From positions 1,054,001 to 1,118,000 of the forward strand of contig NZ_WKJP01000001.1 of the NCBI RefSeq assembly GCF_009674585.1: 64,000 bases of DNA, written 5' to 3'. Made by a program: the position numbers and the translations under genes. How positions within the stretch are numbered: the stretch's first letter is position 1; each line of letters starts with the position of its first letter. This stretch comes from Haloferax marinisediminis. Its GTDB lineage: Archaea; Halobacteriota; Halobacteria; Halobacteriales; Haloferacaceae. Shown here one piece after another: positions 1 through 64,000 of the stretch. The notes below the pieces were generated by a model. It worked only from the letters and a program-made list of their open reading frames with translations. It did no database searches and had not been told where the DNA came from.

Positions 1-176
1 TCTCGTCGAGGCCGTTCGGTAGATTCCTTTCTCCTAGCTCTGTGGGAATCTTCAGAGTTTGACACGAGTGACGTGCTGAGTTTAGAGGGTGAGTTCAGCA
101 CACACGGACTGCGATTCATTCACGTTTCGGAAACTCCGCACGGCTGTGCTTTCGATGGAAGGCTACTATGGCGGTG
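1..176. other. Left-edge intergenic stretch
   Basis: No convincing coding frame is visible. The only structure I see is the palindromic repeat copy at 74-100. The stretch lies beyond the 3' end of the minus-strand methyltransferase gene and may contain the edge of a neighbouring gene outside the window. Confidence 0.5.
74..100. repeat. Palindromic repeat, diverged copy (A)
   Basis: The segment begins tgctga and ends ttcagca around a tttagagggtgag core, so its arms are inverted. It resembles the repeat at 38457-38494 (tgctgaatagagag ... gcagca) and the better copies at 39641 and 40868. It sits just past the methyltransferase stop codon. The family is unnamed to me; a terminator-like hairpin is an alternative reading. 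Confidence 0.4.
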
Positions 177-770
177 CTACCGGGTGGCGATGATGACACC
201 GGCTGACTCAGTGATGATCTCGATATCGGTGAGCGTGAACCCTGCCTCAACGAGGAGATTTGCGACGGTTCCCATCGGTGGCAGCGTCTCGTACTCGCTT
301 GGCGACTGCACCTGCCCGAAACGCATCTTATCGGCCACGACCAGACAACGCGGATTCAATGCCGCGAGCCCGTCGACAGCGGCGCGTAATTCGTCCTCGC
401 CCCCTTCGTCGAAGGCCATGTAGAGGGCATAGCTGGCCACGATGACGTCCACCGGTTCGTCAACGTTGGGGTCACGGAACGACCCGTGGCCGAACGAGAC
501 GTTCTCGATGCCGCGTTGCTCAGCCTTTTCGCGGGCGTATCGAAGCCACTCGCCGTAGATGTCTCGTCCGAACACGTGGTCGCACTTCGACGCAAGTTCG
601 AGAGCGACGATGCCGGTACCCGTACCGATGTCGAGCACGATGTCGTCAGACTCGATGGGCGCGTGTGCGAGGAGATACGACAGACACATCTGGTACACCT
701 CGTCTGCCTCGCTGTCCGCATCGTAGTCCATCGGGGTGTAGCCGTGGTAGTCGCGTTCCGTGTTGGTCAT
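177..770 (-). CDS. Class I SAM-dependent methyltransferase
   Basis: A 197-residue protein with a Rossmann-type methyltransferase fold. Motif I is VLDIGTGTGIVALELA near residues 46-60, followed by an acidic strand end (GRDIYGEW) and a motif IV region DVIVASYALY near residue 110. It would transfer a methyl group from SAM; the substrate cannot be read from the sequence. The frame is open further upstream, but I chose the ATG at 770 (MTNTERDYHGYTP) because the extra 19 residues are hydrophobic and unlike a haloarchaeal N-terminus. It is a single cytoplasmic domain. The neighbouring sugar kinase faces the same way but about 140 bp away, so co-transcription is uncertain. Confidence 0.8.
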   Translation of the reverse strand: MTNTERDYHGYTPMDYDADSEADEVYQMCLSYLLAHAPIESDDIVLDIGTGTGIVALELASKCDHVFGRDIYGEWLRYAREKAEQRGIENVSFGHGSFRDPNVDEPVDVIVASYALYMAFDEGGEDELRAAVDGLAALNPRCLVVADKMRFGQVQSPSEYETLPPMGTVANLLVEAGFTLTDIEIITESAGVIIATR

Positions 771-908
771 CCGTAGGGCAAATAGGATGTGCTGATGGAT
801 AAGGATCTCAAGAATCATCGCTGACACATACGACCGACTCGCGCCCTGTGTTCAACACAGTCTCAACAAACTATCACCAATTGAGGATCTCAACAGACCT
901 GCTCTCCT

Positions 909-1838
909 CTACTGACTCTCCAAGAACTCACGGACAGCGGATACAGACGGGAGATACCCACGTGCGCCCAACGCAGTACAGTTGAGTGCGGCCGTGGCTG
1001 CGGCAAAGCGTCCGGCGTCCCGTGCCGAATAGTCGTTGAGGAGCCACGTGTGAATCAGCCCCGCCGTGAATGTGTCTCCAGCCCCGGTCGTATCGTTCAC
1101 GTCCACGTCGAACGCCGGAATTTCGGTCACTGTCTCGCCTTCGAGAAGGAGTGCTCTGTCCTTCCCTCGTGTGAACGCAGCACGAGTGGTATTTTGTTCG
1201 GTGAGTGTTGCAATGGCTGCTTCTGAGTCGCCACCGAAATACGAGCGTGCCGCAACCTCACCCACCACAAATAAATCGACAACAGGGAGGAGTCGGTCGA
1301 TCGTTTCTGGTTTCGTTCCTCGGCCTTCGAGCTCTGGGAGTGGACCAGCGAGATCGAAGACGAGTGTCGAAATCCCACCGCGTTCGCGCGCGGTCACCAG
1401 CCTCGAGACCGCCTCATCGGGAGCGTAGGCGCTGGTGAAGACGACGTTGGCTTGGCTTGCGTACTCAATGTCCTGATCATCGAGTCGAAGGTTCGGCACG
1501 CTCTGGCCACCAGCGACAATCATTCGTTCTCCATCCGGCCCACGCAGAATCAACGTGTACGACGACTCTTCGGCCCCTGACTGAATCCGCGTGCAGTCGA
1601 TATCGCGTGCCTGGAGGTCAGCTTCGATCTCGGCGGCGGTCTCTTCGCCGACGCGTGTGATGACTCCCGTGTCGTTTCCGAATTCAGCGAGTCCCGAGGC
1701 GACATTTGCAGCGACGCCTCCCACATCGGTCGTGTGTTCACGGGCGAAGGCACCGCCATCGGGTTTCGGCAAGTTCGAGAGCGAATAGCTGTGGTCGATC
1801 ACGGCACTGCCGACCGTTACGACATCGAGTGACGACAT
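909..1838 (-). CDS. PfkB-family carbohydrate kinase
   Basis: A 309-residue ribokinase/PfkB kinase, which phosphorylates a sugar or nucleoside with ATP. The N-terminal PfkB signature GGVAANVASGLAEFG is at residues 40-54. The C-terminal signature NDTTGAGDTFTAGL is at 248-261, and Asp255 is the expected catalytic base in the anion hole. Length and domain order match ribokinase, fructokinase and KDG kinase, and I cannot separate these from sequence alone. The start MSSLDVVTVGSAVIDH is typical of the family. No sugar transporter or catabolic gene is adjacent to suggest the substrate. Confidence 0.88.
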   Translation of the reverse strand: MSSLDVVTVGSAVIDHSYSLSNLPKPDGGAFAREHTTDVGGVAANVASGLAEFGNDTGVITRVGEETAAEIEADLQARDIDCTRIQSGAEESSYTLILRGPDGERMIVAGGQSVPNLRLDDQDIEYASQANVVFTSAYAPDEAVSRLVTARERGGISTLVFDLAGPLPELEGRGTKPETIDRLLPVVDLFVVGEVAARSYFGGDSEAAIATLTEQNTTRAAFTRGKDRALLLEGETVTEIPAFDVDVNDTTGAGDTFTAGLIHTWLLNDYSARDAGRFAAATAALNCTALGARGYLPSVSAVREFLESQ

Positions 1839-1998
1839 TGTGTGTACTCAGCAGTCGGCCTTCTTGAACCTACAGGGGTTGGTGTGCCCTGTGTCTTTTT
1901 CGGGGGCTGTCGAATGCCGCAGTCACTGGGCGGGTGGTGAAGCCGTGGTGAACACAGGTCAGCGAAGATTTGAACACTCCCACGCTCGACGTAGCGGT

Positions 1999-2226
1999 AT
2001 GAAAATAAGCCAAGAAGACCTCCACGGCGTGCTCATGATCTTTGGGATACTGATGCCCGGAGCGTTTATTTTCATCTTCGTTGGGAATCTGGCGGGCGCA
2101 TTCCCCGAGTTTGAACTCTCAGTCTCCTTTCTCCGAGGATACCTGATTGCAGTGACGCTGTTTTGTACGGTGTTGTCGCTCCTTTGGATCGGGATCAACC
2201 ACAGCTCCTCGAAATACATCAACTGA
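1999..2226 (+). CDS. Small two-helix membrane protein
   Basis: A 75-residue protein with two hydrophobic segments, about residues 10-34 (VLMIFGILMPGAFIFIFVGN) and 44-66 (FLRGYLIAVTLFCTVLSLLW). A short acidic hinge (AFPEFEL) lies between them and a polar tail follows. The frame is open upstream to 1840, but ATG 1999 (MKISQEDLHG) gives a normal haloarchaeal N-terminus. No family is recognised. It is divergent from the sugar kinase and convergent with the downstream phosphodiesterase gene. Confidence 0.6.
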   Translation: MKISQEDLHGVLMIFGILMPGAFIFIFVGNLAGAFPEFELSVSFLRGYLIAVTLFCTVLSLLWIGINHSSSKYIN

Positions 2227-2334
2227 ATCGAGCGGTGTGGTCGTGCGTCGGCGTGAGTGGGTCAGTGTGAGAGGGACGCCCGCTTTATTCAGCCCGCGAT
2301 TTTGGCCACGGTATGGACGATGACCAGCCGCCGG

Positions 2335-3681
2335 TTAGACGAGACTCTTCCCTTCGAACGCCGCGTCGACGTCGACCTCCATCAGGTCGAGGAGCGTCGG
2401 CGTGATATCGTAGAGGTCCACGTCACCGCTAATCGTCGCGTCTTCGTCGTCGATGACGAGCGTCGCGTTGTCGAACGAGTGCATCCCGTTGCGTGGGCCA
2501 GTGCCGAACACGTCGTCGTGACCCTTGAAGCCGGACTTCAGGTCGAAGCCGTGGTTCGGGATGACGACGAGGTCCGGAGCGAGATGGTCTTGCGCACCGT
2601 GGAACGCTTCTTCTTTGGTGACGACGCGCTCTGCGACCTTCGTGCCGTTCGGTCCTTCGAGTGCTTCGAGTTCAGCTTTCAGCTCGTCGCGGACTTTCTC
2701 GTACTCGTCCTGGGGAACAGCCCCGCGTGGGTCACGCCCTTCGAGGTTGATGAAGAAGCGACCGGGGATGAGCGAGTACGCCTTCGAGTCGCCGCTGATG
2801 TCGGACAGGGAGTCGTGGTCCTCACTCTCGTAAGAGAGCCAGCCGTTCTGTTCGAGCCAGGTGTTGCAGTGGACCTCGTAGTCGAGCGAGGTGAACCCGT
2901 GGTCAGAGGCGACGACGAGGGTCACATCCTCGGGGAGGGAGTCGTGGAGGTCACCGATGTACTCGTCGACCGTCCGGTAGAACTCGAGGAACTCGTCGCT
3001 GTAGGTTCCATCTTCGGCGTAATCTTTGAAGAGGAAGTGGTTGACCCGGTCGGTGGTCATGAACACGCCGAAGAAGAGGTCCCAGTCGTCCTTCTCGATG
3101 TAGCGCTCGAACGCCTCGTAGCGTCGCTTGAGTGTCTGATGCGCGTTCTCGATGAATGATGACTTGTCGTCGTCGTGGCCGAGCTTGGCGTCGGCGTCGA
3201 TTCGGTAGTTGTTCGCGTCGAGGTCGTCGGCGAACGACTGTGGGTGAGCGGCCTTGCCGACGCTGGGCGAGAGGAACCCAGAGACCATGCGCTGGACGTC
3301 TCGCTGTGGGGGGAACGTCACAGGGACGTTCATCACCGTTGCTTTGCGGCCGGCGTCGGTCACGCGGTCCCAGACACGCGTCGCCTTTACGTGGCTTCCC
3401 ATCGGAACGTACGTGTCGTAACTGCCTGGCTCGCGGTCCTGGAAACCAAAGACACCCGTCTCACCGGGGTTGACGCCCGTCGTGAGTGCGGGCCAGCAGG
3501 CACTCGATTCTGGGGGCACGATGGAGTCGATTGGGGCGCTCGCACCCGCTGCAGCGATTTTGGTGAGGTTCGGGAAGACGTCGGGGTTGTCCTCGATGAG
3601 TGAGTACGGTACACCGTCGATGCCGAGGAAGGCGACGCGTGGATCGTCGCTCCCTCCGGTCAAGCGGTCGAAAAGTCCCAT
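2335..3681 (-). CDS. AlkP-superfamily phosphodiesterase/nucleotide pyrophosphatase-like enzyme
   Basis: A 448-residue soluble enzyme of the alkaline-phosphatase superfamily, closest to type I phosphodiesterases. Metal ligands are visible: Asp22 in FLGIDGV, the Asp/His of TTDRVNHFLF, the pair in VVASDHGFTS and the late His of NGMHSFDN. By spacing to the TG at 68-69, the nucleophile position is Ser59 in PPESSACWPALTTG, where NPP enzymes have Thr. The family hydrolyses phosphodiesters or transfers phospho-groups; the substrate is unknown. I chose ATG 3681 (MGLFDRLTGG) over upstream in-frame codons because the upstream stretch looks like promoter sequence. The small wHTH-like gene upstream faces the same way. 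Confidence 0.82.
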   Translation of the reverse strand: MGLFDRLTGGSDDPRVAFLGIDGVPYSLIEDNPDVFPNLTKIAAAGASAPIDSIVPPESSACWPALTTGVNPGETGVFGFQDREPGSYDTYVPMGSHVKATRVWDRVTDAGRKATVMNVPVTFPPQRDVQRMVSGFLSPSVGKAAHPQSFADDLDANNYRIDADAKLGHDDDKSSFIENAHQTLKRRYEAFERYIEKDDWDLFFGVFMTTDRVNHFLFKDYAEDGTYSDEFLEFYRTVDEYIGDLHDSLPEDVTLVVASDHGFTSLDYEVHCNTWLEQNGWLSYESEDHDSLSDISGDSKAYSLIPGRFFINLEGRDPRGAVPQDEYEKVRDELKAELEALEGPNGTKVAERVVTKEEAFHGAQDHLAPDLVVIPNHGFDLKSGFKGHDDVFGTGPRNGMHSFDNATLVIDDEDATISGDVDLYDITPTLLDLMEVDVDAAFEGKSLV

Positions 3682-3829
3682 GTCGGATTGGTTAGGAGAC
3701 TGGCGTATGGTCCTTTCTCTTTCTTTGTCTGGTTGTGGAAGGTGCCCTCCGGTGCTTTGCCAGAACGATAGTGCGCAGATGTCTACCGATGTCGTCCGAT
3801 ACGTGTATCGACCTCCCCAGAGCCACACT

Positions 3830-4279
3830 TCACTTTGCGTAAAACTTGATCGTGACGGGCTTCGTCGCGTACCGACCCACGACTTGGCCCAGTTCGGCGT
3901 CAGTCGGCACGTGGTTCTCGATCTCGTTCAGTTGGTAGTCGTACCAGTGGACTTCGAAGTCGAACTCGCTGTACTTCGGAGCCGTTCGAACCTCTGCATA
4001 GTCTGCATCAGTCTCGCTCTCGAGACGAATCACCGCGTCGGTGTCGCTGGTTCGGATGGGTTCGAGTTTGAACTCGGTTACGTAGTACACCTTCGCCTTG
4101 CCGACGTGTTGAGACTGGATGTAGTTGTGTTCGGCCACGACGATGTCAACGTTGTCGAGTACCGTTTGCCTCGACAGCGGCACTCGGTTCGTGATATCCT
4201 CCACTGTGGCGAACTTGTTGTCCTCACAGATAGCCCGGATAGCGACCTCGACTTTCTGTTGTTCGGGGGTGAGTGCCAT
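3830..4279 (-). CDS. Hypothetical protein with N-terminal helix-turn-helix-like segment
   Basis: A 149-residue acidic protein. Residues 1-60 (MALTPEQQKVEVAIRA ... VPLSRQTVLDNVDIVV) read like a winged-helix DNA-binding domain, with SRQTVLDNV as recognition helix and the YIQSQHVGKAKVYYV strand pair as the wing. The C-terminal half is beta-rich with aromatic residues and could be a small sensor or dimerisation domain. ATG 4279 was preferred to the upstream in-frame codon. A local regulator is plausible; the target and family are unrecognised. Confidence 0.6.
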   Translation of the reverse strand: MALTPEQQKVEVAIRAICEDNKFATVEDITNRVPLSRQTVLDNVDIVVAEHNYIQSQHVGKAKVYYVTEFKLEPIRTSDTDAVIRLESETDADYAEVRTAPKYSEFDFEVHWYDYQLNEIENHVPTDAELGQVVGRYATKPVTIKFYAK

Positions 4280-4371
4280 GTTCGGTGGTGTACCCCTCAA
4301 CCGTTATCTCTGTTGGCGCAACGTTCGAGGGTTTTCGTAGCAGTCGAACCTCACCGCAGCCGAGTGCAGAC

Positions 4372-5239
4372 TCAACTCCTGTCTCCCAGACCGATCTGAG
4401 CAACTCCTGGTTCGGGATTATCCCAGGAGCCAATGTCTGGAGATTCGGGATCGATGTCCGCAACAAAGCGCATTGTCGTGATGTTCATGGCGAGCCCAAG
4501 CACCCCGCCGCCGATGATGCCACCTACGAGCCCTATCACTGGGACAGTAACAACGAACGCCGACGCAAACACCGAGATGAAGAGCACGAAGCCACCGTAT
4601 CCAAGAAAGTATGACAGATATGGTCCGCCTCGAACGGCGAACGAGACAGACCCTCGAATTGCCTCCAGAAGGCTGGTGTCTCGGAGAACAACCAGGTACG
4701 GTGTCGCGTACAGCAGATACACTGAGATGAAAAAGAGGACGATGAAGACGCCAATGATGGCGACGAAATCTGTTGGGAGGGTGGTCGCGTTGAGCCCGAT
4801 ACGCAGTGCGAACGGGAGGACGACCACGAATGGGACGATCGTGAGGACGAAAAATGGCGCAAAATAGGACCGCGCACTGGCGACAAAGTCGTACTCTCCT
4901 GTCGTGAGCTGGCTTTTGATACTTCCAAAGTAGCCCGCAGCGAGTGCTGCTTTCACCAGGAGCAAGCCAATCACAGAAAGTAAGACCGCTGGACGTCTCC
5001 CTACTGGAACGCCGAGGTAGACGTTCAGTCCACTGTTGGGTGGGTTGACGAATTGCCAGACTGTTCCGACCGACATCGGGATTCCGAACGTCAATCCGAT
5101 ATGCAGGCCGTCGGTGGCGAGTACAGACTGAATCTTCGAAACCTCTGTACTCGCCGAATACGATGGGAACCAAGATGAGTGTGAGAGCGTCGAGCGCTCG
5201 TTCCCACCCATCTGTGAATCGTTCGTAGAACCCCGGCAT
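4372..5239 (-). pseudogene. Frameshifted polytopic membrane protein
   Basis: Two frames together make one membrane protein of about 288 residues. The first frame starts at ATG 5239 (MPGFYERFTDGWERALDALT), supplies a first hydrophobic helix (LTLILVPIVFG) and then becomes nonsense. The next frame continues with VSKIQSVLATDGLHIGLTFG and further helices to the stop at 4372. Removing one base near 5150-5158 would fuse them. The downstream frame alone could start at 5211, but its first 20 residues are serine-rich and unlike a membrane-protein start. It could be a real mutation or an assembly error. The family resembles uncharacterised haloarchaeal integral membrane proteins; its function is unknown. 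Confidence 0.6.
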
Positions 5240-5602
5240 TAGTTCAGCACCCGGCGATGCCGCAGACGGTTCATGCACGAGGACTGTGGGGGACTGAGTG
5301 GAGAGTCGAGAGGGCATTATTCTCGAACACTCATGTCAACGGCAAATATGGTTCTTCTTTAGTTGGGGAGTCACAGCGTGTTCGTCGAGTCAACACGTCC
5401 GTGTGATTTTGCGTCGGAGATTGGCATTACGCTGTTCGCTCGTGGGTTTTTGGTCGAAATGATGTCGTAACCCCATTCTATCTGTTCAAGTCAGTGGCCA
5501 GCCTCTTTGAAGTCTGATTGTCCAAGAGGTTGTTCACCATTTGTAACGATGGTTCTGTGCCTCGTTCGGCACGTATTTGTCACTTCGTGAGAGGGCCGAC
5601 AT
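5240..5602. other. Intergenic region upstream of epimerase
   Basis: About 360 bp without a credible gene on either strand. It separates the divergent membrane-protein and epimerase genes and should carry both promoters. An AT-biased patch (cacgtatttgtcac, about 5567-5580) lies 25-35 bp upstream of the epimerase ATG, where a TATA box is expected. Confidence 0.45.
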
Positions 5603-6520
5603 ATGGAAGGCAAACGTGTCCTCGTCACCGGCGGGGCCGGCTTTATCGGGTCAAATTTAGCGAACCATCTCGCCGAGGAGAACGACGTCGTCGCCATCGA
5701 CGACCTGTATCTTGGCACGCCCGAGAATCTCGATTCGAGTGTGGAGTTCCACGACGTGAGTGTGCTTGACGACGACCTGCCCACTGAGGGTGTCGACGTA
5801 GTGTTCCACCTCGCGGCGCTGTCGTCGTACAAGATGCACGAGGAAGACCCGGCGAAGGGTGCCCGTGTGAACATCGAGGGCTTCGTGAACACGGTCGAGC
5901 AGGCACGAAACGATGGGTGTGACACAGTCGTGTACGCGACGACCTCTTCGATTTACGGGTCGCGGACCGAGCCGTCGCCGGAGAGTATGGACGTCAAAGC
6001 GCGGACGGGCTACGAGGCGTCGAAGTTGGCTCGTGAGCGCTACGCCGAGTACTTCCACCACCACTACGATATGCAGCTGGCGGGGATGCGCTTCTTCTCC
6101 GTCTATCAGGGTTTCGGTGGTGCTGAGGAACACAAAGGTGAATTTGCGAATACGGTTGCACAGTTTGCGCATCAGATTGCGAACGGCGAGTCGCCTGAGT
6201 TGTTCGGCGATGGGTCGCAGACGCGTGACTTCACGCACGTCGACGATATCGTTCGAGGCCTTGAGATGGCTGCAGACGAGCGACTGCAGGGAATCTTCAA
6301 TTTAGGGACGGGTGTGAGCTACGACTTTAACGAGATGGTTGGCATGATCAATGAGGTTCTGGGTACGGATGTCGACCCGGTGTATATCGAGAACCCGTTC
6401 GAAATCTACGTGCACGACACGAAAGCGGATTACTCGAAGATGCACGAGGCAACCGGGTGGGAGCCGGAGATTACGTTTGAGAAAGGTGTGGAGAAGGTTT
6501 GTGAGCCGTATCTGGAGTAG
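5603..6520 (+). CDS. NAD-dependent epimerase/dehydratase (NDP-sugar, GalE-like)
   Basis: A 305-residue extended short-chain dehydrogenase acting on a nucleotide sugar. It has the N-terminal NAD motif VTGGAGFIGSNLA (residues 8-20), the active-site strand YATTSSIYGS and the catalytic Tyr/Lys pair in GYEASKLARERY. The C-terminal substrate lobe includes GDGSQTRDFTHVDD and a final GWEPEITFEKGV segment. UDP-glucose 4-epimerase or a related 4,6-modifying enzyme is likely. It probably supplies a sugar for the nearby glycan locus, although the origin region lies between them. The start ATG is unambiguous and no upstream partner overlaps it. Confidence 0.85.
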   Translation: MEGKRVLVTGGAGFIGSNLANHLAEENDVVAIDDLYLGTPENLDSSVEFHDVSVLDDDLPTEGVDVVFHLAALSSYKMHEEDPAKGARVNIEGFVNTVEQARNDGCDTVVYATTSSIYGSRTEPSPESMDVKARTGYEASKLARERYAEYFHHHYDMQLAGMRFFSVYQGFGGAEEHKGEFANTVAQFAHQIANGESPELFGDGSQTRDFTHVDDIVRGLEMAADERLQGIFNLGTGVSYDFNEMVGMINEVLGTDVDPVYIENPFEIYVHDTKADYSKMHEATGWEPEITFEKGVEKVCEPYLE

Positions 6521-6534
6521 GTGACCTCGGTGTT

Positions 6535-6682
6535 GTGAGAGAGTACATTTCGTATGCTTTTCTCTACGCTGTCGTTTGATTTTGATTGGTTGACTGAACA
6601 CACGAAATGCACTGTGCTCGGTTCGTACTCGTGTCTCTGGTCGCTCTGTAACGAGTGAGACAGTACGTTTCGTGTGCTTTTC
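6535..6682 (+). repeat. 28-bp imperfect direct repeat pair in origin flank
   Basis: Positions 6535-6562 and 6655-6682 share gtgaga(g/c)agtac(a/g)tttcgt(a/g)tgcttttc with three substitutions, spaced 120 bp apart. A weaker inverted relative (acacgaaatgcact) lies near 6599-6612. The copies differ from the acagatgaa boxes, so this is a second repeat class in the same region. Confidence 0.6.
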
Positions 6683-6742
6683 GTAGTATCGTCGTGCGCT
6701 TTCACCGAGGATATGAGCATGCGAACTGTACTCTCGAACCTT

Positions 6743-6773
6743 CGCCCTCCCCCCACCACTTCATCTGTTCTTT
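6743..6773 (-). repeat. Origin-recognition-box-like element, inverted copy
   Basis: On the minus strand this reads aaagaacagatgaag followed by tggtggggggaggg: the acagatgaag core with a G-rich tail, as in the three plus-strand copies downstream of orc. The opposing orientation across the AT-rich interval is the arrangement expected for Orc1/Cdc6 loading sites. Confidence 0.65.
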
Positions 6774-6920
6774 GACCGAGTGAGGGTTCCACTCGTTGCG
6801 TGTGGTCGGTTGGTCAAGATTAGGGAATCTACCTGCCAAGATGCTGTATTTCGCCTACAGAGTGTCTGGAAAGCTGGAAAACAAATGAAGACATGGTGTC
6901 CTGTGTATGCTGAATCCACT

Positions 6921-6949
6921 CCATCAGACTGTTCCTTTGAGTCTGATGG
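6921..6949 (+). other. Perfect 10-bp hairpin in origin region
   Basis: ccatcagact (6921-6930) and agtctgatgg (6940-6949) are perfect inverted arms around a 9-base loop, between two recognition-box-like cores. It could extrude as a cruciform, bind a dimeric protein, or simply end transcription. Confidence 0.5.
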
Positions 6950-6986
6950 GTCTCTTGAGAACAGATGAAGTAGAGGGGCTAGTAAG

Positions 6987-6994
6987 TATATAAA
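6987..6994 (+). promoter_or_regulatory. TATA box of orc
   Basis: tatataaa lies 64-71 bp upstream of the preferred ATG (7058), so the transcript would have a short leader. The box lies between two acagatgaa cores, so Orc binding could repress its own promoter, as reported for other archaeal origins. Confidence 0.55.
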
Positions 6995-7057
6995 CTCCAG
7001 AAACAGATGAAACAGATGAACCGCTGGTTATAATTACTATCAGTGTATCTAACTGGT

Positions 7058-8287
7058 ATGGTTTCATTCGAGTTTTCACAATCAAACGACATTTTCAAAA
7101 ATCGGGACGTCTTGCGGGAAGATTATACCCCCGAAGAGTTGGTAGGCCGAGACGAGGAACTTGGGGAGTATCATTCTGCACTCCAACCAGTAATCAACAA
7201 TGAGTTGCCCTCGAACATCTTTCTCTACGGTAAGTCTGGCGTCGGCAAGACAGCAGCAACACGATTCTTGCTCGGCCGACTCCAAGATGCTGCAAGGTCG
7301 ATAACTGAATTGGACCTCCACGCCGTTCGTGTGAACTGTGACGGACTCAACACGAGCTATCAAGTTGCCGTCGCAATCATCAACCGACTTCGTGACCCCG
7401 AGAATCAGATACCAGTCACTGGTTACCCACAATCGAAGATTTACCAGTACCTCTGGGAAGAACTCGACCGATTCGGTACGATACTGATTATCCTCGACGA
7501 GGTTGACCACGTCAACGATGACTCGCTACTGTACCAGATCCCACGGGCCCGAGACAACGGGTACGTAGAGTCCGCGAAAATTGGATTGGTCGGCATTTCG
7601 AACGACCTTTCGTACCGAGAAGGACTCTCTGCCAAAGTCCAGTCGAGTCTGTGCGAAAAGGAGGTGTACTTCCCCCCATACGACGCCGGTGAGCTTCGTG
7701 AAGTGCTCGAACAGCGCACCCAAGTCGCGTTCCACGAAGATGCGCTCTCTGACGAAGTGATTCCCATGTGTGCCGCATATGGTGCGAAGGACTCTGGTGA
7801 TGCACGGCAGGCGATTAACCTTCTCCTCGAAGCGGGAGATATTGCACGAAACGAGAATGCTCCACAAGTGGCGGGCGAGCATGTCGAACAGGCCAAACGA
7901 AAACTTGAGTCAGATCAGATCACGACCGGAGTTTCGAAGCTCACCGAGCACGCTCGCATCACGCTGTACGCACTGACGACCTTCGCTGCGGACGGTGAGA
8001 CGCCAGTAACCTCGCCAGTCATTCGTGAGCGGTATCTCGCGCTTTGCTCTGCGAGTGGTATCGAACCACTCTCACATCGACAGATGCAGGCGCATCTCTC
8101 AGAGCTGAAGATGATGGGCGTGATTACTGGACGAGAGAAAAACCTAGGTCGAGGTGGCGGTAAGAAGGTATTGTATGGTCTCAACTACGACTTGCGTTTG
8201 ATTGTGGAGACCTTAGAACAAACAATCGACGATATCGGTGTACACCGCTCTGTTCAAGCATTCGTGGAGAACCATTCGGAGACGTAG
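7058..8287 (+). CDS. orc: Orc1/Cdc6-family replication initiator
   Basis: A 409-residue AAA+ initiator that binds origin boxes and recruits the MCM helicase. The AAA+ core shows Walker A LYGKSGVGKTAATRF near residue 60, Walker B ILIILDEVDHV near 155 and sensor 1 GLVGISNDLSYR near 190. The C-terminal winged helix (SHRQMQAHLSELKMMGVI) binds DNA. The frame is open from GTG 7043, but ATG 7058 (MVSFEFSQSNDIF) is the better start. ORB-like repeats on both sides and an AT-rich upstream region support a cognate origin. Haloarchaea carry many paralogues, so I do not assign a number. Confidence 0.92.
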   Translation: MVSFEFSQSNDIFKNRDVLREDYTPEELVGRDEELGEYHSALQPVINNELPSNIFLYGKSGVGKTAATRFLLGRLQDAARSITELDLHAVRVNCDGLNTSYQVAVAIINRLRDPENQIPVTGYPQSKIYQYLWEELDRFGTILIILDEVDHVNDDSLLYQIPRARDNGYVESAKIGLVGISNDLSYREGLSAKVQSSLCEKEVYFPPYDAGELREVLEQRTQVAFHEDALSDEVIPMCAAYGAKDSGDARQAINLLLEAGDIARNENAPQVAGEHVEQAKRKLESDQITTGVSKLTEHARITLYALTTFAADGETPVTSPVIRERYLALCSASGIEPLSHRQMQAHLSELKMMGVITGREKNLGRGGGKKVLYGLNYDLRLIVETLEQTIDDIGVHRSVQAFVENHSET

Positions 8288-8292
8288 GCCAT

Positions 8293-8321
8293 AGAACAGG
8301 TGAAGTCGTGGGGTGGGTGGC
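8293..8321 (+). repeat. Origin-recognition-box-like element, downstream copy 1
   Basis: agaacaggtgaagtcgtgg followed by a ggtgggtgg tail, starting 6 bp after the orc stop codon. It matches the copies at 8339 and 8442 and, inverted, the one at 6743. Confidence 0.65.
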
Positions 8322-8338
8322 TCATATTCTGTGCCTCG

Positions 8339-8369
8339 AAATAACAGATGAAGTCGTGGGGGAGGGGTA
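8339..8369 (+). repeat. Origin-recognition-box-like element, downstream copy 2
   Basis: aaataacagatgaagtcg followed by tgggggagggg. Same orientation as its neighbours, 46 bp from copy 1. Confidence 0.65.
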
Positions 8370-8441
8370 TGTTCCTCGCTCGTCGTCATTGGCAACCGTG
8401 GTGGACTTCTCCCTTGTCCTCACGGGTCCACAGTTACCTCG

Positions 8442-8471
8442 AAGAACAGATGAAGTCGCGGGGTGGGGTGG
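8442..8471 (+). repeat. Origin-recognition-box-like element, downstream copy 3
   Basis: aagaacagatgaagtcgcgg followed by ggtggggtgg. Three iterated same-strand boxes between the orc stop and a convergent glycosyltransferase gene make a second cluster besides the upstream one. Confidence 0.65.
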
Positions 8472-8528
8472 TATCACGAGCACATGAACTGTACTCATCT
8501 TCTTGATCAACGGTGGTCGCGACAGCAA

Positions 8529-9680
8529 TCACCAACGTCGGTTAATCGCGCGTTTGTACGTCTTCTCAGCCTGCTCCGCGACGCTGTCCCAATCGTATTG
8601 CTCGGCACGCTTCGTGGGTTGGGTCGCCGGCGTCTCACCTGCAAGTGCCCGTTTTAGTGACTCCGTGACTGAATCGACGGTTGGCTCGGCGAGATACCCC
8701 GCGTCGCCGATAACCTCACTCGCGGCCGACTCGGGATGTTGTGCCCCGATGACGGTACAGTCGGCAGCCATCGCCTCGGCGTAGGTGATGCCGAAGCCTT
8801 CACGGGTCGATGGGGAGGCGAACACATCTGCTGCACGCATGTGCCCAAGCACGTCTTCGTACTCGTCGAGGAACCCGAGGAAGTCCACTCGGTCGGTGTG
8901 ATTGAGGTTCTCTGCTTGGCGTTGGAGACGGTCGAACTCTGGACCATCTCCAACGATGCCGAGCGTCACGTCGTACTCGTTGGCGACCGAGTCAAAGGCG
9001 TCGAGGAGCAGTGAAACGTTCTTATCGGCGATGAGCCGCCCGGCGAAGAGCACGTCGAACGATTCTTGGTCTCGTTTTTCGGGAAGTGGGGCGTTGCGTA
9101 TTTGGTCAACGTCGATACCGTTCGGAACAACTTCGATATCGTCTCTGTCCGGACCGATGTCAGCGAGGCGGTCAGCGGTGATTCCCGAGACGGCGATTGG
9201 GTTTTGGGGGACTCGAACTGTGAGGTGTTCGACGAACTTTCCGAAGGGTGCGAGTGCACCGAGGTAGTCGTTCCAGTAATCTTGCCACACCTCGTGCCAC
9301 GTCGTAATGACTGGGACGTCGGTGCCGAGAGACGCGAGTTTCGACGAGAGAACTGGGAAGTAGGGGAAGACAGAGGCGACCACGAGGTCGTGGTCGTTCT
9401 TATGGAGTTGTTTGGAGAGGGGATAGGCGAGCCGAGCGGCGAAGTCGATTGCTTCAGTGATCGAGCGTCGGTCGTCACTGTAGAGGTCTGTTTCCGGGGC
9501 GACTGCGCGGAGAGTGACGCCCTCGTGTTCTATTTCGGAGGGGCCGTCCCAGAAGTGGCGGCCGTAGATTGTCACGTCGTGGCCATTGTCGGAGAGGCGG
9601 GTAGCGATTTCGTGGATGCGTTTTTCTGCGCCTCCGGTCACGTAGGGATAAACGACATTCGAGACAAAACAGACTCGCAT
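8529..9680 (-). CDS. Glycosyltransferase family 4 (GT-B fold)
   Basis: A 383-residue GT-B glycosyltransferase that would move a sugar from an NDP- or GDP-donor to a lipid-linked or glycan acceptor at the cytoplasmic membrane face. The N-terminal domain opens with MRVCFVSNVVYPYVTGGAEK, including the acceptor-side glycine loop. The donor domain has FAGRLIADKNVSLLLDAF and the retaining-enzyme signature SPSTREGFGITYAEAMA with its paired glutamates. No membrane segments are visible. It marks the left side of the glycan locus and converges with the repeats beyond orc. The donor sugar cannot be deduced. Confidence 0.88.
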   Translation of the reverse strand: MRVCFVSNVVYPYVTGGAEKRIHEIATRLSDNGHDVTIYGRHFWDGPSEIEHEGVTLRAVAPETDLYSDDRRSITEAIDFAARLAYPLSKQLHKNDHDLVVASVFPYFPVLSSKLASLGTDVPVITTWHEVWQDYWNDYLGALAPFGKFVEHLTVRVPQNPIAVSGITADRLADIGPDRDDIEVVPNGIDVDQIRNAPLPEKRDQESFDVLFAGRLIADKNVSLLLDAFDSVANEYDVTLGIVGDGPEFDRLQRQAENLNHTDRVDFLGFLDEYEDVLGHMRAADVFASPSTREGFGITYAEAMAADCTVIGAQHPESAASEVIGDAGYLAEPTVDSVTESLKRALAGETPATQPTKRAEQYDWDSVAEQAEKTYKRAINRRW

Positions 9681-9737
9681 TATGTACTTGCGGACGACCG
9701 AAAATAATATTTTTTCGGTCGGACGCGTTACTGCCCC

Positions 9738-10698
9738 TTACCGCTCGACTCTCGGGAACTTATAGTCGTACTCGGACACCACGTTTCGTGGGCCAAGTTG
9801 TCCGATAGAGTGGCGGGAAGAATCGTCTCGGAGGCGAATCGCTAATCCGGAGCCGTTCGTAACGTTTCGTTGCTCGACGGCGTAATTTGCATATCCCACG
9901 GATTCGAGTTCCGACTGAAGCGTCCACACAGACTCCTCGGGGAACCCGTGTGTCGTGAACGAAACCCGTGGGGCACCGCTCTCTCGAAGCGTGCAGTTTC
10001 CGTCACCCCAATATCAATGCATTAGGGCCGTCTCGTCCAGCTTGTAATTGTCTGGGACGACCTTACGATGTCTGTCTTCCTATGGTTCATACCAGCTGTC
10101 ATACACCTCGCGAAAGAGGGCTGCGCACGCGACCGGATTATCCATTGGTATAGTCGTCCTTGTTAAACGCGTTCGACCGCGTCACTGAGTACGGTTGCTC
10201 TGACGAGATGAGTCCGTCAGGGAGTCGTAGCCTGACGTGTTCAACGTGCTTTTCGTTGTTGTTCGAGACTTGGAACACACACGACCCGGACTCCTTCTTG
10301 TAGAGACAGTCATCCCCAAGGAGTTCGCCAACGACGATAGAGACTTGTGCTGGCGTGAATCCGAGGTCATCAGACTCAGATGGCGAATCTCGAAGCTCAA
10401 CGCTCGATTCGAGTAACCGCCGCTTGATCGCGTCAGCTGATGTCCCGTAGACAGTGGCAATCGTCTGGAGTGATTCACCTCCTCCGACGTACCGGTCAAC
10501 GATGTCTTCAGTGTGGTCGTCTAGCCACACGTATCGACTCCCCGCAGGACGGGTCGATACATCGTTCTCCAGCAATCGGTTTCGGATAGTCCCCGAAGAT
10601 ACGTCAAATTCGTCGGCGATCGACTGCATAGATTTGTTTTCGTCCACGTACTGTCTGATGATATCGTCCACTTGCTCGTCTAACCACTCGTATCGCAT
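9738..10698 (-). pseudogene. Decayed LAGLIDADG-type homing endonuclease-like gene with N-terminal HTH repeats
   Basis: Translation from ATG 10698 gives two consecutive HTH-like units (each about WLD..v.dII..Yv....S.q.IA....s...I..RLLE). These lead into an endonuclease-like domain beginning FTPAQVSIVVGELLGDDCLY. The frame then breaks: a one-base shift near 10140, an in-frame TAG at 10080-10082 and a TGA at 10014-10016, exactly where HWYWGDG-type sequences have Trp. Beyond these, the same frame continues convincingly (KLDETALMH ... YWGDGNCTLRESGAPRVSF ... EYDYKFPRVER) to 9738. Free-standing haloarchaeal endonucleases of this type are common selfish genes. Three lesions make it inactive. Confidence 0.75.
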
Positions 10699-10810
10699 AC
10701 TTCGATAGAAGACAACTCACCACATGTTATTTACGAATGTATCAATACAAATATCAGTACGCACATCGTATGTAACCCGTTTTAGTGACGGCGTCAAGTA
10801 GGGGGTGGAA

Positions 10811-11020
10811 ATGACCGATATCAAACTCAACCCGACTGACCGCGTGATTCTCCAAATGCTCCGAGAGGGGCGTTGTACACCTTCGTATATCGCCGACGAA
10901 CACGACTACAGCAGACAGAACGTCACGAACCGACTCAACCGATTGGTCGAACACGGATACGTCGACAAAGTTCACACCGGGTTATACGAACTCGTCAAAG
11001 ACCCCGGTCAGACTAACTAG
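10811..11020 (+). CDS. Small winged-helix DNA-binding protein
   Basis: A 69-residue protein that is essentially one winged helix: a first helix (TDRVILQMLREGRCTP), a turn and recognition helix (SYIADEHDYSRQNVTNRLNRLVEHG) and a short wing (YVDKVHTGLYELV). This is the MarR/ArsR-like mini-regulator type common in haloarchaea. The frame opens 6 bp earlier with a GTG, but ATG 10811 is preferred. It faces the same way as the first AlkP-fold enzyme 56 bp downstream and may regulate the glycan locus; that role is inference. Confidence 0.75.
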   Translation: MTDIKLNPTDRVILQMLREGRCTPSYIADEHDYSRQNVTNRLNRLVEHGYVDKVHTGLYELVKDPGQTN

Positions 11021-11076
11021 TCTCGAATCGTGTCCTTCGGAAGAATAATATCACTTCATGAATACGTGACCGTTAG

Positions 11077-12345
11077 ATGACCACTGACTGGGATAACATC
11101 GTCCTCTTGTCAGCCGACGCCCTTCGCGCTGACCACCTCTCCTGTCACGGATACCATCGAGAAACCTCACCCGTGTTAGACGAACTCGCAGAAGAGGGCC
11201 TGCACTTCACGAACGCCTACAGCGCGAGTTCGCACACGCGCGAAGCGGTCCCAGCATTGCTGACCGGGGAATATCCAGACACTGCGGTCGGGTCTGATTA
11301 CCGCCTCGCTACGGATACGATCGCCTCGACGCTATCCGAAGAAGGGTTCGCGACCGGGGGCTTTCACTCGAATCCGTTCGTCTCTCGGGCGTACGGCTTC
11401 GACGAGGGCTTCGATAAGTTCGACGACGACCTGCACCTCGGCCAGCACAAACTGATTGCGTTGGCACAGCGTGCACTCGACAAGCTTCGAAATCGGCACT
11501 ACGCTCGCGCCGAGGAGATCAACGAGCGATCGTTGGAGTGGATCGACTCCCTCGACGACGACCAACGGTTCTTCATCTGGAATCACTACATGGACACCCA
11601 CGGTCCGTACGAACCTCCGGGGGAGTACGCGACACTGTATCGGGAGGATCGGGTTTCTGACCGGGAAGCGGCTTCGCTGTACCAACGCGCCATCAAGGAT
11701 CCAGGGTCGATCACGGAGAACGAGCATCAATTGTTGATCGACCTGTACGATGCCGAGATTCGGTACAACGACGAGAAGATCGGAGAGTTTCTCGACGAAC
11801 TTCAGGAGCGGGGCCTGCTGGAGGAGTCGCTGCTGGTCGTCACCGCCGACCACGGCGACGCCTTCGGGGAGCACGGCTACTACGAGCACCCGCGGTACCT
11901 CCACGATGAGATCACCCACGTTCCACTGTTCGTCCGCCCGGCCGGCGGTGCCGACGGTCGGGAGGTGTCGGTCCCGACGAGCACGCTCGATGTGGCCGCT
12001 ACGATTGAGCGCGCGGTCGGCCGCGAGGTTCGCTCTGGGGGCGTGCCGCTGACGGAGGCACCGTCGGAGGACAGGACGGTGTTCCTGCAGGCCCGCGGGG
12101 AAGACGAGCACAGCCACCTGCGGCGCTACTCGCTGCGGACGAACGAGGGTTCGTGTTTCTGCGAGCGCGACCGGGAGACCAACGCAGTCGAATTTGTCGA
12201 GTGCTCCGACCGGTCGCTGCGGGAGCGACTGGAAGCGCACGTCGACGAGCGGACCCGCCGAGAGGGCGGCGACGGCGAGAAAGACGGCGAGGAGGTCGAC
12301 GAGGAGATCGAACGGCGACTGAGCGCGCTGGGGTACAAGGAGTAG
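11077..12345 (+). CDS. Sulfatase-fold (AlkP superfamily) hydrolase/transferase 1
   Basis: A 422-residue soluble protein of the sulfatase branch of the AlkP superfamily. The metal site begins with Asp14 (LLSADALRADH) and includes VVTADHGDAFGEHG. Counting eleven residues back from the TG of ALLTG gives Thr54 (HTREAVPALLTG) at the nucleophile position, not the Cys or Ser needed for formylglycine. It ends in RLSALGYKE, a tail shared with the two related proteins here. No signal peptide or membrane helix is seen, so it should be cytoplasmic. Unlike the next genes it is GC-rich and acidic, with a hydrophilic Glu/Arg/Asp tail. A glycan-modifying phosphotransferase or phosphodiesterase is an alternative to sulfatase. 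Confidence 0.8.
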   Translation: MTTDWDNIVLLSADALRADHLSCHGYHRETSPVLDELAEEGLHFTNAYSASSHTREAVPALLTGEYPDTAVGSDYRLATDTIASTLSEEGFATGGFHSNPFVSRAYGFDEGFDKFDDDLHLGQHKLIALAQRALDKLRNRHYARAEEINERSLEWIDSLDDDQRFFIWNHYMDTHGPYEPPGEYATLYREDRVSDREAASLYQRAIKDPGSITENEHQLLIDLYDAEIRYNDEKIGEFLDELQERGLLEESLLVVTADHGDAFGEHGYYEHPRYLHDEITHVPLFVRPAGGADGREVSVPTSTLDVAATIERAVGREVRSGGVPLTEAPSEDRTVFLQARGEDEHSHLRRYSLRTNEGSCFCERDRETNAVEFVECSDRSLRERLEAHVDERTRREGGDGEKDGEEVDEEIERRLSALGYKE

Positions 12346-12402
12346 TATCGCAAACGTTGGACCCAATACTGCTTAAACCAATAAATTACATCACCAAACA
12401 CT

Positions 12403-13881
12403 ATGAGTGACGGGTCTTCTCGGCTTGGATCGCTTGCACTTTCGTCTGGAACCTTATTATTCGGAAGGATATTCGGGAAACTGGCTAATGTAGCCGGTCT
12501 CGCCTTACTTACGCGAGAATTAACCAGCAGCAATTTTGGTGTCGTTATGCTTGCCTACACTATCTCTTCAGTTATCGGCCTGATATGTGTGTGTGGCATC
12601 CCTAACGGTTTAGCTAGTTTGTTACCACGGTTAGACGGGAAAAGGAAAATCAGGGTTTTGTTATCCGGAATCTCTATCTCGATAGCTGGTGGTCTCATAG
12701 GCTCAACTTTGCTCGTTTTCTTCCGAAAAGAGATTTCGATGGTCACCAGCGAACCGCAACTAACCACTATATTAGTTCCGTTTGCAGCTTTTGGATTTCT
12801 CTTTGGGCTTTCGAAGTCTGTGACCGGGGTCCTTCGAGGTTACAAGTTGTCCACCGAGGCGACCCTTTCCAGAGATATAATTGCCGAATCGCTCTCATTA
12901 GCTTTTCTAGTATTTTGGTTTCTCTCCTGGGAGTCATTTGAGGGGGTCTATGTCTATTGGTGGTTGATTCCTATCACTTCCATTCTTGTTGGGTCAGTGC
13001 TCTTTCTCAGGAAGATAAGTGAACTTCCCTTTAGTTTTCCGCAGGTTGACGATTACAAGTATATATTGGACTTTTCTTGGCCATTGACGATCGAATCTGG
13101 CTTCGTTGTCTTGATGTCTAATATTGATGTGATACTTATCGGTGTTTTTCTGACGTCCACACCAGTAGGGATCTATAAAGCAGCCCAACCAATTGCAATG
13201 TCAATGGTAATTATACTAACTTCGTTCACCTTCTTGTATCTGCCATTGGCTTCCGAGATGTACGAGAATGGAGAGCTGAAGGAACTCAACAATCTATACA
13301 AGATATGTACAAAATGGATTATCACCTTTTCAATTCCTCTGACTACGGTTATCATTGCTTACTCTGAAACGATTCTAAGTACAGTATATCAGCAGGAGTT
13401 CGCAGCCGGTGCAACGGCGTTATCTATCTTAACAATAGGCGTTTTTTTGCGTACCTTTTTTGGACCAAACGGCGCTATGATCAAGGCGATTTCCAAAACC
13501 ACTGTTGATTTATATGCCTCTGTCGCGAGTCTTCTTACGAATCTCTGTTTGAATCTGTTTCTCATTCCAAGAATTGGAATGGTTGGGGCGGCAATCGCCA
13601 CTGCTACAGGGTTCACCGTCTTTAATCTCATAGAGGTAGTTGTCACATACAAGTCAGTAAAGATGCAACCCATATCTAAAGAAAACATTCAAATTATCCT
13701 CACTGTAATCATATTTGGCGGGGTAGCCCGTCAGTTCTTGGGAGACACAGTTGGATCCTTATTCCTGTTTTCTCTCTTGGTAGGGATAGTTTCTCTAATT
13801 TCATCGCTAGTAGTTGCTGACTCTACCGAAGAACGAAGGCTAACCCGTGAGTTTACTACCAAGGTATCGGAGATGTTCTAG
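12403..13881 (+). CDS. Wzx/MATE-like polysaccharide flippase (Agl15-type)
   Basis: A 492-residue integral membrane protein with about 12-14 hydrophobic helices and the MVF/polysaccharide-export layout (LGSLALSSGTLLFGRIFGKL at the N-terminus; repeated ALSILTIGVFLRTFFG and GMVGAAIATATGFTVFNLIE further on). This class flips lipid-linked oligosaccharides from the cytoplasmic to the outer face; in Haloferax volcanii Agl15 is the low-salt pathway flippase. A ttaaaccaataaatta patch about 15-30 bp upstream suggests its own leaderless promoter. Base composition drops sharply from the preceding gene (roughly 40% GC in sampled stretches), marking the left edge of a transferred cassette. Confidence 0.87.
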   Translation: MSDGSSRLGSLALSSGTLLFGRIFGKLANVAGLALLTRELTSSNFGVVMLAYTISSVIGLICVCGIPNGLASLLPRLDGKRKIRVLLSGISISIAGGLIGSTLLVFFRKEISMVTSEPQLTTILVPFAAFGFLFGLSKSVTGVLRGYKLSTEATLSRDIIAESLSLAFLVFWFLSWESFEGVYVYWWLIPITSILVGSVLFLRKISELPFSFPQVDDYKYILDFSWPLTIESGFVVLMSNIDVILIGVFLTSTPVGIYKAAQPIAMSMVIILTSFTFLYLPLASEMYENGELKELNNLYKICTKWIITFSIPLTTVIIAYSETILSTVYQQEFAAGATALSILTIGVFLRTFFGPNGAMIKAISKTTVDLYASVASLLTNLCLNLFLIPRIGMVGAAIATATGFTVFNLIEVVVTYKSVKMQPISKENIQIILTVIIFGGVARQFLGDTVGSLFLFSLLVGIVSLISSLVVADSTEERRLTREFTTKVSEMF

Positions 13882-13945
13882 ATTAGACCAGGTAAGATGA
13901 TAAGAAAAAGTAATTAATATGTTCGTCTTAGAAGAGGACGTCACT

Positions 13946-15277
13946 ATGGACAATCCGAACGTAATCATTCTTGTGCTTGATTCGTTGAGATTTGATTACG
14001 TATCTCCAGAATCTAATAAAAGCTCAAACACGCCAAACATAGGAGATCTAATAACTGATGGAACATACATCGATAACGTTTATTCTTCCGGGTCGTGGAC
14101 AGTTCCCGCACATGGGTCTCTCTTCACGGGGAAATTACCTTCTGAAACCGGGATTGGTGGTGAGAATCGCCGATTTGATGCGGAACAATCAATTGCACAA
14201 ATAGCAAGCGATAACGGATACACTTCTATAGGAGCTTCAACCAACCCATGGATAACTGATGACTTTGGATTCGATCGGGGTTTTGACGTCTTTGAGCAAA
14301 GCTTTCCAGAACTACCGTTCGGAAGTGACGACCCGAGGAGCGTAATTAAAAACATTGACGGTAGAGGAAATGTCGGAGAGAAGTGGTGTGACTTCATAAA
14401 GTGGACGTTATCGTCGAACCAATTAGCTAGAGTTGGGAATTCCATTTACTCATTCCTCTCCGATGAACTACCGTACACAGAAGCCGACCAGTTCAACGAA
14501 GATGTCTTGAGTTTGGTGACAGAAGATCAATCGCCGTTTTTCTTATTTGCTAATTATATGGATGCGCATGAACCATACATGGACGAAGACGAGCTCGGTG
14601 AAAATGTTAGTTGGAATTTGGAGAGTCTCCAGTCACCACCGACTGCTGACTTGACGGAGAGTCTCCGCCAGCTGTACGCTGATGACGTCCAATTTCTAGA
14701 CAGACACATTGGTGAATTCTTTGATAGGCTTAGATTGAGAGGGATGTACGATGACTCGTTAATCGTTTTACTTGGTGACCATGGCCAATCTTTGGGAGAA
14801 AATGAGTACTGGGGCCATGGGACTTTCCTGTACGAATCGCTAGTCAAGATCCCACTCGTCATCAAGCCTCCATCCGACATGTCACCTATACCTGACATAC
14901 CTGCGCCCACAAGTATCACAGATTTATTTGATTTCTTATTTGAAGTCGTAAATGGAAGGTCTGACCAGATTGACTTTAATTCCATCTTTGGGAATGAATA
15001 TGTAGTGACTGAATCTTACGGGCCACACGAATCGCTTTTGGTAGACGGTGTCTCAAGCGACGGTTACAGGGGACTAGCCACGGAGGATTGTTATGGAATT
15101 ATCAATCTTAGTACTGCTGATGTTACGACAAATATGGTGGAAGATAGCTGTCTCCGGGAGCTTGAATCAATCATTGAATCCAAGAAGGAGTTAACCACAA
15201 AGCTAACGGACACAACCGTGACTGGTGAAGTAGATCAGGTAGTCGAGCAACGATTGGAACAGCTAGGGTACAAATGA
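13946..15277 (+). CDS. Sulfatase-fold (AlkP superfamily) hydrolase/transferase 2
   Basis: A 443-residue soluble AlkP-superfamily enzyme. The first metal Asp is in ILVLDSLRFDY (Asp12). The nucleophile loop SSGSWTVPAHGSLFTG puts Thr52 at the catalytic position, and a second metal cluster is LLGDHGQSLGENEYWGHG. It ends RLEQLGYK like its two relatives. The frame is open from ATG 13919, but ATG 13946 (MDNPNVIILV) fits the family start. Its stop overlaps the next start by 4 bp (ATGA), so the two are translationally coupled and probably act together. No export signal is seen. AT-rich like its neighbours. Confidence 0.8.
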   Translation: MDNPNVIILVLDSLRFDYVSPESNKSSNTPNIGDLITDGTYIDNVYSSGSWTVPAHGSLFTGKLPSETGIGGENRRFDAEQSIAQIASDNGYTSIGASTNPWITDDFGFDRGFDVFEQSFPELPFGSDDPRSVIKNIDGRGNVGEKWCDFIKWTLSSNQLARVGNSIYSFLSDELPYTEADQFNEDVLSLVTEDQSPFFLFANYMDAHEPYMDEDELGENVSWNLESLQSPPTADLTESLRQLYADDVQFLDRHIGEFFDRLRLRGMYDDSLIVLLGDHGQSLGENEYWGHGTFLYESLVKIPLVIKPPSDMSPIPDIPAPTSITDLFDFLFEVVNGRSDQIDFNSIFGNEYVVTESYGPHESLLVDGVSSDGYRGLATEDCYGIINLSTADVTTNMVEDSCLRELESIIESKKELTTKLTDTTVTGEVDQVVEQRLEQLGYK

Positions 15278-16893
15278 TGAATACAAGGCGGTTTTTAGTC
15301 TCAGTGCTGTGCGTTTCGTTCTTGTTTATTCTAATAGAACTTCATCGGCTAAACACTCTCGTTCCTTTGGATCCGTATTGGCGCTATCAAGGCGATATGC
15401 TGGCCGCATACGTGATCAACACAGGGCATCTCTCTACAGGTGGTGAGTTTGCAGAACATTCTCTTCTGACAGGGTGGGTCAATTCGTTCTATGACGATTT
15501 TGGAAGTCCAGTCATCGTCGCAGTGTTGTCTATAGTTACTGGTAAAGATACTCTCTATATTGAGACATTGCCAATATATGCACCAGCAATGATTCTAGTA
15601 CAGAGTGTCCTTGCGACAACGATAGTTGGTAAAAGGGACGTTTTCCCGGTTGCTCTAGCTGGGGCCACCTTCTACAAATTCCTCGCCCCTCATACCTTTA
15701 GTAATGCTCATAGGGGCGGATTTGCGTGGACGATGCTGCTGTTAACTTTGCTTGCAGTGGTATTGGCGAAACGCCAACCAAGCCGATCTACTGTCCTATT
15801 ATTGCTTTTTGCTGCTGTACTTCCAATGGCAGCTCATACACTTCCCGTTGCAGCTCTACTACTTCTATTTATACTGTTTCTGTTGAACGAGGTTCTTGGA
15901 AGACAAATGTTTGGCTACAAGCGGGCCGCGCTGGTCGCAATTGTAATTTTAGCTTACAATCTATTCGTATCTACTTGGGTTGGCAGAGTTGTATTCAAAT
16001 TCACCGTGGCCACATCTAGTGTGTCTGAACCAATTACTCTGTCTACGTTAGTACAATCGGTTACTCGATCCGCAGCCGTTCATTCTTCCCTGTTTCCGTA
16101 TCTAATCGATGGTGCACCACCAGAGTTCCAGATGATAGTAATTATTTCCGTAGCTACCGCAGCAGCGATAACTGTCATTGTTGTCTTGTATCGCCTCAGA
16201 CAGCTACTCAAATCGAGATCGATTGAGGATATACAAACCTTCGACATAGTCATTGGTGCGGTTGGTATTCAGGCTATAGCGTACATTAGTATCATTCCGT
16301 TTTTCGCCCCCAGTGGGGGAATAAATCCCCCTCTGCTTGGACTGATGTTCTTCCCGATATTCTTGGGAAAGTTCTCGGATATAACTAGAAGAATTAATCT
16401 ACCTGCTGTCCAGCGCCAAACTTGGGTATCGATTGGACTAATTATACTCATTCTCATTCCAGGTGCTATCGCATCCGTTGCAAATCCGATGACTGTAGGA
16501 AAGGTGAACTCGTTTACTGAAGATGAATATCAGACTCTTGAATGGGTTAGTAAACACGACTCAAATAGGCTTGTAACTGATTTTGACACGGCTAGTACCT
16601 ACTATGCAATTGGTGGTCGTTCGTCGACCTATCTCCCACCGCCTGGTGAGCCTGCGTACGCAACAGAGGAGGCGACAAGCCGAATCATACAAATCCATTA
16701 CACCAATCCAGGTCTCGCGTGTACTAAAGGTGGTACCTACCTAGTAACTGAACGGATGACGGACGTCGGATTAATACATTTAGGATCACTCGTCACGAAA
16801 CCAAATACTAATATTAGGTCAACTGTCCGGGGAAGCCCTAAATTTAATCTAGTATTTGAAACAAAGGACAGTTTCGTAGCTACTTGCGATTAA
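15274..16893 (+). CDS. Polytopic membrane protein, GT-C glycosyltransferase or Wzy-like candidate
   Basis: A 539-residue protein with about 10-11 hydrophobic helices through residue 420 and a C-terminal soluble domain of about 110 residues. An acidic/aromatic loop follows the first helix (LDPYWRYQGDMLAAY), where GT-C enzymes keep catalytic acidic residues. The tail (EYQTLEWVSKHDSNRLVTDF ... YYAIGGRSS) resembles the extracytoplasmic part of PMT-like enzymes. It overlaps the preceding AlkP-fold gene by 4 bp. Likely it uses a lipid-linked sugar on the outer membrane face or polymerises repeat units. I do not recognise the exact family; an unrelated transporter is possible. Confidence 0.6.
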   Translation: MMNTRRFLVSVLCVSFLFILIELHRLNTLVPLDPYWRYQGDMLAAYVINTGHLSTGGEFAEHSLLTGWVNSFYDDFGSPVIVAVLSIVTGKDTLYIETLPIYAPAMILVQSVLATTIVGKRDVFPVALAGATFYKFLAPHTFSNAHRGGFAWTMLLLTLLAVVLAKRQPSRSTVLLLLFAAVLPMAAHTLPVAALLLLFILFLLNEVLGRQMFGYKRAALVAIVILAYNLFVSTWVGRVVFKFTVATSSVSEPITLSTLVQSVTRSAAVHSSLFPYLIDGAPPEFQMIVIISVATAAAITVIVVLYRLRQLLKSRSIEDIQTFDIVIGAVGIQAIAYISIIPFFAPSGGINPPLLGLMFFPIFLGKFSDITRRINLPAVQRQTWVSIGLIILILIPGAIASVANPMTVGKVNSFTEDEYQTLEWVSKHDSNRLVTDFDTASTYYAIGGRSSTYLPPPGEPAYATEEATSRIIQIHYTNPGLACTKGGTYLVTERMTDVGLIHLGSLVTKPNTNIRSTVRGSPKFNLVFETKDSFVATCD

Positions 16894-16897
16894 CTAT

Positions 16898-18301
16898 CTA
16901 ACCTAGGTAACCAAGTTCTTTCAACCGTTCCTCAGTGTTTTCATTGATTTCTATATTTTCGTCACTATGACTAAGAGAGACTGAATTGTTGATCGTTGTA
17001 AGATATTCTTCACGATTCTCCTCACATAAGTCATTGAGAGGCTGTTCTCTTCCATTCTCGACATTGAAAATTTCACGGTTATCCCTGCTATCGATCACCA
17101 TTTTCGTTCGATACTTGATTAACGAAGCCAACCACTTAGAGTTAGAATTGTTATTGAAATCAACGGGATCCCCCGGTGAGGTCGAATGAGCAATAATTTC
17201 TCTGTCCTCTTTGATTGAGTCCTGTAATATATTTTGACCGTGGAAATTCCTTGAGGTCAATTCTGTCCCAGCTTCAGATAGTATTGTTGGCGCAAGATCA
17301 AGTAGACTCACTGGAGCAGATATCTCTTTTTCGTCTTGCACAGGTACATCACCTGCAAACACGAGTGGAATACGTAACATTTCCTCGTACAGTGTCATTT
17401 CCCTCGGGATCGAGGGGCGACCGGCATGTCCAAAGCATCCGTGATCCCAAAGTTCTTCTCCGTGATCAGAGGAACAGATGAAAAGTGTACTATCAAGGTC
17501 GATTTCGTCCACTAATTTAGATATGTTCTCGTCCGCCTGTAGGATACTAGCATCGTAAGCATCACGTAGGTATTGTTGTTGCTCTTTGTCGAGTTCCCAA
17601 ACGAAGTTACCTTTCCGGGTATGCGTCATAGCCCGTGTGAGGAGACGCGCGTATCGATTTTCATTGAAAGAGAACTCTGATACCTGTTCGAAGTGTTCTT
17701 CTGCAAAGTTATACGGATAATGTGTATCCATAAAGTGTATCCAAATGAAAAACGGTTCTTCAACAGCCGACATCCAATCAATCGCTTCTTCAACTAGTTT
17801 TTGGTCTTCGACGTGAGGCTGCAGGACTCCAGCGAAGCGATGGTAACTGTCCTTCAGCATCACCCCGATCTTACCGGAGACACCCCCAGAATCAAGAAAC
17901 TTCTTCCCTTTATCGAATATCTCGCTGGCTATTCTGGAGGATTCAGAGCTATCATCGGATATATTTGAAAAGTCAATGTGAGTGCCGAAATCACTATGGT
18001 AATTAAATCTCGGGATTTGGATGTTAGAATTAACAAAACAGGTTTGATACCCACTTTCTTGAAGATATTTTGGGATGGTATCCTTCTCCTGCAAAGCAAG
18101 AACACCGTCTGAAAGCGGGAGTAGTCCGGTAAGTGCGGAGGGCATTGAATGTGGAGTACACGGTGCATTAGATCTAGCGTTGAGGAAATTCACTTGGGCA
18201 AGCTGCTCGAGTGTAGGAGTAGTGTTTTTAGAGTATCCACCTACAGTCGTGTGGTCGGCTCTTACCGAATCCAAAGTGACGACAACTACGTTATCCGCCA
18301 T
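16898..18301 (-). CDS. Sulfatase-fold (AlkP superfamily) hydrolase/transferase 3
   Basis: A 467-residue soluble member of the same superfamily, on the opposite strand. Metal-site residues include Asp11 (VVTLDSVRADH) and FICSSDHGEELWDHGCFGHA. The nucleophile loop is NAPCTPHSMPSALTG. It contains Cys48, but by spacing to TG the catalytic residue is Thr49, and the Arg of the formylglycine motif C-x-P-x-R is absent. The C-terminus RLKELGYLG repeats the family tail. It converges with the GT-C-like gene (4-bp gap) and is divergent from the GT2 gene. It could be mistaken for a true sulfatase because of the Cys. Confidence 0.8.
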   Translation of the reverse strand: MADNVVVVTLDSVRADHTTVGGYSKNTTPTLEQLAQVNFLNARSNAPCTPHSMPSALTGLLPLSDGVLALQEKDTIPKYLQESGYQTCFVNSNIQIPRFNYHSDFGTHIDFSNISDDSSESSRIASEIFDKGKKFLDSGGVSGKIGVMLKDSYHRFAGVLQPHVEDQKLVEEAIDWMSAVEEPFFIWIHFMDTHYPYNFAEEHFEQVSEFSFNENRYARLLTRAMTHTRKGNFVWELDKEQQQYLRDAYDASILQADENISKLVDEIDLDSTLFICSSDHGEELWDHGCFGHAGRPSIPREMTLYEEMLRIPLVFAGDVPVQDEKEISAPVSLLDLAPTILSEAGTELTSRNFHGQNILQDSIKEDREIIAHSTSPGDPVDFNNNSNSKWLASLIKYRTKMVIDSRDNREIFNVENGREQPLNDLCEENREEYLTTINNSVSLSHSDENIEINENTEERLKELGYLG

Positions 18302-18372
18302 GGTGTTTGAGAGATAATCAAATGCAATAACTTTACTGACTCGTTGACTAATTCTTGATTGAGGTAGATGCT

Positions 18373-19380
18373 ATGAATGAACCCGTCTCCGTTATTTTGG
18401 TAAATTACAATACGAGCAATTACACTAACAGCTGTATTGAGTCACTGTTAGATTCGGACTATAAGAACCTAGAGATAATAGTTGTAGACAACAATTCCGA
18501 TTCAAGCGATATACAACAGTTAGAAGAATTTGACAAGACGGAATTCTATTATCTGGAGGAGAACATTGGATTTGCAGGGGCATGTAATTACGGTGCACAG
18601 AAGTCGATTGGTGAATTCATTTTCTTCCTTAACAACGATACTGAACTTGAATCCGACACAATATCATTATTAGTGGAGAAGGTTCGGAATCCTGAGGTCG
18701 GTGCAGTAACTCCTCAAGTTAGGTTTCACCACAATCAATCTGTAATCGACCGAGACGTAGGTTATTTCGATACGTTAGCGTATGGGTGGCATCCGCGGCA
18801 ACAAATGGGTGCAGATGAGTTGAAGTCGTCGGAAGAGGTGATTGAGTCCCCTTGGATCTCCGGCTGTGCATTTATGACGACAAAAGATGTTCTCAAAACA
18901 GTCGGCTACTTTGACGAAGATTTCTTTATGTACTGTGAAGATCTGGAACTCTCTATTCGCATCAGAAAACGGGGATACCGTCTCCAAGTTGTAAACGATG
19001 CTATCGTGTACCACAAATACTCTGCTTCATCAAAGGACGATGTTGAAATTGATCGGAGTTCCTTCCAAATCAAACATCAATCAAAAAACCGAATGAAGAT
19101 AATATTTAAACACTATCCCCACAAGCACATAGTTGCTTATTTTCCGCATTTGGTTCTTAGTAATGCGTACTGGTGTCTGGTATTGGCGAGCGACGATGGA
19201 ATATCAAGTGCCGCAACACAGGTCAAAGAATTAATTAAATATTCGTTATTAGGTGTAGTAGACCGGGGAGACCATGGTAGTAATGCCAACTGGATAGAAA
19301 TGATGACTAAAAATGGTTTTCGAGATTACCTCAACATCGCGTTGAACCGGTCTGAAACGTATAACGAAAACCAATTCTAA
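18373..19380 (+). CDS. Glycosyltransferase family 2, rhamnosyltransferase-like
   Basis: A 335-residue GT-A enzyme. The nucleotide-binding half has VSVILVNYNTSNYTNSCIES and IIVVDNNSDS, with FFLNNDTELE as the metal-binding DxD equivalent. The acceptor half has ISGCAFMTTKDVL and FDEDFFMYCEDLELSIRIRK, the pattern seen in WbbL-type rhamnosyltransferases. A TTG at 18355 opens the frame, but ATG 18373 is a better start. The dTDP-rhamnose-type genes immediately downstream make rhamnose transfer a reasonable inference, not proof. It is the last AT-rich gene of the cassette and lies on the cytoplasmic side, with no clear membrane anchor. Confidence 0.85.
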   Translation: MNEPVSVILVNYNTSNYTNSCIESLLDSDYKNLEIIVVDNNSDSSDIQQLEEFDKTEFYYLEENIGFAGACNYGAQKSIGEFIFFLNNDTELESDTISLLVEKVRNPEVGAVTPQVRFHHNQSVIDRDVGYFDTLAYGWHPRQQMGADELKSSEEVIESPWISGCAFMTTKDVLKTVGYFDEDFFMYCEDLELSIRIRKRGYRLQVVNDAIVYHKYSASSKDDVEIDRSSFQIKHQSKNRMKIIFKHYPHKHIVAYFPHLVLSNAYWCLVLASDDGISSAATQVKELIKYSLLGVVDRGDHGSNANWIEMMTKNGFRDYLNIALNRSETYNENQF

Positions 19381-19437
19381 GAAGCATCACTACTAAGTAA
19401 CGTAGAAATAACACTTTCTGGTTGAATCACACCCCAC

Positions 19438-19446
19438 ATATTAATA
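19438..19446 (+). promoter_or_regulatory. TATA box of agl13
   Basis: atattaata is centred about 24 bp before the agl13 ATG (19466), the spacing for leaderless haloarchaeal transcripts. It gives the conserved sugar-nucleotide block a promoter separate from the variable cassette. Confidence 0.6.
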
Positions 19447-19465
19447 CGCCAATTCCACCAACTAA

Positions 19466-19936
19466 ATGACAATGATACACGGAGTTGAAATCAAAAATCT
19501 CCAGGTAAATGCCGACGAGCGCGGCCACCTCGTTGAAGTATTCCGCGAAGATTGGGACGAGTACGACATTGACCCCGCCATGTCCTACTACTCGATGACC
19601 TACCCAGGTGTCGTCAGAGCCTGGCACCGACACCTCGAAGGCCAAATCGACCACTTCGTCTGCCCGAAGGGTCGTATCAAAGTCGGCGTTTACGACGACA
19701 GGGAGGACTCCCCAACCCAAGGCGAGCTTGACACGTTCATCATCGGCGAGCACAACCAGAAAGTCATCCGCATTCCGGGCGACTGCTGGCACGGGTTCAA
19801 AGCCATCGGCGACGAGCCGGCGTTCCTCATCAACTACCCGACGAACCTCTACGACTACGAGGACCCCGACGAAGAGCGAATTCCGTACGACGACGATAGA
19901 ATTCCGTACGACTGGAACGCCGAAATCCACGGCTGA
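19466..19936 (+). CDS. agl13: dTDP-4-dehydrorhamnose 3,5-epimerase-like protein Agl13
   Basis: A 156-residue cupin-type RmlC relative, epimerising C3 and C5 of the keto-sugar made by the 4,6-dehydratase. The RmlC core is visible: VVRAWHRHLEGQIDHFVCPK with the substrate His/Arg residues, then IPGDCWHGFKAIGDEPAFLI and NYPTNLYDYEDPDE. It is shorter than bacterial RmlC (about 185). The gene order agl13-agl11-agl14-agl12-agl8-agl6 matches what I recall for H. volcanii HVO_2056-HVO_2061 of the low-salt N-glycosylation pathway, which is the basis for the symbol. GC content returns to host level exactly here. Confidence 0.88.
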   Translation: MTMIHGVEIKNLQVNADERGHLVEVFREDWDEYDIDPAMSYYSMTYPGVVRAWHRHLEGQIDHFVCPKGRIKVGVYDDREDSPTQGELDTFIIGEHNQKVIRIPGDCWHGFKAIGDEPAFLINYPTNLYDYEDPDEERIPYDDDRIPYDWNAEIHG

Positions 19937-19970
19937 AACCCCGCAGGCGTCTATCGCGGAGTCACAAACA

Positions 19971-19977
19971 TATTTAA
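19971..19977 (+). promoter_or_regulatory. TATA box of agl11
   Basis: tatttaa lies 28-34 bp before the agl11 ATG, consistent with an independent leaderless transcript although agl13 ends only 68 bp upstream. Confidence 0.6.
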
Positions 19978-20004
19978 CATATTATTGGAAAGTCACATCT
20001 GTCG

Positions 20005-21078
20005 ATGAAAGGCGTCTTACTCTCGGGGGGGACTGGGTCTCGACTTCGGCCCATTACCCACACCGGACCGAAGCAACTCGTCCCAGTAGCGAACAAACCA
20101 GTCCTTGAGTACGCGATCGAGGACCTCAAAGAAGCGGGCATCACCGAGATTGGAGTCATCCTCGGACACAAAGGCCGCGAAGAGATCCAAGACCTCCTTG
20201 GCGACGGCTCTGAGTACGGAGTCGAGATTACGTACATCGTCCAGGGGAACCCACTCGGCCTCGCACACGCGGCAGGGTGTGCGAAAGACTTCGTCGGTGA
20301 CGACGACTTTGTGATGTACCTCGGCGACAACATCCTCAAACAGGGTGTCGTCGATCTCGTCGAAAGCTTCGAATCGGGGGACTACGGAGCAGGTATCGCA
20401 CTCCAAGAGGTAGACAACCCACAGCAGTTCGGCATCGCAGATGTCGACGCTGAGGGCAACGTCACCCAACTCATCGAGAAACCTGATGAGCCGCCGACGA
20501 ACCTTGCGCTCATCGGGATGTACGTCTTCTCTTCTGCAGTCTTCGATGCAATCGAACGACTTGAACCCTCCTGGCGTGGTGAACTCGAAATCACAGACGC
20601 GATTCAATCACTCCTCGAAGACGGGTACGCGATCGACTCCCACGTCGTCGAAGGCTGGTGGAAAGACACTGGGAAACCAGAGGACATCCTCGAAGCGAAT
20701 CAACTCGTCCTCGAAGACAAGTCACTCCGAAAGAGCGGAACGGTCGAATCTGACGCAACCGTTGACGGTCGCGTCGAACTCCACGAGACGGCGACCATCG
20801 AAGACGGTGCCGTCGTCCGTGGCCCGGTTTCGATCGACGAAGGCTCGGTCATCAAGTCCGGAACCTACGTGGGGCCGTACACGTCGGTCGGTGCCAACTC
20901 GACACTCGATGGAGTGCACATCGAGAATTCAGTCGTCATCGGTAACTCGACGATCGAGACGTCCGGTCGAATCGTCGACAGCCTCCTCGGCAAAGGTGCG
21001 AACGTCGGCAGTGCAGACGAGTTCCTCCCTGAAGGCCGAAGACTCGTGGTCGGCGAGAACTCTCAACTGAAACTCTAA
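20005..21078 (+). CDS. agl11: Glucose-1-phosphate thymidylyltransferase Agl11 (RmlA-type)
   Basis: A 357-residue sugar-phosphate nucleotidylyltransferase making dTDP- (or UDP-) glucose from glucose 1-phosphate. The N-terminal pyrophosphorylase signature is LLSGGTGSRLRPITHTGPKQ (residues 5-24). MYLGDNIL provides the metal-binding Asp and IEKPDEPPT the sugar-binding segment. From about residue 245, hexapeptide-like repeats (SDATVDGRVELHETATIEDG) form a left-handed beta-helix, as in the long archaeal RmlA forms. It is the first step of the dTDP-rhamnose-type branch with Agl12, Agl13 and Agl14. It is followed after 2 bp by a tiny zinc-binding gene. Confidence 0.92.
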   Translation: MKGVLLSGGTGSRLRPITHTGPKQLVPVANKPVLEYAIEDLKEAGITEIGVILGHKGREEIQDLLGDGSEYGVEITYIVQGNPLGLAHAAGCAKDFVGDDDFVMYLGDNILKQGVVDLVESFESGDYGAGIALQEVDNPQQFGIADVDAEGNVTQLIEKPDEPPTNLALIGMYVFSSAVFDAIERLEPSWRGELEITDAIQSLLEDGYAIDSHVVEGWWKDTGKPEDILEANQLVLEDKSLRKSGTVESDATVDGRVELHETATIEDGAVVRGPVSIDEGSVIKSGTYVGPYTSVGANSTLDGVHIENSVVIGNSTIETSGRIVDSLLGKGANVGSADEFLPEGRRLVVGENSQLKL

Positions 21079-21080
21079 CA

Positions 21081-21260
21081 ATGCAAATCATCACTCAAGC
21101 GTGCACGAAGTGCGGTACCATCGTCTCTGCGAACGAACTCGAATCGAATCGCGTGATGAAGTGCCCTGGACTGGGCTGCCAGAACGTCCTTCGGTTCGAC
21201 GACCTCGCCGCAGACGAACGTGAACACTTCCTCGAAAACAGAGACCGTTACAACATATAG
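21081..21260 (+). CDS. 59-residue zinc-ribbon-like small protein
   Basis: A short gene starting 2 bp after the agl11 stop and ending 13 bp inside the 3' end of the convergent agl14. Its product has CTKCG near residue 8 and CPGLGCQNVLRF near residue 28, four cysteines that could bind one zinc ion. It ends ENRDRYNI. Its reading frame, host-like codon use and tight spacing behind agl11 support expression in the same transcript. It may help RNA or protein binding, or partner the nucleotidyltransferase; no function is known to me. Confidence 0.75.
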   Translation: MQIITQACTKCGTIVSANELESNRVMKCPGLGCQNVLRFDDLAADEREHFLENRDRYNI

Positions 21261-22150
21261 TCGCTGAACGCGCCCTCGATTTCCTCGAGGTCGTCTCTGA
21301 GCGTTGGCTGTGGTCGCCCGAGCTCAGCTTCGATTTTCGAGACATCCAAGGACGAATTCTGTGGTCGTGCAGCGTCACGATTGAGGTCGGACATCGAGGA
21401 CTGGGCAATGAGCGATTCGTCGGAGCCAATCAGTTCACAAATCTGCTCTCCAAATTCGTACGGAGTGACGGCCGACTGACTTGCCACGTGGAAGGTTCCA
21501 CTATCATTCGCTTCGAGGAGGTCGAGCGTCGCCTCTGCAACGTGGCCTGCTCGACTAGGTGTGAAGCACTGATCTGTGAACAGAGGGACTTCATCACCAG
21601 AACTGAGCGTCGAAGCGACCCACTGTGGGAACCCAGTGATACTTTTCGTGTCCCCTCGAGCTCCGTAGACGAACGATAGTCTGAGAATCAACGACTCAGA
21701 GTCCGCATCTCGAACAGACTTCTCACCAGCAAGCTTCGAAGCACCGTACTCCTGGACTGGATCGGTGTCTGTATCTTCTGCGTAGTGTTCGTCTGTATCT
21801 CCTGCGAAGACGTAATCAGTAGAGAAGTGAACGAAGTCGATATTTCGCGTAGTGCAGACTTCTGCGATCTCCCCTGGTGCGACACCGTTCACCTGTGCTG
21901 CAAGCTCTGGGTTCGTCTCGCAACCATCGACGTCAGTGTATGCAGCACAGTTAATCACAGTATCCACATCGTGCTCATCCACGAGTGCTGCGACACGTTC
22001 GGTGTCCGTGATATCTAATTCGTGAAGTGGAATCTCGAATTCCGGGGGTTCCGAATGATATCCTCCAACGACGTCAGCACCGCGTTCTTTGAGCGTCTTA
22101 ACGACGACGCTCCCAAGTAACCCGTTCGCCCCAATAACGAGAGTACGCAT
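21248..22150 (-). CDS. agl14: dTDP-4-dehydrorhamnose reductase Agl14 (RmlD-type)
   Basis: A 300-residue short-chain reductase that reduces the 4-keto group to finish the deoxysugar nucleotide. The NAD(P) loop VIGANGLLGSVVV is at residues 5-17. INCAAYTDVDGCETNPELA is the classic RmlD segment, HFSTDYVFAGD precedes the active site and YGASKLAGEKSV carries the catalytic Tyr and Lys. It is transcribed opposite to agl11 and agl12. Its 3' end overlaps the zinc-ribbon gene by 13 bp, and its 5' end shares a 53-bp intergenic region with agl12. Confidence 0.9.
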   Translation of the reverse strand: MRTLVIGANGLLGSVVVKTLKERGADVVGGYHSEPPEFEIPLHELDITDTERVAALVDEHDVDTVINCAAYTDVDGCETNPELAAQVNGVAPGEIAEVCTTRNIDFVHFSTDYVFAGDTDEHYAEDTDTDPVQEYGASKLAGEKSVRDADSESLILRLSFVYGARGDTKSITGFPQWVASTLSSGDEVPLFTDQCFTPSRAGHVAEATLDLLEANDSGTFHVASQSAVTPYEFGEQICELIGSDESLIAQSSMSDLNRDAARPQNSSLDVSKIEAELGRPQPTLRDDLEEIEGAFSDYML

Positions 22151-22174
22151 GCAACCTTCGTGTCGATGAAAATG

Positions 22175-22184
22175 TAAATATATG
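22175..22184. promoter_or_regulatory. Shared divergent TATA element between agl14 and agl12
   Basis: taaatatatg sits in the middle of the 53-bp gap: 20-29 bp before the agl12 ATG on one side and 25-34 bp before the agl14 ATG on the other. Its near-palindromic core could place TBP for both leaderless transcripts, so they may be equally or competitively expressed. Confidence 0.55.
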
Positions 22185-22203
22185 CCGCCTCGAACATTGC
22201 ACT

Positions 22204-23136
22204 ATGGATATTCTCGTTACTGGTGGCGCTGGCTTCATCGGTTCCAATTTCGTTCGGTTCCTTCTCAACGAACGCAACGATTCTGTCACCACGCTCGACG
22301 CGCTCACGTACGCCGGGTCGCGTGACAATCTCGACGGTGTTCTCGACAATCCAAACCACGAGTTTGTGGAGGGTGATATTCGAGACCGTGAACTCGTCAA
22401 CGAACTCGTGGCAGACGTAGACGTAGTAGTAAACTTTGCTGCAGAATCCCACGTCGACCGCTCCATCAATGGTGCAGAACCGTTCGTGTCGACGAACGTC
22501 CAAGGGACACAGACGCTCCTCGACGCTTCGCTCGAAGCCGACATCGACCGCTTCCTCCAGATTTCGACCGACGAGGTCTACGGTGAGATTCACGAGGGCT
22601 TGTTCACCGAAGACGACCCACTCAATCCGCGGAACCCCTACTCGGCGACGAAGGCCGGTGCGGATTTGCTCGTCCAGAGCTACCGGGAGACACACGATCT
22701 TCCTGTGCTCATTACGCGTACCTGCAACAATTTCGGACCCCGTCAACATCCAGAGAAACTCATTCCGAAGTTCATCAAGCGCGCTGCTGAAGGCGAGACC
22801 CTCCCAGTGTACGGTGATGGGTCGAACGTCCGAGAGTGGATTTACGTCGAGGACAACTGCACCGCACTCGACACAGTTCTCCGAGAGGGTGAAATCGGTG
22901 AAGTGTACAACATCGGGAGCGGCGTCGAACTCTCGAACCTCGAGACCACTGAAAAGATTCTGGAAGCTGTCGGCGGTTCATCCGACCAGATTGAGTTCGT
23001 CGAAGACCGTGCAGGACACGACCAGCGATACGCGATTGATGCGACAAAAACGAAGGAACTCGGCTGGGAGCCAGAGTGGAGCTTCGAGGATGGCCTAGAA
23101 GCGTGTGTCGACTACTATCTCGAAACGGATCAGTAG
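22204..23136 (+). CDS. agl12: dTDP-glucose 4,6-dehydratase Agl12 (RmlB-type)
   Basis: A 310-residue extended SDR that dehydrates dTDP-glucose to the 4-keto-6-deoxy sugar. It shows VTGGAGFIGSNFVRFLL (residues 5-21), the RmlB segment FAAESHVDRSI, ISTDEVYGEI with the catalytic acid pair, and YSATKAGADLLVQSYRETH with Tyr/Lys. TRTCNNFGPRQHPEKLIPKF is another RmlB hallmark. The stop codon is immediately followed by the agl8 ATG (zero spacing), so the two form an operon. A leaderless promoter faces away from agl14. Confidence 0.92.
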   Translation: MDILVTGGAGFIGSNFVRFLLNERNDSVTTLDALTYAGSRDNLDGVLDNPNHEFVEGDIRDRELVNELVADVDVVVNFAAESHVDRSINGAEPFVSTNVQGTQTLLDASLEADIDRFLQISTDEVYGEIHEGLFTEDDPLNPRNPYSATKAGADLLVQSYRETHDLPVLITRTCNNFGPRQHPEKLIPKFIKRAAEGETLPVYGDGSNVREWIYVEDNCTALDTVLREGEIGEVYNIGSGVELSNLETTEKILEAVGGSSDQIEFVEDRAGHDQRYAIDATKTKELGWEPEWSFEDGLEACVDYYLETDQ

Positions 23137-23598
23137 ATGTCTGAAGAGATTTTAGAGGAGAGCAAGCCCATACCAGACGATGAGTGGGAGTCCATTGTCC
23201 GAAATGTGCCACTGGTCTCGGTTGATTTGGTTGTTCGACACAACGGTGGGGTTGTACTCGGACTCCGCGAGAACGAACCTGCACGGGGTGAGTGGTTTGT
23301 CCCCGGTGGGACAGTGATGAAGAACGAGACACTTACTGACGCAGTCCACCGAGTTGCTCGAGAAGAATTAGGAAGTGACGTAACAATCGAAGAGCGACTG
23401 GGGACGTTCGAACACTTCTACGACACCTCCGAAATCGAGGGAGTCGACTCGAAGCACTACCTTGCAACCGCGTTCGTCGTTACTCTCGATGCAGACGAAC
23501 TTCGACCAGATGCACAGCACAGTCAGTTGAAAGTGTTTGAACCACCGTACGACGATGTCCACCCGTACGTCGAGCGGTATCTCACAAAACTAGACTGA
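23137..23598 (+). CDS. agl8: Nudix hydrolase Agl8, GDP-mannose mannosyl hydrolase-like
   Basis: A 153-residue Nudix protein. Its box GTVMKNETLTDAVHRVAREELG has the G-x5-E-x7-R frame, but the residue after the Arg is Val instead of Glu. This altered box is typical of GDP-mannose mannosyl hydrolases, which release the sugar instead of cleaving the diphosphate. It may hydrolyse an NDP-sugar to tune pools or supply free sugar. It is directly coupled to agl12. The symbol rests on position in the conserved block; ordinary Nudix housecleaning activity is the alternative. Confidence 0.8.
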   Translation: MSEEILEESKPIPDDEWESIVRNVPLVSVDLVVRHNGGVVLGLRENEPARGEWFVPGGTVMKNETLTDAVHRVAREELGSDVTIEERLGTFEHFYDTSEIEGVDSKHYLATAFVVTLDADELRPDAQHSQLKVFEPPYDDVHPYVERYLTKLD

Positions 23599-23654
23599 AA
23601 ACACGTCGAGATTCTATTTTCTTCACCTGCAGACCGAAAGCGCCAGCGAGCGGC

Positions 23655-24890
23655 TTAGTTGTTGAGCGAACCCAACAGGAACGACCCAAACATAACCTGC
23701 AATCCCAGCACCACAGCCACAGTCGCAACCACGTCAGCAACCGCAATCGGAAGCGCACTGAAGCCACTCGTCACCCACGTGTAAGCCAGGAACCCACCAT
23801 AGGCAAGTCCACCGAGCAACACCGCAGCACCAATCGTTGCGCCACGTTCTAACGACAACCGCTTCGTGAACCACGTCGTGAACGGGTCACTCGACCCACG
23901 GACAGGGTCGGACGAAACCGTCGCAAACGCACCGAACATCATCAGTTGGAACCCAGCGAGCGTCAGCAGACCCCCACCGATACCGGTGTGAATCCCGAAG
24001 GTCGCTCCACCAAGCTCGACGCCAGTCCACGCCAACAACAGCGCCAACAGACCAACCACTGACAGCCCGAACCCTGGCGCAGAGAACAGGTATCCAGGCG
24101 CATTGACGAGCATGAACCGAACGTGCCGCCAGCCGTCGGGGAAGCTCTCCAGATTTGCCTCACCCTCGCGTGGGTGGTACGTAATCGGCTTCTCGGAGAT
24201 CTCCAAGTCCTTCGCACCGGCTTCCATGATCATCTCCGAAGCGAACTCCATGCCGGTCGAGTCGCACTCCATCGTCTCCCAGGCGTCGCGGGTGAACACA
24301 CGCATCCCGGAGTGAGCGTCACTCACACCGGCTCCGTAGAACACGTTCAGGAACTTCGTCAGAAGCGGGTTCCCAACGTGCTCGTGAAGCGGCGGCATCG
24401 AGCCAGGGAGAATCTCGCCCTCCAGGCGGGAACCCATGGCCATGTCCGCCTCACCGGACTGCACGAGCTCGAGCAACTTCGGGAGTTCTTCGAAGTCGTA
24501 GGTCGTGTCGGCGTCACCCATCGCGATGTAGTCACCACGGGTGCGCTCGAACGCGTAGAGGTAGGCGTAACCGTACCCCTTCTTGTCGGGCTCGATGACG
24601 ATGGCTCCCATCTCCTGGGCGATTTCAGGTGTTCGGTCGGTCGAACTGTCGGCGACGACGATTTCGCCGTACACTTGGAGTTCTTCGAGCGCGTTTTTTA
24701 TGCGGTCGATACACTCGGCGATGCCTCCCTCTTCGTTGAGGGTCGGCATGACGACCGAGAGGGTCGGTGTGATGTCACTGTGCCTCGAGAGGAGAAGCTC
24801 GTCACCGCTTTTGTGGACGTCCGCTGCGGACTGTCCGTTGTGGGCCCCCCCAGATTGGATTTCTCCGTCGGAAACTGATTGCAGACTCAT
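23655..24890 (-). CDS. agl6: Dolichol-phosphate hexosyltransferase-like GT2 membrane protein Agl6
   Basis: A 411-residue protein: a GT-A domain (VVMPTLNEEGGIAECIDRI near residue 45, VVADSSTDRT, and metal-binding IAMGDADTTYDFEEL near 130) followed by four hydrophobic helices from about residue 265. This is the DPM1/GtrB-like layout that charges dolichol phosphate with a sugar. In H. volcanii Agl6 performs such a step in the low-salt pathway. It converges with agl8. A TATA-like agataaact (about 25010-25018, minus strand) lies some 120 bp upstream, so the leader is long or a shorter start upstream of VVMPTLNEE is used. Confidence 0.86.
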   Translation of the reverse strand: MSLQSVSDGEIQSGGAHNGQSAADVHKSGDELLLSRHSDITPTLSVVMPTLNEEGGIAECIDRIKNALEELQVYGEIVVADSSTDRTPEIAQEMGAIVIEPDKKGYGYAYLYAFERTRGDYIAMGDADTTYDFEELPKLLELVQSGEADMAMGSRLEGEILPGSMPPLHEHVGNPLLTKFLNVFYGAGVSDAHSGMRVFTRDAWETMECDSTGMEFASEMIMEAGAKDLEISEKPITYHPREGEANLESFPDGWRHVRFMLVNAPGYLFSAPGFGLSVVGLLALLLAWTGVELGGATFGIHTGIGGGLLTLAGFQLMMFGAFATVSSDPVRGSSDPFTTWFTKRLSLERGATIGAAVLLGGLAYGGFLAYTWVTSGFSALPIAVADVVATVAVVLGLQVMFGSFLLGSLNN

Positions 24891-25263
24891 ATGCTGGTTC
24901 TCGTCGCTTTGCCACTGCTGTGTGACTCTTCACACTGAGCGAGAGCCCACAGACTGGGCTGGCGCGTATTATGGAGTACAAGAAAGTACTGGCTTAAAGA
25001 GTTTATCTTCTAAGAAGTCTATATTTCTGATAGGTGTTGGGTACAATACATATTGTTCTATGATGCGTTTCCCAGATGCGGTCGACAGAACCCGAGTCCG
25101 ACGAAGTGGCGCCGACGGCCGCCACGAACGGACGATAACCTCGACCCTGAGTAGGGAGGCGACGTAAAGGTATAACAACGATATGGGCGTTTTACCTCTG
25201 ACGATTTCACCACTTCGCCTCGGGGGCGCCGCCGTCGATACCCTGGACCCACAGAGTGGGACC
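24891..25263. other. Intergenic region between agl6 and nuclease-like gene
   Basis: About 370 bp with no convincing gene. It contains several GC-rich hairpins: gtggcg/cgccac at about 25108-25127, and cccactctgtggg on the minus strand near 25247-25259. Two minus-strand TATA-like boxes also occur (gttatacctt about 25164-25173; agataaact about 25010-25018). The upstream box and hairpins could mean a small RNA or a structured agl6 leader. Confidence 0.4.
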
Positions 25264-26403
25264 TTACTCTGCTCTCGTCTCGATTGCCGACGCGAAGTCC
25301 AAACACGCTCGCTTGAACGCCTCCCGAGCGTCATCGTCAACCAACGCCCCCACGGGGAACTTCGTCTCACCATCGACCGGATCGACGCTCGCTGCATCGA
25401 TCGCAGCGAGGTCTGCATACCATCCCTCAAGCACACGTCGGTCCCACGTCGCTTCGCCCTTATTGTGCATATGTGCGGGTTGCCAGAAGCTAATCTCGCC
25501 TTTCGCGTTCACGGTGAACATCCCGTTACTGCCGCCAATTACCTCCCATCGAGCAGTCACACTCACGTTCGCGCTTCCGCCGAAGTCGTACGAGTCGGCT
25601 TCGTCCTGGATGAACTCGTAGAGGTCACGAATCGCAGCAGCTTCTCCACGAGAGAGCGTCCCCTCGCGTTCTTTCGCCGCAACGTCCGCCAATAGGTCGT
25701 CTTCGTCGTGCGTCGGTCTCGTCGTCGAGGACTTCGCACTCCGAGCATCTTCTGTCTGCCCGTACAACCGCGGGACGAACGCGGTCTTCGACTCGCCCGC
25801 GTACTGCTTGACTTCGACACCGAACACCTCGACCGACGAGAACTCTTCGTTGAGGAACTCGATGACACGCTTCAACTCGCTCGGGAGATCGTCAGCGACG
25901 AACAGCAAACGAACCTGTCTCGAACGGAGGTTCTTCTCGACGAGCTCCCACACGTCACCTGTGTCGTCTTCGCCGACGACTGCAGTGAGCACCTGTTCGG
26001 GAGAACGGCCGTGTTCTTCACACGTCTCGGTAAACTGCTCTCGGAGGTACGCACCATCCCAGTACAGACACGCGTGCGAGATGTAGTCGAGCAGTTGGCC
26101 GACGACCTCTCGGCGGATACGGGTATCTTCTGCCCGCTTGACTTCGACGACAGTCGGGACACCATCTTGGTCGATGAACAGGTGGTCGGCAGACCATCGC
26201 TCGCCGCCTCCTTTGGCATCAGGAACACTCAGCTCTCGACCGATGAGTGCCCACTGCTTCGGTTCCTGACCGTTCATCTGGTCGCCAGCGAGCAACCGCG
26301 GATACTCGACGAGACTCTTCTGGAGGACGGATTCGTACTCGTAGGGCTGTTCGGTCATTTCGATGAGCGTTCCGTCTTCTTCGAGTAAGATTCCACCATC
26401 CAT
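25264..26403 (-). CDS. PD-(D/E)XK nuclease-like protein
   Basis: A 379-residue protein. Residues 70-110 carry a PD-(D/E)XK core: Asp73 in SADHLFID, then Glu87-Val-Lys89 in TVVEVKRAED, followed by VVGQLLDYISHA with the conserved Gln and Tyr, as in NucS/RecB-like nucleases. A middle region (RQVRLLFVADDLPSELKRV) resembles domains of DUF91-type proteins. The C-terminal third (SVTARWEVIGGSNGMFTVNA) is beta-rich and may bind DNA. ATG 26358 (MTEQPYEYESVL) is an alternative start. Similar stand-alone proteins occur in defence or repair settings; no partner gene is adjacent. Confidence 0.65.
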   Translation of the reverse strand: MDGGILLEEDGTLIEMTEQPYEYESVLQKSLVEYPRLLAGDQMNGQEPKQWALIGRELSVPDAKGGGERWSADHLFIDQDGVPTVVEVKRAEDTRIRREVVGQLLDYISHACLYWDGAYLREQFTETCEEHGRSPEQVLTAVVGEDDTGDVWELVEKNLRSRQVRLLFVADDLPSELKRVIEFLNEEFSSVEVFGVEVKQYAGESKTAFVPRLYGQTEDARSAKSSTTRPTHDEDDLLADVAAKEREGTLSRGEAAAIRDLYEFIQDEADSYDFGGSANVSVTARWEVIGGSNGMFTVNAKGEISFWQPAHMHNKGEATWDRRVLEGWYADLAAIDAASVDPVDGETKFPVGALVDDDAREAFKRACLDFASAIETRAE

Positions 26404-26639
26404 CGTATCTGTCTACTCAGATTGAAGGCAACGTGATAAGTTCTGGTACAGTATTGCGTTTTTGACGAGCAGAGTCGCCTAATTCCACAATTCCCGATGT
26501 TGTGAGTGAGAGTCGATACGTCCGGACGTCCTGACGACAATGTATACGAGGAGAACAGTGACTTCTGAGATGATCTTACGCCAGATGCTGCTGGTCCACT
26601 CATCAACATCCGTCACTGTCCGAGGTCTTCACCCCGCTG

Positions 26640-27311
26640 TTACTCGGCGCGTGCGTATGCCTGGAGGTCAGCATCAAGTTCGTCTTCGTCGACGCCGAGA
26701 ACGTGTGCTAGTATCGACGTCGAATAGTCATGTGCTGCCAAATATGCCCCAATAGCGGATGTGCCGCACTCGACGACAGCGATTGGAACGCCCGCTTCCA
26801 GACTCGGCTTCCGAATGTTGCTGTACGAGAGTTGCACCGAGTTCGTAGATGCAACCTCGTCACGGAGGGCGCCCCACAGCCGGCCTCGTTCGAGCGGGTC
26901 TCGTGATGGCGGATCGTCGCTGTCGACGTTGGGGTCAGCAAACTTGACGACGCCGGGTGGAATGCGTGTCCGAGATACCCCGGTCCGTGACAGGGGAACG
27001 AGCGAACGGGTATACTCCCGCTTTGTCGTATGCACACCTTCGGACCGATTGAGCATGTGCGTGTCGACAATCTCTGCGACCGCTTCGACCGAGATGACGT
27101 CTGCGACGGCGTCGTCATCAACAGCCTTCTCTGAGTTACGCAGTGATTGTGGTTCAGCTGTCTCGTCGAGATGGTCGAGTGCGGCGGAAACGTGGGCGTT
27201 TCGTGGGACATAGTACGCATGCGCAGAGCCCGACGGTTCGTACCGGCCAGTGGTGGTGACTGCAACGAGCGTACCGTCTTCGAATTCGCGGTCGATTTCA
27301 AGCGTTCGCAT
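26640..27311 (-). CDS. Unknown protein with possible C-terminal HTH
   Basis: A 223-residue acidic protein of no family known to me. The N-terminus (MRTLEIDREFEDGTLVAVTT) suggests a small beta domain. A Pro/Asp/Ser-rich linker (PNVDSDDPPSRDPLERGR) divides the protein. The end (AIGAYLAAHDYSTSILAHVLGVDEDELDADLQAY) resembles the short HTH seen at the C-terminus of many haloarchaeal plasmid and virus proteins. Its ATG overlaps the stop of the upstream gene by one base (TAATG), so the pair is co-translated. Possible mobile-element cargo. Confidence 0.6.
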   Translation of the reverse strand: MRTLEIDREFEDGTLVAVTTTGRYEPSGSAHAYYVPRNAHVSAALDHLDETAEPQSLRNSEKAVDDDAVADVISVEAVAEIVDTHMLNRSEGVHTTKREYTRSLVPLSRTGVSRTRIPPGVVKFADPNVDSDDPPSRDPLERGRLWGALRDEVASTNSVQLSYSNIRKPSLEAGVPIAVVECGTSAIGAYLAAHDYSTSILAHVLGVDEDELDADLQAYARAE

Positions 27312-27613
27312 TAGTGGCTCACCTCCTTGAACTCAGTATACGCTCCGTTAAGCACGGTCAGCATGGTGCCGTCGCGAACGAGGAAGACAACATCTAACTC
27401 GTCGTGATAACGGGCCTCGGCGTACTCGTACCCCGCAACGTCGATTGGCGAAGCGTCTCCCCAGGCGACAAGCGGTGATGAAAACGGGTCGCCACTACGT
27501 TGGACGAACCGAAAGTCAGCGTGGTGGGTCACCCACGGTGTTTGTGTTTGTGTGGTTGGCGCTTCAGTAGGTGGCTGTGCAGACGGCGTCGTGGATGTGT
27601 GTGAAACGGACAT
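27311..27613 (-). CDS. Unknown small protein coupled to the downstream gene
   Basis: A 100-residue protein. Residues 1-35 are Thr/Pro/Gln-rich and disordered-looking (TSTTPSAQPPTEAPTTQTQT). The rest is a compact acidic/aromatic domain (WVTHHADFRFVQRSGDPF ... ARYHDELDVVFLVRDGTML) with no signature I recognise. ATG 27613 is preferred over the longer frame. It is translationally coupled with the 223-residue gene that follows; a two-component element is possible, but no toxin or antitoxin motif is visible. Confidence 0.55.
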   Translation of the reverse strand: MSVSHTSTTPSAQPPTEAPTTQTQTPWVTHHADFRFVQRSGDPFSSPLVAWGDASPIDVAGYEYAEARYHDELDVVFLVRDGTMLTVLNGAYTEFKEVSH

Positions 27614-28299
27614 GGCTATCGCTACGCGAGTGTGGTATTGCTGTGGACGCAGACGCGAACGGGCGGTCGTCCAGGGTCTGTTCGTTCTGTACTCGATACG
27701 AGGACTGATACCCACTTAATTGTTTGGGAGAATTATGGGGTTTGAGGGGGTTAAGAGTCCAGAAAACGGCGTTTCAGGTATCTAAATTTCTGGTCTGATG
27801 TTATTGTATATTGGCGCGAGAGGGCGTCAAACTCCAGTTCCAAAATTGCTCATTCGCAGGGGGATTCCGTTATATAATTGTATCGGCGTTTCATGTGGCG
27901 GTTTTGACCAACTTTGACACACTGCTGTGCGCGCGCCCTCATCGGTGTCAGCACGGGCGATGTTGTTTGGGCCCTCTTTACCGGTTCTTTGTACGGCCAT
28001 CGTTGGTTCATCTTTTTTGTGTTTTACCCACCGAGGTAGTCACTCACAGGCATAAGGCAACCAGACTAGCTCCCCCAACAGAATCAACTCACCTGAGCTT
28101 GCGATCCCGGGAATAAGATTGGCTGCCTTCTTGTTGAGGCGTCAACGACACTCACTGTTTACTTCTATTTCGCCGTCTGAAGAGGAAGTCGGACATATGT
28201 TTGACAACTGTTGATGAACGTTCGCGTCTCTCCTGAAACAAGGCCCCTCTACGAGAGCGAGATTTCTATCAACTTGATTAGGACCTCGTTGTAGACCTA
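27614..28299. other. 686-bp stretch without a recognisable gene
   Basis: No frame on either strand shows haloarchaeal codon bias, and composition is mixed with AT-rich patches (ttatataattgtatcgg near 27870). It lies between the coupled unknown genes and the 3' end of the MFS gene. It could be decayed mobile DNA; I find no transposase motif or inverted ends. Confidence 0.4.
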
Positions 28300-29493
28300 C
28301 TACTCCACCGCCTCCCCAACCCGAACCCATGCCATCACCGCCACACCCACCAACGCCACCAACGGAATCACCAACAACTGCATCGCCAACGCGATACCCG
28401 AATCGGAGATGACGAACCCAAGCGCGGCGGGAACCCCTGCAATCCCCACTGCAGACACCACCAACGCGAAACTGTTGATTGGGGCACTGTGCTCGGGAGC
28501 GGCCTCGGTCGAGTAGGCTAACAGCGTCGGATACTGCCCCGACAGCGAGAACCCAATCCCAAAGAGTCCCACGAGCACACCGAGTCCGGACGCGACGAAG
28601 AACGTGTAGATGACCGACAGCAGGCAAACCACGGCGAGGCCGAGCATCAACTGAACCGACCCAACTCGCGTGGAGAGTTTCCCGGCGACGAACCGCCCGG
28701 GGATGTAGGCCACCAACAACACACTCAACGAGGGCGTCACCAGCGCGGCTGGCACACGCCCCGCAGCAAACGTCGTCAACCACGTGAACAACGCACCCTC
28801 GACGCCGGTCGACAGGAAGATTCCTGCGGCCATGACGAGCACTTCTGGACGCCGACCAACACGTCGAATCTCAGAAACCGTGAGGACGTCGTCGCCGTCG
28901 CCGTCGAGACGAGGTGCGGGAAGCCACCACACGAGGAGTGCGAGCGGGAGGAACGCCACTCCGAGCGTGTAGTAAGCGAGTCGCCAGTCGCCGACCCAGA
29001 GCGCCGCCGTAACCACGAGCGGGCCAATCGTCGCTCCAACGGCCCACATCGCGTCGTAGTAACTGAACCACTTGCCACGGTCACTCGGATGTAAGTGACT
29101 CAACAGCGGGCGGTCGGTCCCTCGACCGATCCCACCGAACGACCCGCGTGCGAGGAGTGCGACGAGAAAGAAGGCGAACGAGGGGGTAAAGCCAATCAGG
29201 AAGACACTGACACCGGTCCCGACAATCCCCACGAGGAAGACCCGGCGAGTGTTCACCCGGCCGGCGATTGCGCCGACGAGTGCGACGAGAACGAGAAAGC
29301 CAATCGTCCCTGCGGGCGCGACGAGACCGAGTTGCCAGTCGGGTGTCCCGAACGTCTCTCGAAGCACAGGCACGACCGACCCCCGCATCTGGAGGCTCGC
29401 CCCCTCGAGCGCGACGTACGCGAAGATGACGAGGGTCCACCAGCGTCGCGTGTCGGACGCGGGGGCGGCAGTCGTGTCGTGGGCGTGTTCCAT
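28300..29493 (-). CDS. MFS transporter
   Basis: A 397-residue major-facilitator protein with about 12 hydrophobic helices in two halves. It opens with WWTLVIFAYVALEGASLQMR and has the loop 2-3 region AIAGRVNTRRVFLVG (the basic A-motif position), a basic mid-loop (WLPAPRLDGDGDDVLTVSE) and a second-half loop RFVAGKLSTRVGS. Substrate and direction of transport are not evident. No adjacent enzyme suggests a pathway. Codon use is host-like, unlike the gene-poor DNA beyond its 3' end. Confidence 0.85.
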   Translation of the reverse strand: MEHAHDTTAAPASDTRRWWTLVIFAYVALEGASLQMRGSVVPVLRETFGTPDWQLGLVAPAGTIGFLVLVALVGAIAGRVNTRRVFLVGIVGTGVSVFLIGFTPSFAFFLVALLARGSFGGIGRGTDRPLLSHLHPSDRGKWFSYYDAMWAVGATIGPLVVTAALWVGDWRLAYYTLGVAFLPLALLVWWLPAPRLDGDGDDVLTVSEIRRVGRRPEVLVMAAGIFLSTGVEGALFTWLTTFAAGRVPAALVTPSLSVLLVAYIPGRFVAGKLSTRVGSVQLMLGLAVVCLLSVIYTFFVASGLGVLVGLFGIGFSLSGQYPTLLAYSTEAAPEHSAPINSFALVVSAVGIAGVPAALGFVISDSGIALAMQLLVIPLVALVGVAVMAWVRVGEAVE

Positions 29494-29725
29494 TGGTGGT
29501 GTGCTTTACCGCCCGACTGAAAGAGGTTCTCGAATCGGCATTCGCTCGTCGGACTCCAACAGTCACGAGCGACAAGGGATTCGTCGGTGAGAAATCCGCT
29601 GAGCAGTGGGTGTCGTGGGAAGCGTTCGACATGCTCCGACAGCGTGAAACAAGTCCAGAAGCGCACACACCCAAGATAGACTAGTCTAGTGTGATTCCAG
29701 AGTGATGGTTCGTACCCACAGCGAG

Positions 29726-29878
29726 TTAATCTGCGCTCGAGTGGATACGGACAGTCGTGGTGTCCAGGTCTGGGTGGCCTGTGAGTCGACGCAGCGTGGC
29801 TTCCATCGTTTCACCGTCGCGGTTGTGCGACTTGATGAACGCGTGGAACGATTCTGACACCCGGATTGATTTGCTCAT
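29726..29878 (-). CDS. 50-residue antitoxin-like small protein
   Basis: A short gene starting MSKSIRVSESFHAFIKSHNR and ending VRIHSSAD. The first strand (SIRVSESF), the helix (HAFIKSHN) and the second helix (TMEATLRRLTG) resemble the VapB/ribbon-helix-helix type common in haloarchaea. No PIN-domain toxin is beside it, so it may be an orphan or a transcription regulator. Codon use and a clean ATG support coding. Confidence 0.65.
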   Translation of the reverse strand: MSKSIRVSESFHAFIKSHNRDGETMEATLRRLTGHPDLDTTTVRIHSSAD

Positions 29879-29971
29879 TACCCAGTGATTGTCATGTGTT
29901 AGCATAAAACTCGTTATCAGACAGAATCGACGACAATCACGAACAGCAGAACGAGCTGATGCAAGAACCGC

Positions 29972-30223
29972 TCAACGCAACTCGTGATGTGGGGTCGTGT
30001 ACAACTGCACGTACTCGTTCACGAGGTCGTCTACGCGCTCGCCGTCGACGTTGAACAGCTCTTCAGTCCTCTCGATTGGTTCTGTCGGATAGACGTGCCG
30101 TACACTCCCGTACCCGTAGTAGACCTCGACCGGAATCGCAAACCGAACGAGCACCCACTCACTGGGTTGTTCACAGATGTTGTCCGGAACGATGTCCCCT
30201 GCGCTGTAACGTGTCTTGCCCAT
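29972..30223 (-). CDS. Small conserved-type hypothetical protein
   Basis: An 83-residue acidic protein starting MGKTRYSAGDIVPDNIC. An aromatic beta segment (WVLVRFAIPVEVYYGYGSVR) is followed by a helix (RVDDLVNEYVQLY). ATG 30223 is preferred to 30256. No family is recognised. The GDIVP opening suggests a small beta-barrel-like fold, but that is a guess. Confidence 0.5.
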   Translation of the reverse strand: MGKTRYSAGDIVPDNICEQPSEWVLVRFAIPVEVYYGYGSVRHVYPTEPIERTEELFNVDGERVDDLVNEYVQLYTTPHHELR

Positions 30224-30593
30224 TGTCGTCGAACTCCCTCGTGGAATGTGCTTCAACAGTATCCCCCCCTTACTTGAGATACTGCGTAACCAATTCGACT
30301 ACGTCTTTAGCTACCACTGACATAATAATTACTCAACCCACAATCAATTACTCACCGAGTCCAGCGGAGACTACCGAACGAGGCAGTGACAGTGCGAAAT
30401 TTCGCAGACCGCAACCAGTCAGGCTTCAATCAAAATAACCGAACTCCACGACAAATCACGTGACCTGACGGCGAATCGCTCCGTGAGCGTCGAGCTATAA
30501 TATCCATATGCTCGTTATACCTCTGTTCGACTGGGTCAAAGACCACAACTCAGGAACGCAGCGTTCCAATACCGTTTGGTTCGACGAGTCGTG
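30224..30593. other. Gene-free stretch
   Basis: About 370 bp with no credible frame. It is moderately AT-rich (cataataattactcaaccc near 30320) and probably carries the promoter of the small upstream gene. Nothing else is seen. Confidence 0.4.
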
Positions 30594-30788
30594 TTAGTCA
30601 GCAACCGTCCAGACGGCGACCTCGATTATCTCTCGGACCGTCACTCCAACGGCGAATACGTACACTGTCTCGATCGGGAGCCCAAGATAGGTAATTCCCG
30701 CAACTGCGAGTGACATGAGGACCGCCATGCCAACCCACGCAAACGAAACTTTCCGCTCTGTGACCGACTGCGTGCCCAGCCCAACCAT
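30594..30788 (-). CDS. Small two-helix membrane protein
   Basis: A 64-residue protein starting MVGLGTQSVTERKVSF. One hydrophobic helix (AWVGMAVLMSLAVAGITYLG) and a second, weaker one (IETVYVFAVGVTVREIIEVA) are visible. A GTG at 30812 could extend it by 8 residues. The family is unknown; homologues of this layout are common in haloarchaeal intergenic regions. It is divergent from the surface protein that follows. Confidence 0.55.
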   Translation of the reverse strand: MVGLGTQSVTERKVSFAWVGMAVLMSLAVAGITYLGLPIETVYVFAVGVTVREIIEVAVWTVAD

Positions 30789-31000
30789 AGACGACCATTC
30801 GCGTGGCTTCACTTAAAATATAATTCTGGTGACGAATGTGCGTGTTCGTTCACGTTACACGCTGAAACTCTCGAACGGAAATCCGCAGACACGTCTCCCC
30901 CGAAAAATCGACGGACTGCATGGTGAATCACCCAGAAACCAATACCCCGAAAATCCTGATATTCAAAAGTATTATGACGATTCTATTTGTTGATAGACAC

Positions 31001-33250
31001 ATGAGTCGACGCCGTAGGCTGAACTCGAAAGGGTTGAGTCTCACATTTTCTCTCATCGTGGTTCTCTCGATGCTCGCAGGTCCGGTGTCTGCGGGTCTCG
31101 GGACGACCGCCGATGGGTCTCACCTCACCGATGGTCCGCCCGCACACAACCTCGACACCGTTCCGGACGACGAACTCACAAGCGCTACTGAGAACGTCAG
31201 CGTCTGGGATGGTTCGGTGCTGTCGCTTCGACCGAACAAAACAGACCCTGACTTCGACGCGGCAACTGCATACGAAGTGAAGACAGGCAATTCGTTCGTC
31301 AAGGACGGCACCACCCTGAAGTCTCTCAATAAGAACCCGATGTACGTCTACACGAAGGACAAACGGGTTCCCTTCACGCTCGACGGCCTCTCGAACGACA
31401 AACTCATCGAAGGCAAGACAGTCCAGTTCGTCGCCGCGAAGTTAGAAGCCGGCGCAACGCCCCCGACGTCGATGTCTGACGCCGCGGAGAACTTCATCGA
31501 CAACGACAACGTCACCTCGTCAGTCATCTCCGAAACAACCGGAACGAGCGAAACTAACGAGTTCTCGTTCACTCCTGATGAGTCTGGCCTGTGGATGGTC
31601 GCTGTTGTCGTTGTCGACGATGGCGAGGAAGGACTCTCTGACAGGGACAACGACGGCAATCTCGAGACGAACGGGAACGTCACCGTTGTCGGTGTCGACG
31701 GCCTCGCAGTCCACGAGCAGAAGTCGCACATTGTGACCGACCCGCTCGTGGGGCAGGGAGAACGAACCACCATCGACGTGGATGCGTACGGTCTGTCGGG
31801 TGAGGTCATCCACACGATTGCAATCTTCAACGAGACGGACCTCAACCAGTACGAACAGACGATTAACGCAACTGACCGAGACAACATCACGGTCGAAACC
31901 CAAATCGCCGAAGTCAACGGCTCGGCAAACCTGACTTCGGATACGATAATGGGCGTGAAGCTGGGTAAGCAGTCGTTCTCTGGCACCGAGACAACTCTCT
32001 CGGTGTTCGACCGCCTGAACGACTCGGTCTCGCAGTCGCAGGTTGATGGCGTCACCGTCGTCGAACCGAAGGCGACAGTCTACGCGACGGCTGTGACGAA
32101 GGTTGGACCTGCAAAGACCTCAATCGAAGTTCCTGTTCCGGAAGGCCCAGACGGGGACTACGTCGTGATGCACGTCGCAACCCAAAACGGCACGACGAAG
32201 ACGGTCTCGAACCGCACGCGACTCCGTGTCTACGGGTCGACACCGTGGGTCCGAGTCGTCCCGGATTCAGTCACCATCCCGGATGCAGTCGTGGAAAGCA
32301 AGGGCTTCGAGGTCAGCGTCCAGATGAAAAACTACGGGACGAAGACTGGCAAGTGCCAGGCCGAGCTCAAAGCAAACGGAAAAACCATCGACACGCGGTG
32401 CGCTAAACTCGGCCCCGCTGAAAAGAAGACCATCACCTTCTCCGGATCTATCGACACTCCCGGAACCTACGACCTGAAGGTCAACAATGAGTTCATTGGA
32501 ACGATCACCGTGACCGAAGCCGAAACCAGCGGTGGCGGTGGCGGCGGCGGTAGCGGTGGCGGTGGCGGTGGCGGTGGCGGCGGCGGCGGTGGAAACGCTG
32601 GCCCACCACCGAAAGCCGACGGCACCTACGACAGTAAGACGCTCTCATTAGAAAAGAGATTCAATGCCTCGCTCCCCGACGGCCGCGGCGTGAACAGCCT
32701 GACCATCAGGTTCAGCGAGAACGTCCGTGGACAGGTCCTCGTTCGTGAACGCCAAGGGGTTCCCGGTAGCATCGGCATGCCGGCCGGGAAACCAGTCAGC
32801 TGGCTGCAGATCGACGTGCCCGATGCAGTCGAAGACAAACCGGCGACGCTCACGCTCTCGGTCAAAAAGAGCAAACTGAAGGAACTCGGTGTGACCGCCG
32901 AGAGCCTCAAAGTGGAGCGCTACAATGACGAAACTGGTGAGTGGGAAGTCTTGGAGACTGAAATCGTCAGCGAATCCGGAGCTGTCGTAGTGATCAAGGC
33001 CGAGACGCCCGGCTTCTCCTACTTCGCAGTTACCGGAAAGCAGGTCGATGACAGCGAATCGACGCCGACGGAAACACCGGTCACCACGACCGACGAGTAC
33101 GAACCAGACGAGAAGACGACCACGACGAGCGAGAAGACGAAGACGACTGATGCGACCACGACGACGAGTTCCAGCATGCCTGGCTTCGGTGTCTCGGTCG
33201 CCGTCCTCGCACTCCTCGCAGTCGCGCTCGTCGCGGTCCGTCGCGACTAA
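31001..33250 (+). CDS. PGF-CTERM surface glycoprotein-like protein
   Basis: A 749-residue exported protein. A signal peptide (LSLTFSLIVVLSMLAGPVSA) is followed by beta-rich extracellular domains. A CARDB-like domain (EVSVQMKNYGTKTGKCQAEL) lies near residue 440-510, then a Gly-rich linker, then a PGF-pre-PGF-like domain (GVNSLTIRFSENVRGQVLV). A Thr/Glu-rich stalk leads to the C-terminal MPGFGVSVAVLALLAVALVA helix with a short basic tail, the archaeosortase ArtA signal for cleavage and lipid attachment. ATG 31001 was chosen because the signal peptide follows it. An AT-rich box about 28-36 bp upstream fits a leaderless promoter. Confidence 0.85.
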   Translation: MSRRRRLNSKGLSLTFSLIVVLSMLAGPVSAGLGTTADGSHLTDGPPAHNLDTVPDDELTSATENVSVWDGSVLSLRPNKTDPDFDAATAYEVKTGNSFVKDGTTLKSLNKNPMYVYTKDKRVPFTLDGLSNDKLIEGKTVQFVAAKLEAGATPPTSMSDAAENFIDNDNVTSSVISETTGTSETNEFSFTPDESGLWMVAVVVVDDGEEGLSDRDNDGNLETNGNVTVVGVDGLAVHEQKSHIVTDPLVGQGERTTIDVDAYGLSGEVIHTIAIFNETDLNQYEQTINATDRDNITVETQIAEVNGSANLTSDTIMGVKLGKQSFSGTETTLSVFDRLNDSVSQSQVDGVTVVEPKATVYATAVTKVGPAKTSIEVPVPEGPDGDYVVMHVATQNGTTKTVSNRTRLRVYGSTPWVRVVPDSVTIPDAVVESKGFEVSVQMKNYGTKTGKCQAELKANGKTIDTRCAKLGPAEKKTITFSGSIDTPGTYDLKVNNEFIGTITVTEAETSGGGGGGGSGGGGGGGGGGGGGNAGPPPKADGTYDSKTLSLEKRFNASLPDGRGVNSLTIRFSENVRGQVLVRERQGVPGSIGMPAGKPVSWLQIDVPDAVEDKPATLTLSVKKSKLKELGVTAESLKVERYNDETGEWEVLETEIVSESGAVVVIKAETPGFSYFAVTGKQVDDSESTPTETPVTTTDEYEPDEKTTTTSEKTKTTDATTTTSSSMPGFGVSVAVLALLAVALVAVRRD
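32531..32593 (+). repeat. GGN triplet tract coding a polyglycine linker
   Basis: About 21 consecutive ggN codons, nearly all Gly with a single Ser, encode the flexible linker of the surface protein. Such a tract is prone to in-frame slippage, so linker length may vary among strains. Confidence 0.8.
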
Positions 33251-33361
33251 CGACTACCGCAGTACGCGGCTTTCTTTTCGAGTGCAGTCTCGATACGTGA
33301 ACCAACCCTCGCGAAGCAATGGCCTACAAGTTTTTACGGCGGGTCGCGCAATCGTAGTTTG

Positions 33362-34438
33362 ATGCTACGTCCCCGTATCTCGATTTCTGTGCTCATAGTC
33401 GCCGCCCTCCTCTTCGCGGCTGTCGCACCTCTCTCGCTCGGGGCGGCCGAAGACTACGACATCGATATCGATGGTTCCATCGATACCGTCGACCGGTCTG
33501 TCTCGACGTCGTATGGCGAGTTCACTGTCACCGAAGTGGGCCGTGCCAATACCGGTGACAGCGTCACCGTCTCAGTCACTGCACTCGCCGACGAATCGTA
33601 TTCGATTACCATCCTCGACAGCCAACAACGGATTCGTCGAAGCCGAACCGCGAGCGGTGATACGACGGCGACGTTCGACACCGCGGGGATGGAAGCAGGA
33701 ACCTACGCTGTCGCAGTCGGCAACCAGTCGACTGACGATGTGTACGAAGTCGAACCACTCGTGATTCGAGCGTACGATGTAGTGCTCAACTCAAACAATA
33801 CTGTCGAGGAAGATTCCAGTCTCGATGTAACTATCGAACTCGATCAAGTCGAACCTGGTGAGCCAACCGAAGCTGTCCAGGTTGCTCTTACGAGCGACAC
33901 GAAGCACGTTACAGTCGATGCAACGAAACGTAACGATTCGGCCTACACCGCGACAGTTCCTGTCAATGAGTTCGCCCCTGGCGACTACTCGATGTATGCA
34001 GTTGTTCGCTCTGACGACACAGCTCTTGGCGAAAAAGAACTCGTCGGCGTGAGTGACGAGGCGACTGTCGAAGTCGTCGAACGCTCCACCGACGAGTCCG
34101 ACGAGTCGTCGTCCGGTGGCGGCAGTTCGTCTGGGTCGACCGGCAGCGACACGACCGAGACGCCGACAACCACCACACAGACAGCGACTCCGACAGACAC
34201 GCAGACGCCGACCGAAACAACGCAGACTGAGACGACCGAACCCACCGAAACCACGACGAAAACGCAGACCACGACTGCATCGACGCAAACGACGGCGACG
34301 ACGGACAACGTCGTCACGCCGAACGAGCAGACGACACAGGAACCCACGACGTCGTCAGAACTCCCGAATACAGCGCCACAGGTCGTCTTCGGTCTCCTCG
34401 TCGTCTTCGCAGTCACCCGGCGACTCGCGTCCAACTAA
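33362..34438 (+). CDS. Exported Thr-rich cell-surface protein
   Basis: A 358-residue protein with an N-terminal signal peptide (ISVLIVAALLFAAVAPLSLG), beta-sandwich-like domains over residues 30-240 and a Gly/Ser then Thr/Gln/Glu-rich stalk (ETPTTTTQTATPTDTQTPTE). A C-terminal hydrophobic helix (APQVVFGLLVVFAVTRRLAS) with basic end follows. It looks like an archaeosortase substrate, but the PGF tripeptide is missing; LPNTAPQ precedes the helix instead. ATG 33362 is the start. It follows the PGF-CTERM gene by 111 bp and may form a surface pair with it. Confidence 0.75.
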   Translation: MLRPRISISVLIVAALLFAAVAPLSLGAAEDYDIDIDGSIDTVDRSVSTSYGEFTVTEVGRANTGDSVTVSVTALADESYSITILDSQQRIRRSRTASGDTTATFDTAGMEAGTYAVAVGNQSTDDVYEVEPLVIRAYDVVLNSNNTVEEDSSLDVTIELDQVEPGEPTEAVQVALTSDTKHVTVDATKRNDSAYTATVPVNEFAPGDYSMYAVVRSDDTALGEKELVGVSDEATVEVVERSTDESDESSSGGGSSSGSTGSDTTETPTTTTQTATPTDTQTPTETTQTETTEPTETTTKTQTTTASTQTTATTDNVVTPNEQTTQEPTTSSELPNTAPQVVFGLLVVFAVTRRLASN

Positions 34439-34491
34439 CTCGCTTCTCCGGTTACCCCGTCCCTGGTTCTCTCACACTCGCCGAACAGTAC

Positions 34492-35043
34492 TCACGACTG
34501 AATACGGGGCCGTCTCTGTCGTCGCGAGATTCGGTTGTACGCCCAGATTCCGAACGCGACGACAGCCAACACGTACTGGACGTTGAACTGTGGGTCACCA
34601 ACCGAGTTTACCACACGAATCCACGGTGGGACGTCATCTGCGGGGTACACCGTCGCTGGGAAGGCTGGCCACAACAGGAACGTAAGCACGTCCCAGTCAC
34701 CGGCCAACAGAAGTCGGTACGTGTCGCCGATGTAGTGCGAGAGCGTTCCGACCGTGAACGCGACAGCATACTCACCGTAGCCTTCCCGCCACCCCACGAA
34801 CGAGACGACGGCTAACACGGGGAGCATGACGAGCAACGAATGGCCGAGCGAGCGACCACTGACGAGGACGCCGTAGTACGCGAGTGGCTTGTCGATGATG
34901 TCGGGTAACTGCGAGCCTAGCAGCGCCGCGGCCAGCATCCACCCAGTGGGGAGTGCACGGCCTCGCAGACGCCAGACGAGTGCGACAGAAAGATAGCCGA
35001 GTGCGAGGTGACCGATTGGGAACACTACCAGAACCCAGTCCAC
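34492..35043 (-). CDS. Membrane-bound metal-dependent hydrolase (YdjM-like)
   Basis: A 183-residue polytopic protein with about five helices. His residues sit in IGHLALGYLS near residue 10, in GRSLGHSLLVML and in GTLSHYIGDTYRL, with an Asp in GSQLPDIIDKPL. This His/Asp layout is that of the LexA-binding, inner membrane-associated YdjM family, whose members are putative metal-dependent hydrolases. Substrate unknown. It is divergent from the ABC exporter operon across a 109-bp gap that should hold both promoters. Confidence 0.75.
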   Translation of the reverse strand: MDWVLVVFPIGHLALGYLSVALVWRLRGRALPTGWMLAAALLGSQLPDIIDKPLAYYGVLVSGRSLGHSLLVMLPVLAVVSFVGWREGYGEYAVAFTVGTLSHYIGDTYRLLLAGDWDVLTFLLWPAFPATVYPADDVPPWIRVVNSVGDPQFNVQYVLAVVAFGIWAYNRISRRQRRPRIQS

Positions 35044-35152
35044 CGACGGTAATCAACGGTGTGGTCGAAGTGACTCCAGACTGAACTCACTCCGATACCC
35101 ATTCGGCAGCTGACACAGTAGGTATATGTCACGTCACTCATCATGTGGTGAC

Positions 35153-35902
35153 ATGGCTGATTCGGTCGCTGACCATCGTCTTCGCTCTGCAGACGAGTCC
35201 TCCTTCGCCCTCCACTGCCAGAACGTCGTTCGCGAGTACTCACGTGGGTCGGCGTCGATGTTCTCGTCGAGAGGTGACGTGCCGACTGTCCGTGCACTCG
35301 ACGGCGTCTCCCTCTCTATTTCGACTGGCGAGTTCGTCGCCATCGCCGGCCCGAGCGGAAGCGGAAAGTCGACCCTCCTCCACCTCCTCGCTGCCCTCGA
35401 CACACCGGACAGTGGCGATATCTCTGTCGCCGGAACCGACGTCACCTCACTTTCGTCACGAGGCCGCACCACGCTCCGACGCGACACTATCGGCATCGTG
35501 TTCCAACACTTCCACTTGCTCCCTTCGCTCTCTGCACGAGGGAACGTCGCACTCCCGCTCATCGAACGCGGTGTGCCGAAGCGCGCCCGTCGTGAACGCG
35601 CTGTCGAACTGCTCGAACAGGTTGGACTCGGCGACCGTGCTACCCACAAACCGGGCGAACTCTCGGGTGGTGAACAACAGCGTGTCGCCATCGCCCGTGC
35701 GCTCGTCTCCGACCCGGATGTTCTCGTCGCCGACGAACCGACCGGCGAACTCGACACGGAGACAGGGCATCGCGTCCTCGACTACATCGAACAGACTGCG
35801 GACGAACGCGCAGTCGTCGTCGCCACCCACGACCAGCACGTCATCGACCGCGCCGACCGCGTCGTCCGCCTTCGAGACGGAGTCGTGGTGAACGATGGGT
35901 AG
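35153..35902 (+). CDS. ABC transporter ATP-binding protein (MacB/LolD type)
   Basis: A 249-residue ATPase with all motifs: Walker A IAGPSGSGKSTLL, Q-loop IVFQHFHLLPSL, signature LSGGEQQRVAIARAL, Walker B VLVADEPTGELD and H-loop ATHD. The family energises MacB/FtsX-type permeases that move peptides, lipids or lipoproteins, or act mechanically across the envelope. ATG 35153 (MADSVADH) is preferred to 35126 because a TATA-like ggtatatg lies about 25-30 bp upstream. The 3' end overlaps the permease gene by 8 bp. Confidence 0.9.
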   Translation: MADSVADHRLRSADESSFALHCQNVVREYSRGSASMFSSRGDVPTVRALDGVSLSISTGEFVAIAGPSGSGKSTLLHLLAALDTPDSGDISVAGTDVTSLSSRGRTTLRRDTIGIVFQHFHLLPSLSARGNVALPLIERGVPKRARRERAVELLEQVGLGDRATHKPGELSGGEQQRVAIARALVSDPDVLVADEPTGELDTETGHRVLDYIEQTADERAVVVATHDQHVIDRADRVVRLRDGVVVNDG

Positions 35903-37130
35903 GCGCCACAGACTGGTCGGCATCTTCGGGCTCGCCGGCCGTCGGATTCTCGGCCGACTCCGAACTACGTCGTCCAAACAGGTCCTCCTGAGCGTCCTCG
36001 GTGTCGCACTCGCGGTGACACTCATGACGACGGTCAGCGGGATTGCACTCGGCGTCGGTGCCGAGAACGCGATTCAAAGCGAGGGTGTCGACTACTGGGT
36101 CGTCCCCGAGGCGAGTACGGCCTCGTCGGTCGCGGTCTCGGTCGGGAGTCCACAACTCGGTGAGACCCACTCGATAACCGAGCGCCTGCGAAGCGACGAG
36201 CGTATCGATTACGCGACGCCAGTGCAGACGCAACTTCTCAAACTGTCATCGCCCGATGGGTCGACACAAGAGTACGTCCTCGCCGCCGGAATCATCCCAC
36301 CGGACGAGCCGACGACGGTCGTCGGCGTCTCGACGGCCGAACTCACACCGGGTGACCCTCACTACGCTGATGGGATGTACGACGGTCCACGAACCGGCGA
36401 ACTCGTACTCAACAGCGCCGGTGCGGAACTGCTCGGTGTCTCGGAAGGTGACGAAGTGACCGCGATGGTTGGTTCTTCGAACGCAACGTTCACCGTTGTG
36501 GACGTTCGCGACGGCGACCTGTCGAGCGGTGTGGGGCCGGTTCCGGTCGCGCTCGTTCACCTCTCAGAACTTCAGACGATGACTGGGTCAACACAGGGTG
36601 ACCTCGCTGACCAACTCCTCGTGAGTACGGACTCACCGAGTGTGAAGTCGGACATCGAGAACCTCTACCCACAGACGTCTGTGGTCACCCAGACTGGACT
36701 AGCCGTTCGCGGTGCCTCCACGTCGAGTCTCCCACTCGCGATGGCGGCCGTCTCACTCGTCGTCGCCGTCCTCGTCGGCGTGCTCTTCGTCGCGACGATG
36801 ATGGGACTCGAAGTCAACGCCGACCGGAAGAACCTCGCCGTCCTGTCGGCGGTGGGCTACCGAACTGGCTCGCAGACCCTCCTCGTCGTCGCCGAAACGG
36901 TCGTCGTCGCAACTGTCGGTGGTGTCGTCGGCGTCGTCACCGGTATCGGCGGCATCTACCTGACGAACGCACTCACACAGGAACTCCTCGGGGTCAGTGT
37001 CGCGTTGTTCGACCCGATTCTCGTCGTGTACAGTGTCGGTGTCGCAGCCGTAATCGGGCTCATCTCGTCGGTGTATCCGGCGTGGTTGACGTGGCGAACG
37101 CCAACGCTGGAGGCGATGTCTCATGACTGA
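35895..37130 (+). CDS. FtsX/MacB-like ABC permease 1
   Basis: A 411-residue permease with the four-helix MacB layout: a first helix (VLLSVLGVALAVTLMTTVSG), a large extracellular domain (about residues 60-265) and three C-terminal helices (AAVSLVVAVLVGVLFVATMM; TVVVATVGGVVGVVTGIGGI; LVVYSVGVAAVIGLISSVY). It overlaps both neighbours by 8 bp, so ATPase and permeases are co-translated as one exporter. Substrate unknown. The extracellular domain resembles the MacB periplasmic core, adapted to a single-membrane cell. Confidence 0.87.
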   Translation: MGRRHRLVGIFGLAGRRILGRLRTTSSKQVLLSVLGVALAVTLMTTVSGIALGVGAENAIQSEGVDYWVVPEASTASSVAVSVGSPQLGETHSITERLRSDERIDYATPVQTQLLKLSSPDGSTQEYVLAAGIIPPDEPTTVVGVSTAELTPGDPHYADGMYDGPRTGELVLNSAGAELLGVSEGDEVTAMVGSSNATFTVVDVRDGDLSSGVGPVPVALVHLSELQTMTGSTQGDLADQLLVSTDSPSVKSDIENLYPQTSVVTQTGLAVRGASTSSLPLAMAAVSLVVAVLVGVLFVATMMGLEVNADRKNLAVLSAVGYRTGSQTLLVVAETVVVATVGGVVGVVTGIGGIYLTNALTQELLGVSVALFDPILVVYSVGVAAVIGLISSVYPAWLTWRTPTLEAMSHD

Positions 37131-38379
37131 ATCGACGCCCGATTCGGCACGGTTCCCACGACTCGCTCGCACTCGTGCTGCGGCCGGAATCGCCGTCTCA
37201 CAACTCAATCACGCGCGTGGACGGACGGTCCTCACCATCCTCGGAATCACGCTCGCCGTCCTCGCAGCGACACTCCTCGCTGGGACCGGACTCGGCGTCA
37301 TCGAGACGGGCCAGCAGAAGTTCGACTCTGCCGGCAGAGACATCTGGATGACCGGCGGCCCGGTCAAATTCTCGCCAACTGGCGTCGGTGGCTTCGAGAA
37401 CACCATCGTCGATTCGCACCAACTATCAGCAGACCTGCAGTCTCGTGACGACGTTCGGGTGGCGGTGCCGATGGCCTTCCAGACAGTGTACGTCAAATCC
37501 AACGAGTCCGACTACGAGACACTTGTCGGCGTCGGCGCTCCCGCCCGCGGCGGGTCGGTCCAGATTACCAACGGCTCGGGATTCAGTTCGACCGACGTTC
37601 ACTACGCCGACGGCAACTACTCCGGACCGATGACGCACGAAGTGGTCATCGACCAGCGCACGGCCGAGATGATGAACGTCTCTGTCGGCGACTCGCTGTA
37701 TATCGGCGGGACCACCGGTATCGCCCGCCAAAACGAGTTCACTGTCGTCGGAATCTCTCCGACGTTCTCACGGTTCCTCGGCACGCCGAGCGTCGTCGTC
37801 CACCTGAGCGAACTCCAGGAAGTCACGGGAACCACTGGTGCCGACAAAGCGACACTCGTCACGCTCACTGTCGAGGATGGCGTCAACCCAGAGAACGTCG
37901 CGACCCAACTCGAAGAAGCGTACCCGAACTACGACGTTCGGACTAACGAAGAACAACTCGCCGAACTCCTTCGCGACCAGGCGGTCATCATGGCGGCAGG
38001 CGGCAGTCTCGTCTTCCTCGCACTCTTCGCGGGGCTTGCACTCACGGTGAACATCCTGCTGTCGCACGTGTATCACCAGCAGCGCGAGTTCGCCGCGCTC
38101 AAAGCACTCGGCACGTCTTCGTCGACGCTCTCTTTGACCCTCGTCTTTCAGGCACTGTTCTTGGGGACGATTGGTGGTCTCCTCGGCGTCGCGTTGAGTT
38201 TCCCGGCCGCACGTGGACTGAATCGCATGGCCGAACTCGTCGTCGGATTCGGCGACATCGTCACGCTTCCGATGACCATCCTCGCCGGTGGGTTCGCCAT
38301 CGCGTTCGTCATGAGCGTCGTTTCGTCACTCGCGGTCAGTCGGCAGATTGCAGGTATCGAACCACTTGATCATCTGTGA
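37123..38379 (+). CDS. FtsX/MacB-like ABC permease 2
   Basis: A 418-residue paralogue of the upstream permease. The first helix (VLTILGITLAVLAATLLAGT) is followed by an extracellular domain with LVGVGAPARGGSVQIT. The C-terminal helices include GGSLVFLALFAGLALTVNIL and the pair around LFLGTIGGLLGVALSFPAAR. The two different permeases probably form a heterodimer on the shared ATPase. It is the last gene of the operon; a repeat-bracketed accessory block begins about 80 bp downstream. Confidence 0.87.
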   Translation: MTESTPDSARFPRLARTRAAAGIAVSQLNHARGRTVLTILGITLAVLAATLLAGTGLGVIETGQQKFDSAGRDIWMTGGPVKFSPTGVGGFENTIVDSHQLSADLQSRDDVRVAVPMAFQTVYVKSNESDYETLVGVGAPARGGSVQITNGSGFSSTDVHYADGNYSGPMTHEVVIDQRTAEMMNVSVGDSLYIGGTTGIARQNEFTVVGISPTFSRFLGTPSVVVHLSELQEVTGTTGADKATLVTLTVEDGVNPENVATQLEEAYPNYDVRTNEEQLAELLRDQAVIMAAGGSLVFLALFAGLALTVNILLSHVYHQQREFAALKALGTSSSTLSLTLVFQALFLGTIGGLLGVALSFPAARGLNRMAELVVGFGDIVTLPMTILAGGFAIAFVMSVVSSLAVSRQIAGIEPLDHL

Positions 38380-38456
38380 CGAGCAGCTGATTGGTCGCTG
38401 CCGACTGGGGTGAGATATTCTTGGCTCTGTTGAGCTATTCGGAGTGTGACAGGTGT

Positions 38457-38494
38457 AGCGTGCTGAATAGAGAGGGTTTGTGCAGCAGACGGTC
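38457..38494. repeat. Palindromic repeat, copy B
   Basis: gcgtgctgaatagagaggg followed by tttgtgcagcagacgg; the core is the reverse complement of ctctattcagca. It lies between the permease operon and the Mrr-type nuclease gene, at the left edge of the repeat-bracketed block. Confidence 0.6.
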
Positions 38495-38598
38495 CCTTTT
38501 CAATTCACCCCACTAATAGTGAATCAACTACCTGTATAATTGTGAACGGGTCGGATGAACAAAGGTTACTAAGCAGATGAGTTCATTTCAATTGATAC

Positions 38599-39564
38599 AT
38601 GGTGTCGGGGAAGCTAGAAAGACGGGCAATAAAATTAGCTGCACGTTCGGAGGGTAATATCAAGGCTACGAGATTACTAAACTGCGGGTCAGGCATCTTG
38701 CGGCGTTTGTTTATACGTGGTTTTCTCCATGATAAGCCGATACTTGAGTATCTCAGTCAGGACGAACAGCCTCACTACTTCTGTTATAACAATGTGGAGG
38801 GTGTCAAAATCGGTGAAATAAGAGAAAAGCCCGGGTGGATAGGAACTTACCGTAGTTGCATGTGGGTCACTAACAGAGGGCTCCATTTCACGGTAGGCAA
38901 GTCTAGCGGCGACTTTCACTATTTCTTATCATTCAATTCGGTTCAGAGCGTAGAGGCTAATAACGGAGTGAGAATAAACAAGTTCGTTTTCGAGACAGAC
39001 GAAGGCAAGGTTCGATTCCCGACTATACCACTGTTTGACATCGATCCAGTTGCGAGCTTCATCGAACAAAAAATCTTGGCCCGAAAGGAGATGGCCGGCA
39101 GGGGGGCAGCCCGTAAGAAGAAGGCGGCCCAAATGGAGGTCAAGCCATTTCAATCGGCCGAGAATACCGGTGAGGTCTCTCTCACAACGCTCCAGCAAAT
39201 GGACGCGTATGATTTCGAGTATATAATCGCACGAGTTTGGAAAAAACGAGGCTGGGAAACGCAGGTGACGAGTGGCTCGGGGGATAGAGGAGTCGACATC
39301 ACCGCCGTTAAGAGCGACCCGTTTGAGCAACGTCAATACATCCAAGTAAAACGCTACGCCGCGAATAACAAGGTTGGAAGCAATGAGATTCAAAAATCCT
39401 CCGGCCTCTACGCACGGAACGAATCGGTTGATGCTGTCGTCGTTGTGACGACGAGTGAATTCACGAGTGAGGCGCGAAAAATCGCGGCGAACCGGAATGT
39501 GAAACTCATCAACGGAGCCCAGCTAATCAAGATGATCAAGCGCCACGACATCTCTGTCACATAA
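38599..39564 (+). CDS. PH-like domain fused to Mrr-type restriction endonuclease
   Basis: A 321-residue protein. The C-terminal domain (about 195-321) is a PD-(D/E)XK Mrr-like nuclease: DAYDFEYIIARVWKKRGW, Asp233 in DRGVDITAVK and Gln249-Val-Lys251 in YIQVKRYA. The last part, DAVVVVTTSEFTSEARKIA, is typical of Mrr_cat. Residues about 50-160 form a beta-rich module (CMWVTNRGLHFTVG, SFNSVQSVEA, KFVFETDEGKVRFPT) that reads like a bacterial PH domain. A basic linker follows. Such nucleases cut modified or foreign DNA, so a solo defence protein is plausible. Less GC-rich than its neighbours. Confidence 0.75.
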   Translation: MVSGKLERRAIKLAARSEGNIKATRLLNCGSGILRRLFIRGFLHDKPILEYLSQDEQPHYFCYNNVEGVKIGEIREKPGWIGTYRSCMWVTNRGLHFTVGKSSGDFHYFLSFNSVQSVEANNGVRINKFVFETDEGKVRFPTIPLFDIDPVASFIEQKILARKEMAGRGAARKKKAAQMEVKPFQSAENTGEVSLTTLQQMDAYDFEYIIARVWKKRGWETQVTSGSGDRGVDITAVKSDPFEQRQYIQVKRYAANNKVGSNEIQKSSGLYARNESVDAVVVVTTSEFTSEARKIAANRNVKLINGAQLIKMIKRHDISVT

Positions 39565-39640
39565 AGGTCATATGCGGAAATGGAGACAATTTTTTTTAAA
39601 TACAACCGAACGCGTCGATGCTCAGTACATTTCAGTGGCC

Positions 39641-39729
39641 GATATGCGCCCTGTATTCAGCACGACCGCTGAAACCTCATCAATCGCTGTCAGGAGAGGC
39701 GTGACACAGACAGAGGATCTATTCGTCAG
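39641..39729 (+). repeat. 89-bp repeat, copy C
   Basis: Starts gatatgcgccctgtattcag, contains gcacgacc and aacct, and ends ctattcgtcag. It aligns without gaps to 40868-40956 over 89 bp, at roughly 70% identity by hand. It separates the Mrr-type nuclease from the lipoprotein gene. Confidence 0.65.
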
Positions 39730-39817
39730 AGCGCTACCTATACCGGAGGCGGGATTTCAGTAAGGTGTTAGCTACCACAAGACATTTTTGCAGGTGGCGT
39801 CCGGTTCCAAACTGCTT

Positions 39818-40771
39818 ATGCCACTCTCTCGCCGGGAGATTCTGAGAGCTGGAGGGGTGTCAACACTGGCTGGACTTGCAGGGTGTCTGAATTTCGGAGG
39901 TTGCGCCGAAACGGCCATCTTTGAGATGGTTCAGACCTCTGATTCGGAGGTCACACAGCGACTCTCCACGCCGGCCATTCGGATTGGGCCACTCGGACGG
40001 CGACTCGTTCAGTCCGCCATCGATGCCGACATGACGACCTATACCGCGTGTGAGCAACTGCTCCAGAACGGCGTCTACGTCCTCAATGAAGACTACTACC
40101 AGGTGACGACGACGGTACGGGAGACGAAACAGGGAACCAGGTATGATGTCGAATATAACTTCACCTCTTCGGAGACGACAGAGACCCCATCGGCTGCCGA
40201 AGTGATTACCTTTGATGACCTACCCACCGTTGATCAGCAAGCATTACTGCATGGTTTTCTCAACTATACTCTTGGGAAAAGGGGTGCGACAAAGGATACA
40301 CAGTTAGGACAAATCAGTGGGAGCAGTTCAATCTGTTATCATACTGATGCTGCGCGGGAGGCTTCCGTTCTGGTTCCGACTGCCCAATACACCTACATCA
40401 AGCACGGGGAATCAATTATTCAGTTAGCTGTTAACGAATCATTCCAGGCGACGAGCAAGACCTTCCAGCTAGAGGCACGGAAGATTGCCTCCTCGCCTGC
40501 GATGTTTACCCAATACGCGTATCAAGAACTCTTGGGTGAGACAGTAAATCTCGATCAAAAATCACTCACGCAAGAACAGCAGAATATCCTCAGTAAGTCA
40601 ATCGTGGAGGGTGATAATTGGGAGTCTCAAGGGTATGAGACGTGTTCCGAGGACGCATCACCGGCCTTTGAGAACCTCATGCAGATGATCTTCGCTACCG
40701 GGGAATACCAGGATCAACCGGTCCTGTGGGAAAACGAGCAGTATCTCGCTAACCGGTATTGGCAAGTCTGA
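39818..40771 (+). CDS. Tat-exported lipoprotein of unknown function
   Basis: A 317-residue protein. Its N-terminus MPLSRREILRAGGVSTLAGL has the twin-arginine motif SRRE, a hydrophobic stretch and the lipobox LAGC, so it should be folded in the cytoplasm, exported by Tat and lipid-anchored on the outer face. ATG 39818 was chosen because this signal follows it directly. The mature part is acidic with several Cys residues (CAETAIFEMV, YTACEQLLQNGVY, CYHTDAAREA) and no family known to me. It sits alone between two copies of the 89-bp repeat. Confidence 0.7.
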   Translation: MPLSRREILRAGGVSTLAGLAGCLNFGGCAETAIFEMVQTSDSEVTQRLSTPAIRIGPLGRRLVQSAIDADMTTYTACEQLLQNGVYVLNEDYYQVTTTVRETKQGTRYDVEYNFTSSETTETPSAAEVITFDDLPTVDQQALLHGFLNYTLGKRGATKDTQLGQISGSSSICYHTDAAREASVLVPTAQYTYIKHGESIIQLAVNESFQATSKTFQLEARKIASSPAMFTQYAYQELLGETVNLDQKSLTQEQQNILSKSIVEGDNWESQGYETCSEDASPAFENLMQMIFATGEYQDQPVLWENEQYLANRYWQV

Positions 40772-40867
40772 CATCGACTCAGACAAGGTAAGAATCCGGT
40801 TGACTAATACCAATTCGCGTCTATCTCAAACGATTCCTAACTGATGGGTCGCGCTGAGTTCCTGCGA

Positions 40868-40956
40868 GATACGCGCTCTCTATTCAGCACGACCACAGGA
40901 ACCTACCCGAACACCGTCAGAAGATGCATGCTGAATAGAGATGATGTATTTGTCAG
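40868..40956 (+). repeat. 89-bp repeat, copy D, with perfect 12-bp inverted arms
   Basis: Ungapped relative of 39641-39729. Inside it ctctattcagca (40878-40889) and tgctgaatagag (40929-40940) are perfect inverted arms 39 bp apart. This could be a MITE-like remnant, a recombination site or a terminator-type hairpin. It separates the lipoprotein from the DM13 gene. Confidence 0.7.
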
Positions 40957-41035
40957 TTGGAACTCGTTGGTGCGGCTGGCCCTACGCTAGTCAGATGTAG
41001 AGAACCGATATTTCTTCAGAACGCCTCCTTCCTGT

Positions 41036-41545
41036 ATGGTTACTAGACGAACATTTGTGATTGGAGGGGCAATACTGGCTGTGGTCGTACTCTTGATAGG
41101 CCTCGCAGTCATCGGACCGTCGGATTTCTTCCTTCCCGAACAGTCCACACAGGTCGATGAGCAGTCGATTGACGGGGACGCCGAGGTGCTCAAGCGCGGT
41201 TCGTTTGTCGGAGTCTCTGGCCACGACGTTACAGGTACAGTACTCTTGATGCAGGACGACGAAGGGCTGTTTCTTCGGTTCGAGAATTACAGTCAGACTC
41301 AGGGGCCGGACGTGTTCGTCTACGTGACGCCGTCCCCGACGCCAGACACGGGAGCAGAGATTACCGCTGGTACCAAAGTCCCCCTTGATGGTGGAGCCGA
41401 TGACGGAGAGAGTACGAAGGAAGGTACGTTCACCCAGCGACTCCCCGACACTGTCAGCGCCGAGGACCTCGATGGTGTTGGTATCTGGTGCGAGAGATTC
41501 TCCACTCCGTTCGGATACGCTGAACTCTCTCTCGAGTCCGGATAG
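41036..41545 (+). CDS. DM13-domain membrane-anchored protein
   Basis: A 169-residue protein: an N-terminal anchor (TFVIGGAILAVVVLLIGLAV) and an extracellular DM13 domain over about 55-165. The domain shows RGSFVGVSGHDVTGTVLLM, LFLRFENYSQTQGPDVFVYV and ICERFSTPFGYAEL-like strands (the actual Cys is in IWCERFSTPFG). DM13 is proposed to be an electron-transfer domain with a nearly invariant Cys, which is present here. A redox role at the cell surface is possible. It lies between repeat copies D and F. Confidence 0.8.
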   Translation: MVTRRTFVIGGAILAVVVLLIGLAVIGPSDFFLPEQSTQVDEQSIDGDAEVLKRGSFVGVSGHDVTGTVLLMQDDEGLFLRFENYSQTQGPDVFVYVTPSPTPDTGAEITAGTKVPLDGGADDGESTKEGTFTQRLPDTVSAEDLDGVGIWCERFSTPFGYAELSLESG

Positions 41546-41591
41546 GCACCTCTGAGCGCAGAGAAAACAATTGCTGAGGTTTTCTCCGATG

Positions 41592-41615
41592 AATATGCAC
41601 CCTCTATTCATCACG
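41592..41615 (+). repeat. Palindromic repeat, copy F (partial)
   Basis: aatatgcaccctctattcat followed by cacg, matching the left part of copies C and D with one change in the core. It closes the block after the DM13 gene. Confidence 0.55.
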
Positions 41616-41708
41616 ATTTTAACAAACTATCAGCAACTGAAGCTTCCAACAACCTCACATTCTCCACCAAGCGATAGTTTAGTTACCCTCGACTGTTCAC
41701 GACTGCGT

Positions 41709-41984
41709 ATGGCAACGGCACGACGTGAGCGCTTTCTCCGCGCACAACTCGCCTGGATGCTCGGAGCGACGCTCGTTCTCGTCCTCCTCGACTCGCTATC
41801 GTACGAGTTGGTGTTCGTCGTGTCACTCATCGGCTTTCTCGTCGTCGTCGAACTCACCGCGCCCATCTCGGTGACGCCGACGTGGCGACGGCGTCTCCTG
41901 TGGCTCATCGGCGGCGGCCTCGTCGTCTTCGGCTACATCGTCGTCCAGCGAATCCTCGAAATCCTCCCACCGGGGGTGTTCTAA
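41709..41984 (+). CDS. Small membrane protein of the MoxR/DUF58 envelope module
   Basis: A 91-residue protein with three hydrophobic helices (AWMLGATLVLVLLDSL, LVFVVSLIGFLVVVEL, LLWLIGGGLVVFGYIVV). ATG 41709 (MATARRERFL) was chosen over the upstream part of the frame, which is not hydrophobic and overlaps repeat F. The next gene starts with GTG one base after its stop codon, so the two are co-translated. Probably a membrane partner of the DUF4350 protein. Confidence 0.7.
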   Translation: MATARRERFLRAQLAWMLGATLVLVLLDSLSYELVFVVSLIGFLVVVELTAPISVTPTWRRRLLWLIGGGLVVFGYIVVQRILEILPPGVF

Positions 41985-41985
41985 C

Positions 41986-42894
41986 GTGCGCATCGGGTCA
42001 CGAGAAGTCGGCTACCCCCATCTTCTCGTCGCGGGGTTGCTCCTCGCGATGCTCCTCGGCGTCGCTGTCGGCGCCAGCACCTCGGCGTCGACCTACGGCG
42101 CGTTCAACCCTGCCTGGGACGGCGGCTCCGGTATCCGCGACGTGGCGACGGATGCGAAGATGGAGACGACCATTGCGTACAACACGACTACCTACGGTGA
42201 GGTGCGTGAATCCCGGACGGTCGCGTTCGTCGTCTCCCCAGAGTCGGGGTACACAGATGCAGAGGCCGCCCGACTCGAATCCTTCGTCCAGAACGGTGGA
42301 ACCCTCGTCGTCGCCGAGGACTTCAGACCACACAGTAACGAACTACTCGCCCAACTCGGCACCCAGGCACGCATCGACCAGACCCCGCTTCGAGACGACC
42401 GTCACCAGTTCAAGACTGGGGCGTTTCCGATTGCGACACACACAGCGTCGGACCCACTCACTCGTGACGTAGACCAACTGACGCTGAACCATCCAGCGAC
42501 CGTTTCGGCGAACGGGTCGACCGTCCTCGTTCGCTCGTCGAACTTCTCGTATCTGGACCGCGACGGTGACGCGACACTCGACGAGAACGAGACACTCCAG
42601 TCGTACCCCGTGGTGACCGTCGAACGCATCGGAGACGGTGAAGTCGTCGTCGTCAGCGACCCCAGTCTGTTCATCAACTCGATGCTCGAACAGTCTGACA
42701 ACCGGGCGTTCGCGGACGCACTCGTACAATCACACGACACATTGCTCGTCGACGTCTCACACGTGGACGAACGACCGCCGGTACAGGTTGCACTGTCCAT
42801 CCTTCGCGATTCGCCGCTCCTCCAGTTGGTCTTCGGCGTCACCGCGCTCGGCGTCCTCGTCGTCGTCGCACGACGTGGTCGAGTCGAGTCGTAA
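41986..42894 (+). CDS. DUF4350-domain membrane protein
   Basis: A 302-residue protein beginning with a GTG. One helix lies near the N-terminus (LLVAGLLLAMLLGVAVGAST). The DUF4350 core follows (FVVSPESGYTDAEAARLESF, NGGTLVVAEDFR), then HPATVSANGSTVLVRSSNF and VVVSDPSLFINSML. A final helix (PLLQLVFGVTALGVLVVVAR) has a basic tail. DUF4350 proteins are usually encoded with MoxR ATPases and DUF58 proteins, as here. The domain is presumably extracellular, possibly binding a ligand or peptide. Confidence 0.8.
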   Translation: MRIGSREVGYPHLLVAGLLLAMLLGVAVGASTSASTYGAFNPAWDGGSGIRDVATDAKMETTIAYNTTTYGEVRESRTVAFVVSPESGYTDAEAARLESFVQNGGTLVVAEDFRPHSNELLAQLGTQARIDQTPLRDDRHQFKTGAFPIATHTASDPLTRDVDQLTLNHPATVSANGSTVLVRSSNFSYLDRDGDATLDENETLQSYPVVTVERIGDGEVVVVSDPSLFINSMLEQSDNRAFADALVQSHDTLLVDVSHVDERPPVQVALSILRDSPLLQLVFGVTALGVLVVVARRGRVES

Positions 42895-42945
42895 CGGGTC
42901 CGAGCCAGCACACCTGCCGGAACTCGTGACGTATCGGAAGACCGC

Positions 42946-42954
42946 AATTATATG
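42946..42954 (+). promoter_or_regulatory. TATA box of moxR gene
   Basis: aattatatg is 27-35 bp before ATG 42981 and supports that start (leaderless) over the in-frame upstream codon at 42954. Confidence 0.6.
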
Positions 42955-42980
42955 TGACTCCCGTCTACAGTACAACAAGA

Positions 42981-43967
42981 ATGCATTCGCCCGAAGAGAT
43001 CTATTCGGCCATCCTCGACGAGACGTCACAGCTGCTCGTCGGGAACGAAGACGCGATTGAGGGCCTCACAATCGCGTTACTCACGAATGGGCACGTCCTC
43101 CTCGAAGGTGTCCCTGGGGTCGCCAAGACGACGATTGCGAATCTCTTCTCTCACGCGGCGGACCTCGACTTCCAGCGGATTCAGATGACGCCGGACGTCC
43201 TTCCTGCGGACATCACCGGGACGCACATCTACCGCGAGAACCTCGGTGAGTTCGACCTCCAGCGCGGCCCAGTCTTCTCCAACGTCGTCCTCGCGGACGA
43301 AATCAACCGTGCGACGCCGAAGACGCAGTCGGCGCTGTTAGAAGCCATGGAAGAAGGACAGGTGACCATCGAGGGAGAGACACTGCAACTCCCCCACCCG
43401 TTCATGGTAATCGCGACGCAGAACCCAATCGAGTACGAAGGCACATTCAACCTCCCGGAGGCACAACGCGACCGCTTCCAGTTCAAAATCATCATCGACC
43501 TGCCGGAGCGCAAAGACGAACGCGAGGTGCTGGAGCGCTTCCATCGCTCACCGTCACTCAAGCCCGCGGACATCACTAACGTCATCACCGACGCCGATAT
43601 CGGCACGGCACGGAACGAAGTCAACGACGTCCACGTCGACGACAAGGTGTTCGACTACATCCTGGACCTTGTCGAGGCGACGCGCACCCACCCCGAAGTC
43701 GAGTACGGTGCCTCGCCGCGTGCATCGCTCGCGTTCTTGCGTTCTAGCAAGGCCGCCGCAGCGATTCACGGGCGTGGCTACGTGATTCCGGACGACGTCA
43801 AGCGACTCGCACCGCTCATCTTGTCACACCGACTCGTCCTCGGGACGGAAGCGGATATCAGCGGGCGCACACCACGCGAAATCGTTAGGGAAGTCGTCGA
43901 CTCAGTCCCGACGCCTGATGTCGAACCAGCTGAATCACAGAAACCGCCAGTCGCAGGCGACGACTGA
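42981..43967 (+). CDS. MoxR-family AAA+ ATPase
   Basis: A 328-residue AAA+ ATPase: Walker A LLEGVPGVAKTTIAN near residue 45, the MoxR segment FQRIQMTPDVLPADITG, Walker B NVVLADEINRATPKTQSALL and sensor regions through IATQNPIEYEGTFNLPEAQR. MoxR proteins act as chaperones that work on VWA/DUF58 proteins, and a DUF58 gene is encoded nearby on the other strand. The start follows from the TATA spacing. It likely assembles or activates the envelope complex of this module. Confidence 0.9.
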   Translation: MHSPEEIYSAILDETSQLLVGNEDAIEGLTIALLTNGHVLLEGVPGVAKTTIANLFSHAADLDFQRIQMTPDVLPADITGTHIYRENLGEFDLQRGPVFSNVVLADEINRATPKTQSALLEAMEEGQVTIEGETLQLPHPFMVIATQNPIEYEGTFNLPEAQRDRFQFKIIIDLPERKDEREVLERFHRSPSLKPADITNVITDADIGTARNEVNDVHVDDKVFDYILDLVEATRTHPEVEYGASPRASLAFLRSSKAAAAIHGRGYVIPDDVKRLAPLILSHRLVLGTEADISGRTPREIVREVVDSVPTPDVEPAESQKPPVAGDD

Positions 43968-43990
43968 GGCGAGGGGTTCAGCGCGGAGAG

Positions 43991-44884
43991 TTAGACTTCA
44001 GGTTCTTCAGGAAGGTCAGTTGGCTCCCAGCGACAGGTGACTGCGAAGTCAGTGCCCTCACCTGGTGTGACTTCGACGGAGACTGGGACGTCGAGCCCCC
44101 GAGCCATCGTCACGGCGAGGAACGAGGCGACGGGTGTATCGAACGTCTCGCCAGTCGCGAATCGACAGTTCTCGACTCGGACCGTCAGTCGTCGATCGTC
44201 GTGGTCGACTTCTGCATCGCTCGTGTCCACGAGTTCGAACAACTCCACGAGTGCGTCGGTCGCTTGCTGGGCGAGCGTCGTCGGGTCGTCACCGAGTGGC
44301 CCGTCACGACTCTGTTCGAACTCGTCGACGAGGCCACTGCCACTTGGAGAGAGCGCAACACCGCGTTGGGTCTCGTCGTCGGTAATCACGAAGGTATCAC
44401 GGAGTGTGTCTGAATCGGGAATCGTGTAGGCGCGGTTCTCGGGGACGAACAGACGGACGGTCTCGCGTTCACGGTCTGGAACGTACACACGCGTGTCTTG
44501 CAAGCCGAGTTCGTCGACGAGTGCGCTGTGATTCGTCGCGTGGGGTTCGAACACTGACGACCCCACACCCACGGGGATGAACCGTTCTGGGCTCAGATAG
44601 CGGGTGACTGCGGCGGAAAACAGCCCAATTGCGCCGAGGACGACGAGCGTCTCTCGAACTGGTGGAACGAGCGCCGCACCCACGACGCCAGCGACGCCTA
44701 GCGCAAAGAGGGCGGCCGACGTGCGCCGATATTGGTGCTGTCGGAGGTCAGCGTAGCGTTGTCTGAGTTGGGCGTTCTCGCGTCGGAGTTGGGTAACCTC
44801 GTCTGTCTCGGTGGCCCCACTGCTCTCGTTCATCTCTGTCTGCCTTCGCCCCTTCACGTGCCCGTCGAGTTCGTCGAGACTCAT
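43991..44884 (-). CDS. Membrane-anchored coiled-coil protein of the DUF58 operon
   Basis: A 297-residue protein. The N-terminal coiled coil (EVTQLRRENAQLRQRYADLR) precedes a pair of helices (FALGVAGVVGAALVPPV; TLVVLGAIGLFSAAVTRYLS). A soluble mixed domain follows with PERFIPVGVGSSVFEPHATN and FETPVAS-like strands (actual GETFDTPVASFLAVTMARG). The ATG at 44884 overlaps the previous stop by 4 bp (ATGA); the longer open frame upstream is not used. It is translationally coupled to the upstream membrane gene. Confidence 0.7.
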   Translation of the reverse strand: MSLDELDGHVKGRRQTEMNESSGATETDEVTQLRRENAQLRQRYADLRQHQYRRTSAALFALGVAGVVGAALVPPVRETLVVLGAIGLFSAAVTRYLSPERFIPVGVGSSVFEPHATNHSALVDELGLQDTRVYVPDRERETVRLFVPENRAYTIPDSDTLRDTFVITDDETQRGVALSPSGSGLVDEFEQSRDGPLGDDPTTLAQQATDALVELFELVDTSDAEVDHDDRRLTVRVENCRFATGETFDTPVASFLAVTMARGLDVPVSVEVTPGEGTDFAVTCRWEPTDLPEEPEV

Positions 44885-45372
44885 TGGCTCGCCTCCCCGT
44901 TCACGAGGCCGAGTGTGACGCGTTCGTATCGGTGAATCGCATAGGAGATGGTTGCAGCGGCGACGACGAACAACACAGCGGACTGCCAGACCCATCGCAG
45001 GTTGGAGACGAGCACCCATACGACGCCGAGACTGGCGACGTACGTCCCCGCCAGCAGAGCGAGTCGACGACGGGACGGCGGCCACGAACTGGCACCACTC
45101 ACGAGCAGCGGGAAGACAGCGGCCTGTGTCACGGCGAGCGCTGCCATCCCTGTCTGTGGAAGGACGGTGATGACCAGTAGGTGGGCGGCGACGAACGCCG
45201 CGGGACCGGTCGTCACGGTGGCAACCGCGAGGATGACCGCCCCTGCGAGGACACCTGCGACGCCGTGCGTGAAGGCGGCTGCGGCGGTAAAGAGACAGAC
45301 ACCGAGCCCATCCAGTAGCGACAGCTCGTTCGAATTCAGCACACCTCGAATAGTCGGCATAGTTCGTTTCAT
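44881..45372 (-). CDS. Polytopic membrane protein of the DUF58 operon
   Basis: A 163-residue protein with about five to six hydrophobic helices (LGVCLFTAAAAFTHGVAGVL; AVILAVATVTTGPAAFVAAH; LLVITVLPQTGMAALAVTQA; LLAGTYVASLGVVWVLVSNL). It follows the DUF58 gene by 18 bp and overlaps the next gene by 4 bp, so the three minus-strand genes form an operon. The family is known to me only as a haloarchaeal uncharacterised protein. Confidence 0.7.
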   Translation of the reverse strand: MKRTMPTIRGVLNSNELSLLDGLGVCLFTAAAAFTHGVAGVLAGAVILAVATVTTGPAAFVAAHLLVITVLPQTGMAALAVTQAAVFPLLVSGASSWPPSRRRLALLAGTYVASLGVVWVLVSNLRWVWQSAVLFVVAAATISYAIHRYERVTLGLVNGEASQ

Positions 45373-45390
45373 TAGAGTCTCACTCGGGTA

Positions 45391-46830
45391 TCATTCGGCA
45401 GACGTGGCCACACTGGCCGTCGCACTCTCGACTGCGGTCTTCGGTCCGACTTCGTAGGCAGTGACAGTCGGGAGGCGGTCGAGGCGTTTTCGGAACTCTT
45501 CGAACTCGATGAACCCGTTGCGGTCGGCTGGCCCCTCGTCGAACAGCACGTTCGGTGTGAGAAAGACCGTCGTTCGACTGCTGCGTTGTGCGGCGACGAC
45601 GACTGCTTCGTACGTCTCGGCTTTCGACGAATCGTCGGTGACGAGAACGAGGTGGTCGTCGCGGTCGACACGGCTACACGCCGTCTTGACCGCATCGAAC
45701 AGTGGTTTGTCGACGACACGGGAGACGTACGACGTCGACTCCGTCAGATATGGTCGGAGCGTGCGCGCGAACGCCGAGTCGTCGCCTTCGAGTGCAGCGC
45801 CTCGGGCGAGCGCGTCAGTCGGCGCAATCGGGGTAGACGATTCTGCCATCCGGGCCGTTCCCGTGGCCGGCGTGTACGCCAGCAGTTTCCGCCGAACCGT
45901 CTGATACGCGTTCGACGAAGACGATGGGCCGAACTCCCATACTGTTCCCTCGTCGGCGACGAGTCGGGTCGAGAGTGGGTCGTTGTACGCCTCCGCTGCC
46001 TGCACGAGGCCGAGTGCGACCTCGCGTCCGTACGCGAACATCGTCCGCCCGTCGGGGCCTCTGTTCATGTGTGACCCGACGTCGACGACCAGCGAGAGGA
46101 GGTAGTCAGACTCCGACTCGAACTCGCGGATGTGTGGGTGGTTCATCCGCGCAGTCGTCTTCCAGTCGATTTGCGAGAGGGTGTCGCCCGGGAGGTACTG
46201 CCGGGTATCGCGGGTGACCAACCCCGGTCCAGTCTGGTCGCTCGAGTGCTCGCCAAATATCGCACCGGACCGTTCTCCACCTTGTCCAACGTGGATTCCG
46301 TTGGGTGCGGGCGACTCGACGAGACAGGCGGCGTCGGTCTCGATCGTCACCGTCTCTGTGAAGTATCCCATCCGGTCGTGGAGGGTAACACGGATACTCT
46401 CGAACGCGATGCGCCCAGCAATTGGAAACGACACACTACACGTCGCCGACCCAGCGGTCTCACCCGGTTCGAGCGTGACACGCCGATGCTCGTCCGAGGA
46501 GACGTCGACACTCGGTGGGGCGACGAACGCCACGTCGAGCGGGGCGTCCAGTGGCGAGGAGAGCGACGCGCGCACGGTGACTGCGGCTCGGTCGCCGACA
46601 GATACGGCCGACGGGTCGACCGAGACAGTCGTCGAGAGAGTTTCAGAAGCGGTCGTCATCGTCCGGAGCGCGTCGAGTTGCGCGACGAGAAGCCACGCGG
46701 TGAGCCCACCCGCAGCGAACAGTGAAACTGGTTCGCCGAGAACGACGGCGAAGACGGCGAAAAAACACGCAGTCCCGGCGAGCAGCGCCCACCGACGGGT
46801 CGGTACCATCGTGCGAGTGATTTGTGGCAC
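45391..46830 (-). CDS. DUF58-domain protein
   Basis: A 479-residue protein. Two N-terminal helices (WALLAGTACFFAVFAVVLGE; SLFAAGGLTAWLLVAQLD) are followed by a beta domain and the DUF58 signature TRQYLPGDTLSQIDWKTTAR near residue 210. A VWA-like region follows (LLSLVVDVGSHM). DUF58 proteins are the usual partners of MoxR ATPases, and the moxR gene lies on the opposite strand about 1.4 kb away. ATG 46809 (MVPTRRWALL) is an alternative start. Divergent from the large exported protein with only 9 bp between the listed starts, so the two promoters must overlap. Confidence 0.87.
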   Translation of the reverse strand: MPQITRTMVPTRRWALLAGTACFFAVFAVVLGEPVSLFAAGGLTAWLLVAQLDALRTMTTASETLSTTVSVDPSAVSVGDRAAVTVRASLSSPLDAPLDVAFVAPPSVDVSSDEHRRVTLEPGETAGSATCSVSFPIAGRIAFESIRVTLHDRMGYFTETVTIETDAACLVESPAPNGIHVGQGGERSGAIFGEHSSDQTGPGLVTRDTRQYLPGDTLSQIDWKTTARMNHPHIREFESESDYLLSLVVDVGSHMNRGPDGRTMFAYGREVALGLVQAAEAYNDPLSTRLVADEGTVWEFGPSSSSNAYQTVRRKLLAYTPATGTARMAESSTPIAPTDALARGAALEGDDSAFARTLRPYLTESTSYVSRVVDKPLFDAVKTACSRVDRDDHLVLVTDDSSKAETYEAVVVAAQRSSRTTVFLTPNVLFDEGPADRNGFIEFEEFRKRLDRLPTVTAYEVGPKTAVESATASVATSAE

Positions 46831-46839
46831 TACAATTGA

Positions 46840-49053
46840 ATGTTTGTGTTCGATATCCTCGATTCGTTCGAATGCGAAAACCCATTACGGTGGCATGTTT
46901 CGCTACGATTAGTGCGTGGAGACTGGGGGACGATTGGTCGACTCTTGTGTACGATACTCGTACTGCTGAGTGCTGTTTCTGCCCCCGTCGTTGCCGCTCC
47001 AACCGACAGTGGAGTTGAGACAGACGACAGCGACGCGCCGAAGCTTACGGCACCGGGGGCACCGTACCCGCTGCAACAACAGACCACCCCTGAAAACTCC
47101 ACCAACAACAGTAGCGACGTCCTCCACGAGAACCCCGACGAAGTGGACGACGAGAACGAACTCGACCGTCTCCTTTCGTACCTCTCTGGGCGAATGAACT
47201 CGAACATTGGCACGAGTACGCTCCAACTCAGTCAGGGGCAGTACGACGCGGCCAAAGCGGCACTCGGTGACGACTACTCGACCTCGCTCGGCAAGTACGT
47301 CGACGTGCAAGGCGAGACCGACGAAGAGGGTGCCGGCGATCAGTACGAGACGGTCCAAGAGACACAACGAGAGTACGTCGACACGGTCCAGGAGTTCCGT
47401 GAAACACAGCGTGCCTACCGAGCGGCCAAACAGGCTGGCAACGACGCGCGTGCTCGTGAACTCGCACGGAAGCTAACGCAACTGGCCGACGAAGGAGAGA
47501 CACAAACGGCCACACTCGTGACCACGTTCGCGACAATCTCGAACGAGACTGGAAGCGACCTCTCGGAGAGTCAGGCACAACTCGAGTCGATTCAGGCGAA
47601 CATCTCCGACCAACGCGACGAAATCGTCGCGCTGGAGTTCACCGATACTCGCATCACGGTCGAACCGTACGACCGGAATATCTCGTTTACTGACCCACTG
47701 TTCGTGTCAGGGACGCTCGAAACAGCGAACGGAACGCCAGTCGAGACGACCGATGCTCGGTTCACGATTGGCGAGCAGACGATTCGAGCGCCCATCGATT
47801 CGGATGGGTCGTTCACGTTCACCTACCGACCAACGCGCGTGCCAGCGAACGCGTCGAATCTGACGCTTCGGTATCAGCCTGTGAATAGCTCAGTGTATCG
47901 GCCGACACAGCGGGGGCTTCCAGTGTCGATCACGCAAGTCGACGCGACAGCAGAGATTGCTGTCCCGACGAATTCGACGTACGGCTACGCTGACTCACTC
48001 GCTGTCGACGTGCTGCTTCTCGTCGACGGGTCGCCAGTCGAACAGTTCCCGGTGACTGCATCGCTCGGTCGCACCCGGCTCTCGTCCAGTGCAACTGCCG
48101 AAACGGGGCGGGCGACGCTCGACGGAACGGTTCCTGCATCGGCGTCCGTTGGAGACGTGACGATTCGAGTTGCGCCCGACAGCACCACCCGCGCGGTCAG
48201 CTTCACCCCTGTGACGGAGCAGGTTCGCATCACGAGTGAACAGACCAGCCTCGACGCGACTGCTCAGACGTCCGAAGGGCAGACGGTCGTCGTCGAGGGT
48301 GCCCTCACGACGGAAGACGGCGACGCCGTCAGCGACCAACCGCTCACGGTCCGGGTCGGGACCCGAACAGTCGAGACGACGACTGGTGCGTCGGGTGCCT
48401 ACCGGACGACAATCGAACGCCCTGCGGACGTGTCCACAGAGAATGCGACGGTCACAGTCGTGTTCGATGGCGACGACACAAACCTCGAATCGACGTCGAC
48501 GACGGTGGCTGTCCAACACTCCACTGCTGGTGGTGCGAGCGGCAACGGGACAGCAGAGGAAGGTTCGCTTCCGTTTGCGCTGCTGGACGCCCTCTGGGTC
48601 GTCGCTGGGGCCGGCCTCGTCGGTCTCGCGACAGTGGTTCTCCTGCGACGGCGAACGGATGACACTACCGAGGTGGTCGAAACTGACTCGCCGTCTCCGA
48701 GTGATGAGGGAGTGGATACAGAGACACCCCCGTCTACCGAATCTATCGCGACAAATGCGCTCACATCCGCCAGAGAACTTCTCTCGGCAGGGAACCCGAA
48801 CGATGCTGTCGTCGTCGCATACACTGGCATGCGACACTCGTTGGCGTCAGTCGCTGACATCGACGACTCGGCGACCCACTGGGAGTTCTCCGAACAGTGC
48901 GCAGAGGCTGGCGTCGGCGATGCAGACGCACTCACAACACTCACTGCCGGGTACGAGACGGCAGCGTACAGTGGGCGTACTGTCGACACCGACGAGGCAG
49001 AAGCGCTGGTCGACACTGCAGAAGCGCTGGTCGACGCCACGGAAGCGCCGTAA
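46840..49053 (+). CDS. Large exported protein with C-terminal DUF4129-like domain
   Basis: A 737-residue protein. An N-terminal hydrophobic signal (IGRLLCTILVLLSAVSAPVV) is followed by an alpha-helical acidic region (TVQETQREYVDTVQEFRETQ near residue 170-200). Several Ig-like beta domains follow (FVSGTLETANGTPVETTDAR; VVEGALTTEDGDAVSDQPLT). A membrane helix near residue 590 (ALWVVAGAGLVGLATVVLLR) leads to a cytoplasmic DUF4129-like helical tail (VVAYTGMRHSLASVADIDDS, THWEFSEQCAEAG). The start is uncertain: GTG 46912 would put the signal peptide closer to the N-terminus. It is typical of haloarchaeal MoxR/DUF58 loci. Confidence 0.78.
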   Translation: MFVFDILDSFECENPLRWHVSLRLVRGDWGTIGRLLCTILVLLSAVSAPVVAAPTDSGVETDDSDAPKLTAPGAPYPLQQQTTPENSTNNSSDVLHENPDEVDDENELDRLLSYLSGRMNSNIGTSTLQLSQGQYDAAKAALGDDYSTSLGKYVDVQGETDEEGAGDQYETVQETQREYVDTVQEFRETQRAYRAAKQAGNDARARELARKLTQLADEGETQTATLVTTFATISNETGSDLSESQAQLESIQANISDQRDEIVALEFTDTRITVEPYDRNISFTDPLFVSGTLETANGTPVETTDARFTIGEQTIRAPIDSDGSFTFTYRPTRVPANASNLTLRYQPVNSSVYRPTQRGLPVSITQVDATAEIAVPTNSTYGYADSLAVDVLLLVDGSPVEQFPVTASLGRTRLSSSATAETGRATLDGTVPASASVGDVTIRVAPDSTTRAVSFTPVTEQVRITSEQTSLDATAQTSEGQTVVVEGALTTEDGDAVSDQPLTVRVGTRTVETTTGASGAYRTTIERPADVSTENATVTVVFDGDDTNLESTSTTVAVQHSTAGGASGNGTAEEGSLPFALLDALWVVAGAGLVGLATVVLLRRRTDDTTEVVETDSPSPSDEGVDTETPPSTESIATNALTSARELLSAGNPNDAVVVAYTGMRHSLASVADIDDSATHWEFSEQCAEAGVGDADALTTLTAGYETAAYSGRTVDTDEAEALVDTAEALVDATEAP

Positions 49054-49143
49054 CGCGGAGCGTCGCCGACGTGAGAGACGAGTCTCCCAATCGTGGCTGT
49101 TGACCAACTGATTTTTGTGCACGCTTCTCGCATGCCCAGATAG

Positions 49144-50187
49144 ATGTCGGAGCGCTCTGATTGGCGGCTCTATCTCCCCGAGCCGATACGCACCCTCCCA
49201 GCCGACCTCGCCGCCGTCGTCGCGATGGTCGTGCTCACCTTACTGGCGACGCTCACCCCCGGTCTCGACCAGACGCCACTCCGGGTCGTCGTTGGACTCC
49301 CGTTCGTCCTGTTCGTCCCAGGGTACGCACTCATCGCCGCGCTCTTCCCCGAACGCGGACCTGCCCCACACGAGGGTGACGACACGGACGAAACACTCGG
49401 TAGCCTCGACGACGACGCGGGAATCGACGGGATCGAGCGCGTCGCGCTCTCGTTCGGGACGAGCATCGCCGTCGTGCCGCTGCTCGGCCTCGTGCTCAAC
49501 TTCACGCCGTGGGGAATCCGCCTCGTCCCCATCCTCGTCGCAGTCAGTGGCTTCACGCTCGTCGGAGTCGCTGCAGCAGCATCACGTCGGAACGCCCTGC
49601 CCGAAGACGAGCGGTTCATCGTCCCGTACGACGACTGGCTCGCCGCCGGGAAGTCGGAACTCTTCGAACCGGCCACGCGCACTGACGCGATGTTGAACGT
49701 CGTCCTCGCGGTGAGTGTCGTCCTCGCAATGGGCAGTGTTGGCTACGCAGTCGCGGTTCCCAAAGACGGTGAGTCGTTCAGCGAACTCTACTTGCTGACA
49801 GAGAACGACGACGGCGAACTCGTCGCAGACGGCTATCCGGAAGAACTCGTTCGCGGAGAACCTGCATCACTCGTCGTCGGTGTCGGGAATCAGGAACACC
49901 AGCAGGTGAACTACACGACGGTCGTGTTGCTCCAGCGGGTCGAAGTGCAGAACAATTCGACGACTGTCCTCGAACAAGACCGCCTTCGGACGTTCTCACC
50001 GACGCTCGCTCACAACGAGACGTGGCACCAGCAACACCAGATTCGCCCCACGATGACGGGTGAGCGACTTCGGTTGACCTACCTGTTGTACAAGGGCGCC
50101 CCTCCTGCGTCCCCGAGCGCCGAGAACGCGTACCGTGAAGTCCACCTGTGGGTAACCGTTCGGGACGATTCGACTGCAACTGCCTAG
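49144..50187 (+). CDS. DUF1616-domain membrane protein
   Basis: A 347-residue protein. Four hydrophobic segments lie in the first 190 residues (LAAVVAMVVLTLLATLTPGL; LRVVVGLPFVLFVPGYALIA; SIAVVPLLGLVLNFTPWGIR; LVPILVAVSGFTLVGVAAAA). A fifth near residue 185 (VVLAVSVVLAMGSVGYAVAV) precedes an extracellular beta domain (FSELYLLTENDDGELVADGY ... VVGVGNQEHQQVNYTTVVLL). This is the DUF1616 layout. It follows the DUF4129-like gene by about 90 bp in the same direction. Members often accompany surface glycosylation or S-layer genes; the exact role is unknown. Confidence 0.85.
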   Translation: MSERSDWRLYLPEPIRTLPADLAAVVAMVVLTLLATLTPGLDQTPLRVVVGLPFVLFVPGYALIAALFPERGPAPHEGDDTDETLGSLDDDAGIDGIERVALSFGTSIAVVPLLGLVLNFTPWGIRLVPILVAVSGFTLVGVAAAASRRNALPEDERFIVPYDDWLAAGKSELFEPATRTDAMLNVVLAVSVVLAMGSVGYAVAVPKDGESFSELYLLTENDDGELVADGYPEELVRGEPASLVVGVGNQEHQQVNYTTVVLLQRVEVQNNSTTVLEQDRLRTFSPTLAHNETWHQQHQIRPTMTGERLRLTYLLYKGAPPASPSAENAYREVHLWVTVRDDSTATA

Positions 50188-50546
50188 TCCGCTGTGGGGT
50201 TGCTTACGCGGTCCAACTGAGAGTGTAGGAGTGTACGTCAGAGACAACACTAGTTGTGGTTCACCGAATAGTTCAGGAGACAATTTGAGAAATATATCTG
50301 AAGTACCGTATCTTCTCGAATCTACTCTCTAAGCGCCGATATTCCTGTAACTATTGAATACGTCTACGAGATGGTTGTTCAAAGAAAGATAGCACATCTA
50401 GCTCGGGATTTGGGAAAGCCCCGCTCACGACTGACCATGTGTCCAACGTCCAATGTAATATATTCGTGTTCTAATTTTATCAGTTCTGATAGCCATCAAG
50501 TAATGTTTACAACACTCCATGCCGAACGAATGGGTGTATCGACAGG
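50188..50546. other. AT-richer intergenic region upstream of rdfA
   Basis: About 360 bp with no convincing gene. AT-rich patches (aatatattcgtgttctaatt near 50457; gtaatgtttacaac near 50499) should include the rdfA promoter. Nothing else is recognised. Confidence 0.45.
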
Positions 50547-51206
50547 ATGCGCAACTCAGGAAACAAGGTCTCCCGTCGTGGTGGTCGGGGTCCCAAGATA
50601 GAGCGGATAGCCGACCGATACGGCCTTCCTGACCTCGGCGACGACCTCGTTGCTGCATGGTTGGGTGACGGTGAGGAGCAGCGGAGCCTCCGCGAACTCG
50701 AAGCAGACGTCAACAAGCGGCTTATCCACGCCGCCCTCGACGAGGCCGGTGCTCACGTTCTCGATGGCGAAACCGACAACTTCTATCGACTCTTGACGAG
50801 CGACGACGTGTCCGCTGGGAGTCGTACTGCGGCACGAAACGCACTTCGTGAGAAGGGCGTCGATGTCGACCAACTTGAGTCGGATATCATCTCCTACCAG
50901 TCGGTGTACAACTATCTGAAACGACACCGCAACGTCGAACGCGAGTCTACTGACGACGACGAGACTGCCGTCGAGTCTGGACTCAGTACGATTCGGAAAC
51001 TTCGGTCTCGCCTTCGGACGGTCACCATCGACGTTATCGACCGACTCGTCAAGGCGAACGAGGTGTTCATCGGCTCGTACGAAGTCGACGTCGATATCCG
51101 CGTCACCTGCACAGACTGTGAGACACGAATGACCCCAACAGCGTTGCTCTCCTCCGGGCACTGTAACTGCGACCCGACGGCGACCGACGGCGCAGTGGAC
51201 GAGTAG
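50547..51206 (+). CDS. rdfA: Rod-determining factor RdfA
   Basis: A 219-residue protein of the haloarchaeal rod-determining factor family, needed in Haloferax volcanii for the rod cell type. The conserved N-terminus KIERIADRYGLPDLGDDLVA is followed by LAWLGDGEEQ-like residues (actual AAWLGDGEEQRSLRELEADVN) and FYRLLTSDDVSAGSR. A C-terminal zinc-type cluster CTDCETRMTPTALLSSGHCN ends the protein. The N-terminal part could bind DNA. It is followed after 29 bp by an SMC-like gene, the conserved partner arrangement. ATG 50547 is the first start that keeps the basic N-terminal tail. Confidence 0.88.
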   Translation: MRNSGNKVSRRGGRGPKIERIADRYGLPDLGDDLVAAWLGDGEEQRSLRELEADVNKRLIHAALDEAGAHVLDGETDNFYRLLTSDDVSAGSRTAARNALREKGVDVDQLESDIISYQSVYNYLKRHRNVERESTDDDETAVESGLSTIRKLRSRLRTVTIDVIDRLVKANEVFIGSYEVDVDIRVTCTDCETRMTPTALLSSGHCNCDPTATDGAVDE

Positions 51207-51235
51207 CAACCGACTAAATCCAGATTACAACACGA

Positions 51236-53200
51236 ATGAGTACGTCAGAGGCCCTTCAGCAAGCGACAGTTCGAATCCGAAACATCGGTGGAATCGACAG
51301 CAGAGATGTTACGCTCTCTCCAGGCGTCACCGTCCTCACCGGACGTAACGCGACCAACCGCACGTCGTTCCTCCGCGCACTCATGGCAGGGTGCGGGAGT
51401 GACGCAGCGAGTATCAAAGGCGACGCCGACGAGGGTTCGGTCGAACTCGAACTCGACGGCCGAACCTTCACACGCGTTCTCACGAGAAAAGGCGGGAGCG
51501 TTGCCACGAGCGGGACCCCGTATCTCCAAGACACGACGACTGCCGACCTGTTCGCGTTCCTCCTCGCGTCGAACGAGGCACGGCAGGCAGTCGTGACCAA
51601 CCGTGACCTCCACGACGTCATCATGACGCCGGTCGATACGGACGCCATCGAAGCAGAAATCGACCGACTCCACACCGAACGCAAGCAGACTGAGAAGAAA
51701 CTCGACGCCCTCTCGTCGCTCGAAGCCGACGAGCGGTCACTCGAGAAGCGGCGGGACGAGTTGGAAGCGAAGATAGACGACCTGGAGGCAGAACGCGACG
51801 AACTCGCAGATCGTATCGACGAAGAAGACCAGACCGTCGAAGCACAACGCGAAAACCAAGACGAACTGGACAGCGTCCTCGACCAACTCCAGGACGCACG
51901 GTCGGACCTCGAAACCGTTCGGTTCCGTCTGCAAAGCGAGCGCGACAGCGTCGAATCCCTCCGAGAAGAGCGGTCCGAACTCGAAGCCGAACTGGACTCG
52001 TTCGAGGCGGCTGACATCGACCGCGAGTCGGCCTCGGAACGCATCGACCAGATTCGGACGCAGATCGAGGAACTGAACACGACGATCGCAGACCTGCAGA
52101 CGGTTATTCAGTACACGAACGACGTTCTGGACGGCAAAGCAGGACTGGTCGAAGAGTCACTCGGAGAGGTGTCGGACGACGGCGCCCTCACAGACCAGCT
52201 CGTCACGTCTGAGACGATCACCTGTTGGACCTGTGGGACGGACGTCGACCCGGACCAGATAGAACAGACGACGAACCGCCTGCGCGGCGTCAGAGACGAC
52301 AAGCGAGAGCGACGCGCCGACCTTCGTCGTGAACTCGACGACCTCGAGAGCGACCTTCGGGCCGCAAAACAGGCACAGACCCGTCGGCAGAACGTCCAGC
52401 ACAAACTCGACCGACTCGAAGACGAACTCGAGACACGGACCGAGCAGATCGACTCGCTGACGGCGAACCGTGAGGAACTCGCCGAACGCGTCGAGCAGTT
52501 GGAAGACGAAGCCTCCACCCTCCGCGGACAGGCTGAAAGTGACCTCATCGAACTCCACAAAGAACTGAACGAGGTCGAGTTCTCTCTCGACCGAACACGT
52601 GACCAACTCGCGTCGGTGAACGACGACATCGAGTCGATAACCGAGCAGTTCGACGAGCGCGACGCACTCGAAGCGCGTCGTGAGCAACTGACTGCCGACC
52701 TCGAAGCGGCACGCACGCGCATTCAATCGCTCACGTCGTCCGCCGTCGACGCGTTCAACGAGGAGATGGAGACGGTTCTCGACCTCTTAGGCTACGAAAA
52801 CATCGAGCGCGTCTGGCTCGAGCGCGTCGAACGACGCGTCCGTGAGGGCCGCCGGAAAGTGATGAAGACGCAGTTCGAACTGCACATCGTCAGGGAGTCC
52901 GACACCGGGGCCGTCTACGAAGATACGATAGACCACCTCTCAGAGAGTGAACGGGAGGTAATCGGCCTCGTCTTCGCTCTCGCCGGCTATCTCGTCCACG
53001 AAGTCTACGAAGACGTTCCGTTCATGCTCCTCGACTCGGTCGAAGCCATCGACTCCGCGCGAATCGCCGCGCTGGTCGACCACTTCAAACAGTATCCGTC
53101 GTTCCTCGTCGCGGCACTGCTCCCCGAAGACGCACAGGCGCTCGACTCGGCCTACGAACGTGTCACGTGGGGCGACGACGCAGCCTCGTCGTCTGCGTAG
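51236..53200 (+). CDS. Archaea-specific SMC-related protein (ASRP)
   Basis: A 654-residue SMC/Rad50-like protein. The nucleotide head has a degenerate Walker A, LTGRNATNRTSFLRALMAG (residues 35-53), in which Arg42 replaces the catalytic Lys. Two long coiled coils (about 140-320 and 345-520) flank a zinc-hook-like CWTC (Cys330 and Cys333). The C-terminal head has a signature-like LSESEREVIGLVFALAGYLV, and its Walker B end is FMLLDSVEAID, lacking the usual Glu directly after Asp. ASRPs are found next to rdfA. It may bridge DNA or scaffold shape control instead of acting as a strong ATPase. Confidence 0.85.
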   Translation: MSTSEALQQATVRIRNIGGIDSRDVTLSPGVTVLTGRNATNRTSFLRALMAGCGSDAASIKGDADEGSVELELDGRTFTRVLTRKGGSVATSGTPYLQDTTTADLFAFLLASNEARQAVVTNRDLHDVIMTPVDTDAIEAEIDRLHTERKQTEKKLDALSSLEADERSLEKRRDELEAKIDDLEAERDELADRIDEEDQTVEAQRENQDELDSVLDQLQDARSDLETVRFRLQSERDSVESLREERSELEAELDSFEAADIDRESASERIDQIRTQIEELNTTIADLQTVIQYTNDVLDGKAGLVEESLGEVSDDGALTDQLVTSETITCWTCGTDVDPDQIEQTTNRLRGVRDDKRERRADLRRELDDLESDLRAAKQAQTRRQNVQHKLDRLEDELETRTEQIDSLTANREELAERVEQLEDEASTLRGQAESDLIELHKELNEVEFSLDRTRDQLASVNDDIESITEQFDERDALEARREQLTADLEAARTRIQSLTSSAVDAFNEEMETVLDLLGYENIERVWLERVERRVREGRRKVMKTQFELHIVRESDTGAVYEDTIDHLSESEREVIGLVFALAGYLVHEVYEDVPFMLLDSVEAIDSARIAALVDHFKQYPSFLVAALLPEDAQALDSAYERVTWGDDAASSSA

Positions 53201-53370
53201 GCGTCTCGCTCTCCACGAGTCTCGTTTTTCAGCCCATCTGACCCCGTAGCGACGGGTATAGCGGGTCACCTCTGTCAACGAACTCAACCCCACCCGGAAT
53301 ATACCGCTAGTACGCAAGTGATTTAACATATCGGCAGAACATACAGTACTAACGACATTCGGGGGGATGT

Positions 53371-53694
53371 GATATTAGCATACAACACGCAGGTCAAGAC
53401 ACAGGGGACGAACAGACACGACTCTGGTACGATTGCGACCGAACGGAGGCAATCTCGGAGGCAATACTCGTTGCCGCGAGTGAACACAGAGACTGTGAGA
53501 TGACGGAGCTACCGCCGTTGTCCGCGTACACCGACGTCGACGCGCTCAACACACTGTTCGGGACGAAGCGGCCGTCCGCTCCCGCACTGTCGAGTGGGTC
53601 ACTCGAATTCGAGTACGATGGACTCGTCGTGACCGTCTCGACAGTCGGTACCATCGAAGTTGCAGACAGCGAATCTATCGACCACACAGACTAG
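53371..53694 (+). CDS. HalOD1-domain protein with out-of-frame start
   Basis: The coding frame from 53371 reads DISIQHAGQDTGDEQTRLWY, then DCDRTEAISEAILVAASEHR and ELPPLSAYTDVDALNTLFGT. This is the complete HalOD1 output domain of about 105 residues found in haloarchaeal signalling. The only upstream ATG (53367) is one base out of frame, giving ATG TGA, and no GTG or TTG occurs in frame until ATG 53500, which would delete the first 43 residues of the domain. Either one extra T (53370) is an error or mutation, or a non-canonical start such as ATT 53374 is used. A TATA-like tttaacata lies at 53322-53330. Confidence 0.65.
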   Translation, partial: DISIQHAGQDTGDEQTRLWYDCDRTEAISEAILVAASEHRDCEMTELPPLSAYTDVDALNTLFGTKRPSAPALSSGSLEFEYDGLVVTVSTVGTIEVADSESIDHTD

Positions 53695-53771
53695 CTTCGT
53701 ACGTCGGTCTTCGGTGTGTTCGATGCGTCACCGCGACGTACCTTTTTGTCTCGTGGACGCCGAAGTGTGGT

Positions 53772-54050
53772 ATGGAACTCGAATTACGCTTCTTCGCAAC
53801 GTTTCGTGAGGCGGTGGGCCAAAAGACCATCCACTGGCGAGTCGACGACGACTCCACCGTCGGTGACGTGCTTCGCTCGCTCGAAGCCGAGTACGATGGG
53901 CTCTCTGGGCAACTCATCGAAGACGGCGAGGTCCGCCCGCACGTGAACATCCTGAAGAACGGCCGTGAGGTCGTCCACCTCGACGGCCTCGAAACCACGC
54001 TCGAAGATGGTGACGCGATGAGCGTCTTCCCCCCGGTCGCAGGGGGCTGA
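53772..54050 (+). CDS. samp3: Ubiquitin-like small archaeal modifier protein SAMP3
   Basis: A 92-residue beta-grasp protein of the MoaD/ThiS/ubiquitin-like family, ending VFPPVAGG. The free C-terminal diglycine is what E1-like UbaA adenylates for isopeptide attachment to proteins or sulfur transfer. The sequence (LELRFFATFREAVGQKTIHW, VGDVLRSLEAEYDGL, VVHLDGLETTLEDGDAMSVF) matches what I recall of H. volcanii SAMP3, which modifies MoaE. The downstream gene begins one base after its stop. Confidence 0.87.
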   Translation: MELELRFFATFREAVGQKTIHWRVDDDSTVGDVLRSLEAEYDGLSGQLIEDGEVRPHVNILKNGREVVHLDGLETTLEDGDAMSVFPPVAGG

Positions 54051-54051
54051 G

Positions 54052-54309
54052 ATGGTGCAACGTGAGCGAGCGTTTCGAGGCATCTCGACGCGACTCGTCA
54101 TTCACTACCTCGAAGGACTCGGTGGCGAGGCCGAAAGCGAGACACACGTCGTCGGGCCCGACTGGACCGTCGATATCGACACCGAGAAAGTCACCATCAC
54201 GAGTACTATCCAACTCACTGAGGTCCAACTGACCTTCGAGGGAGACGAAGAGGTACTCGACGAACTGATTCCCACGTTCGCTCAGAAGGCGATGCGCGCA
54301 GGGGGCTGA
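54052..54309 (+). CDS. Small hypothetical protein coupled to samp3
   Basis: An 85-residue alpha/beta protein starting MVQRERAFRGISTRLVIHYL and also ending AGG. Beta strands (THVVGPDWTVDIDTEKVTIT; IQLTEVQLTFEGDEEVLDEL) suggest a small domain, possibly molybdopterin-related. It starts one base after the samp3 stop codon, so it is co-translated. I do not know the function; a SAMP3 partner or MoaE-related role is possible from context only. Confidence 0.65.
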   Translation: MVQRERAFRGISTRLVIHYLEGLGGEAESETHVVGPDWTVDIDTEKVTITSTIQLTEVQLTFEGDEEVLDELIPTFAQKAMRAGG

Positions 54310-54311
54310 CC

Positions 54312-54770
54312 GTGGGAACCGACGGCGACTCGCGGCGCGACCCCGAACGCCTGCGTGACCGACTCGACGCCGAGGCGGACGCAGACGACCCACGAGGCGG
54401 TGCCATCGACGGAGCAGCCATCATGATCGCCGCCGCAAAAGCCAGCGTCCCCGCGAGTCTCCTCCCTGTTCTTCTCGACCGGGCACAGGGCTACCTCGAC
54501 ACCCACGCCGACGACTACGCCCGCGAATTCGAGTGCGTCCACGAGACTGACGACACGGCCGTCTACTTCGTTCCGCTCGGCCACTGGGATACGAAAGGCG
54601 CTGAACTGGGGTTCTCACACCGAGAGGTCGACGCCGTTCGTCGCGCCCACACCGAGCATCTCCGTCGCATTGGAACCACGGCCGACCGCCGCGACGAGTT
54701 CGAGACGGCACTCGAAATCCGCGAAGTCGCCGTCGTCGGTGCCGACCGACCGCGGCAATCCGCGCGCTGA
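54312..54770 (+). CDS. Hypothetical protein of the samp3 operon
   Basis: A 152-residue protein starting with a GTG two bases after the preceding stop. A charged N-terminus (DSRRDPERLRDRLDAEADAD) is followed by a helical segment (IDGAAIMIAAAKASVPASLL) and YAREFECVHETDDTAVYFVP. No recognised motif. Tight spacing makes it the third gene of the samp3 operon. Confidence 0.65.
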   Translation: MGTDGDSRRDPERLRDRLDAEADADDPRGGAIDGAAIMIAAAKASVPASLLPVLLDRAQGYLDTHADDYAREFECVHETDDTAVYFVPLGHWDTKGAELGFSHREVDAVRRAHTEHLRRIGTTADRRDEFETALEIREVAVVGADRPRQSAR

Positions 54771-54809
54771 TAGACGCCTATTTCGGGGGCGGCCTCCTGT
54801 CTCCGACAG

Positions 54810-55505
54810 ATGCCATCACTGCCTCCAGATTTACTCGACGGCATTCGGGATGCGGCGCCACTTCACCTCGGCATCGCGCCGTTCGGCCTCGTCGCGGGCG
54901 TCGCCGCCATCGAGCAGGGTCTCTCGATATTCCACGCTATTGGATTCTCTACTGTCGTCTTCGCCGGTGCCTCTCAACTTGCGATGATAGAACTGCTGGG
55001 CGCCGACGCGCCGCTCGCTATCGTCATCGGGACGGCCGTCGTCGTCAACCTCCGCATGATGATGTACTCGGCGTCGATCGCCCCGTACTTCCGCGGGTTC
55101 GCCGCTCGGTCGAAGACGGTGGCATCGTACCTCCTCACCGACCAGGCGTACGCCCTCTCGCTCGCCCGCTACGGGAGGGACGGCGAGACTGACCGGTTCG
55201 CCTACTACTTCGGTGTCGCAGCGTCGCTGTGGTTCGTCTGGCAGCTCTCCACGATTGCGGGGGCGTTCCTCGGCGCTGGACTCCCACCAGAGTGGGGCTT
55301 CGAATTCGCCGCCCCACTGGTGTTTCTCGCGCTCCTCGTGCCCGCACTGAAAGACCGTGCGTCGGCAGCGTCAGGTCTCGTCGGAGGCCTCGTCGCTGTC
55401 GCCGTCGTCGCCGCGGGCGTTCCCTTCCACCTCGATATCATGGTCGCGGCCATCGTCGGCGTCGGTGCCGGCCTTGCCGTCGAATCACTCGGGGGTGACG
55501 CGTAG
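54810..55505 (+). CDS. azlC: AzlC-family branched-chain amino acid exporter, large subunit
   Basis: A 231-residue membrane protein with about five to seven helices and the AzlC signatures GFSTVVFAGASQLAMIELLG and VVVNLRMMMYSASIAPYFRG. AzlC and AzlD form an exporter of branched-chain amino acids, known from Bacillus azaleucine resistance and E. coli YgaZH. The stop codon is immediately followed by the azlD ATG. Confidence 0.9.
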   Translation: MPSLPPDLLDGIRDAAPLHLGIAPFGLVAGVAAIEQGLSIFHAIGFSTVVFAGASQLAMIELLGADAPLAIVIGTAVVVNLRMMMYSASIAPYFRGFAARSKTVASYLLTDQAYALSLARYGRDGETDRFAYYFGVAASLWFVWQLSTIAGAFLGAGLPPEWGFEFAAPLVFLALLVPALKDRASAASGLVGGLVAVAVVAAGVPFHLDIMVAAIVGVGAGLAVESLGGDA

Positions 55506-55844
55506 ATGCCGACGAATTACGACCCGGTGACTGTCTGGGGTGTCATCGTCGTGGCCGGCGTCCTCACGTTCTCTATCAGAGGGTCGTTCATCTACCTCTT
55601 CGGCCGCATCGACGAGCTGCCGCCGCAGGTTCAGTCGGCGCTCGAATACGTCCCAGCGGCCGTCTTCGCAGCTCTCGTCTTGCCCGCCATCATCGTCCCC
55701 GATGGGTCGATTTCACTCTCGCTCGGGAACGAACGACTCGTCGCGGGTATCTTCGCTGCGATTGCCGCGTGGTACACAGAACGCGTCGTCGTCACCATCG
55801 CCGTCGGCATGCTGACGCTGTGGATTCTCCGGTTCGTCGTCTGA
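55506..55844 (+). CDS. azlD: AzlD-family branched-chain amino acid exporter, small subunit
   Basis: A 112-residue protein with four hydrophobic helices (VWGVIVVAGVLTFSIRGSFI; ALEYVPAAVFAALVLPAIIV; LVAGIFAAIAAWYTERVVVT; IAVGMLTLWILRFVV). The RGSF segment and YVPAAV are typical of AzlD. It follows azlC with no gap, so the two subunits are made together. Confidence 0.88.
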   Translation: MPTNYDPVTVWGVIVVAGVLTFSIRGSFIYLFGRIDELPPQVQSALEYVPAAVFAALVLPAIIVPDGSISLSLGNERLVAGIFAAIAAWYTERVVVTIAVGMLTLWILRFVV

Positions 55845-55999
55845 CTCTCAAACGCCACGCGCGGGTCACAGAAGACGGAAGTGGACCCCACGACTGAAGC
55901 CGTGCGGTGCCTAACTGTCTTCACTGCGTTACAGACGACTCACGAACAACGCGATTCTGAAAAATCAGGTGTGGAACGGGCGTTTGCGGTCGATACGGG

Positions 56000-56605
56000 T
56001 TATCGGCTGTCTTTCCCCGTCTCGACGTATCTGACGCACTGTCCCTGGTTTTTGAAGTGGTAGTCTTCCCACCCTCCCTTTTTGCAATCGTCCTTCGTCT
56101 CCGGTTGACCAACGTCGAATCGGACCCAGTCGAAGTCCCAATCGCGTTCGCCTCCGAGGGCTAATCGAACCTCGACGTAGTACTTGGCTTCGAGGGTTTT
56201 TGTCTCGGTATTCCCTGAAGGGACTCCGACACCGGAATAGATTGAATCACGAGGGGGGCTCCCACCGACATCGTGCTCTCCATCGGCATTGACGACAGGG
56301 TGATTTCCGGAGCCTAACTCTTCACCATCCGCTCGATATTCGAAGTACGCCAATCCCGGTGCCTGATTGACAAAGTTCAGGGTAACTGCACCGGGGCCAA
56401 CGTCGTCTACTTCCACGTACGGAGCGTTCTGCCCCACGCGTCCGGGAGCCTGTTTGTTCTTGTTCAGCGTATTGGTGCTCGGCCACGTGCCACCAGTTCC
56501 GAACCCCGCCGCTGCCGGGGCTGCGAACGCTGTACTCGCGACTGCCGCACCACCAAGTGTTTTCAATACTGTCCGTCGTCGAACCGTCCGTTTTTCTCGC
56601 CTCAT
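56000..56605 (-). CDS. Tat-signal exported hypothetical protein
   Basis: A 201-residue protein. The N-terminus has RRRTVLKTLGGAAVASTAFA, a twin-arginine signal, then APAAAGFGTGGTWPS at the likely cleavage site. The mature part contains beta strands (VTLNFVNQAPGLAYFEYRAD; YYVEVRLALGGERDWDFDWV) and ends in a Cys/Gly/His-containing tail (DDCKKGGWEDYHFKNQGQC). ATG 56605 replaces the longer frame because the signal starts there; attattataac about 50 bp upstream supports a promoter. Family unknown. The final segment resembles the short KKGGW...F.NQG.C motif often found at the end of secreted proteins. Confidence 0.7.
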   Translation of the reverse strand: MRREKRTVRRRTVLKTLGGAAVASTAFAAPAAAGFGTGGTWPSTNTLNKNKQAPGRVGQNAPYVEVDDVGPGAVTLNFVNQAPGLAYFEYRADGEELGSGNHPVVNADGEHDVGGSPPRDSIYSGVGVPSGNTETKTLEAKYYVEVRLALGGERDWDFDWVRFDVGQPETKDDCKKGGWEDYHFKNQGQCVRYVETGKDSR

Positions 56606-56853
56606 CGTGTCTCTCTCCTGCCCCAAACCGGGCTTTTGAGAGATGTTTTTCAATTGTTATAATAATGTCGGACAGATTAGATGAATTTCTCAATATGTCG
56701 CAAATCGTTAGATAGCTGTCCGTAGAACCGATTCACACTGTACAAATATAAATTTTTAAACAGATATGGTATCATTCATAATAGTCACTTTGAGCCGATA
56801 ATGATATTTAGGAGACAGTCTCCCGACTTCAGTCGTACGTTACCACCGTTCGA

Positions 56854-57465
56854 CTACTCGGTGGCCGGTTGCCGAACAATCGTCTTCAACTTCTCCGGGT
56901 CGGTCCGGCGCATGTCGCTCAGGTAGATTTCGTGGTGTGCCCCACGGCGACTGTACCCCTGTTCGTCGATGAACTCGTGAACTCGCTCGACAGTCGGTCC
57001 TTCGTCCGCATACGGGCCGACGTGGAGCGTCTGTGCCGCGAGTCCTTCGTCGAGTGACTCGTACCGTACCCTCGACAACGCGGGCAGGTCTTTCTTTTTG
57101 CCGACGGTCTCACGCGCCCGTTCCACGATGTCTTCGGTCACGACGTCCGGTTGCATCTGCAACAGTGTCCACTTCCACTCGTCTTTCTTGCCCACCTCGA
57201 ACGCGTCCATATCGTCGGCCCACCAGAGTCCTTCGAGCGGCATGACGACGTACTTCAGGTCCTGTTCGTCTTTGACGATGGACCGAATAGCGTAGCTAAA
57301 GGGATACAACGTTTCGACGGCCGCGCTGAATTCGGGCGACGTGTTCGGGTTGCCTTCGCCGTCTATCATCAGGTAGTTGAGCGGCGGCACCTCGACGAGC
57401 GAGACCTCGTTCTTCGACTGGCGGTACAGGTCGCGCAGTTCCTTCTTGTAGTCGACCGACTCCAT
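56854..57465 (-). CDS. GyrI-like small-molecule-binding domain protein
   Basis: A 203-residue protein of the GyrI/SOUL-like superfamily: SLVEVPPLNYLMIDGEGNPN at the N-terminus, YVVMPLEGLWWADDMD in the middle and QTLHVGPYADEGPTVERVHE at the end. Stand-alone members bind or hydrolyse small electrophilic or hydrophobic compounds, while fused ones sit in MerR or AraC regulators. No DNA-binding domain is present here. No operon partner: the flanking genes are about 50 bp (upstream) and 250 bp (downstream) away. Confidence 0.8.
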   Translation of the reverse strand: MESVDYKKELRDLYRQSKNEVSLVEVPPLNYLMIDGEGNPNTSPEFSAAVETLYPFSYAIRSIVKDEQDLKYVVMPLEGLWWADDMDAFEVGKKDEWKWTLLQMQPDVVTEDIVERARETVGKKKDLPALSRVRYESLDEGLAAQTLHVGPYADEGPTVERVHEFIDEQGYSRRGAHHEIYLSDMRRTDPEKLKTIVRQPATE

Positions 57466-57514
57466 CGTGTGAGTTAGTTGAACTGAAGAGGAGATAAGCG
57501 TGCGAGCACCGGTG

Positions 57515-58507
57515 TCACGCAGGTGGGAGCATCACCATCGCACGTTCCACTGCTGGCAGAACTCCTTCGAGAACCTCCCAGTCGTCTCCACGGTTCGGCG
57601 AGTACCAAATCGACCCGTCAGCGACGCCTGCCCACAGGGAGTCGGGCAGCTTCGAGTCTGTGAGAAGTGCATACGGCATCGATCTCCCCGAAATGCCATC
57701 GAGCCGTGACCAGTCGTCTCCGATGTACCGGTAGACGACTGCCTTCGCATCACCATCGCCGTGTGCTGCAAGCGGTCCCGTAGAGGCGGAGACGTACCAG
57801 ACGTGGGTGGCTTCCGGGTGGGCGGCGACAGCCCAGCCGTATCCTCGACCGAAGCCGCTCCCAGACTTTTGCCACGTCTTCCCGCCGTTAGTGCTTCGTG
57901 CCCCCGGCTGCCGGGGTACGCCTGCACCACCTTCGTAGACGCAGTCACCATCCGTGGCGTGCCAGACGAGCGAGTGACAATCACGAATCGCCTTTCGACG
58001 GTGGTTCGACCACGTCTTCCCGCCGTCGGCACTGCGAACGACAGCTCCGAACTCGATTCCTGCGACGACGAGGTCCGGGTCGTGGGGCGAGACTGCCAGC
58101 GCCTGTACGTACGCTGTGAAGGGTGCAGACGCAGGTGAGCGCCACATTCGCCTACCGCGGATGTGCTGGAACGACTCGGACTCCGTCCACGTGACACCGC
58201 CGTCGTCGGAGCGGAAGACGCCTGCTGGCCGCACACCTGCGTATATCCGCTCCGGGTCGCTCGGTGCGACGGCAAGCGCCATCACCTTGTGGCCGTCGAG
58301 TCCACCGTGCGTCCACGTCACGCCGCGGTCGGTCGACCTGAAGATGCCGTTGCCTTCCGTTCCTGCGAGGACGAGTCCGCTTCCATCGGGCCCGGTTGCG
58401 AGTGAATAGACGTCTTCTCCGACGAGATGCTCAGTCGCGGTTGCACCCCCTGCAGTCAGTCGCGCAATACCGGTACCGGTCGTCGAAATGAAACTCCGCG
58501 TGGTCAT
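57515..58507 (-). CDS. BNR/YCF48-like beta-propeller protein
   Basis: A 330-residue protein made of repeats with BNR-type Asp boxes: FRSTDRGVTWTHGG, FRSDDGGVTWTESE, VRSADGGKTWSNHR, RSTNGGKTWQKSG and YSPNRGDDWEVLE. These form a seven-bladed propeller as in sialidases and the Ycf48/HCF136 group. No signal peptide is evident. Catalytic sialidase residues are not recognisable, so a binding or sensing role is more likely. It is divergent from the MFS gene. Confidence 0.8.
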   Translation of the reverse strand: MTTRSFISTTGTGIARLTAGGATATEHLVGEDVYSLATGPDGSGLVLAGTEGNGIFRSTDRGVTWTHGGLDGHKVMALAVAPSDPERIYAGVRPAGVFRSDDGGVTWTESESFQHIRGRRMWRSPASAPFTAYVQALAVSPHDPDLVVAGIEFGAVVRSADGGKTWSNHRRKAIRDCHSLVWHATDGDCVYEGGAGVPRQPGARSTNGGKTWQKSGSGFGRGYGWAVAAHPEATHVWYVSASTGPLAAHGDGDAKAVVYRYIGDDWSRLDGISGRSMPYALLTDSKLPDSLWAGVADGSIWYSPNRGDDWEVLEGVLPAVERAMVMLPPA

Positions 58508-58787
58508 CAGGTGGTCCGTCCTATCTACATACGTATTAGCCGTGTTATAAGATAACAGTTAACATATGAGAAGTCGTACTAGTGGATAGCGCTCAGTGGT
58601 CCGGCATCGTGGGGGTGAGCGCGGATGTTGTCAGTAACGGAGAGAGTCGTCGATACGAACGTCGTCGAGGGCTGTCGGGAGGGACTATCCCGAACTACCG
58701 GGAGGTGGTACGACGACGATTACTCGAGCTGGTGCGCGATGATTCAAGCTGAGAATCGTCTCCCAGTTCTGGTTCAGTGGTGCCGAC

Positions 58788-59990
58788 ATGGCTGAGCCAG
58801 AACTCAGGGAACGACAGGGAACTGTGACCGTCACTGGGTGGCAGACGTGGGGAACGCTCGGTGGTTTGTTCCTCGTCTCGGCTGGCTTCATCGCCTACGC
58901 GATCGCGCCCGCAAGCGTGCTTCCGCTGTTCATGGATACGTTCTCGATTGGGAAAACGGCCGCGAGCGCATCGATTAGTGCCGTGTTTCTCACGTGGGCG
59001 CTGCTTCAGATTCCCGGGGGATATCTTCTCGACCGGTTCGACAACCGCTATCTGGTGTTTCTCGGGACTGGACTCTTCATCCTCGCATCCCTCACGGGAT
59101 TGTTCGTCGATTCGTACACACTGTTCTTGGGAACTCGACTCGTCAGTGGTGCCTGTGCTGTCTTCGTCATCGTCGGGAGCGTGAACATCCTCGGTCGACT
59201 CCTCCCAGAGAACTTCGAAGCACTCGGGCTCAGTATTTTCATCGCGAGTCCGCCGTTCGGCGTCGCTGTGGCTCAGTACAGTGGCCCCCGACTCGCTGCG
59301 CTGTACGGATGGAAATCAGCGATACTCGTCTACACGCTCGTTGCACTCTTCGGCCTCGCCGTCTCGGTCACCGTCCTCAGACAGCCGGTCAAAGCGGACA
59401 GCCGCGTTACCGTCCACCAGTTCGTCGCAGCCCTTCGGAATCCGACGATTCTGATAATCTCGACCGCTAGCTTCTGTACGTACGCCGTCTGGACGTTTCT
59501 CAACACGTGGATGCCGACGTACGGGACAGAAGTCCTGGGCATCGAACTGGCAGCAGCAGGTGCGACGACAGCCTTGGTACCGCTCGCGGGAATCGTTTCG
59601 CGGCCGGGTGGTGGATGGCTCTCGGAGAAACTCGGCGGGCGGCTTCAGCCAGTGATACTCATCTCGTTTCTGGCGTCGATTCTGTTCTTGTACCTGTTAA
59701 GTATCGCACCCTCACCCACGACGTTCGCCATCTTGTTGGGTCTGACAGGCGGCGCGGTCAACCTCGCAGTCGGTCTCTATCTCGTGTACGTGAATTCGGT
59801 GGCTGATGCGTCGACGCACGGGACGAGTCTGGCCGTCCTGCTCACGTTTTCTCAGGTTGGCAACCTCGTCGCACCGCTCGTCGGAGGGTGGCTAATCGCC
59901 CAACTCTCGTGGACCGCAGGGTTTGGATTCGCAGCTGGGTTGGCGATTGTCGGCGTCGTGCTGGTCGTATTCGTTCCCACGACGAGGTGA
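58788..59990 (+). CDS. MFS transporter (nitrate/sugar-phosphate-like superfamily)
   Basis: A 400-residue major-facilitator protein with about 12 helices. The first (LGGLFLVSAGFIAYAIAPAS) is followed by a loop GGYLLDRFDNRYLVFLGTG that matches the conserved MFS A-motif region. The second half has GIVSRPGGGWLSEKLGGRLQ, a nearly full second copy. It is convergent with the aldehyde oxidoreductase gene. The carrier could serve organic acids used or made by that enzyme, but nothing in the sequence fixes the substrate. Confidence 0.85.
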   Translation: MAEPELRERQGTVTVTGWQTWGTLGGLFLVSAGFIAYAIAPASVLPLFMDTFSIGKTAASASISAVFLTWALLQIPGGYLLDRFDNRYLVFLGTGLFILASLTGLFVDSYTLFLGTRLVSGACAVFVIVGSVNILGRLLPENFEALGLSIFIASPPFGVAVAQYSGPRLAALYGWKSAILVYTLVALFGLAVSVTVLRQPVKADSRVTVHQFVAALRNPTILIISTASFCTYAVWTFLNTWMPTYGTEVLGIELAAAGATTALVPLAGIVSRPGGGWLSEKLGGRLQPVILISFLASILFLYLLSIAPSPTTFAILLGLTGGAVNLAVGLYLVYVNSVADASTHGTSLAVLLTFSQVGNLVAPLVGGWLIAQLSWTAGFGFAAGLAIVGVVLVVFVPTTR

Positions 59991-60138
59991 CGAGTGGGTT
60001 CGAGAGCGTGTTGCCTGCTGAAGGTGGGTCGTACTAGTACGAGTGGTCGAGGCGTCGCCTCTCGGGGAGTCAACAGCGCAAGCACGAAAAGGATGAATCG
60101 GTGGCGTCGCGTGGTTCGACTCCAGCCGTTCCGTTCGA

Positions 60139-62070
60139 TTAGTCGTCTGCCGGTGCCGAGGAGTCGCCACGGGAGACGCCCGTGCCGGGTCCGATGTCGA
60201 TGCCGAGTTCTTCGAGACGCTCGTCGGGGACGACACCGTCGACCCACTGGCGACGTGCGTAGTACTCTTCTTTCATCTCGTCGAGTTCACACAGTTGGCC
60301 TTCGGACGCGCCCTGGCCTGGAATCGCCTCGTCACCGGGGATGAAGCGTCCCGGCAGCGAGTCGTCCGCGCCGTCGAACCCTGCGAGGTTGTTGTAGTAG
60401 CGTTCCAGCGTGTAGATGCGGTCACCGGTCTCGAGGAGTTCGTCTTCGGTGACGTCGAGGCCGGTCATGCCGTTGTACTGCAGGACGTACTCTTCGATAC
60501 CCTCTGCGAAGGCGTTGAACTTGCAGATGTCGAAGGAGTCCGAGATGGCGTGCATGTCCTGGAACAGCGCCACGAGTTCGCCCTTACCGCGCCATTCGTG
60601 CGGGTCGACCTTCTCTGGGATGCCGAGAAGTTCCGCGGACGGCGTGTAGCCACGCAGGTGGCACGCACCACGGTTCGAGGTGGCGTAGCCGATGCCCATA
60701 CCCTTCATACAACGTGGGTCGTACGCCGGGATGGTCTGGCCCTTGACGGCCAGCGAGTTGTCGTAGGCGTCGAAGCGCTCGGAGAGCCCGTTTGCACCCT
60801 CTGCGAGGGCGTCGGCGAGGTCGCCGTCACGGTTTGCAACCTCGGTGATGAGGTCGATCATGCGCTCGGTGTCACCCCAGTCGAGTTGTTCGCTCAGACT
60901 GTCGAGTTTGCCCTGCTCGGACATCTCCATCGCCATGGCCATCATGTTGCCCATCTCGATGGTGTCGACACCCATGTCGTTACAGCGGTCGAGCATGACA
61001 GCGATCTCGTCGCGTTCGGTGTGACCGGCGTTCGGCCCGAGTGCGTACGCAGTTTCGTACTCGTAGGACTCGGTACGGACGTTCATCTCCTCGCCTTTGT
61101 GCATCACCGACACTTCGACTTCCTTCTTACAGGCGACCGGGCAGGAGTGACACGTCGGCTCGTCGACGAGGATGTTCTCGCGGACGTTCTCACCGGAGAT
61201 GCGTTCTGCATCGATGTCGACGCCCTCGGCGTCGTGCATCGAAGACGTGGACGTGTACTTCCCGTTCTTCGTCGGGAGGCCGTCCAGCTCTTCGCCAACG
61301 TTCATCAGGACGTTCGTCCCGTACACCGACAGGCCACCCTCGTTGGGGCCGGTGACCTCGGACTCACGGATGAGCTGCATCGCCTGCTGGTACCCCTTCT
61401 TGAACGTCTCTGGGTCCGCAGGTTTCGGCATTCGCGTACCGGATTTGACGACGACTGCCTTGAGGTTCTTCGACCCCATGACTGCGCCCGTGCCACCGCG
61501 GCCGGAGGCGCGGTCGTCTTCGTTGACGATACAGGCGTATTTCACGCCATTTTCGCCACCTGGGCCGATTGCCATCACCGAGAGGTTCTTGCCGAGTGAG
61601 CCGTCGACCTCGCCTTCGAGTTCGTCGATTGTGTCGTGGACACCCTTGCCCCAGAGGTGTGAGGCGTCGTGGAGCGTCACGTCACCGTCTTCGACGACGG
61701 CGTAGACTGGGTTTTCAGCTTTCCCTTTGAACAGGAGGCCGTCGACACCCGACCACTTGAGTCGGGCACCACTCCAGCCACCGTGGTGCGAGTCGGTGAC
61801 GGTCCCCGTGAGCGGGGATTTCGTCACGACTGCGATTCGTCCACTCATCACCGTCTGCGTGCCGGTGAGTGGCCCTGTCATCATCGCCAAGAGGTTGTCC
61901 GGCCCCATCGGGTCCACCTCTGGACCCTGGTCGAAGACGTACTTGACACCGAGGCCTCGTGCCCCGATGTACTTCTTCGCGTCCTCGTCGTTGATGCCCT
62001 CGTAATTCACATCACCAGACGACAGGTCTACCCGCGCAATTCTGTCGTTATAACCACCGAGTTCTGTCAT
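60139..62070 (-). CDS. Aldehyde:ferredoxin oxidoreductase (tungsten enzyme)
   Basis: A 643-residue AOR-family enzyme that oxidises aldehydes to acids with ferredoxin, using a tungsto-bispterin. The N-terminal AOR domain starts MTELGGYNDRIARVDLSSGD and contains YIGARGLGVKYVFDQGPEVD. The [4Fe-4S] ligands are in CHSCPVACKKEV (C-x2-C-x3-C, around residue 310). The fourth Cys is probably in SFDICKFNAFAEG; pterin-contacting segments include GACHLRGYTPSAELL. A TATA box precedes the ATG at about 20 bp. The C-terminal tail is Asp/Ser-rich. Full length for the family. Confidence 0.92.
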   Translation of the reverse strand: MTELGGYNDRIARVDLSSGDVNYEGINDEDAKKYIGARGLGVKYVFDQGPEVDPMGPDNLLAMMTGPLTGTQTVMSGRIAVVTKSPLTGTVTDSHHGGWSGARLKWSGVDGLLFKGKAENPVYAVVEDGDVTLHDASHLWGKGVHDTIDELEGEVDGSLGKNLSVMAIGPGGENGVKYACIVNEDDRASGRGGTGAVMGSKNLKAVVVKSGTRMPKPADPETFKKGYQQAMQLIRESEVTGPNEGGLSVYGTNVLMNVGEELDGLPTKNGKYTSTSSMHDAEGVDIDAERISGENVRENILVDEPTCHSCPVACKKEVEVSVMHKGEEMNVRTESYEYETAYALGPNAGHTERDEIAVMLDRCNDMGVDTIEMGNMMAMAMEMSEQGKLDSLSEQLDWGDTERMIDLITEVANRDGDLADALAEGANGLSERFDAYDNSLAVKGQTIPAYDPRCMKGMGIGYATSNRGACHLRGYTPSAELLGIPEKVDPHEWRGKGELVALFQDMHAISDSFDICKFNAFAEGIEEYVLQYNGMTGLDVTEDELLETGDRIYTLERYYNNLAGFDGADDSLPGRFIPGDEAIPGQGASEGQLCELDEMKEEYYARRQWVDGVVPDERLEELGIDIGPGTGVSRGDSSAPADD

Positions 62071-62085
62071 TGTAATCCTCGTTGA

Positions 62086-62093
62086 TTATATAC
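62086..62093 (-). promoter_or_regulatory. TATA box of AOR gene
   Basis: On the minus strand gtatataatc reads as a strong TATA box centred about 20 bp before the AOR start, consistent with a leaderless or near-leaderless transcript. Confidence 0.6.
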
Positions 62094-62196
62094 GGTTGCT
62101 AGTGGGTTAGTGATTCCCACACTGATGTAATTGAAATTGGTTACGTGTTCGAGAGACAACACTGTACCGTCGCTAGATTGCGGCAATCTGTGCGAC

Positions 62197-63264
62197 TCAT
62201 CCCGGTTTCGGCCCTGCCGTCCGCAGGGCAAGGCTTCCAGTGGCGTCGACGACAATACTTGCGGGCCCTCGCGGCGGGCACGACCACCACGTTCCCGACG
62301 TCTCCGCACCGGTCTCGAGACTCGCGAACACCTGCTTCGGTCCCGACTCGGTGACCGTCACGAGGTCACGGGTCTCACCGGGTGCGAGCTCGATACTCTG
62401 CTCGAACGTGTCTGTCTCCGTCTCGATTCGGACCGTGAGTTGGTGCGGTTCGTCGTCTCGGTTCGCTACGGTGAGCGTCGAATTCGCCGGACCGCATCCA
62501 ACGGTACCGCTCTCCGTGTCGATGTACTTCGTCGGTTCGTCGGGGACGGACCACGTCGTCTCCAGCGTTCGTTCGTCCGTCTCCACGACGACACTGTACT
62601 CTCCCGTCCTGTACGTCACCGGCACTGACAGGCGGGTGCGGGCAGGTACTCGGTAGGTGCGGTCGAGAAGTGGCGACCCAGACAGTCCGATTCGAAGTCG
62701 AGTCGCGGTCTCACTGCCAGGGTTTTCGACGACGACGCCAGCGGGCGCATACCAGCGGCCAGACCCGTCTCCGACGAGTGGAAGGTCGACTGCCTCTCCA
62801 CCTTGGTCGACCGAACACGCACGGCCCGGCGGGCACGAGACCATTCCCCAGAACTCGGCAGACTCGCGGCTGAGGACGACTTCGAGTCCGTCACGGGCGT
62901 CGTCGACGGTCCACGCCGAACTCGCTCGGACTCCGGTATCTGTCTCGATGAGGACCTCGGCGTCACCCAGCGGAACGTCGACTCGACTGGTGCTTCGCTC
63001 GCCGGGAACGAGGTCGAGATTCTCGAAGTAGACGTCGCGCCCGTCGCGACTGACGACGAGCGTCGTGAACACGGAGTCTGGTGTCGGATTCCAGACCGAG
63101 AGCACGCGTTCTACTCGCTCTTGTGCGGGCGTCGTCACGGTCGAGTCTCCGGTTCCCTCCTCTGGCGTGGGTGTTTCTGTCTCCGTCTCTCCCTCGGGTG
63201 ACCCACATCCCGCGAGACCGGTGACACCGGCCGCGACGAGCGAGAGGAGGGCGCGGCGATTCAT
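62197..63264 (-). CDS. Lipoprotein with repeated beta domains
   Basis: A 355-residue protein. MNRRALLSLVAAGVTGLAGC is a Tat-like signal (RR followed by a hydrophobic stretch and lipobox LAGC), so the mature protein is lipid-anchored outside the cell. A Thr/Glu-rich spacer (ETETETPTPEEGTGDSTVTT) leads into several beta-sandwich-like domains (VWNPTPDSVFTTLVVSRDGR; VVVENPGSETATRLRIGLSG). ATG 63264 was chosen; the much longer frame continues upstream only as the antisense of the next gene. A surface-exposed role is likely; the family is not recognised. Confidence 0.72.
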   Translation of the reverse strand: MNRRALLSLVAAGVTGLAGCGSPEGETETETPTPEEGTGDSTVTTPAQERVERVLSVWNPTPDSVFTTLVVSRDGRDVYFENLDLVPGERSTSRVDVPLGDAEVLIETDTGVRASSAWTVDDARDGLEVVLSRESAEFWGMVSCPPGRACSVDQGGEAVDLPLVGDGSGRWYAPAGVVVENPGSETATRLRIGLSGSPLLDRTYRVPARTRLSVPVTYRTGEYSVVVETDERTLETTWSVPDEPTKYIDTESGTVGCGPANSTLTVANRDDEPHQLTVRIETETDTFEQSIELAPGETRDLVTVTESGPKQVFASLETGAETSGTWWSCPPRGPASIVVDATGSLALRTAGPKPG

Positions 63265-63390
63265 ACCACAGGGTACGAACTCGAAATATATGAACGTCGG
63301 CGCCCGAGTACGGCGAGGTGAGTGGTTTCTCACGTCGCAGGCGCACGCCAGACGAAGCGGCTTTACGCACCCATCCGATAGGAGACTCCA

Positions 63391-64000
63391 ATGAGTAAGC
63401 CGAGCCCCGAGGTCTACGAGCGGGGACGCGGGATGGACGCGCACAACAAGGTGATGCGTGACATCCGTTCGCGGAAGCAGAAGACCTACGACCCTCACGA
63501 GCCGACGCGGGTGTGGATTGACGAGGACAACACGCCCGACGGCGTCTACGACTCGCTGACGATTATCCTCAACACCGGTGGCTGTCGCTGGGCGCGTGCC
63601 GGTGGCTGTACGATGTGTGGCTACGTCGCCGAGTCCGTCGAAGGCGGAACCGTCTCTCACGAGGCGCTCATGGACCAGATTCAGGTCTGTCTCGACCACG
63701 AAGCTGAGAACATGGACGACGGTGAGAAAGCGGGCCTCATCAAAATCTACACCTCTGGCTCGTTCCTCGACGAGCGCGAAGTGCCCGCCGAGACGCGTGA
63801 CGCCATCGCCGAGACGTTCGCCGACCGAGACCGGATGGTCGTCGAGTCGCTCCCGGACTTCGTCACGCGCGAGAAACTCGCCGACTTCACCGAGCGTGGT
63901 CTGGAGACGGACGTCGCAATCGGCCTCGAAACCGCGACCGACCGCGTCCGCCACGACTGCGTCAACAAGTACTTCGACTTCTCCGACTTCGAAGACGCCT
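63391..64000 (+). CDS. Radical SAM enzyme of archaeosine synthesis (RaSEA-type), 5' part
   Basis: The first 203 codons of a gene that runs off the window. It starts MSKPSPEVYERGRGMDAHNK. The radical SAM cluster appears as GGCRWARAGGCTMCGYVAES: three cysteines for the [4Fe-4S] cluster in an unusual spacing. This is followed by GLIKIYTSGSFLDEREVPAE and VVESLPDFVTREKLADF. These features fit the RaSEA/archaeosine-synthase partner, which completes the G+ modification of archaeal tRNA position 15. An Elp3-like radical SAM protein is the alternative. Divergent from the lipoprotein gene, with 126 bp between them. Confidence 0.8.
   Translation, partial: MSKPSPEVYERGRGMDAHNKVMRDIRSRKQKTYDPHEPTRVWIDEDNTPDGVYDSLTIILNTGGCRWARAGGCTMCGYVAESVEGGTVSHEALMDQIQVCLDHEAENMDDGEKAGLIKIYTSGSFLDEREVPAETRDAIAETFADRDRMVVESLPDFVTREKLADFTERGLETDVAIGLETATDRVRHDCVNKYFDFSDFEDA

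Follow-up and report, generated by a model that had tools for sequence, protein, structure and literature searches.

Haloferax marinisediminis carries, beside its dTDP-rhamnose genes, an AT-rich block of glycan genes. Is this block exchanged as a unit between species, and does its low GC tell when it arrived? The block was delimited by maximum-likelihood segmentation of the window, the whole 64-kb stretch of DNA that was analysed. The best-fit low-GC segment is 12334..19510 (log-likelihood gain 297), with a GC of 0.432 versus 0.584 in the rest of the window, and no 7.1-kb stretch clear of it has a GC < 0.541. Its edges agree to about 50 bp with the abrupt low-GC block at 12346-19460 proposed in the original prediction, which overestimated the flanks at about 65% GC; these measure 56-58% (55.7% for the left flank, 5603-12345, and 56.1% for the right flank, 19466-24890). 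The GC3 values are 0.40-0.46 in the five interior genes and 0.55-0.79 in the immediate outside neighbours, and the flank codon usage is a poor fit for the interior genes. The block is distinct in GC, GC3, and codon fit, with a sharp break in GC and codon usage at either edge.

The predicted gene content of this AT-rich glycan-specific core (43.2% GC) was confirmed with Pfam, except that the polytopic protein has no match. The five genes encode an Agl15/Wzx-like MOP-family flippase of the Polysacc_synt/MatE family (12403..13881, + strand; 492 aa, about 14 TM segments by hydropathy; Polysacc_synt, 4e-17), sulfatase-fold protein 2 (13919..15277, +; Sulfatase, 8e-35), a polytopic membrane protein (15274..16893, +; 539 aa, about 9 TM segments), sulfatase-fold protein 3 (16898..18301, −; Sulfatase, 1.4e-42), and a GT2-family glycosyltransferase (18355..19380, +; Glycos_transf_2, 4e-24). 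The count of two sulfatase-fold genes is correct for the block itself, while a third one, sulf1 (11077..12345, +; GC 63%), borders the block on its left. Farther to the left are a decayed LAGLIDADG-type endonuclease gene (9754..10698, −; intact N-terminal frame at 10138-10698), a GT4 glycosyltransferase gene in an HVO_2043-like position (8529..9680, −), and an orc/cdc6 gene (7043..8287, +; Cdc6_lid and Cdc6_C) accompanied by origin-box-like repeats; an epimerase gene also belongs to the left flank. On the right, agl13 (RmlC; 19466..19936, +; dTDP_sugar_isom; 88-90% identity in Haloferax) forms the edge of the block and is followed by agl11 (RmlA; 20005..21078, +; NTP_transferase), agl14 (RmlD; 21248..22150, −; RmlD_sub_bind), agl12 (RmlB; 22204..23136, +; GDP_Man_Dehyd/Epimerase), a NUDIX protein gene in the agl8 position (23137..23598, +), and agl6 for an AglJ-related GT2 (23655..24890, −). 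The predicted orc, GT4, and agl13-11-14-12-8-6 assignments are thus supported by Pfam and by gene order.

To which kind of locus does the block belong? The alternative glycosylation clusters of Haloferax are known to be hypervariable and low in GC (52%), and are linked to orc1, an HVO_2043-like GT, agl6, pilA2, and a free-standing LAGLIDADG gene (PMC5867893). In H. gibbonsii LR2-5, a second glycosylation cluster is part of a long variable region that also contains orc genes and pilA2 (PMC7921747). Biochemical work on H. volcanii has proven Agl11-14 to be dTDP-rhamnose enzymes (PMC4022621), and the start peptides of the window agl11 and agl12 agree with the H. volcanii primers printed in that paper. 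The window shares with the low-salt Agl5-15 N-glycosylation cluster the Rml-type agl11-14, agl6, the Agl15-type flippase, orc, the GT near orc, and the free-standing LAGLIDADG gene (PMC5867893; PMC4022621), but has other interior genes, three sulfatase-fold genes, and a decayed endonuclease gene. No pilin frame was found on the minus strand from agl6 to 25264, where pilA2, a usual Haloferax neighbour of agl6 rather than a pathway member, might adjoin; pilin homologues are encoded elsewhere in the same genome. Probably (about 0.82), this is an alternative surface-glycan locus of the Haloferax Agl5-15 type, with the AT-rich block as its glycan-specific core, which is replaced blockwise across species.

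Is the interior shared by other Haloferax species? Fifteen Haloferax genomes were sampled, one per species, and the variation seen is that between species. Ten loci were compared, the window and nine others; genes in the latter come from a simple ORF picker, and gene counts there are approximate. In the nine other loci, blastn matches the flanks but never the interior, and flanking genes common between loci have 67-95% amino-acid identity. Among the 71 interior genes of the ten loci, 47 have any cross-locus match, with a median best identity of 29%; two genes (one pair) exceed 60%, and the 45% level is passed by just two pairs, one of flippases and one of the sulfatase-fold type (G004/G010). 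The window flippase reaches at most 32% identity in the 14 other Haloferax genomes. Three species (G003, G004, and G007) keep the agl13-to-agl6 stretch and one (G010) the agl13-to-agl12 stretch, with 88-95% identity for agl13/agl11 and unrelated genes on the left. Conversely, G011 keeps GT4 (84%) and sulf1 (74%), followed by unrelated genes. In G001 and G006, agl6 remains on the right and the epimerase gene on the left, and G002 has agl6 on one contig and the epimerase, orc, and GT4 genes on another. Each of the ten loci holds a flippase gene in the slot, and in all ten the segmentation finds an AT-rich segment of 42-45% GC there, which ends at agl6, agl13, or agl11 wherever one exists.

These junctions bear out the predicted picture of unrelated interiors between common flanking genes, and with it the analogy to O-antigen cassettes. 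On the other hand, the flanks are not fixed as had been claimed, because conserved neighbours come and go (agl13 in 5, agl6 in 8, and GT4 in 4 of the 15 species) and the breakpoints differ between species. The original prediction had named vertical conservation of the interior across the genus, with the same low GC, as the observation that would speak against a swap. The interior genes are not conserved across the genus, but a similarly low GC is present in all Haloferax loci examined.

Could the block be a recent horizontal import, a foreign 7-kb island whose AT-rich donor composition has not yet ameliorated? The abrupt change in GC and codon usage at the two edges would fit, as would the absence of the polytopic protein from the remaining genus (no homologue in the 14 other Haloferax genomes). 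However, the nine other Haloferax loci are equally AT-rich with unrelated interiors, and the copy in G179, a genome from outside the family but within the order, also makes such an import rather unlikely. In G179, 11 genes are collinear and keep their strands, with amino-acid identities of 50-85%. They encode GT4, sulf1 (74-75% in G011 and G179), the flippase (62%), sulf2, the polytopic protein (61%, its only homologue found), sulf3, and GT2, and then come agl13-11-14-12; GT2 and agl13 are separated there by three extra open frames, the first of which has a transposase-like N-terminus. The five interior genes have a GC of 42-48% in G179, lower than GT4 (57%), sulf1 (53%), and the genes from agl13 to agl12 (49-54%); segmentation of the whole G179 region returns 19201-35025 at 49% and does not isolate the interior. 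At fourfold-degenerate sites of identical residues, window and G179 agree at 0.19-0.33 for GT4, sulf1, and the interior genes, against a chance expectation of 0.25-0.29, while agl13, agl11, and agl12 keep a signal (0.40-0.48). Thus, GT4, sulf1, and the interior are at or near synonymous saturation, yet the G179 copy is still AT-rich (GC4 0.35-0.50). Also at odds with a recent import is a comparison of 22 named haloarchaeal loci, each of at least 20 kb: in 21 of them, the rhamnose module has a higher GC than the 8 kb upstream of agl13. These loci are not phylogenetically independent and include four Haloferax loci already counted. The full collinearity of the 11 genes would in turn suit a vertically inherited ancestral locus whose old version survives in the window and G179, with loss or replacement in sister species. 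This is very unlikely, since the interior families occur in just 2 of 293 (polytopic protein and GT2) to 4 of 392 (sulfatase-fold protein 3) haloarchaeal genomes at the cut-offs used, and since GT4, sulf1, and the interior are near saturation whereas agl11, agl13, and agl12 are not. Because G179 shares the neighbouring GT4, the sulfatase-fold gene, and agl13-11-14-12, what was inherited there as a unit extends beyond the AT-rich part.

It has also been proposed that a mobile element, either an orc-bearing plasmid remnant or a homing endonuclease, moves such clusters by integration or homing and not by flank recombination (PMC5867893), and orc with its origin-like repeats and the LAGLIDADG remnant do adjoin the block. 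The endonuclease gene lies in the approximately 1.4 kb between GT4 and sulf1 and is 42-55% identical to frames in G006 and G007, where intact relatives of 320-321 aa exist. Its predicted decay is real; by tblastn, the C-terminal half is out of frame with the N-terminal one and is interrupted by two in-frame stops. This broken gene is outside the block, and G011 and G179 lack it in the corresponding gap (about 60 bp and 390 bp, respectively). Moreover, there is no tRNA gene in the 64-kb window and no repeat pair bracketing the block in a search of 5-27 kb, and the borders therefore lack these hallmarks of site-specific integration; no relative of the polytopic protein was found in viral contigs or plasmid records. 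Movement by a mobile element is accordingly hardly probable. An endonuclease has been suggested as a helper of gene conversion (PMC5867893), and the window endonuclease, though now broken and outside the block, may once have helped in this way.

What, then, does the low GC mean? It is no sign of foreign or recent origin, because it is found in all Haloferax loci examined and in a near-saturated copy. Either the low GC of this slot survives longer than synonymous similarity, or a common pool renews it, so that GC is no clock for the swap. The collinear copy in another family thus separates composition from age. As a tentative explanation, the AT-richness might be a property of the slot and not of a recent import; selection (e.g., on expression or recombination) or a shared, rarely ameliorating AT-rich gene pool would then hold haloarchaeal glycan-core genes at about 40-47% GC within otherwise GC-rich genomes. 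This idea fits because the window/G179 pair is near-saturated yet AT-rich and because unrelated, equally AT-rich cores occupy all Haloferax loci examined.

Are the sulfatase-fold proteins true sulfatases? In an alignment of 23 such proteins from the examined loci, the nucleophile column has Thr in 21 and Ser in 2, and the metal-site DHG motif is retained. All three window proteins have Thr in this column and lack the formylglycine motif C/S-x-P/A-x-R; sulfatase-fold protein 3 has a CTPHS sequence, with the aligned Thr and no Arg. The identity of formylglycine sulfatase was rejected on this motif test, since Thr replaces the nucleophilic C/S. Hydropathy indicates no TM segments in the three proteins, and they look like cytoplasmic glycan sulfotransferases. 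In Halobacterium salinarum, VNG1056C and VNG1057C, which belong to this superfamily, have been demonstrated to be N-glycan sulfotransferases (PMC11980604). Their likeness to the window proteins is one of fold and setting, as alkaline-phosphatase/sulfatase-fold proteins within a glycan cluster, but theirs is an aglB-anchored cluster. The window proteins are most likely cytoplasmic enzymes for sulfation (or phosphorylation) of a lipid-linked glycan, and with three Thr-type enzymes at one locus the sulfotransferase role is directly testable.

The polytopic protein had been called GT-C-like, a label that is by inference only and is unproven; Pfam, NCBIfam, and PDB sequence and profile searches gave no match, and the AlphaFold model from single-sequence input (pLDDT 41.5) was useless and did not enter any fold search. 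Nine of the ten loci have one or more large polytopic proteins other than the flippase. The oligosaccharyltransferase of the Agl15 pathway is unknown (PMC8241124), and one may speculate that the polytopic protein is this enzyme. This stays speculation because the polytopic proteins of these loci have no Pfam family in common and the activity is predicted only.

The following scheme is likely for the locus. Cytoplasmic GTs would build a dolichol-linked oligosaccharide with rhamnose supplied by the adjacent Agl11-14, and the Thr-type sulfatase-fold enzymes would add sulfate (or a phospho group) prior to export. The polytopic protein might add a further sugar or act in transfer, and the Agl15-like flippase would export the finished product. 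AglB is encoded about 0.9 Mb away from the locus, and N-linkage to protein is thus presumed by analogy with the H. volcanii pathway. I infer that the core is replaced as a block by homologous recombination in any neighbouring genes common to donor and recipient.

In bacterial O-antigen (Wzx/Wzy) cassettes, the core is AT-rich, encodes a flippase together with GTs and a polytopic protein, and sits beside a dTDP-rhamnose operon. The window shares such a core adjoining dTDP-rhamnose genes, but no homology to Wzy or GT-C is detectable in its polytopic protein. Unlike O-antigen, the H. volcanii product is a tetrasaccharide and not a polymer; the tetrasaccharide that characterizes the Agl5-15 type is N-linked, sulfated, and rhamnose-ending. 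Blockwise replacement of the core between species would make the locus a replacement flexible genomic island. In such islands, different clusters of the same function, for surface structures, occupy the same place between common flanks and are replaced as whole clusters, as in Haloquadratum walsbyi GI1 and in bacterial O-chain and flagellar glycosylation islands (PMC4033161, PMC4535781); homologous recombination in the flanks is the general mechanism (PMC4033161). Here, too, unrelated gene sets of similar function lie between common flanks, but the comparison is between species and not strains, and the core is AT-rich in a GC-rich genome.

The variability of the Haloferax alternative clusters is already published (PMC5867893). 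Added here are the sharp borders, the uniform AT-richness of unrelated cores, the collinear, near-saturated counterpart from a different family, and the Thr-type active site. The locus is a clean, bounded example of a swappable glycan core. Since haloarchaeal surface glycans are linked to mating, and an effect on virus sensitivity has been proposed, such swappable cores would be an archaeal counterpart of serotype switching.

The agl14 gene (RmlD, 21248-22150) shows far weaker conservation in Haloferax, at 67-77% versus 88-95% for its neighbours agl11, agl12 and agl13. Two other Haloferax genomes, G003 (L044/L045) and G007 (L048/L049), have an additional sulfatase-fold gene between agl13 and agl11; the window and the Haloferax genome G004 lack it at this position. 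In the collinear copy of the block in G179, a genome from a different family of the same order, a transposase-like frame with a zinc-finger-type N-terminus (L069:7974-8753) lies between the GT2 gene and agl13.

In the Haloferax genomes G001 and G003, pilA2 adjoins agl6. In the window I did not find pilA2 beside agl6, at 24891-25263; the pilin homologues of this genome lie at other sites (C1:1356220, C3 and C5). Another, milder GC dip (48-53%) at 38000-41500 is not part of the glycan locus.

The stretch that holds orc, 6958-8359, shows conservation in G002, another Haloferax genome, and in G014. Repeats with the core AACAGATGAAGTCGTGGGG, in both inverted and direct orientation, lie on either side of the orc/cdc6 gene (7043-8287, + strand), at 6745-6978 and 8295-8468. 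These repeats resemble origin recognition boxes.
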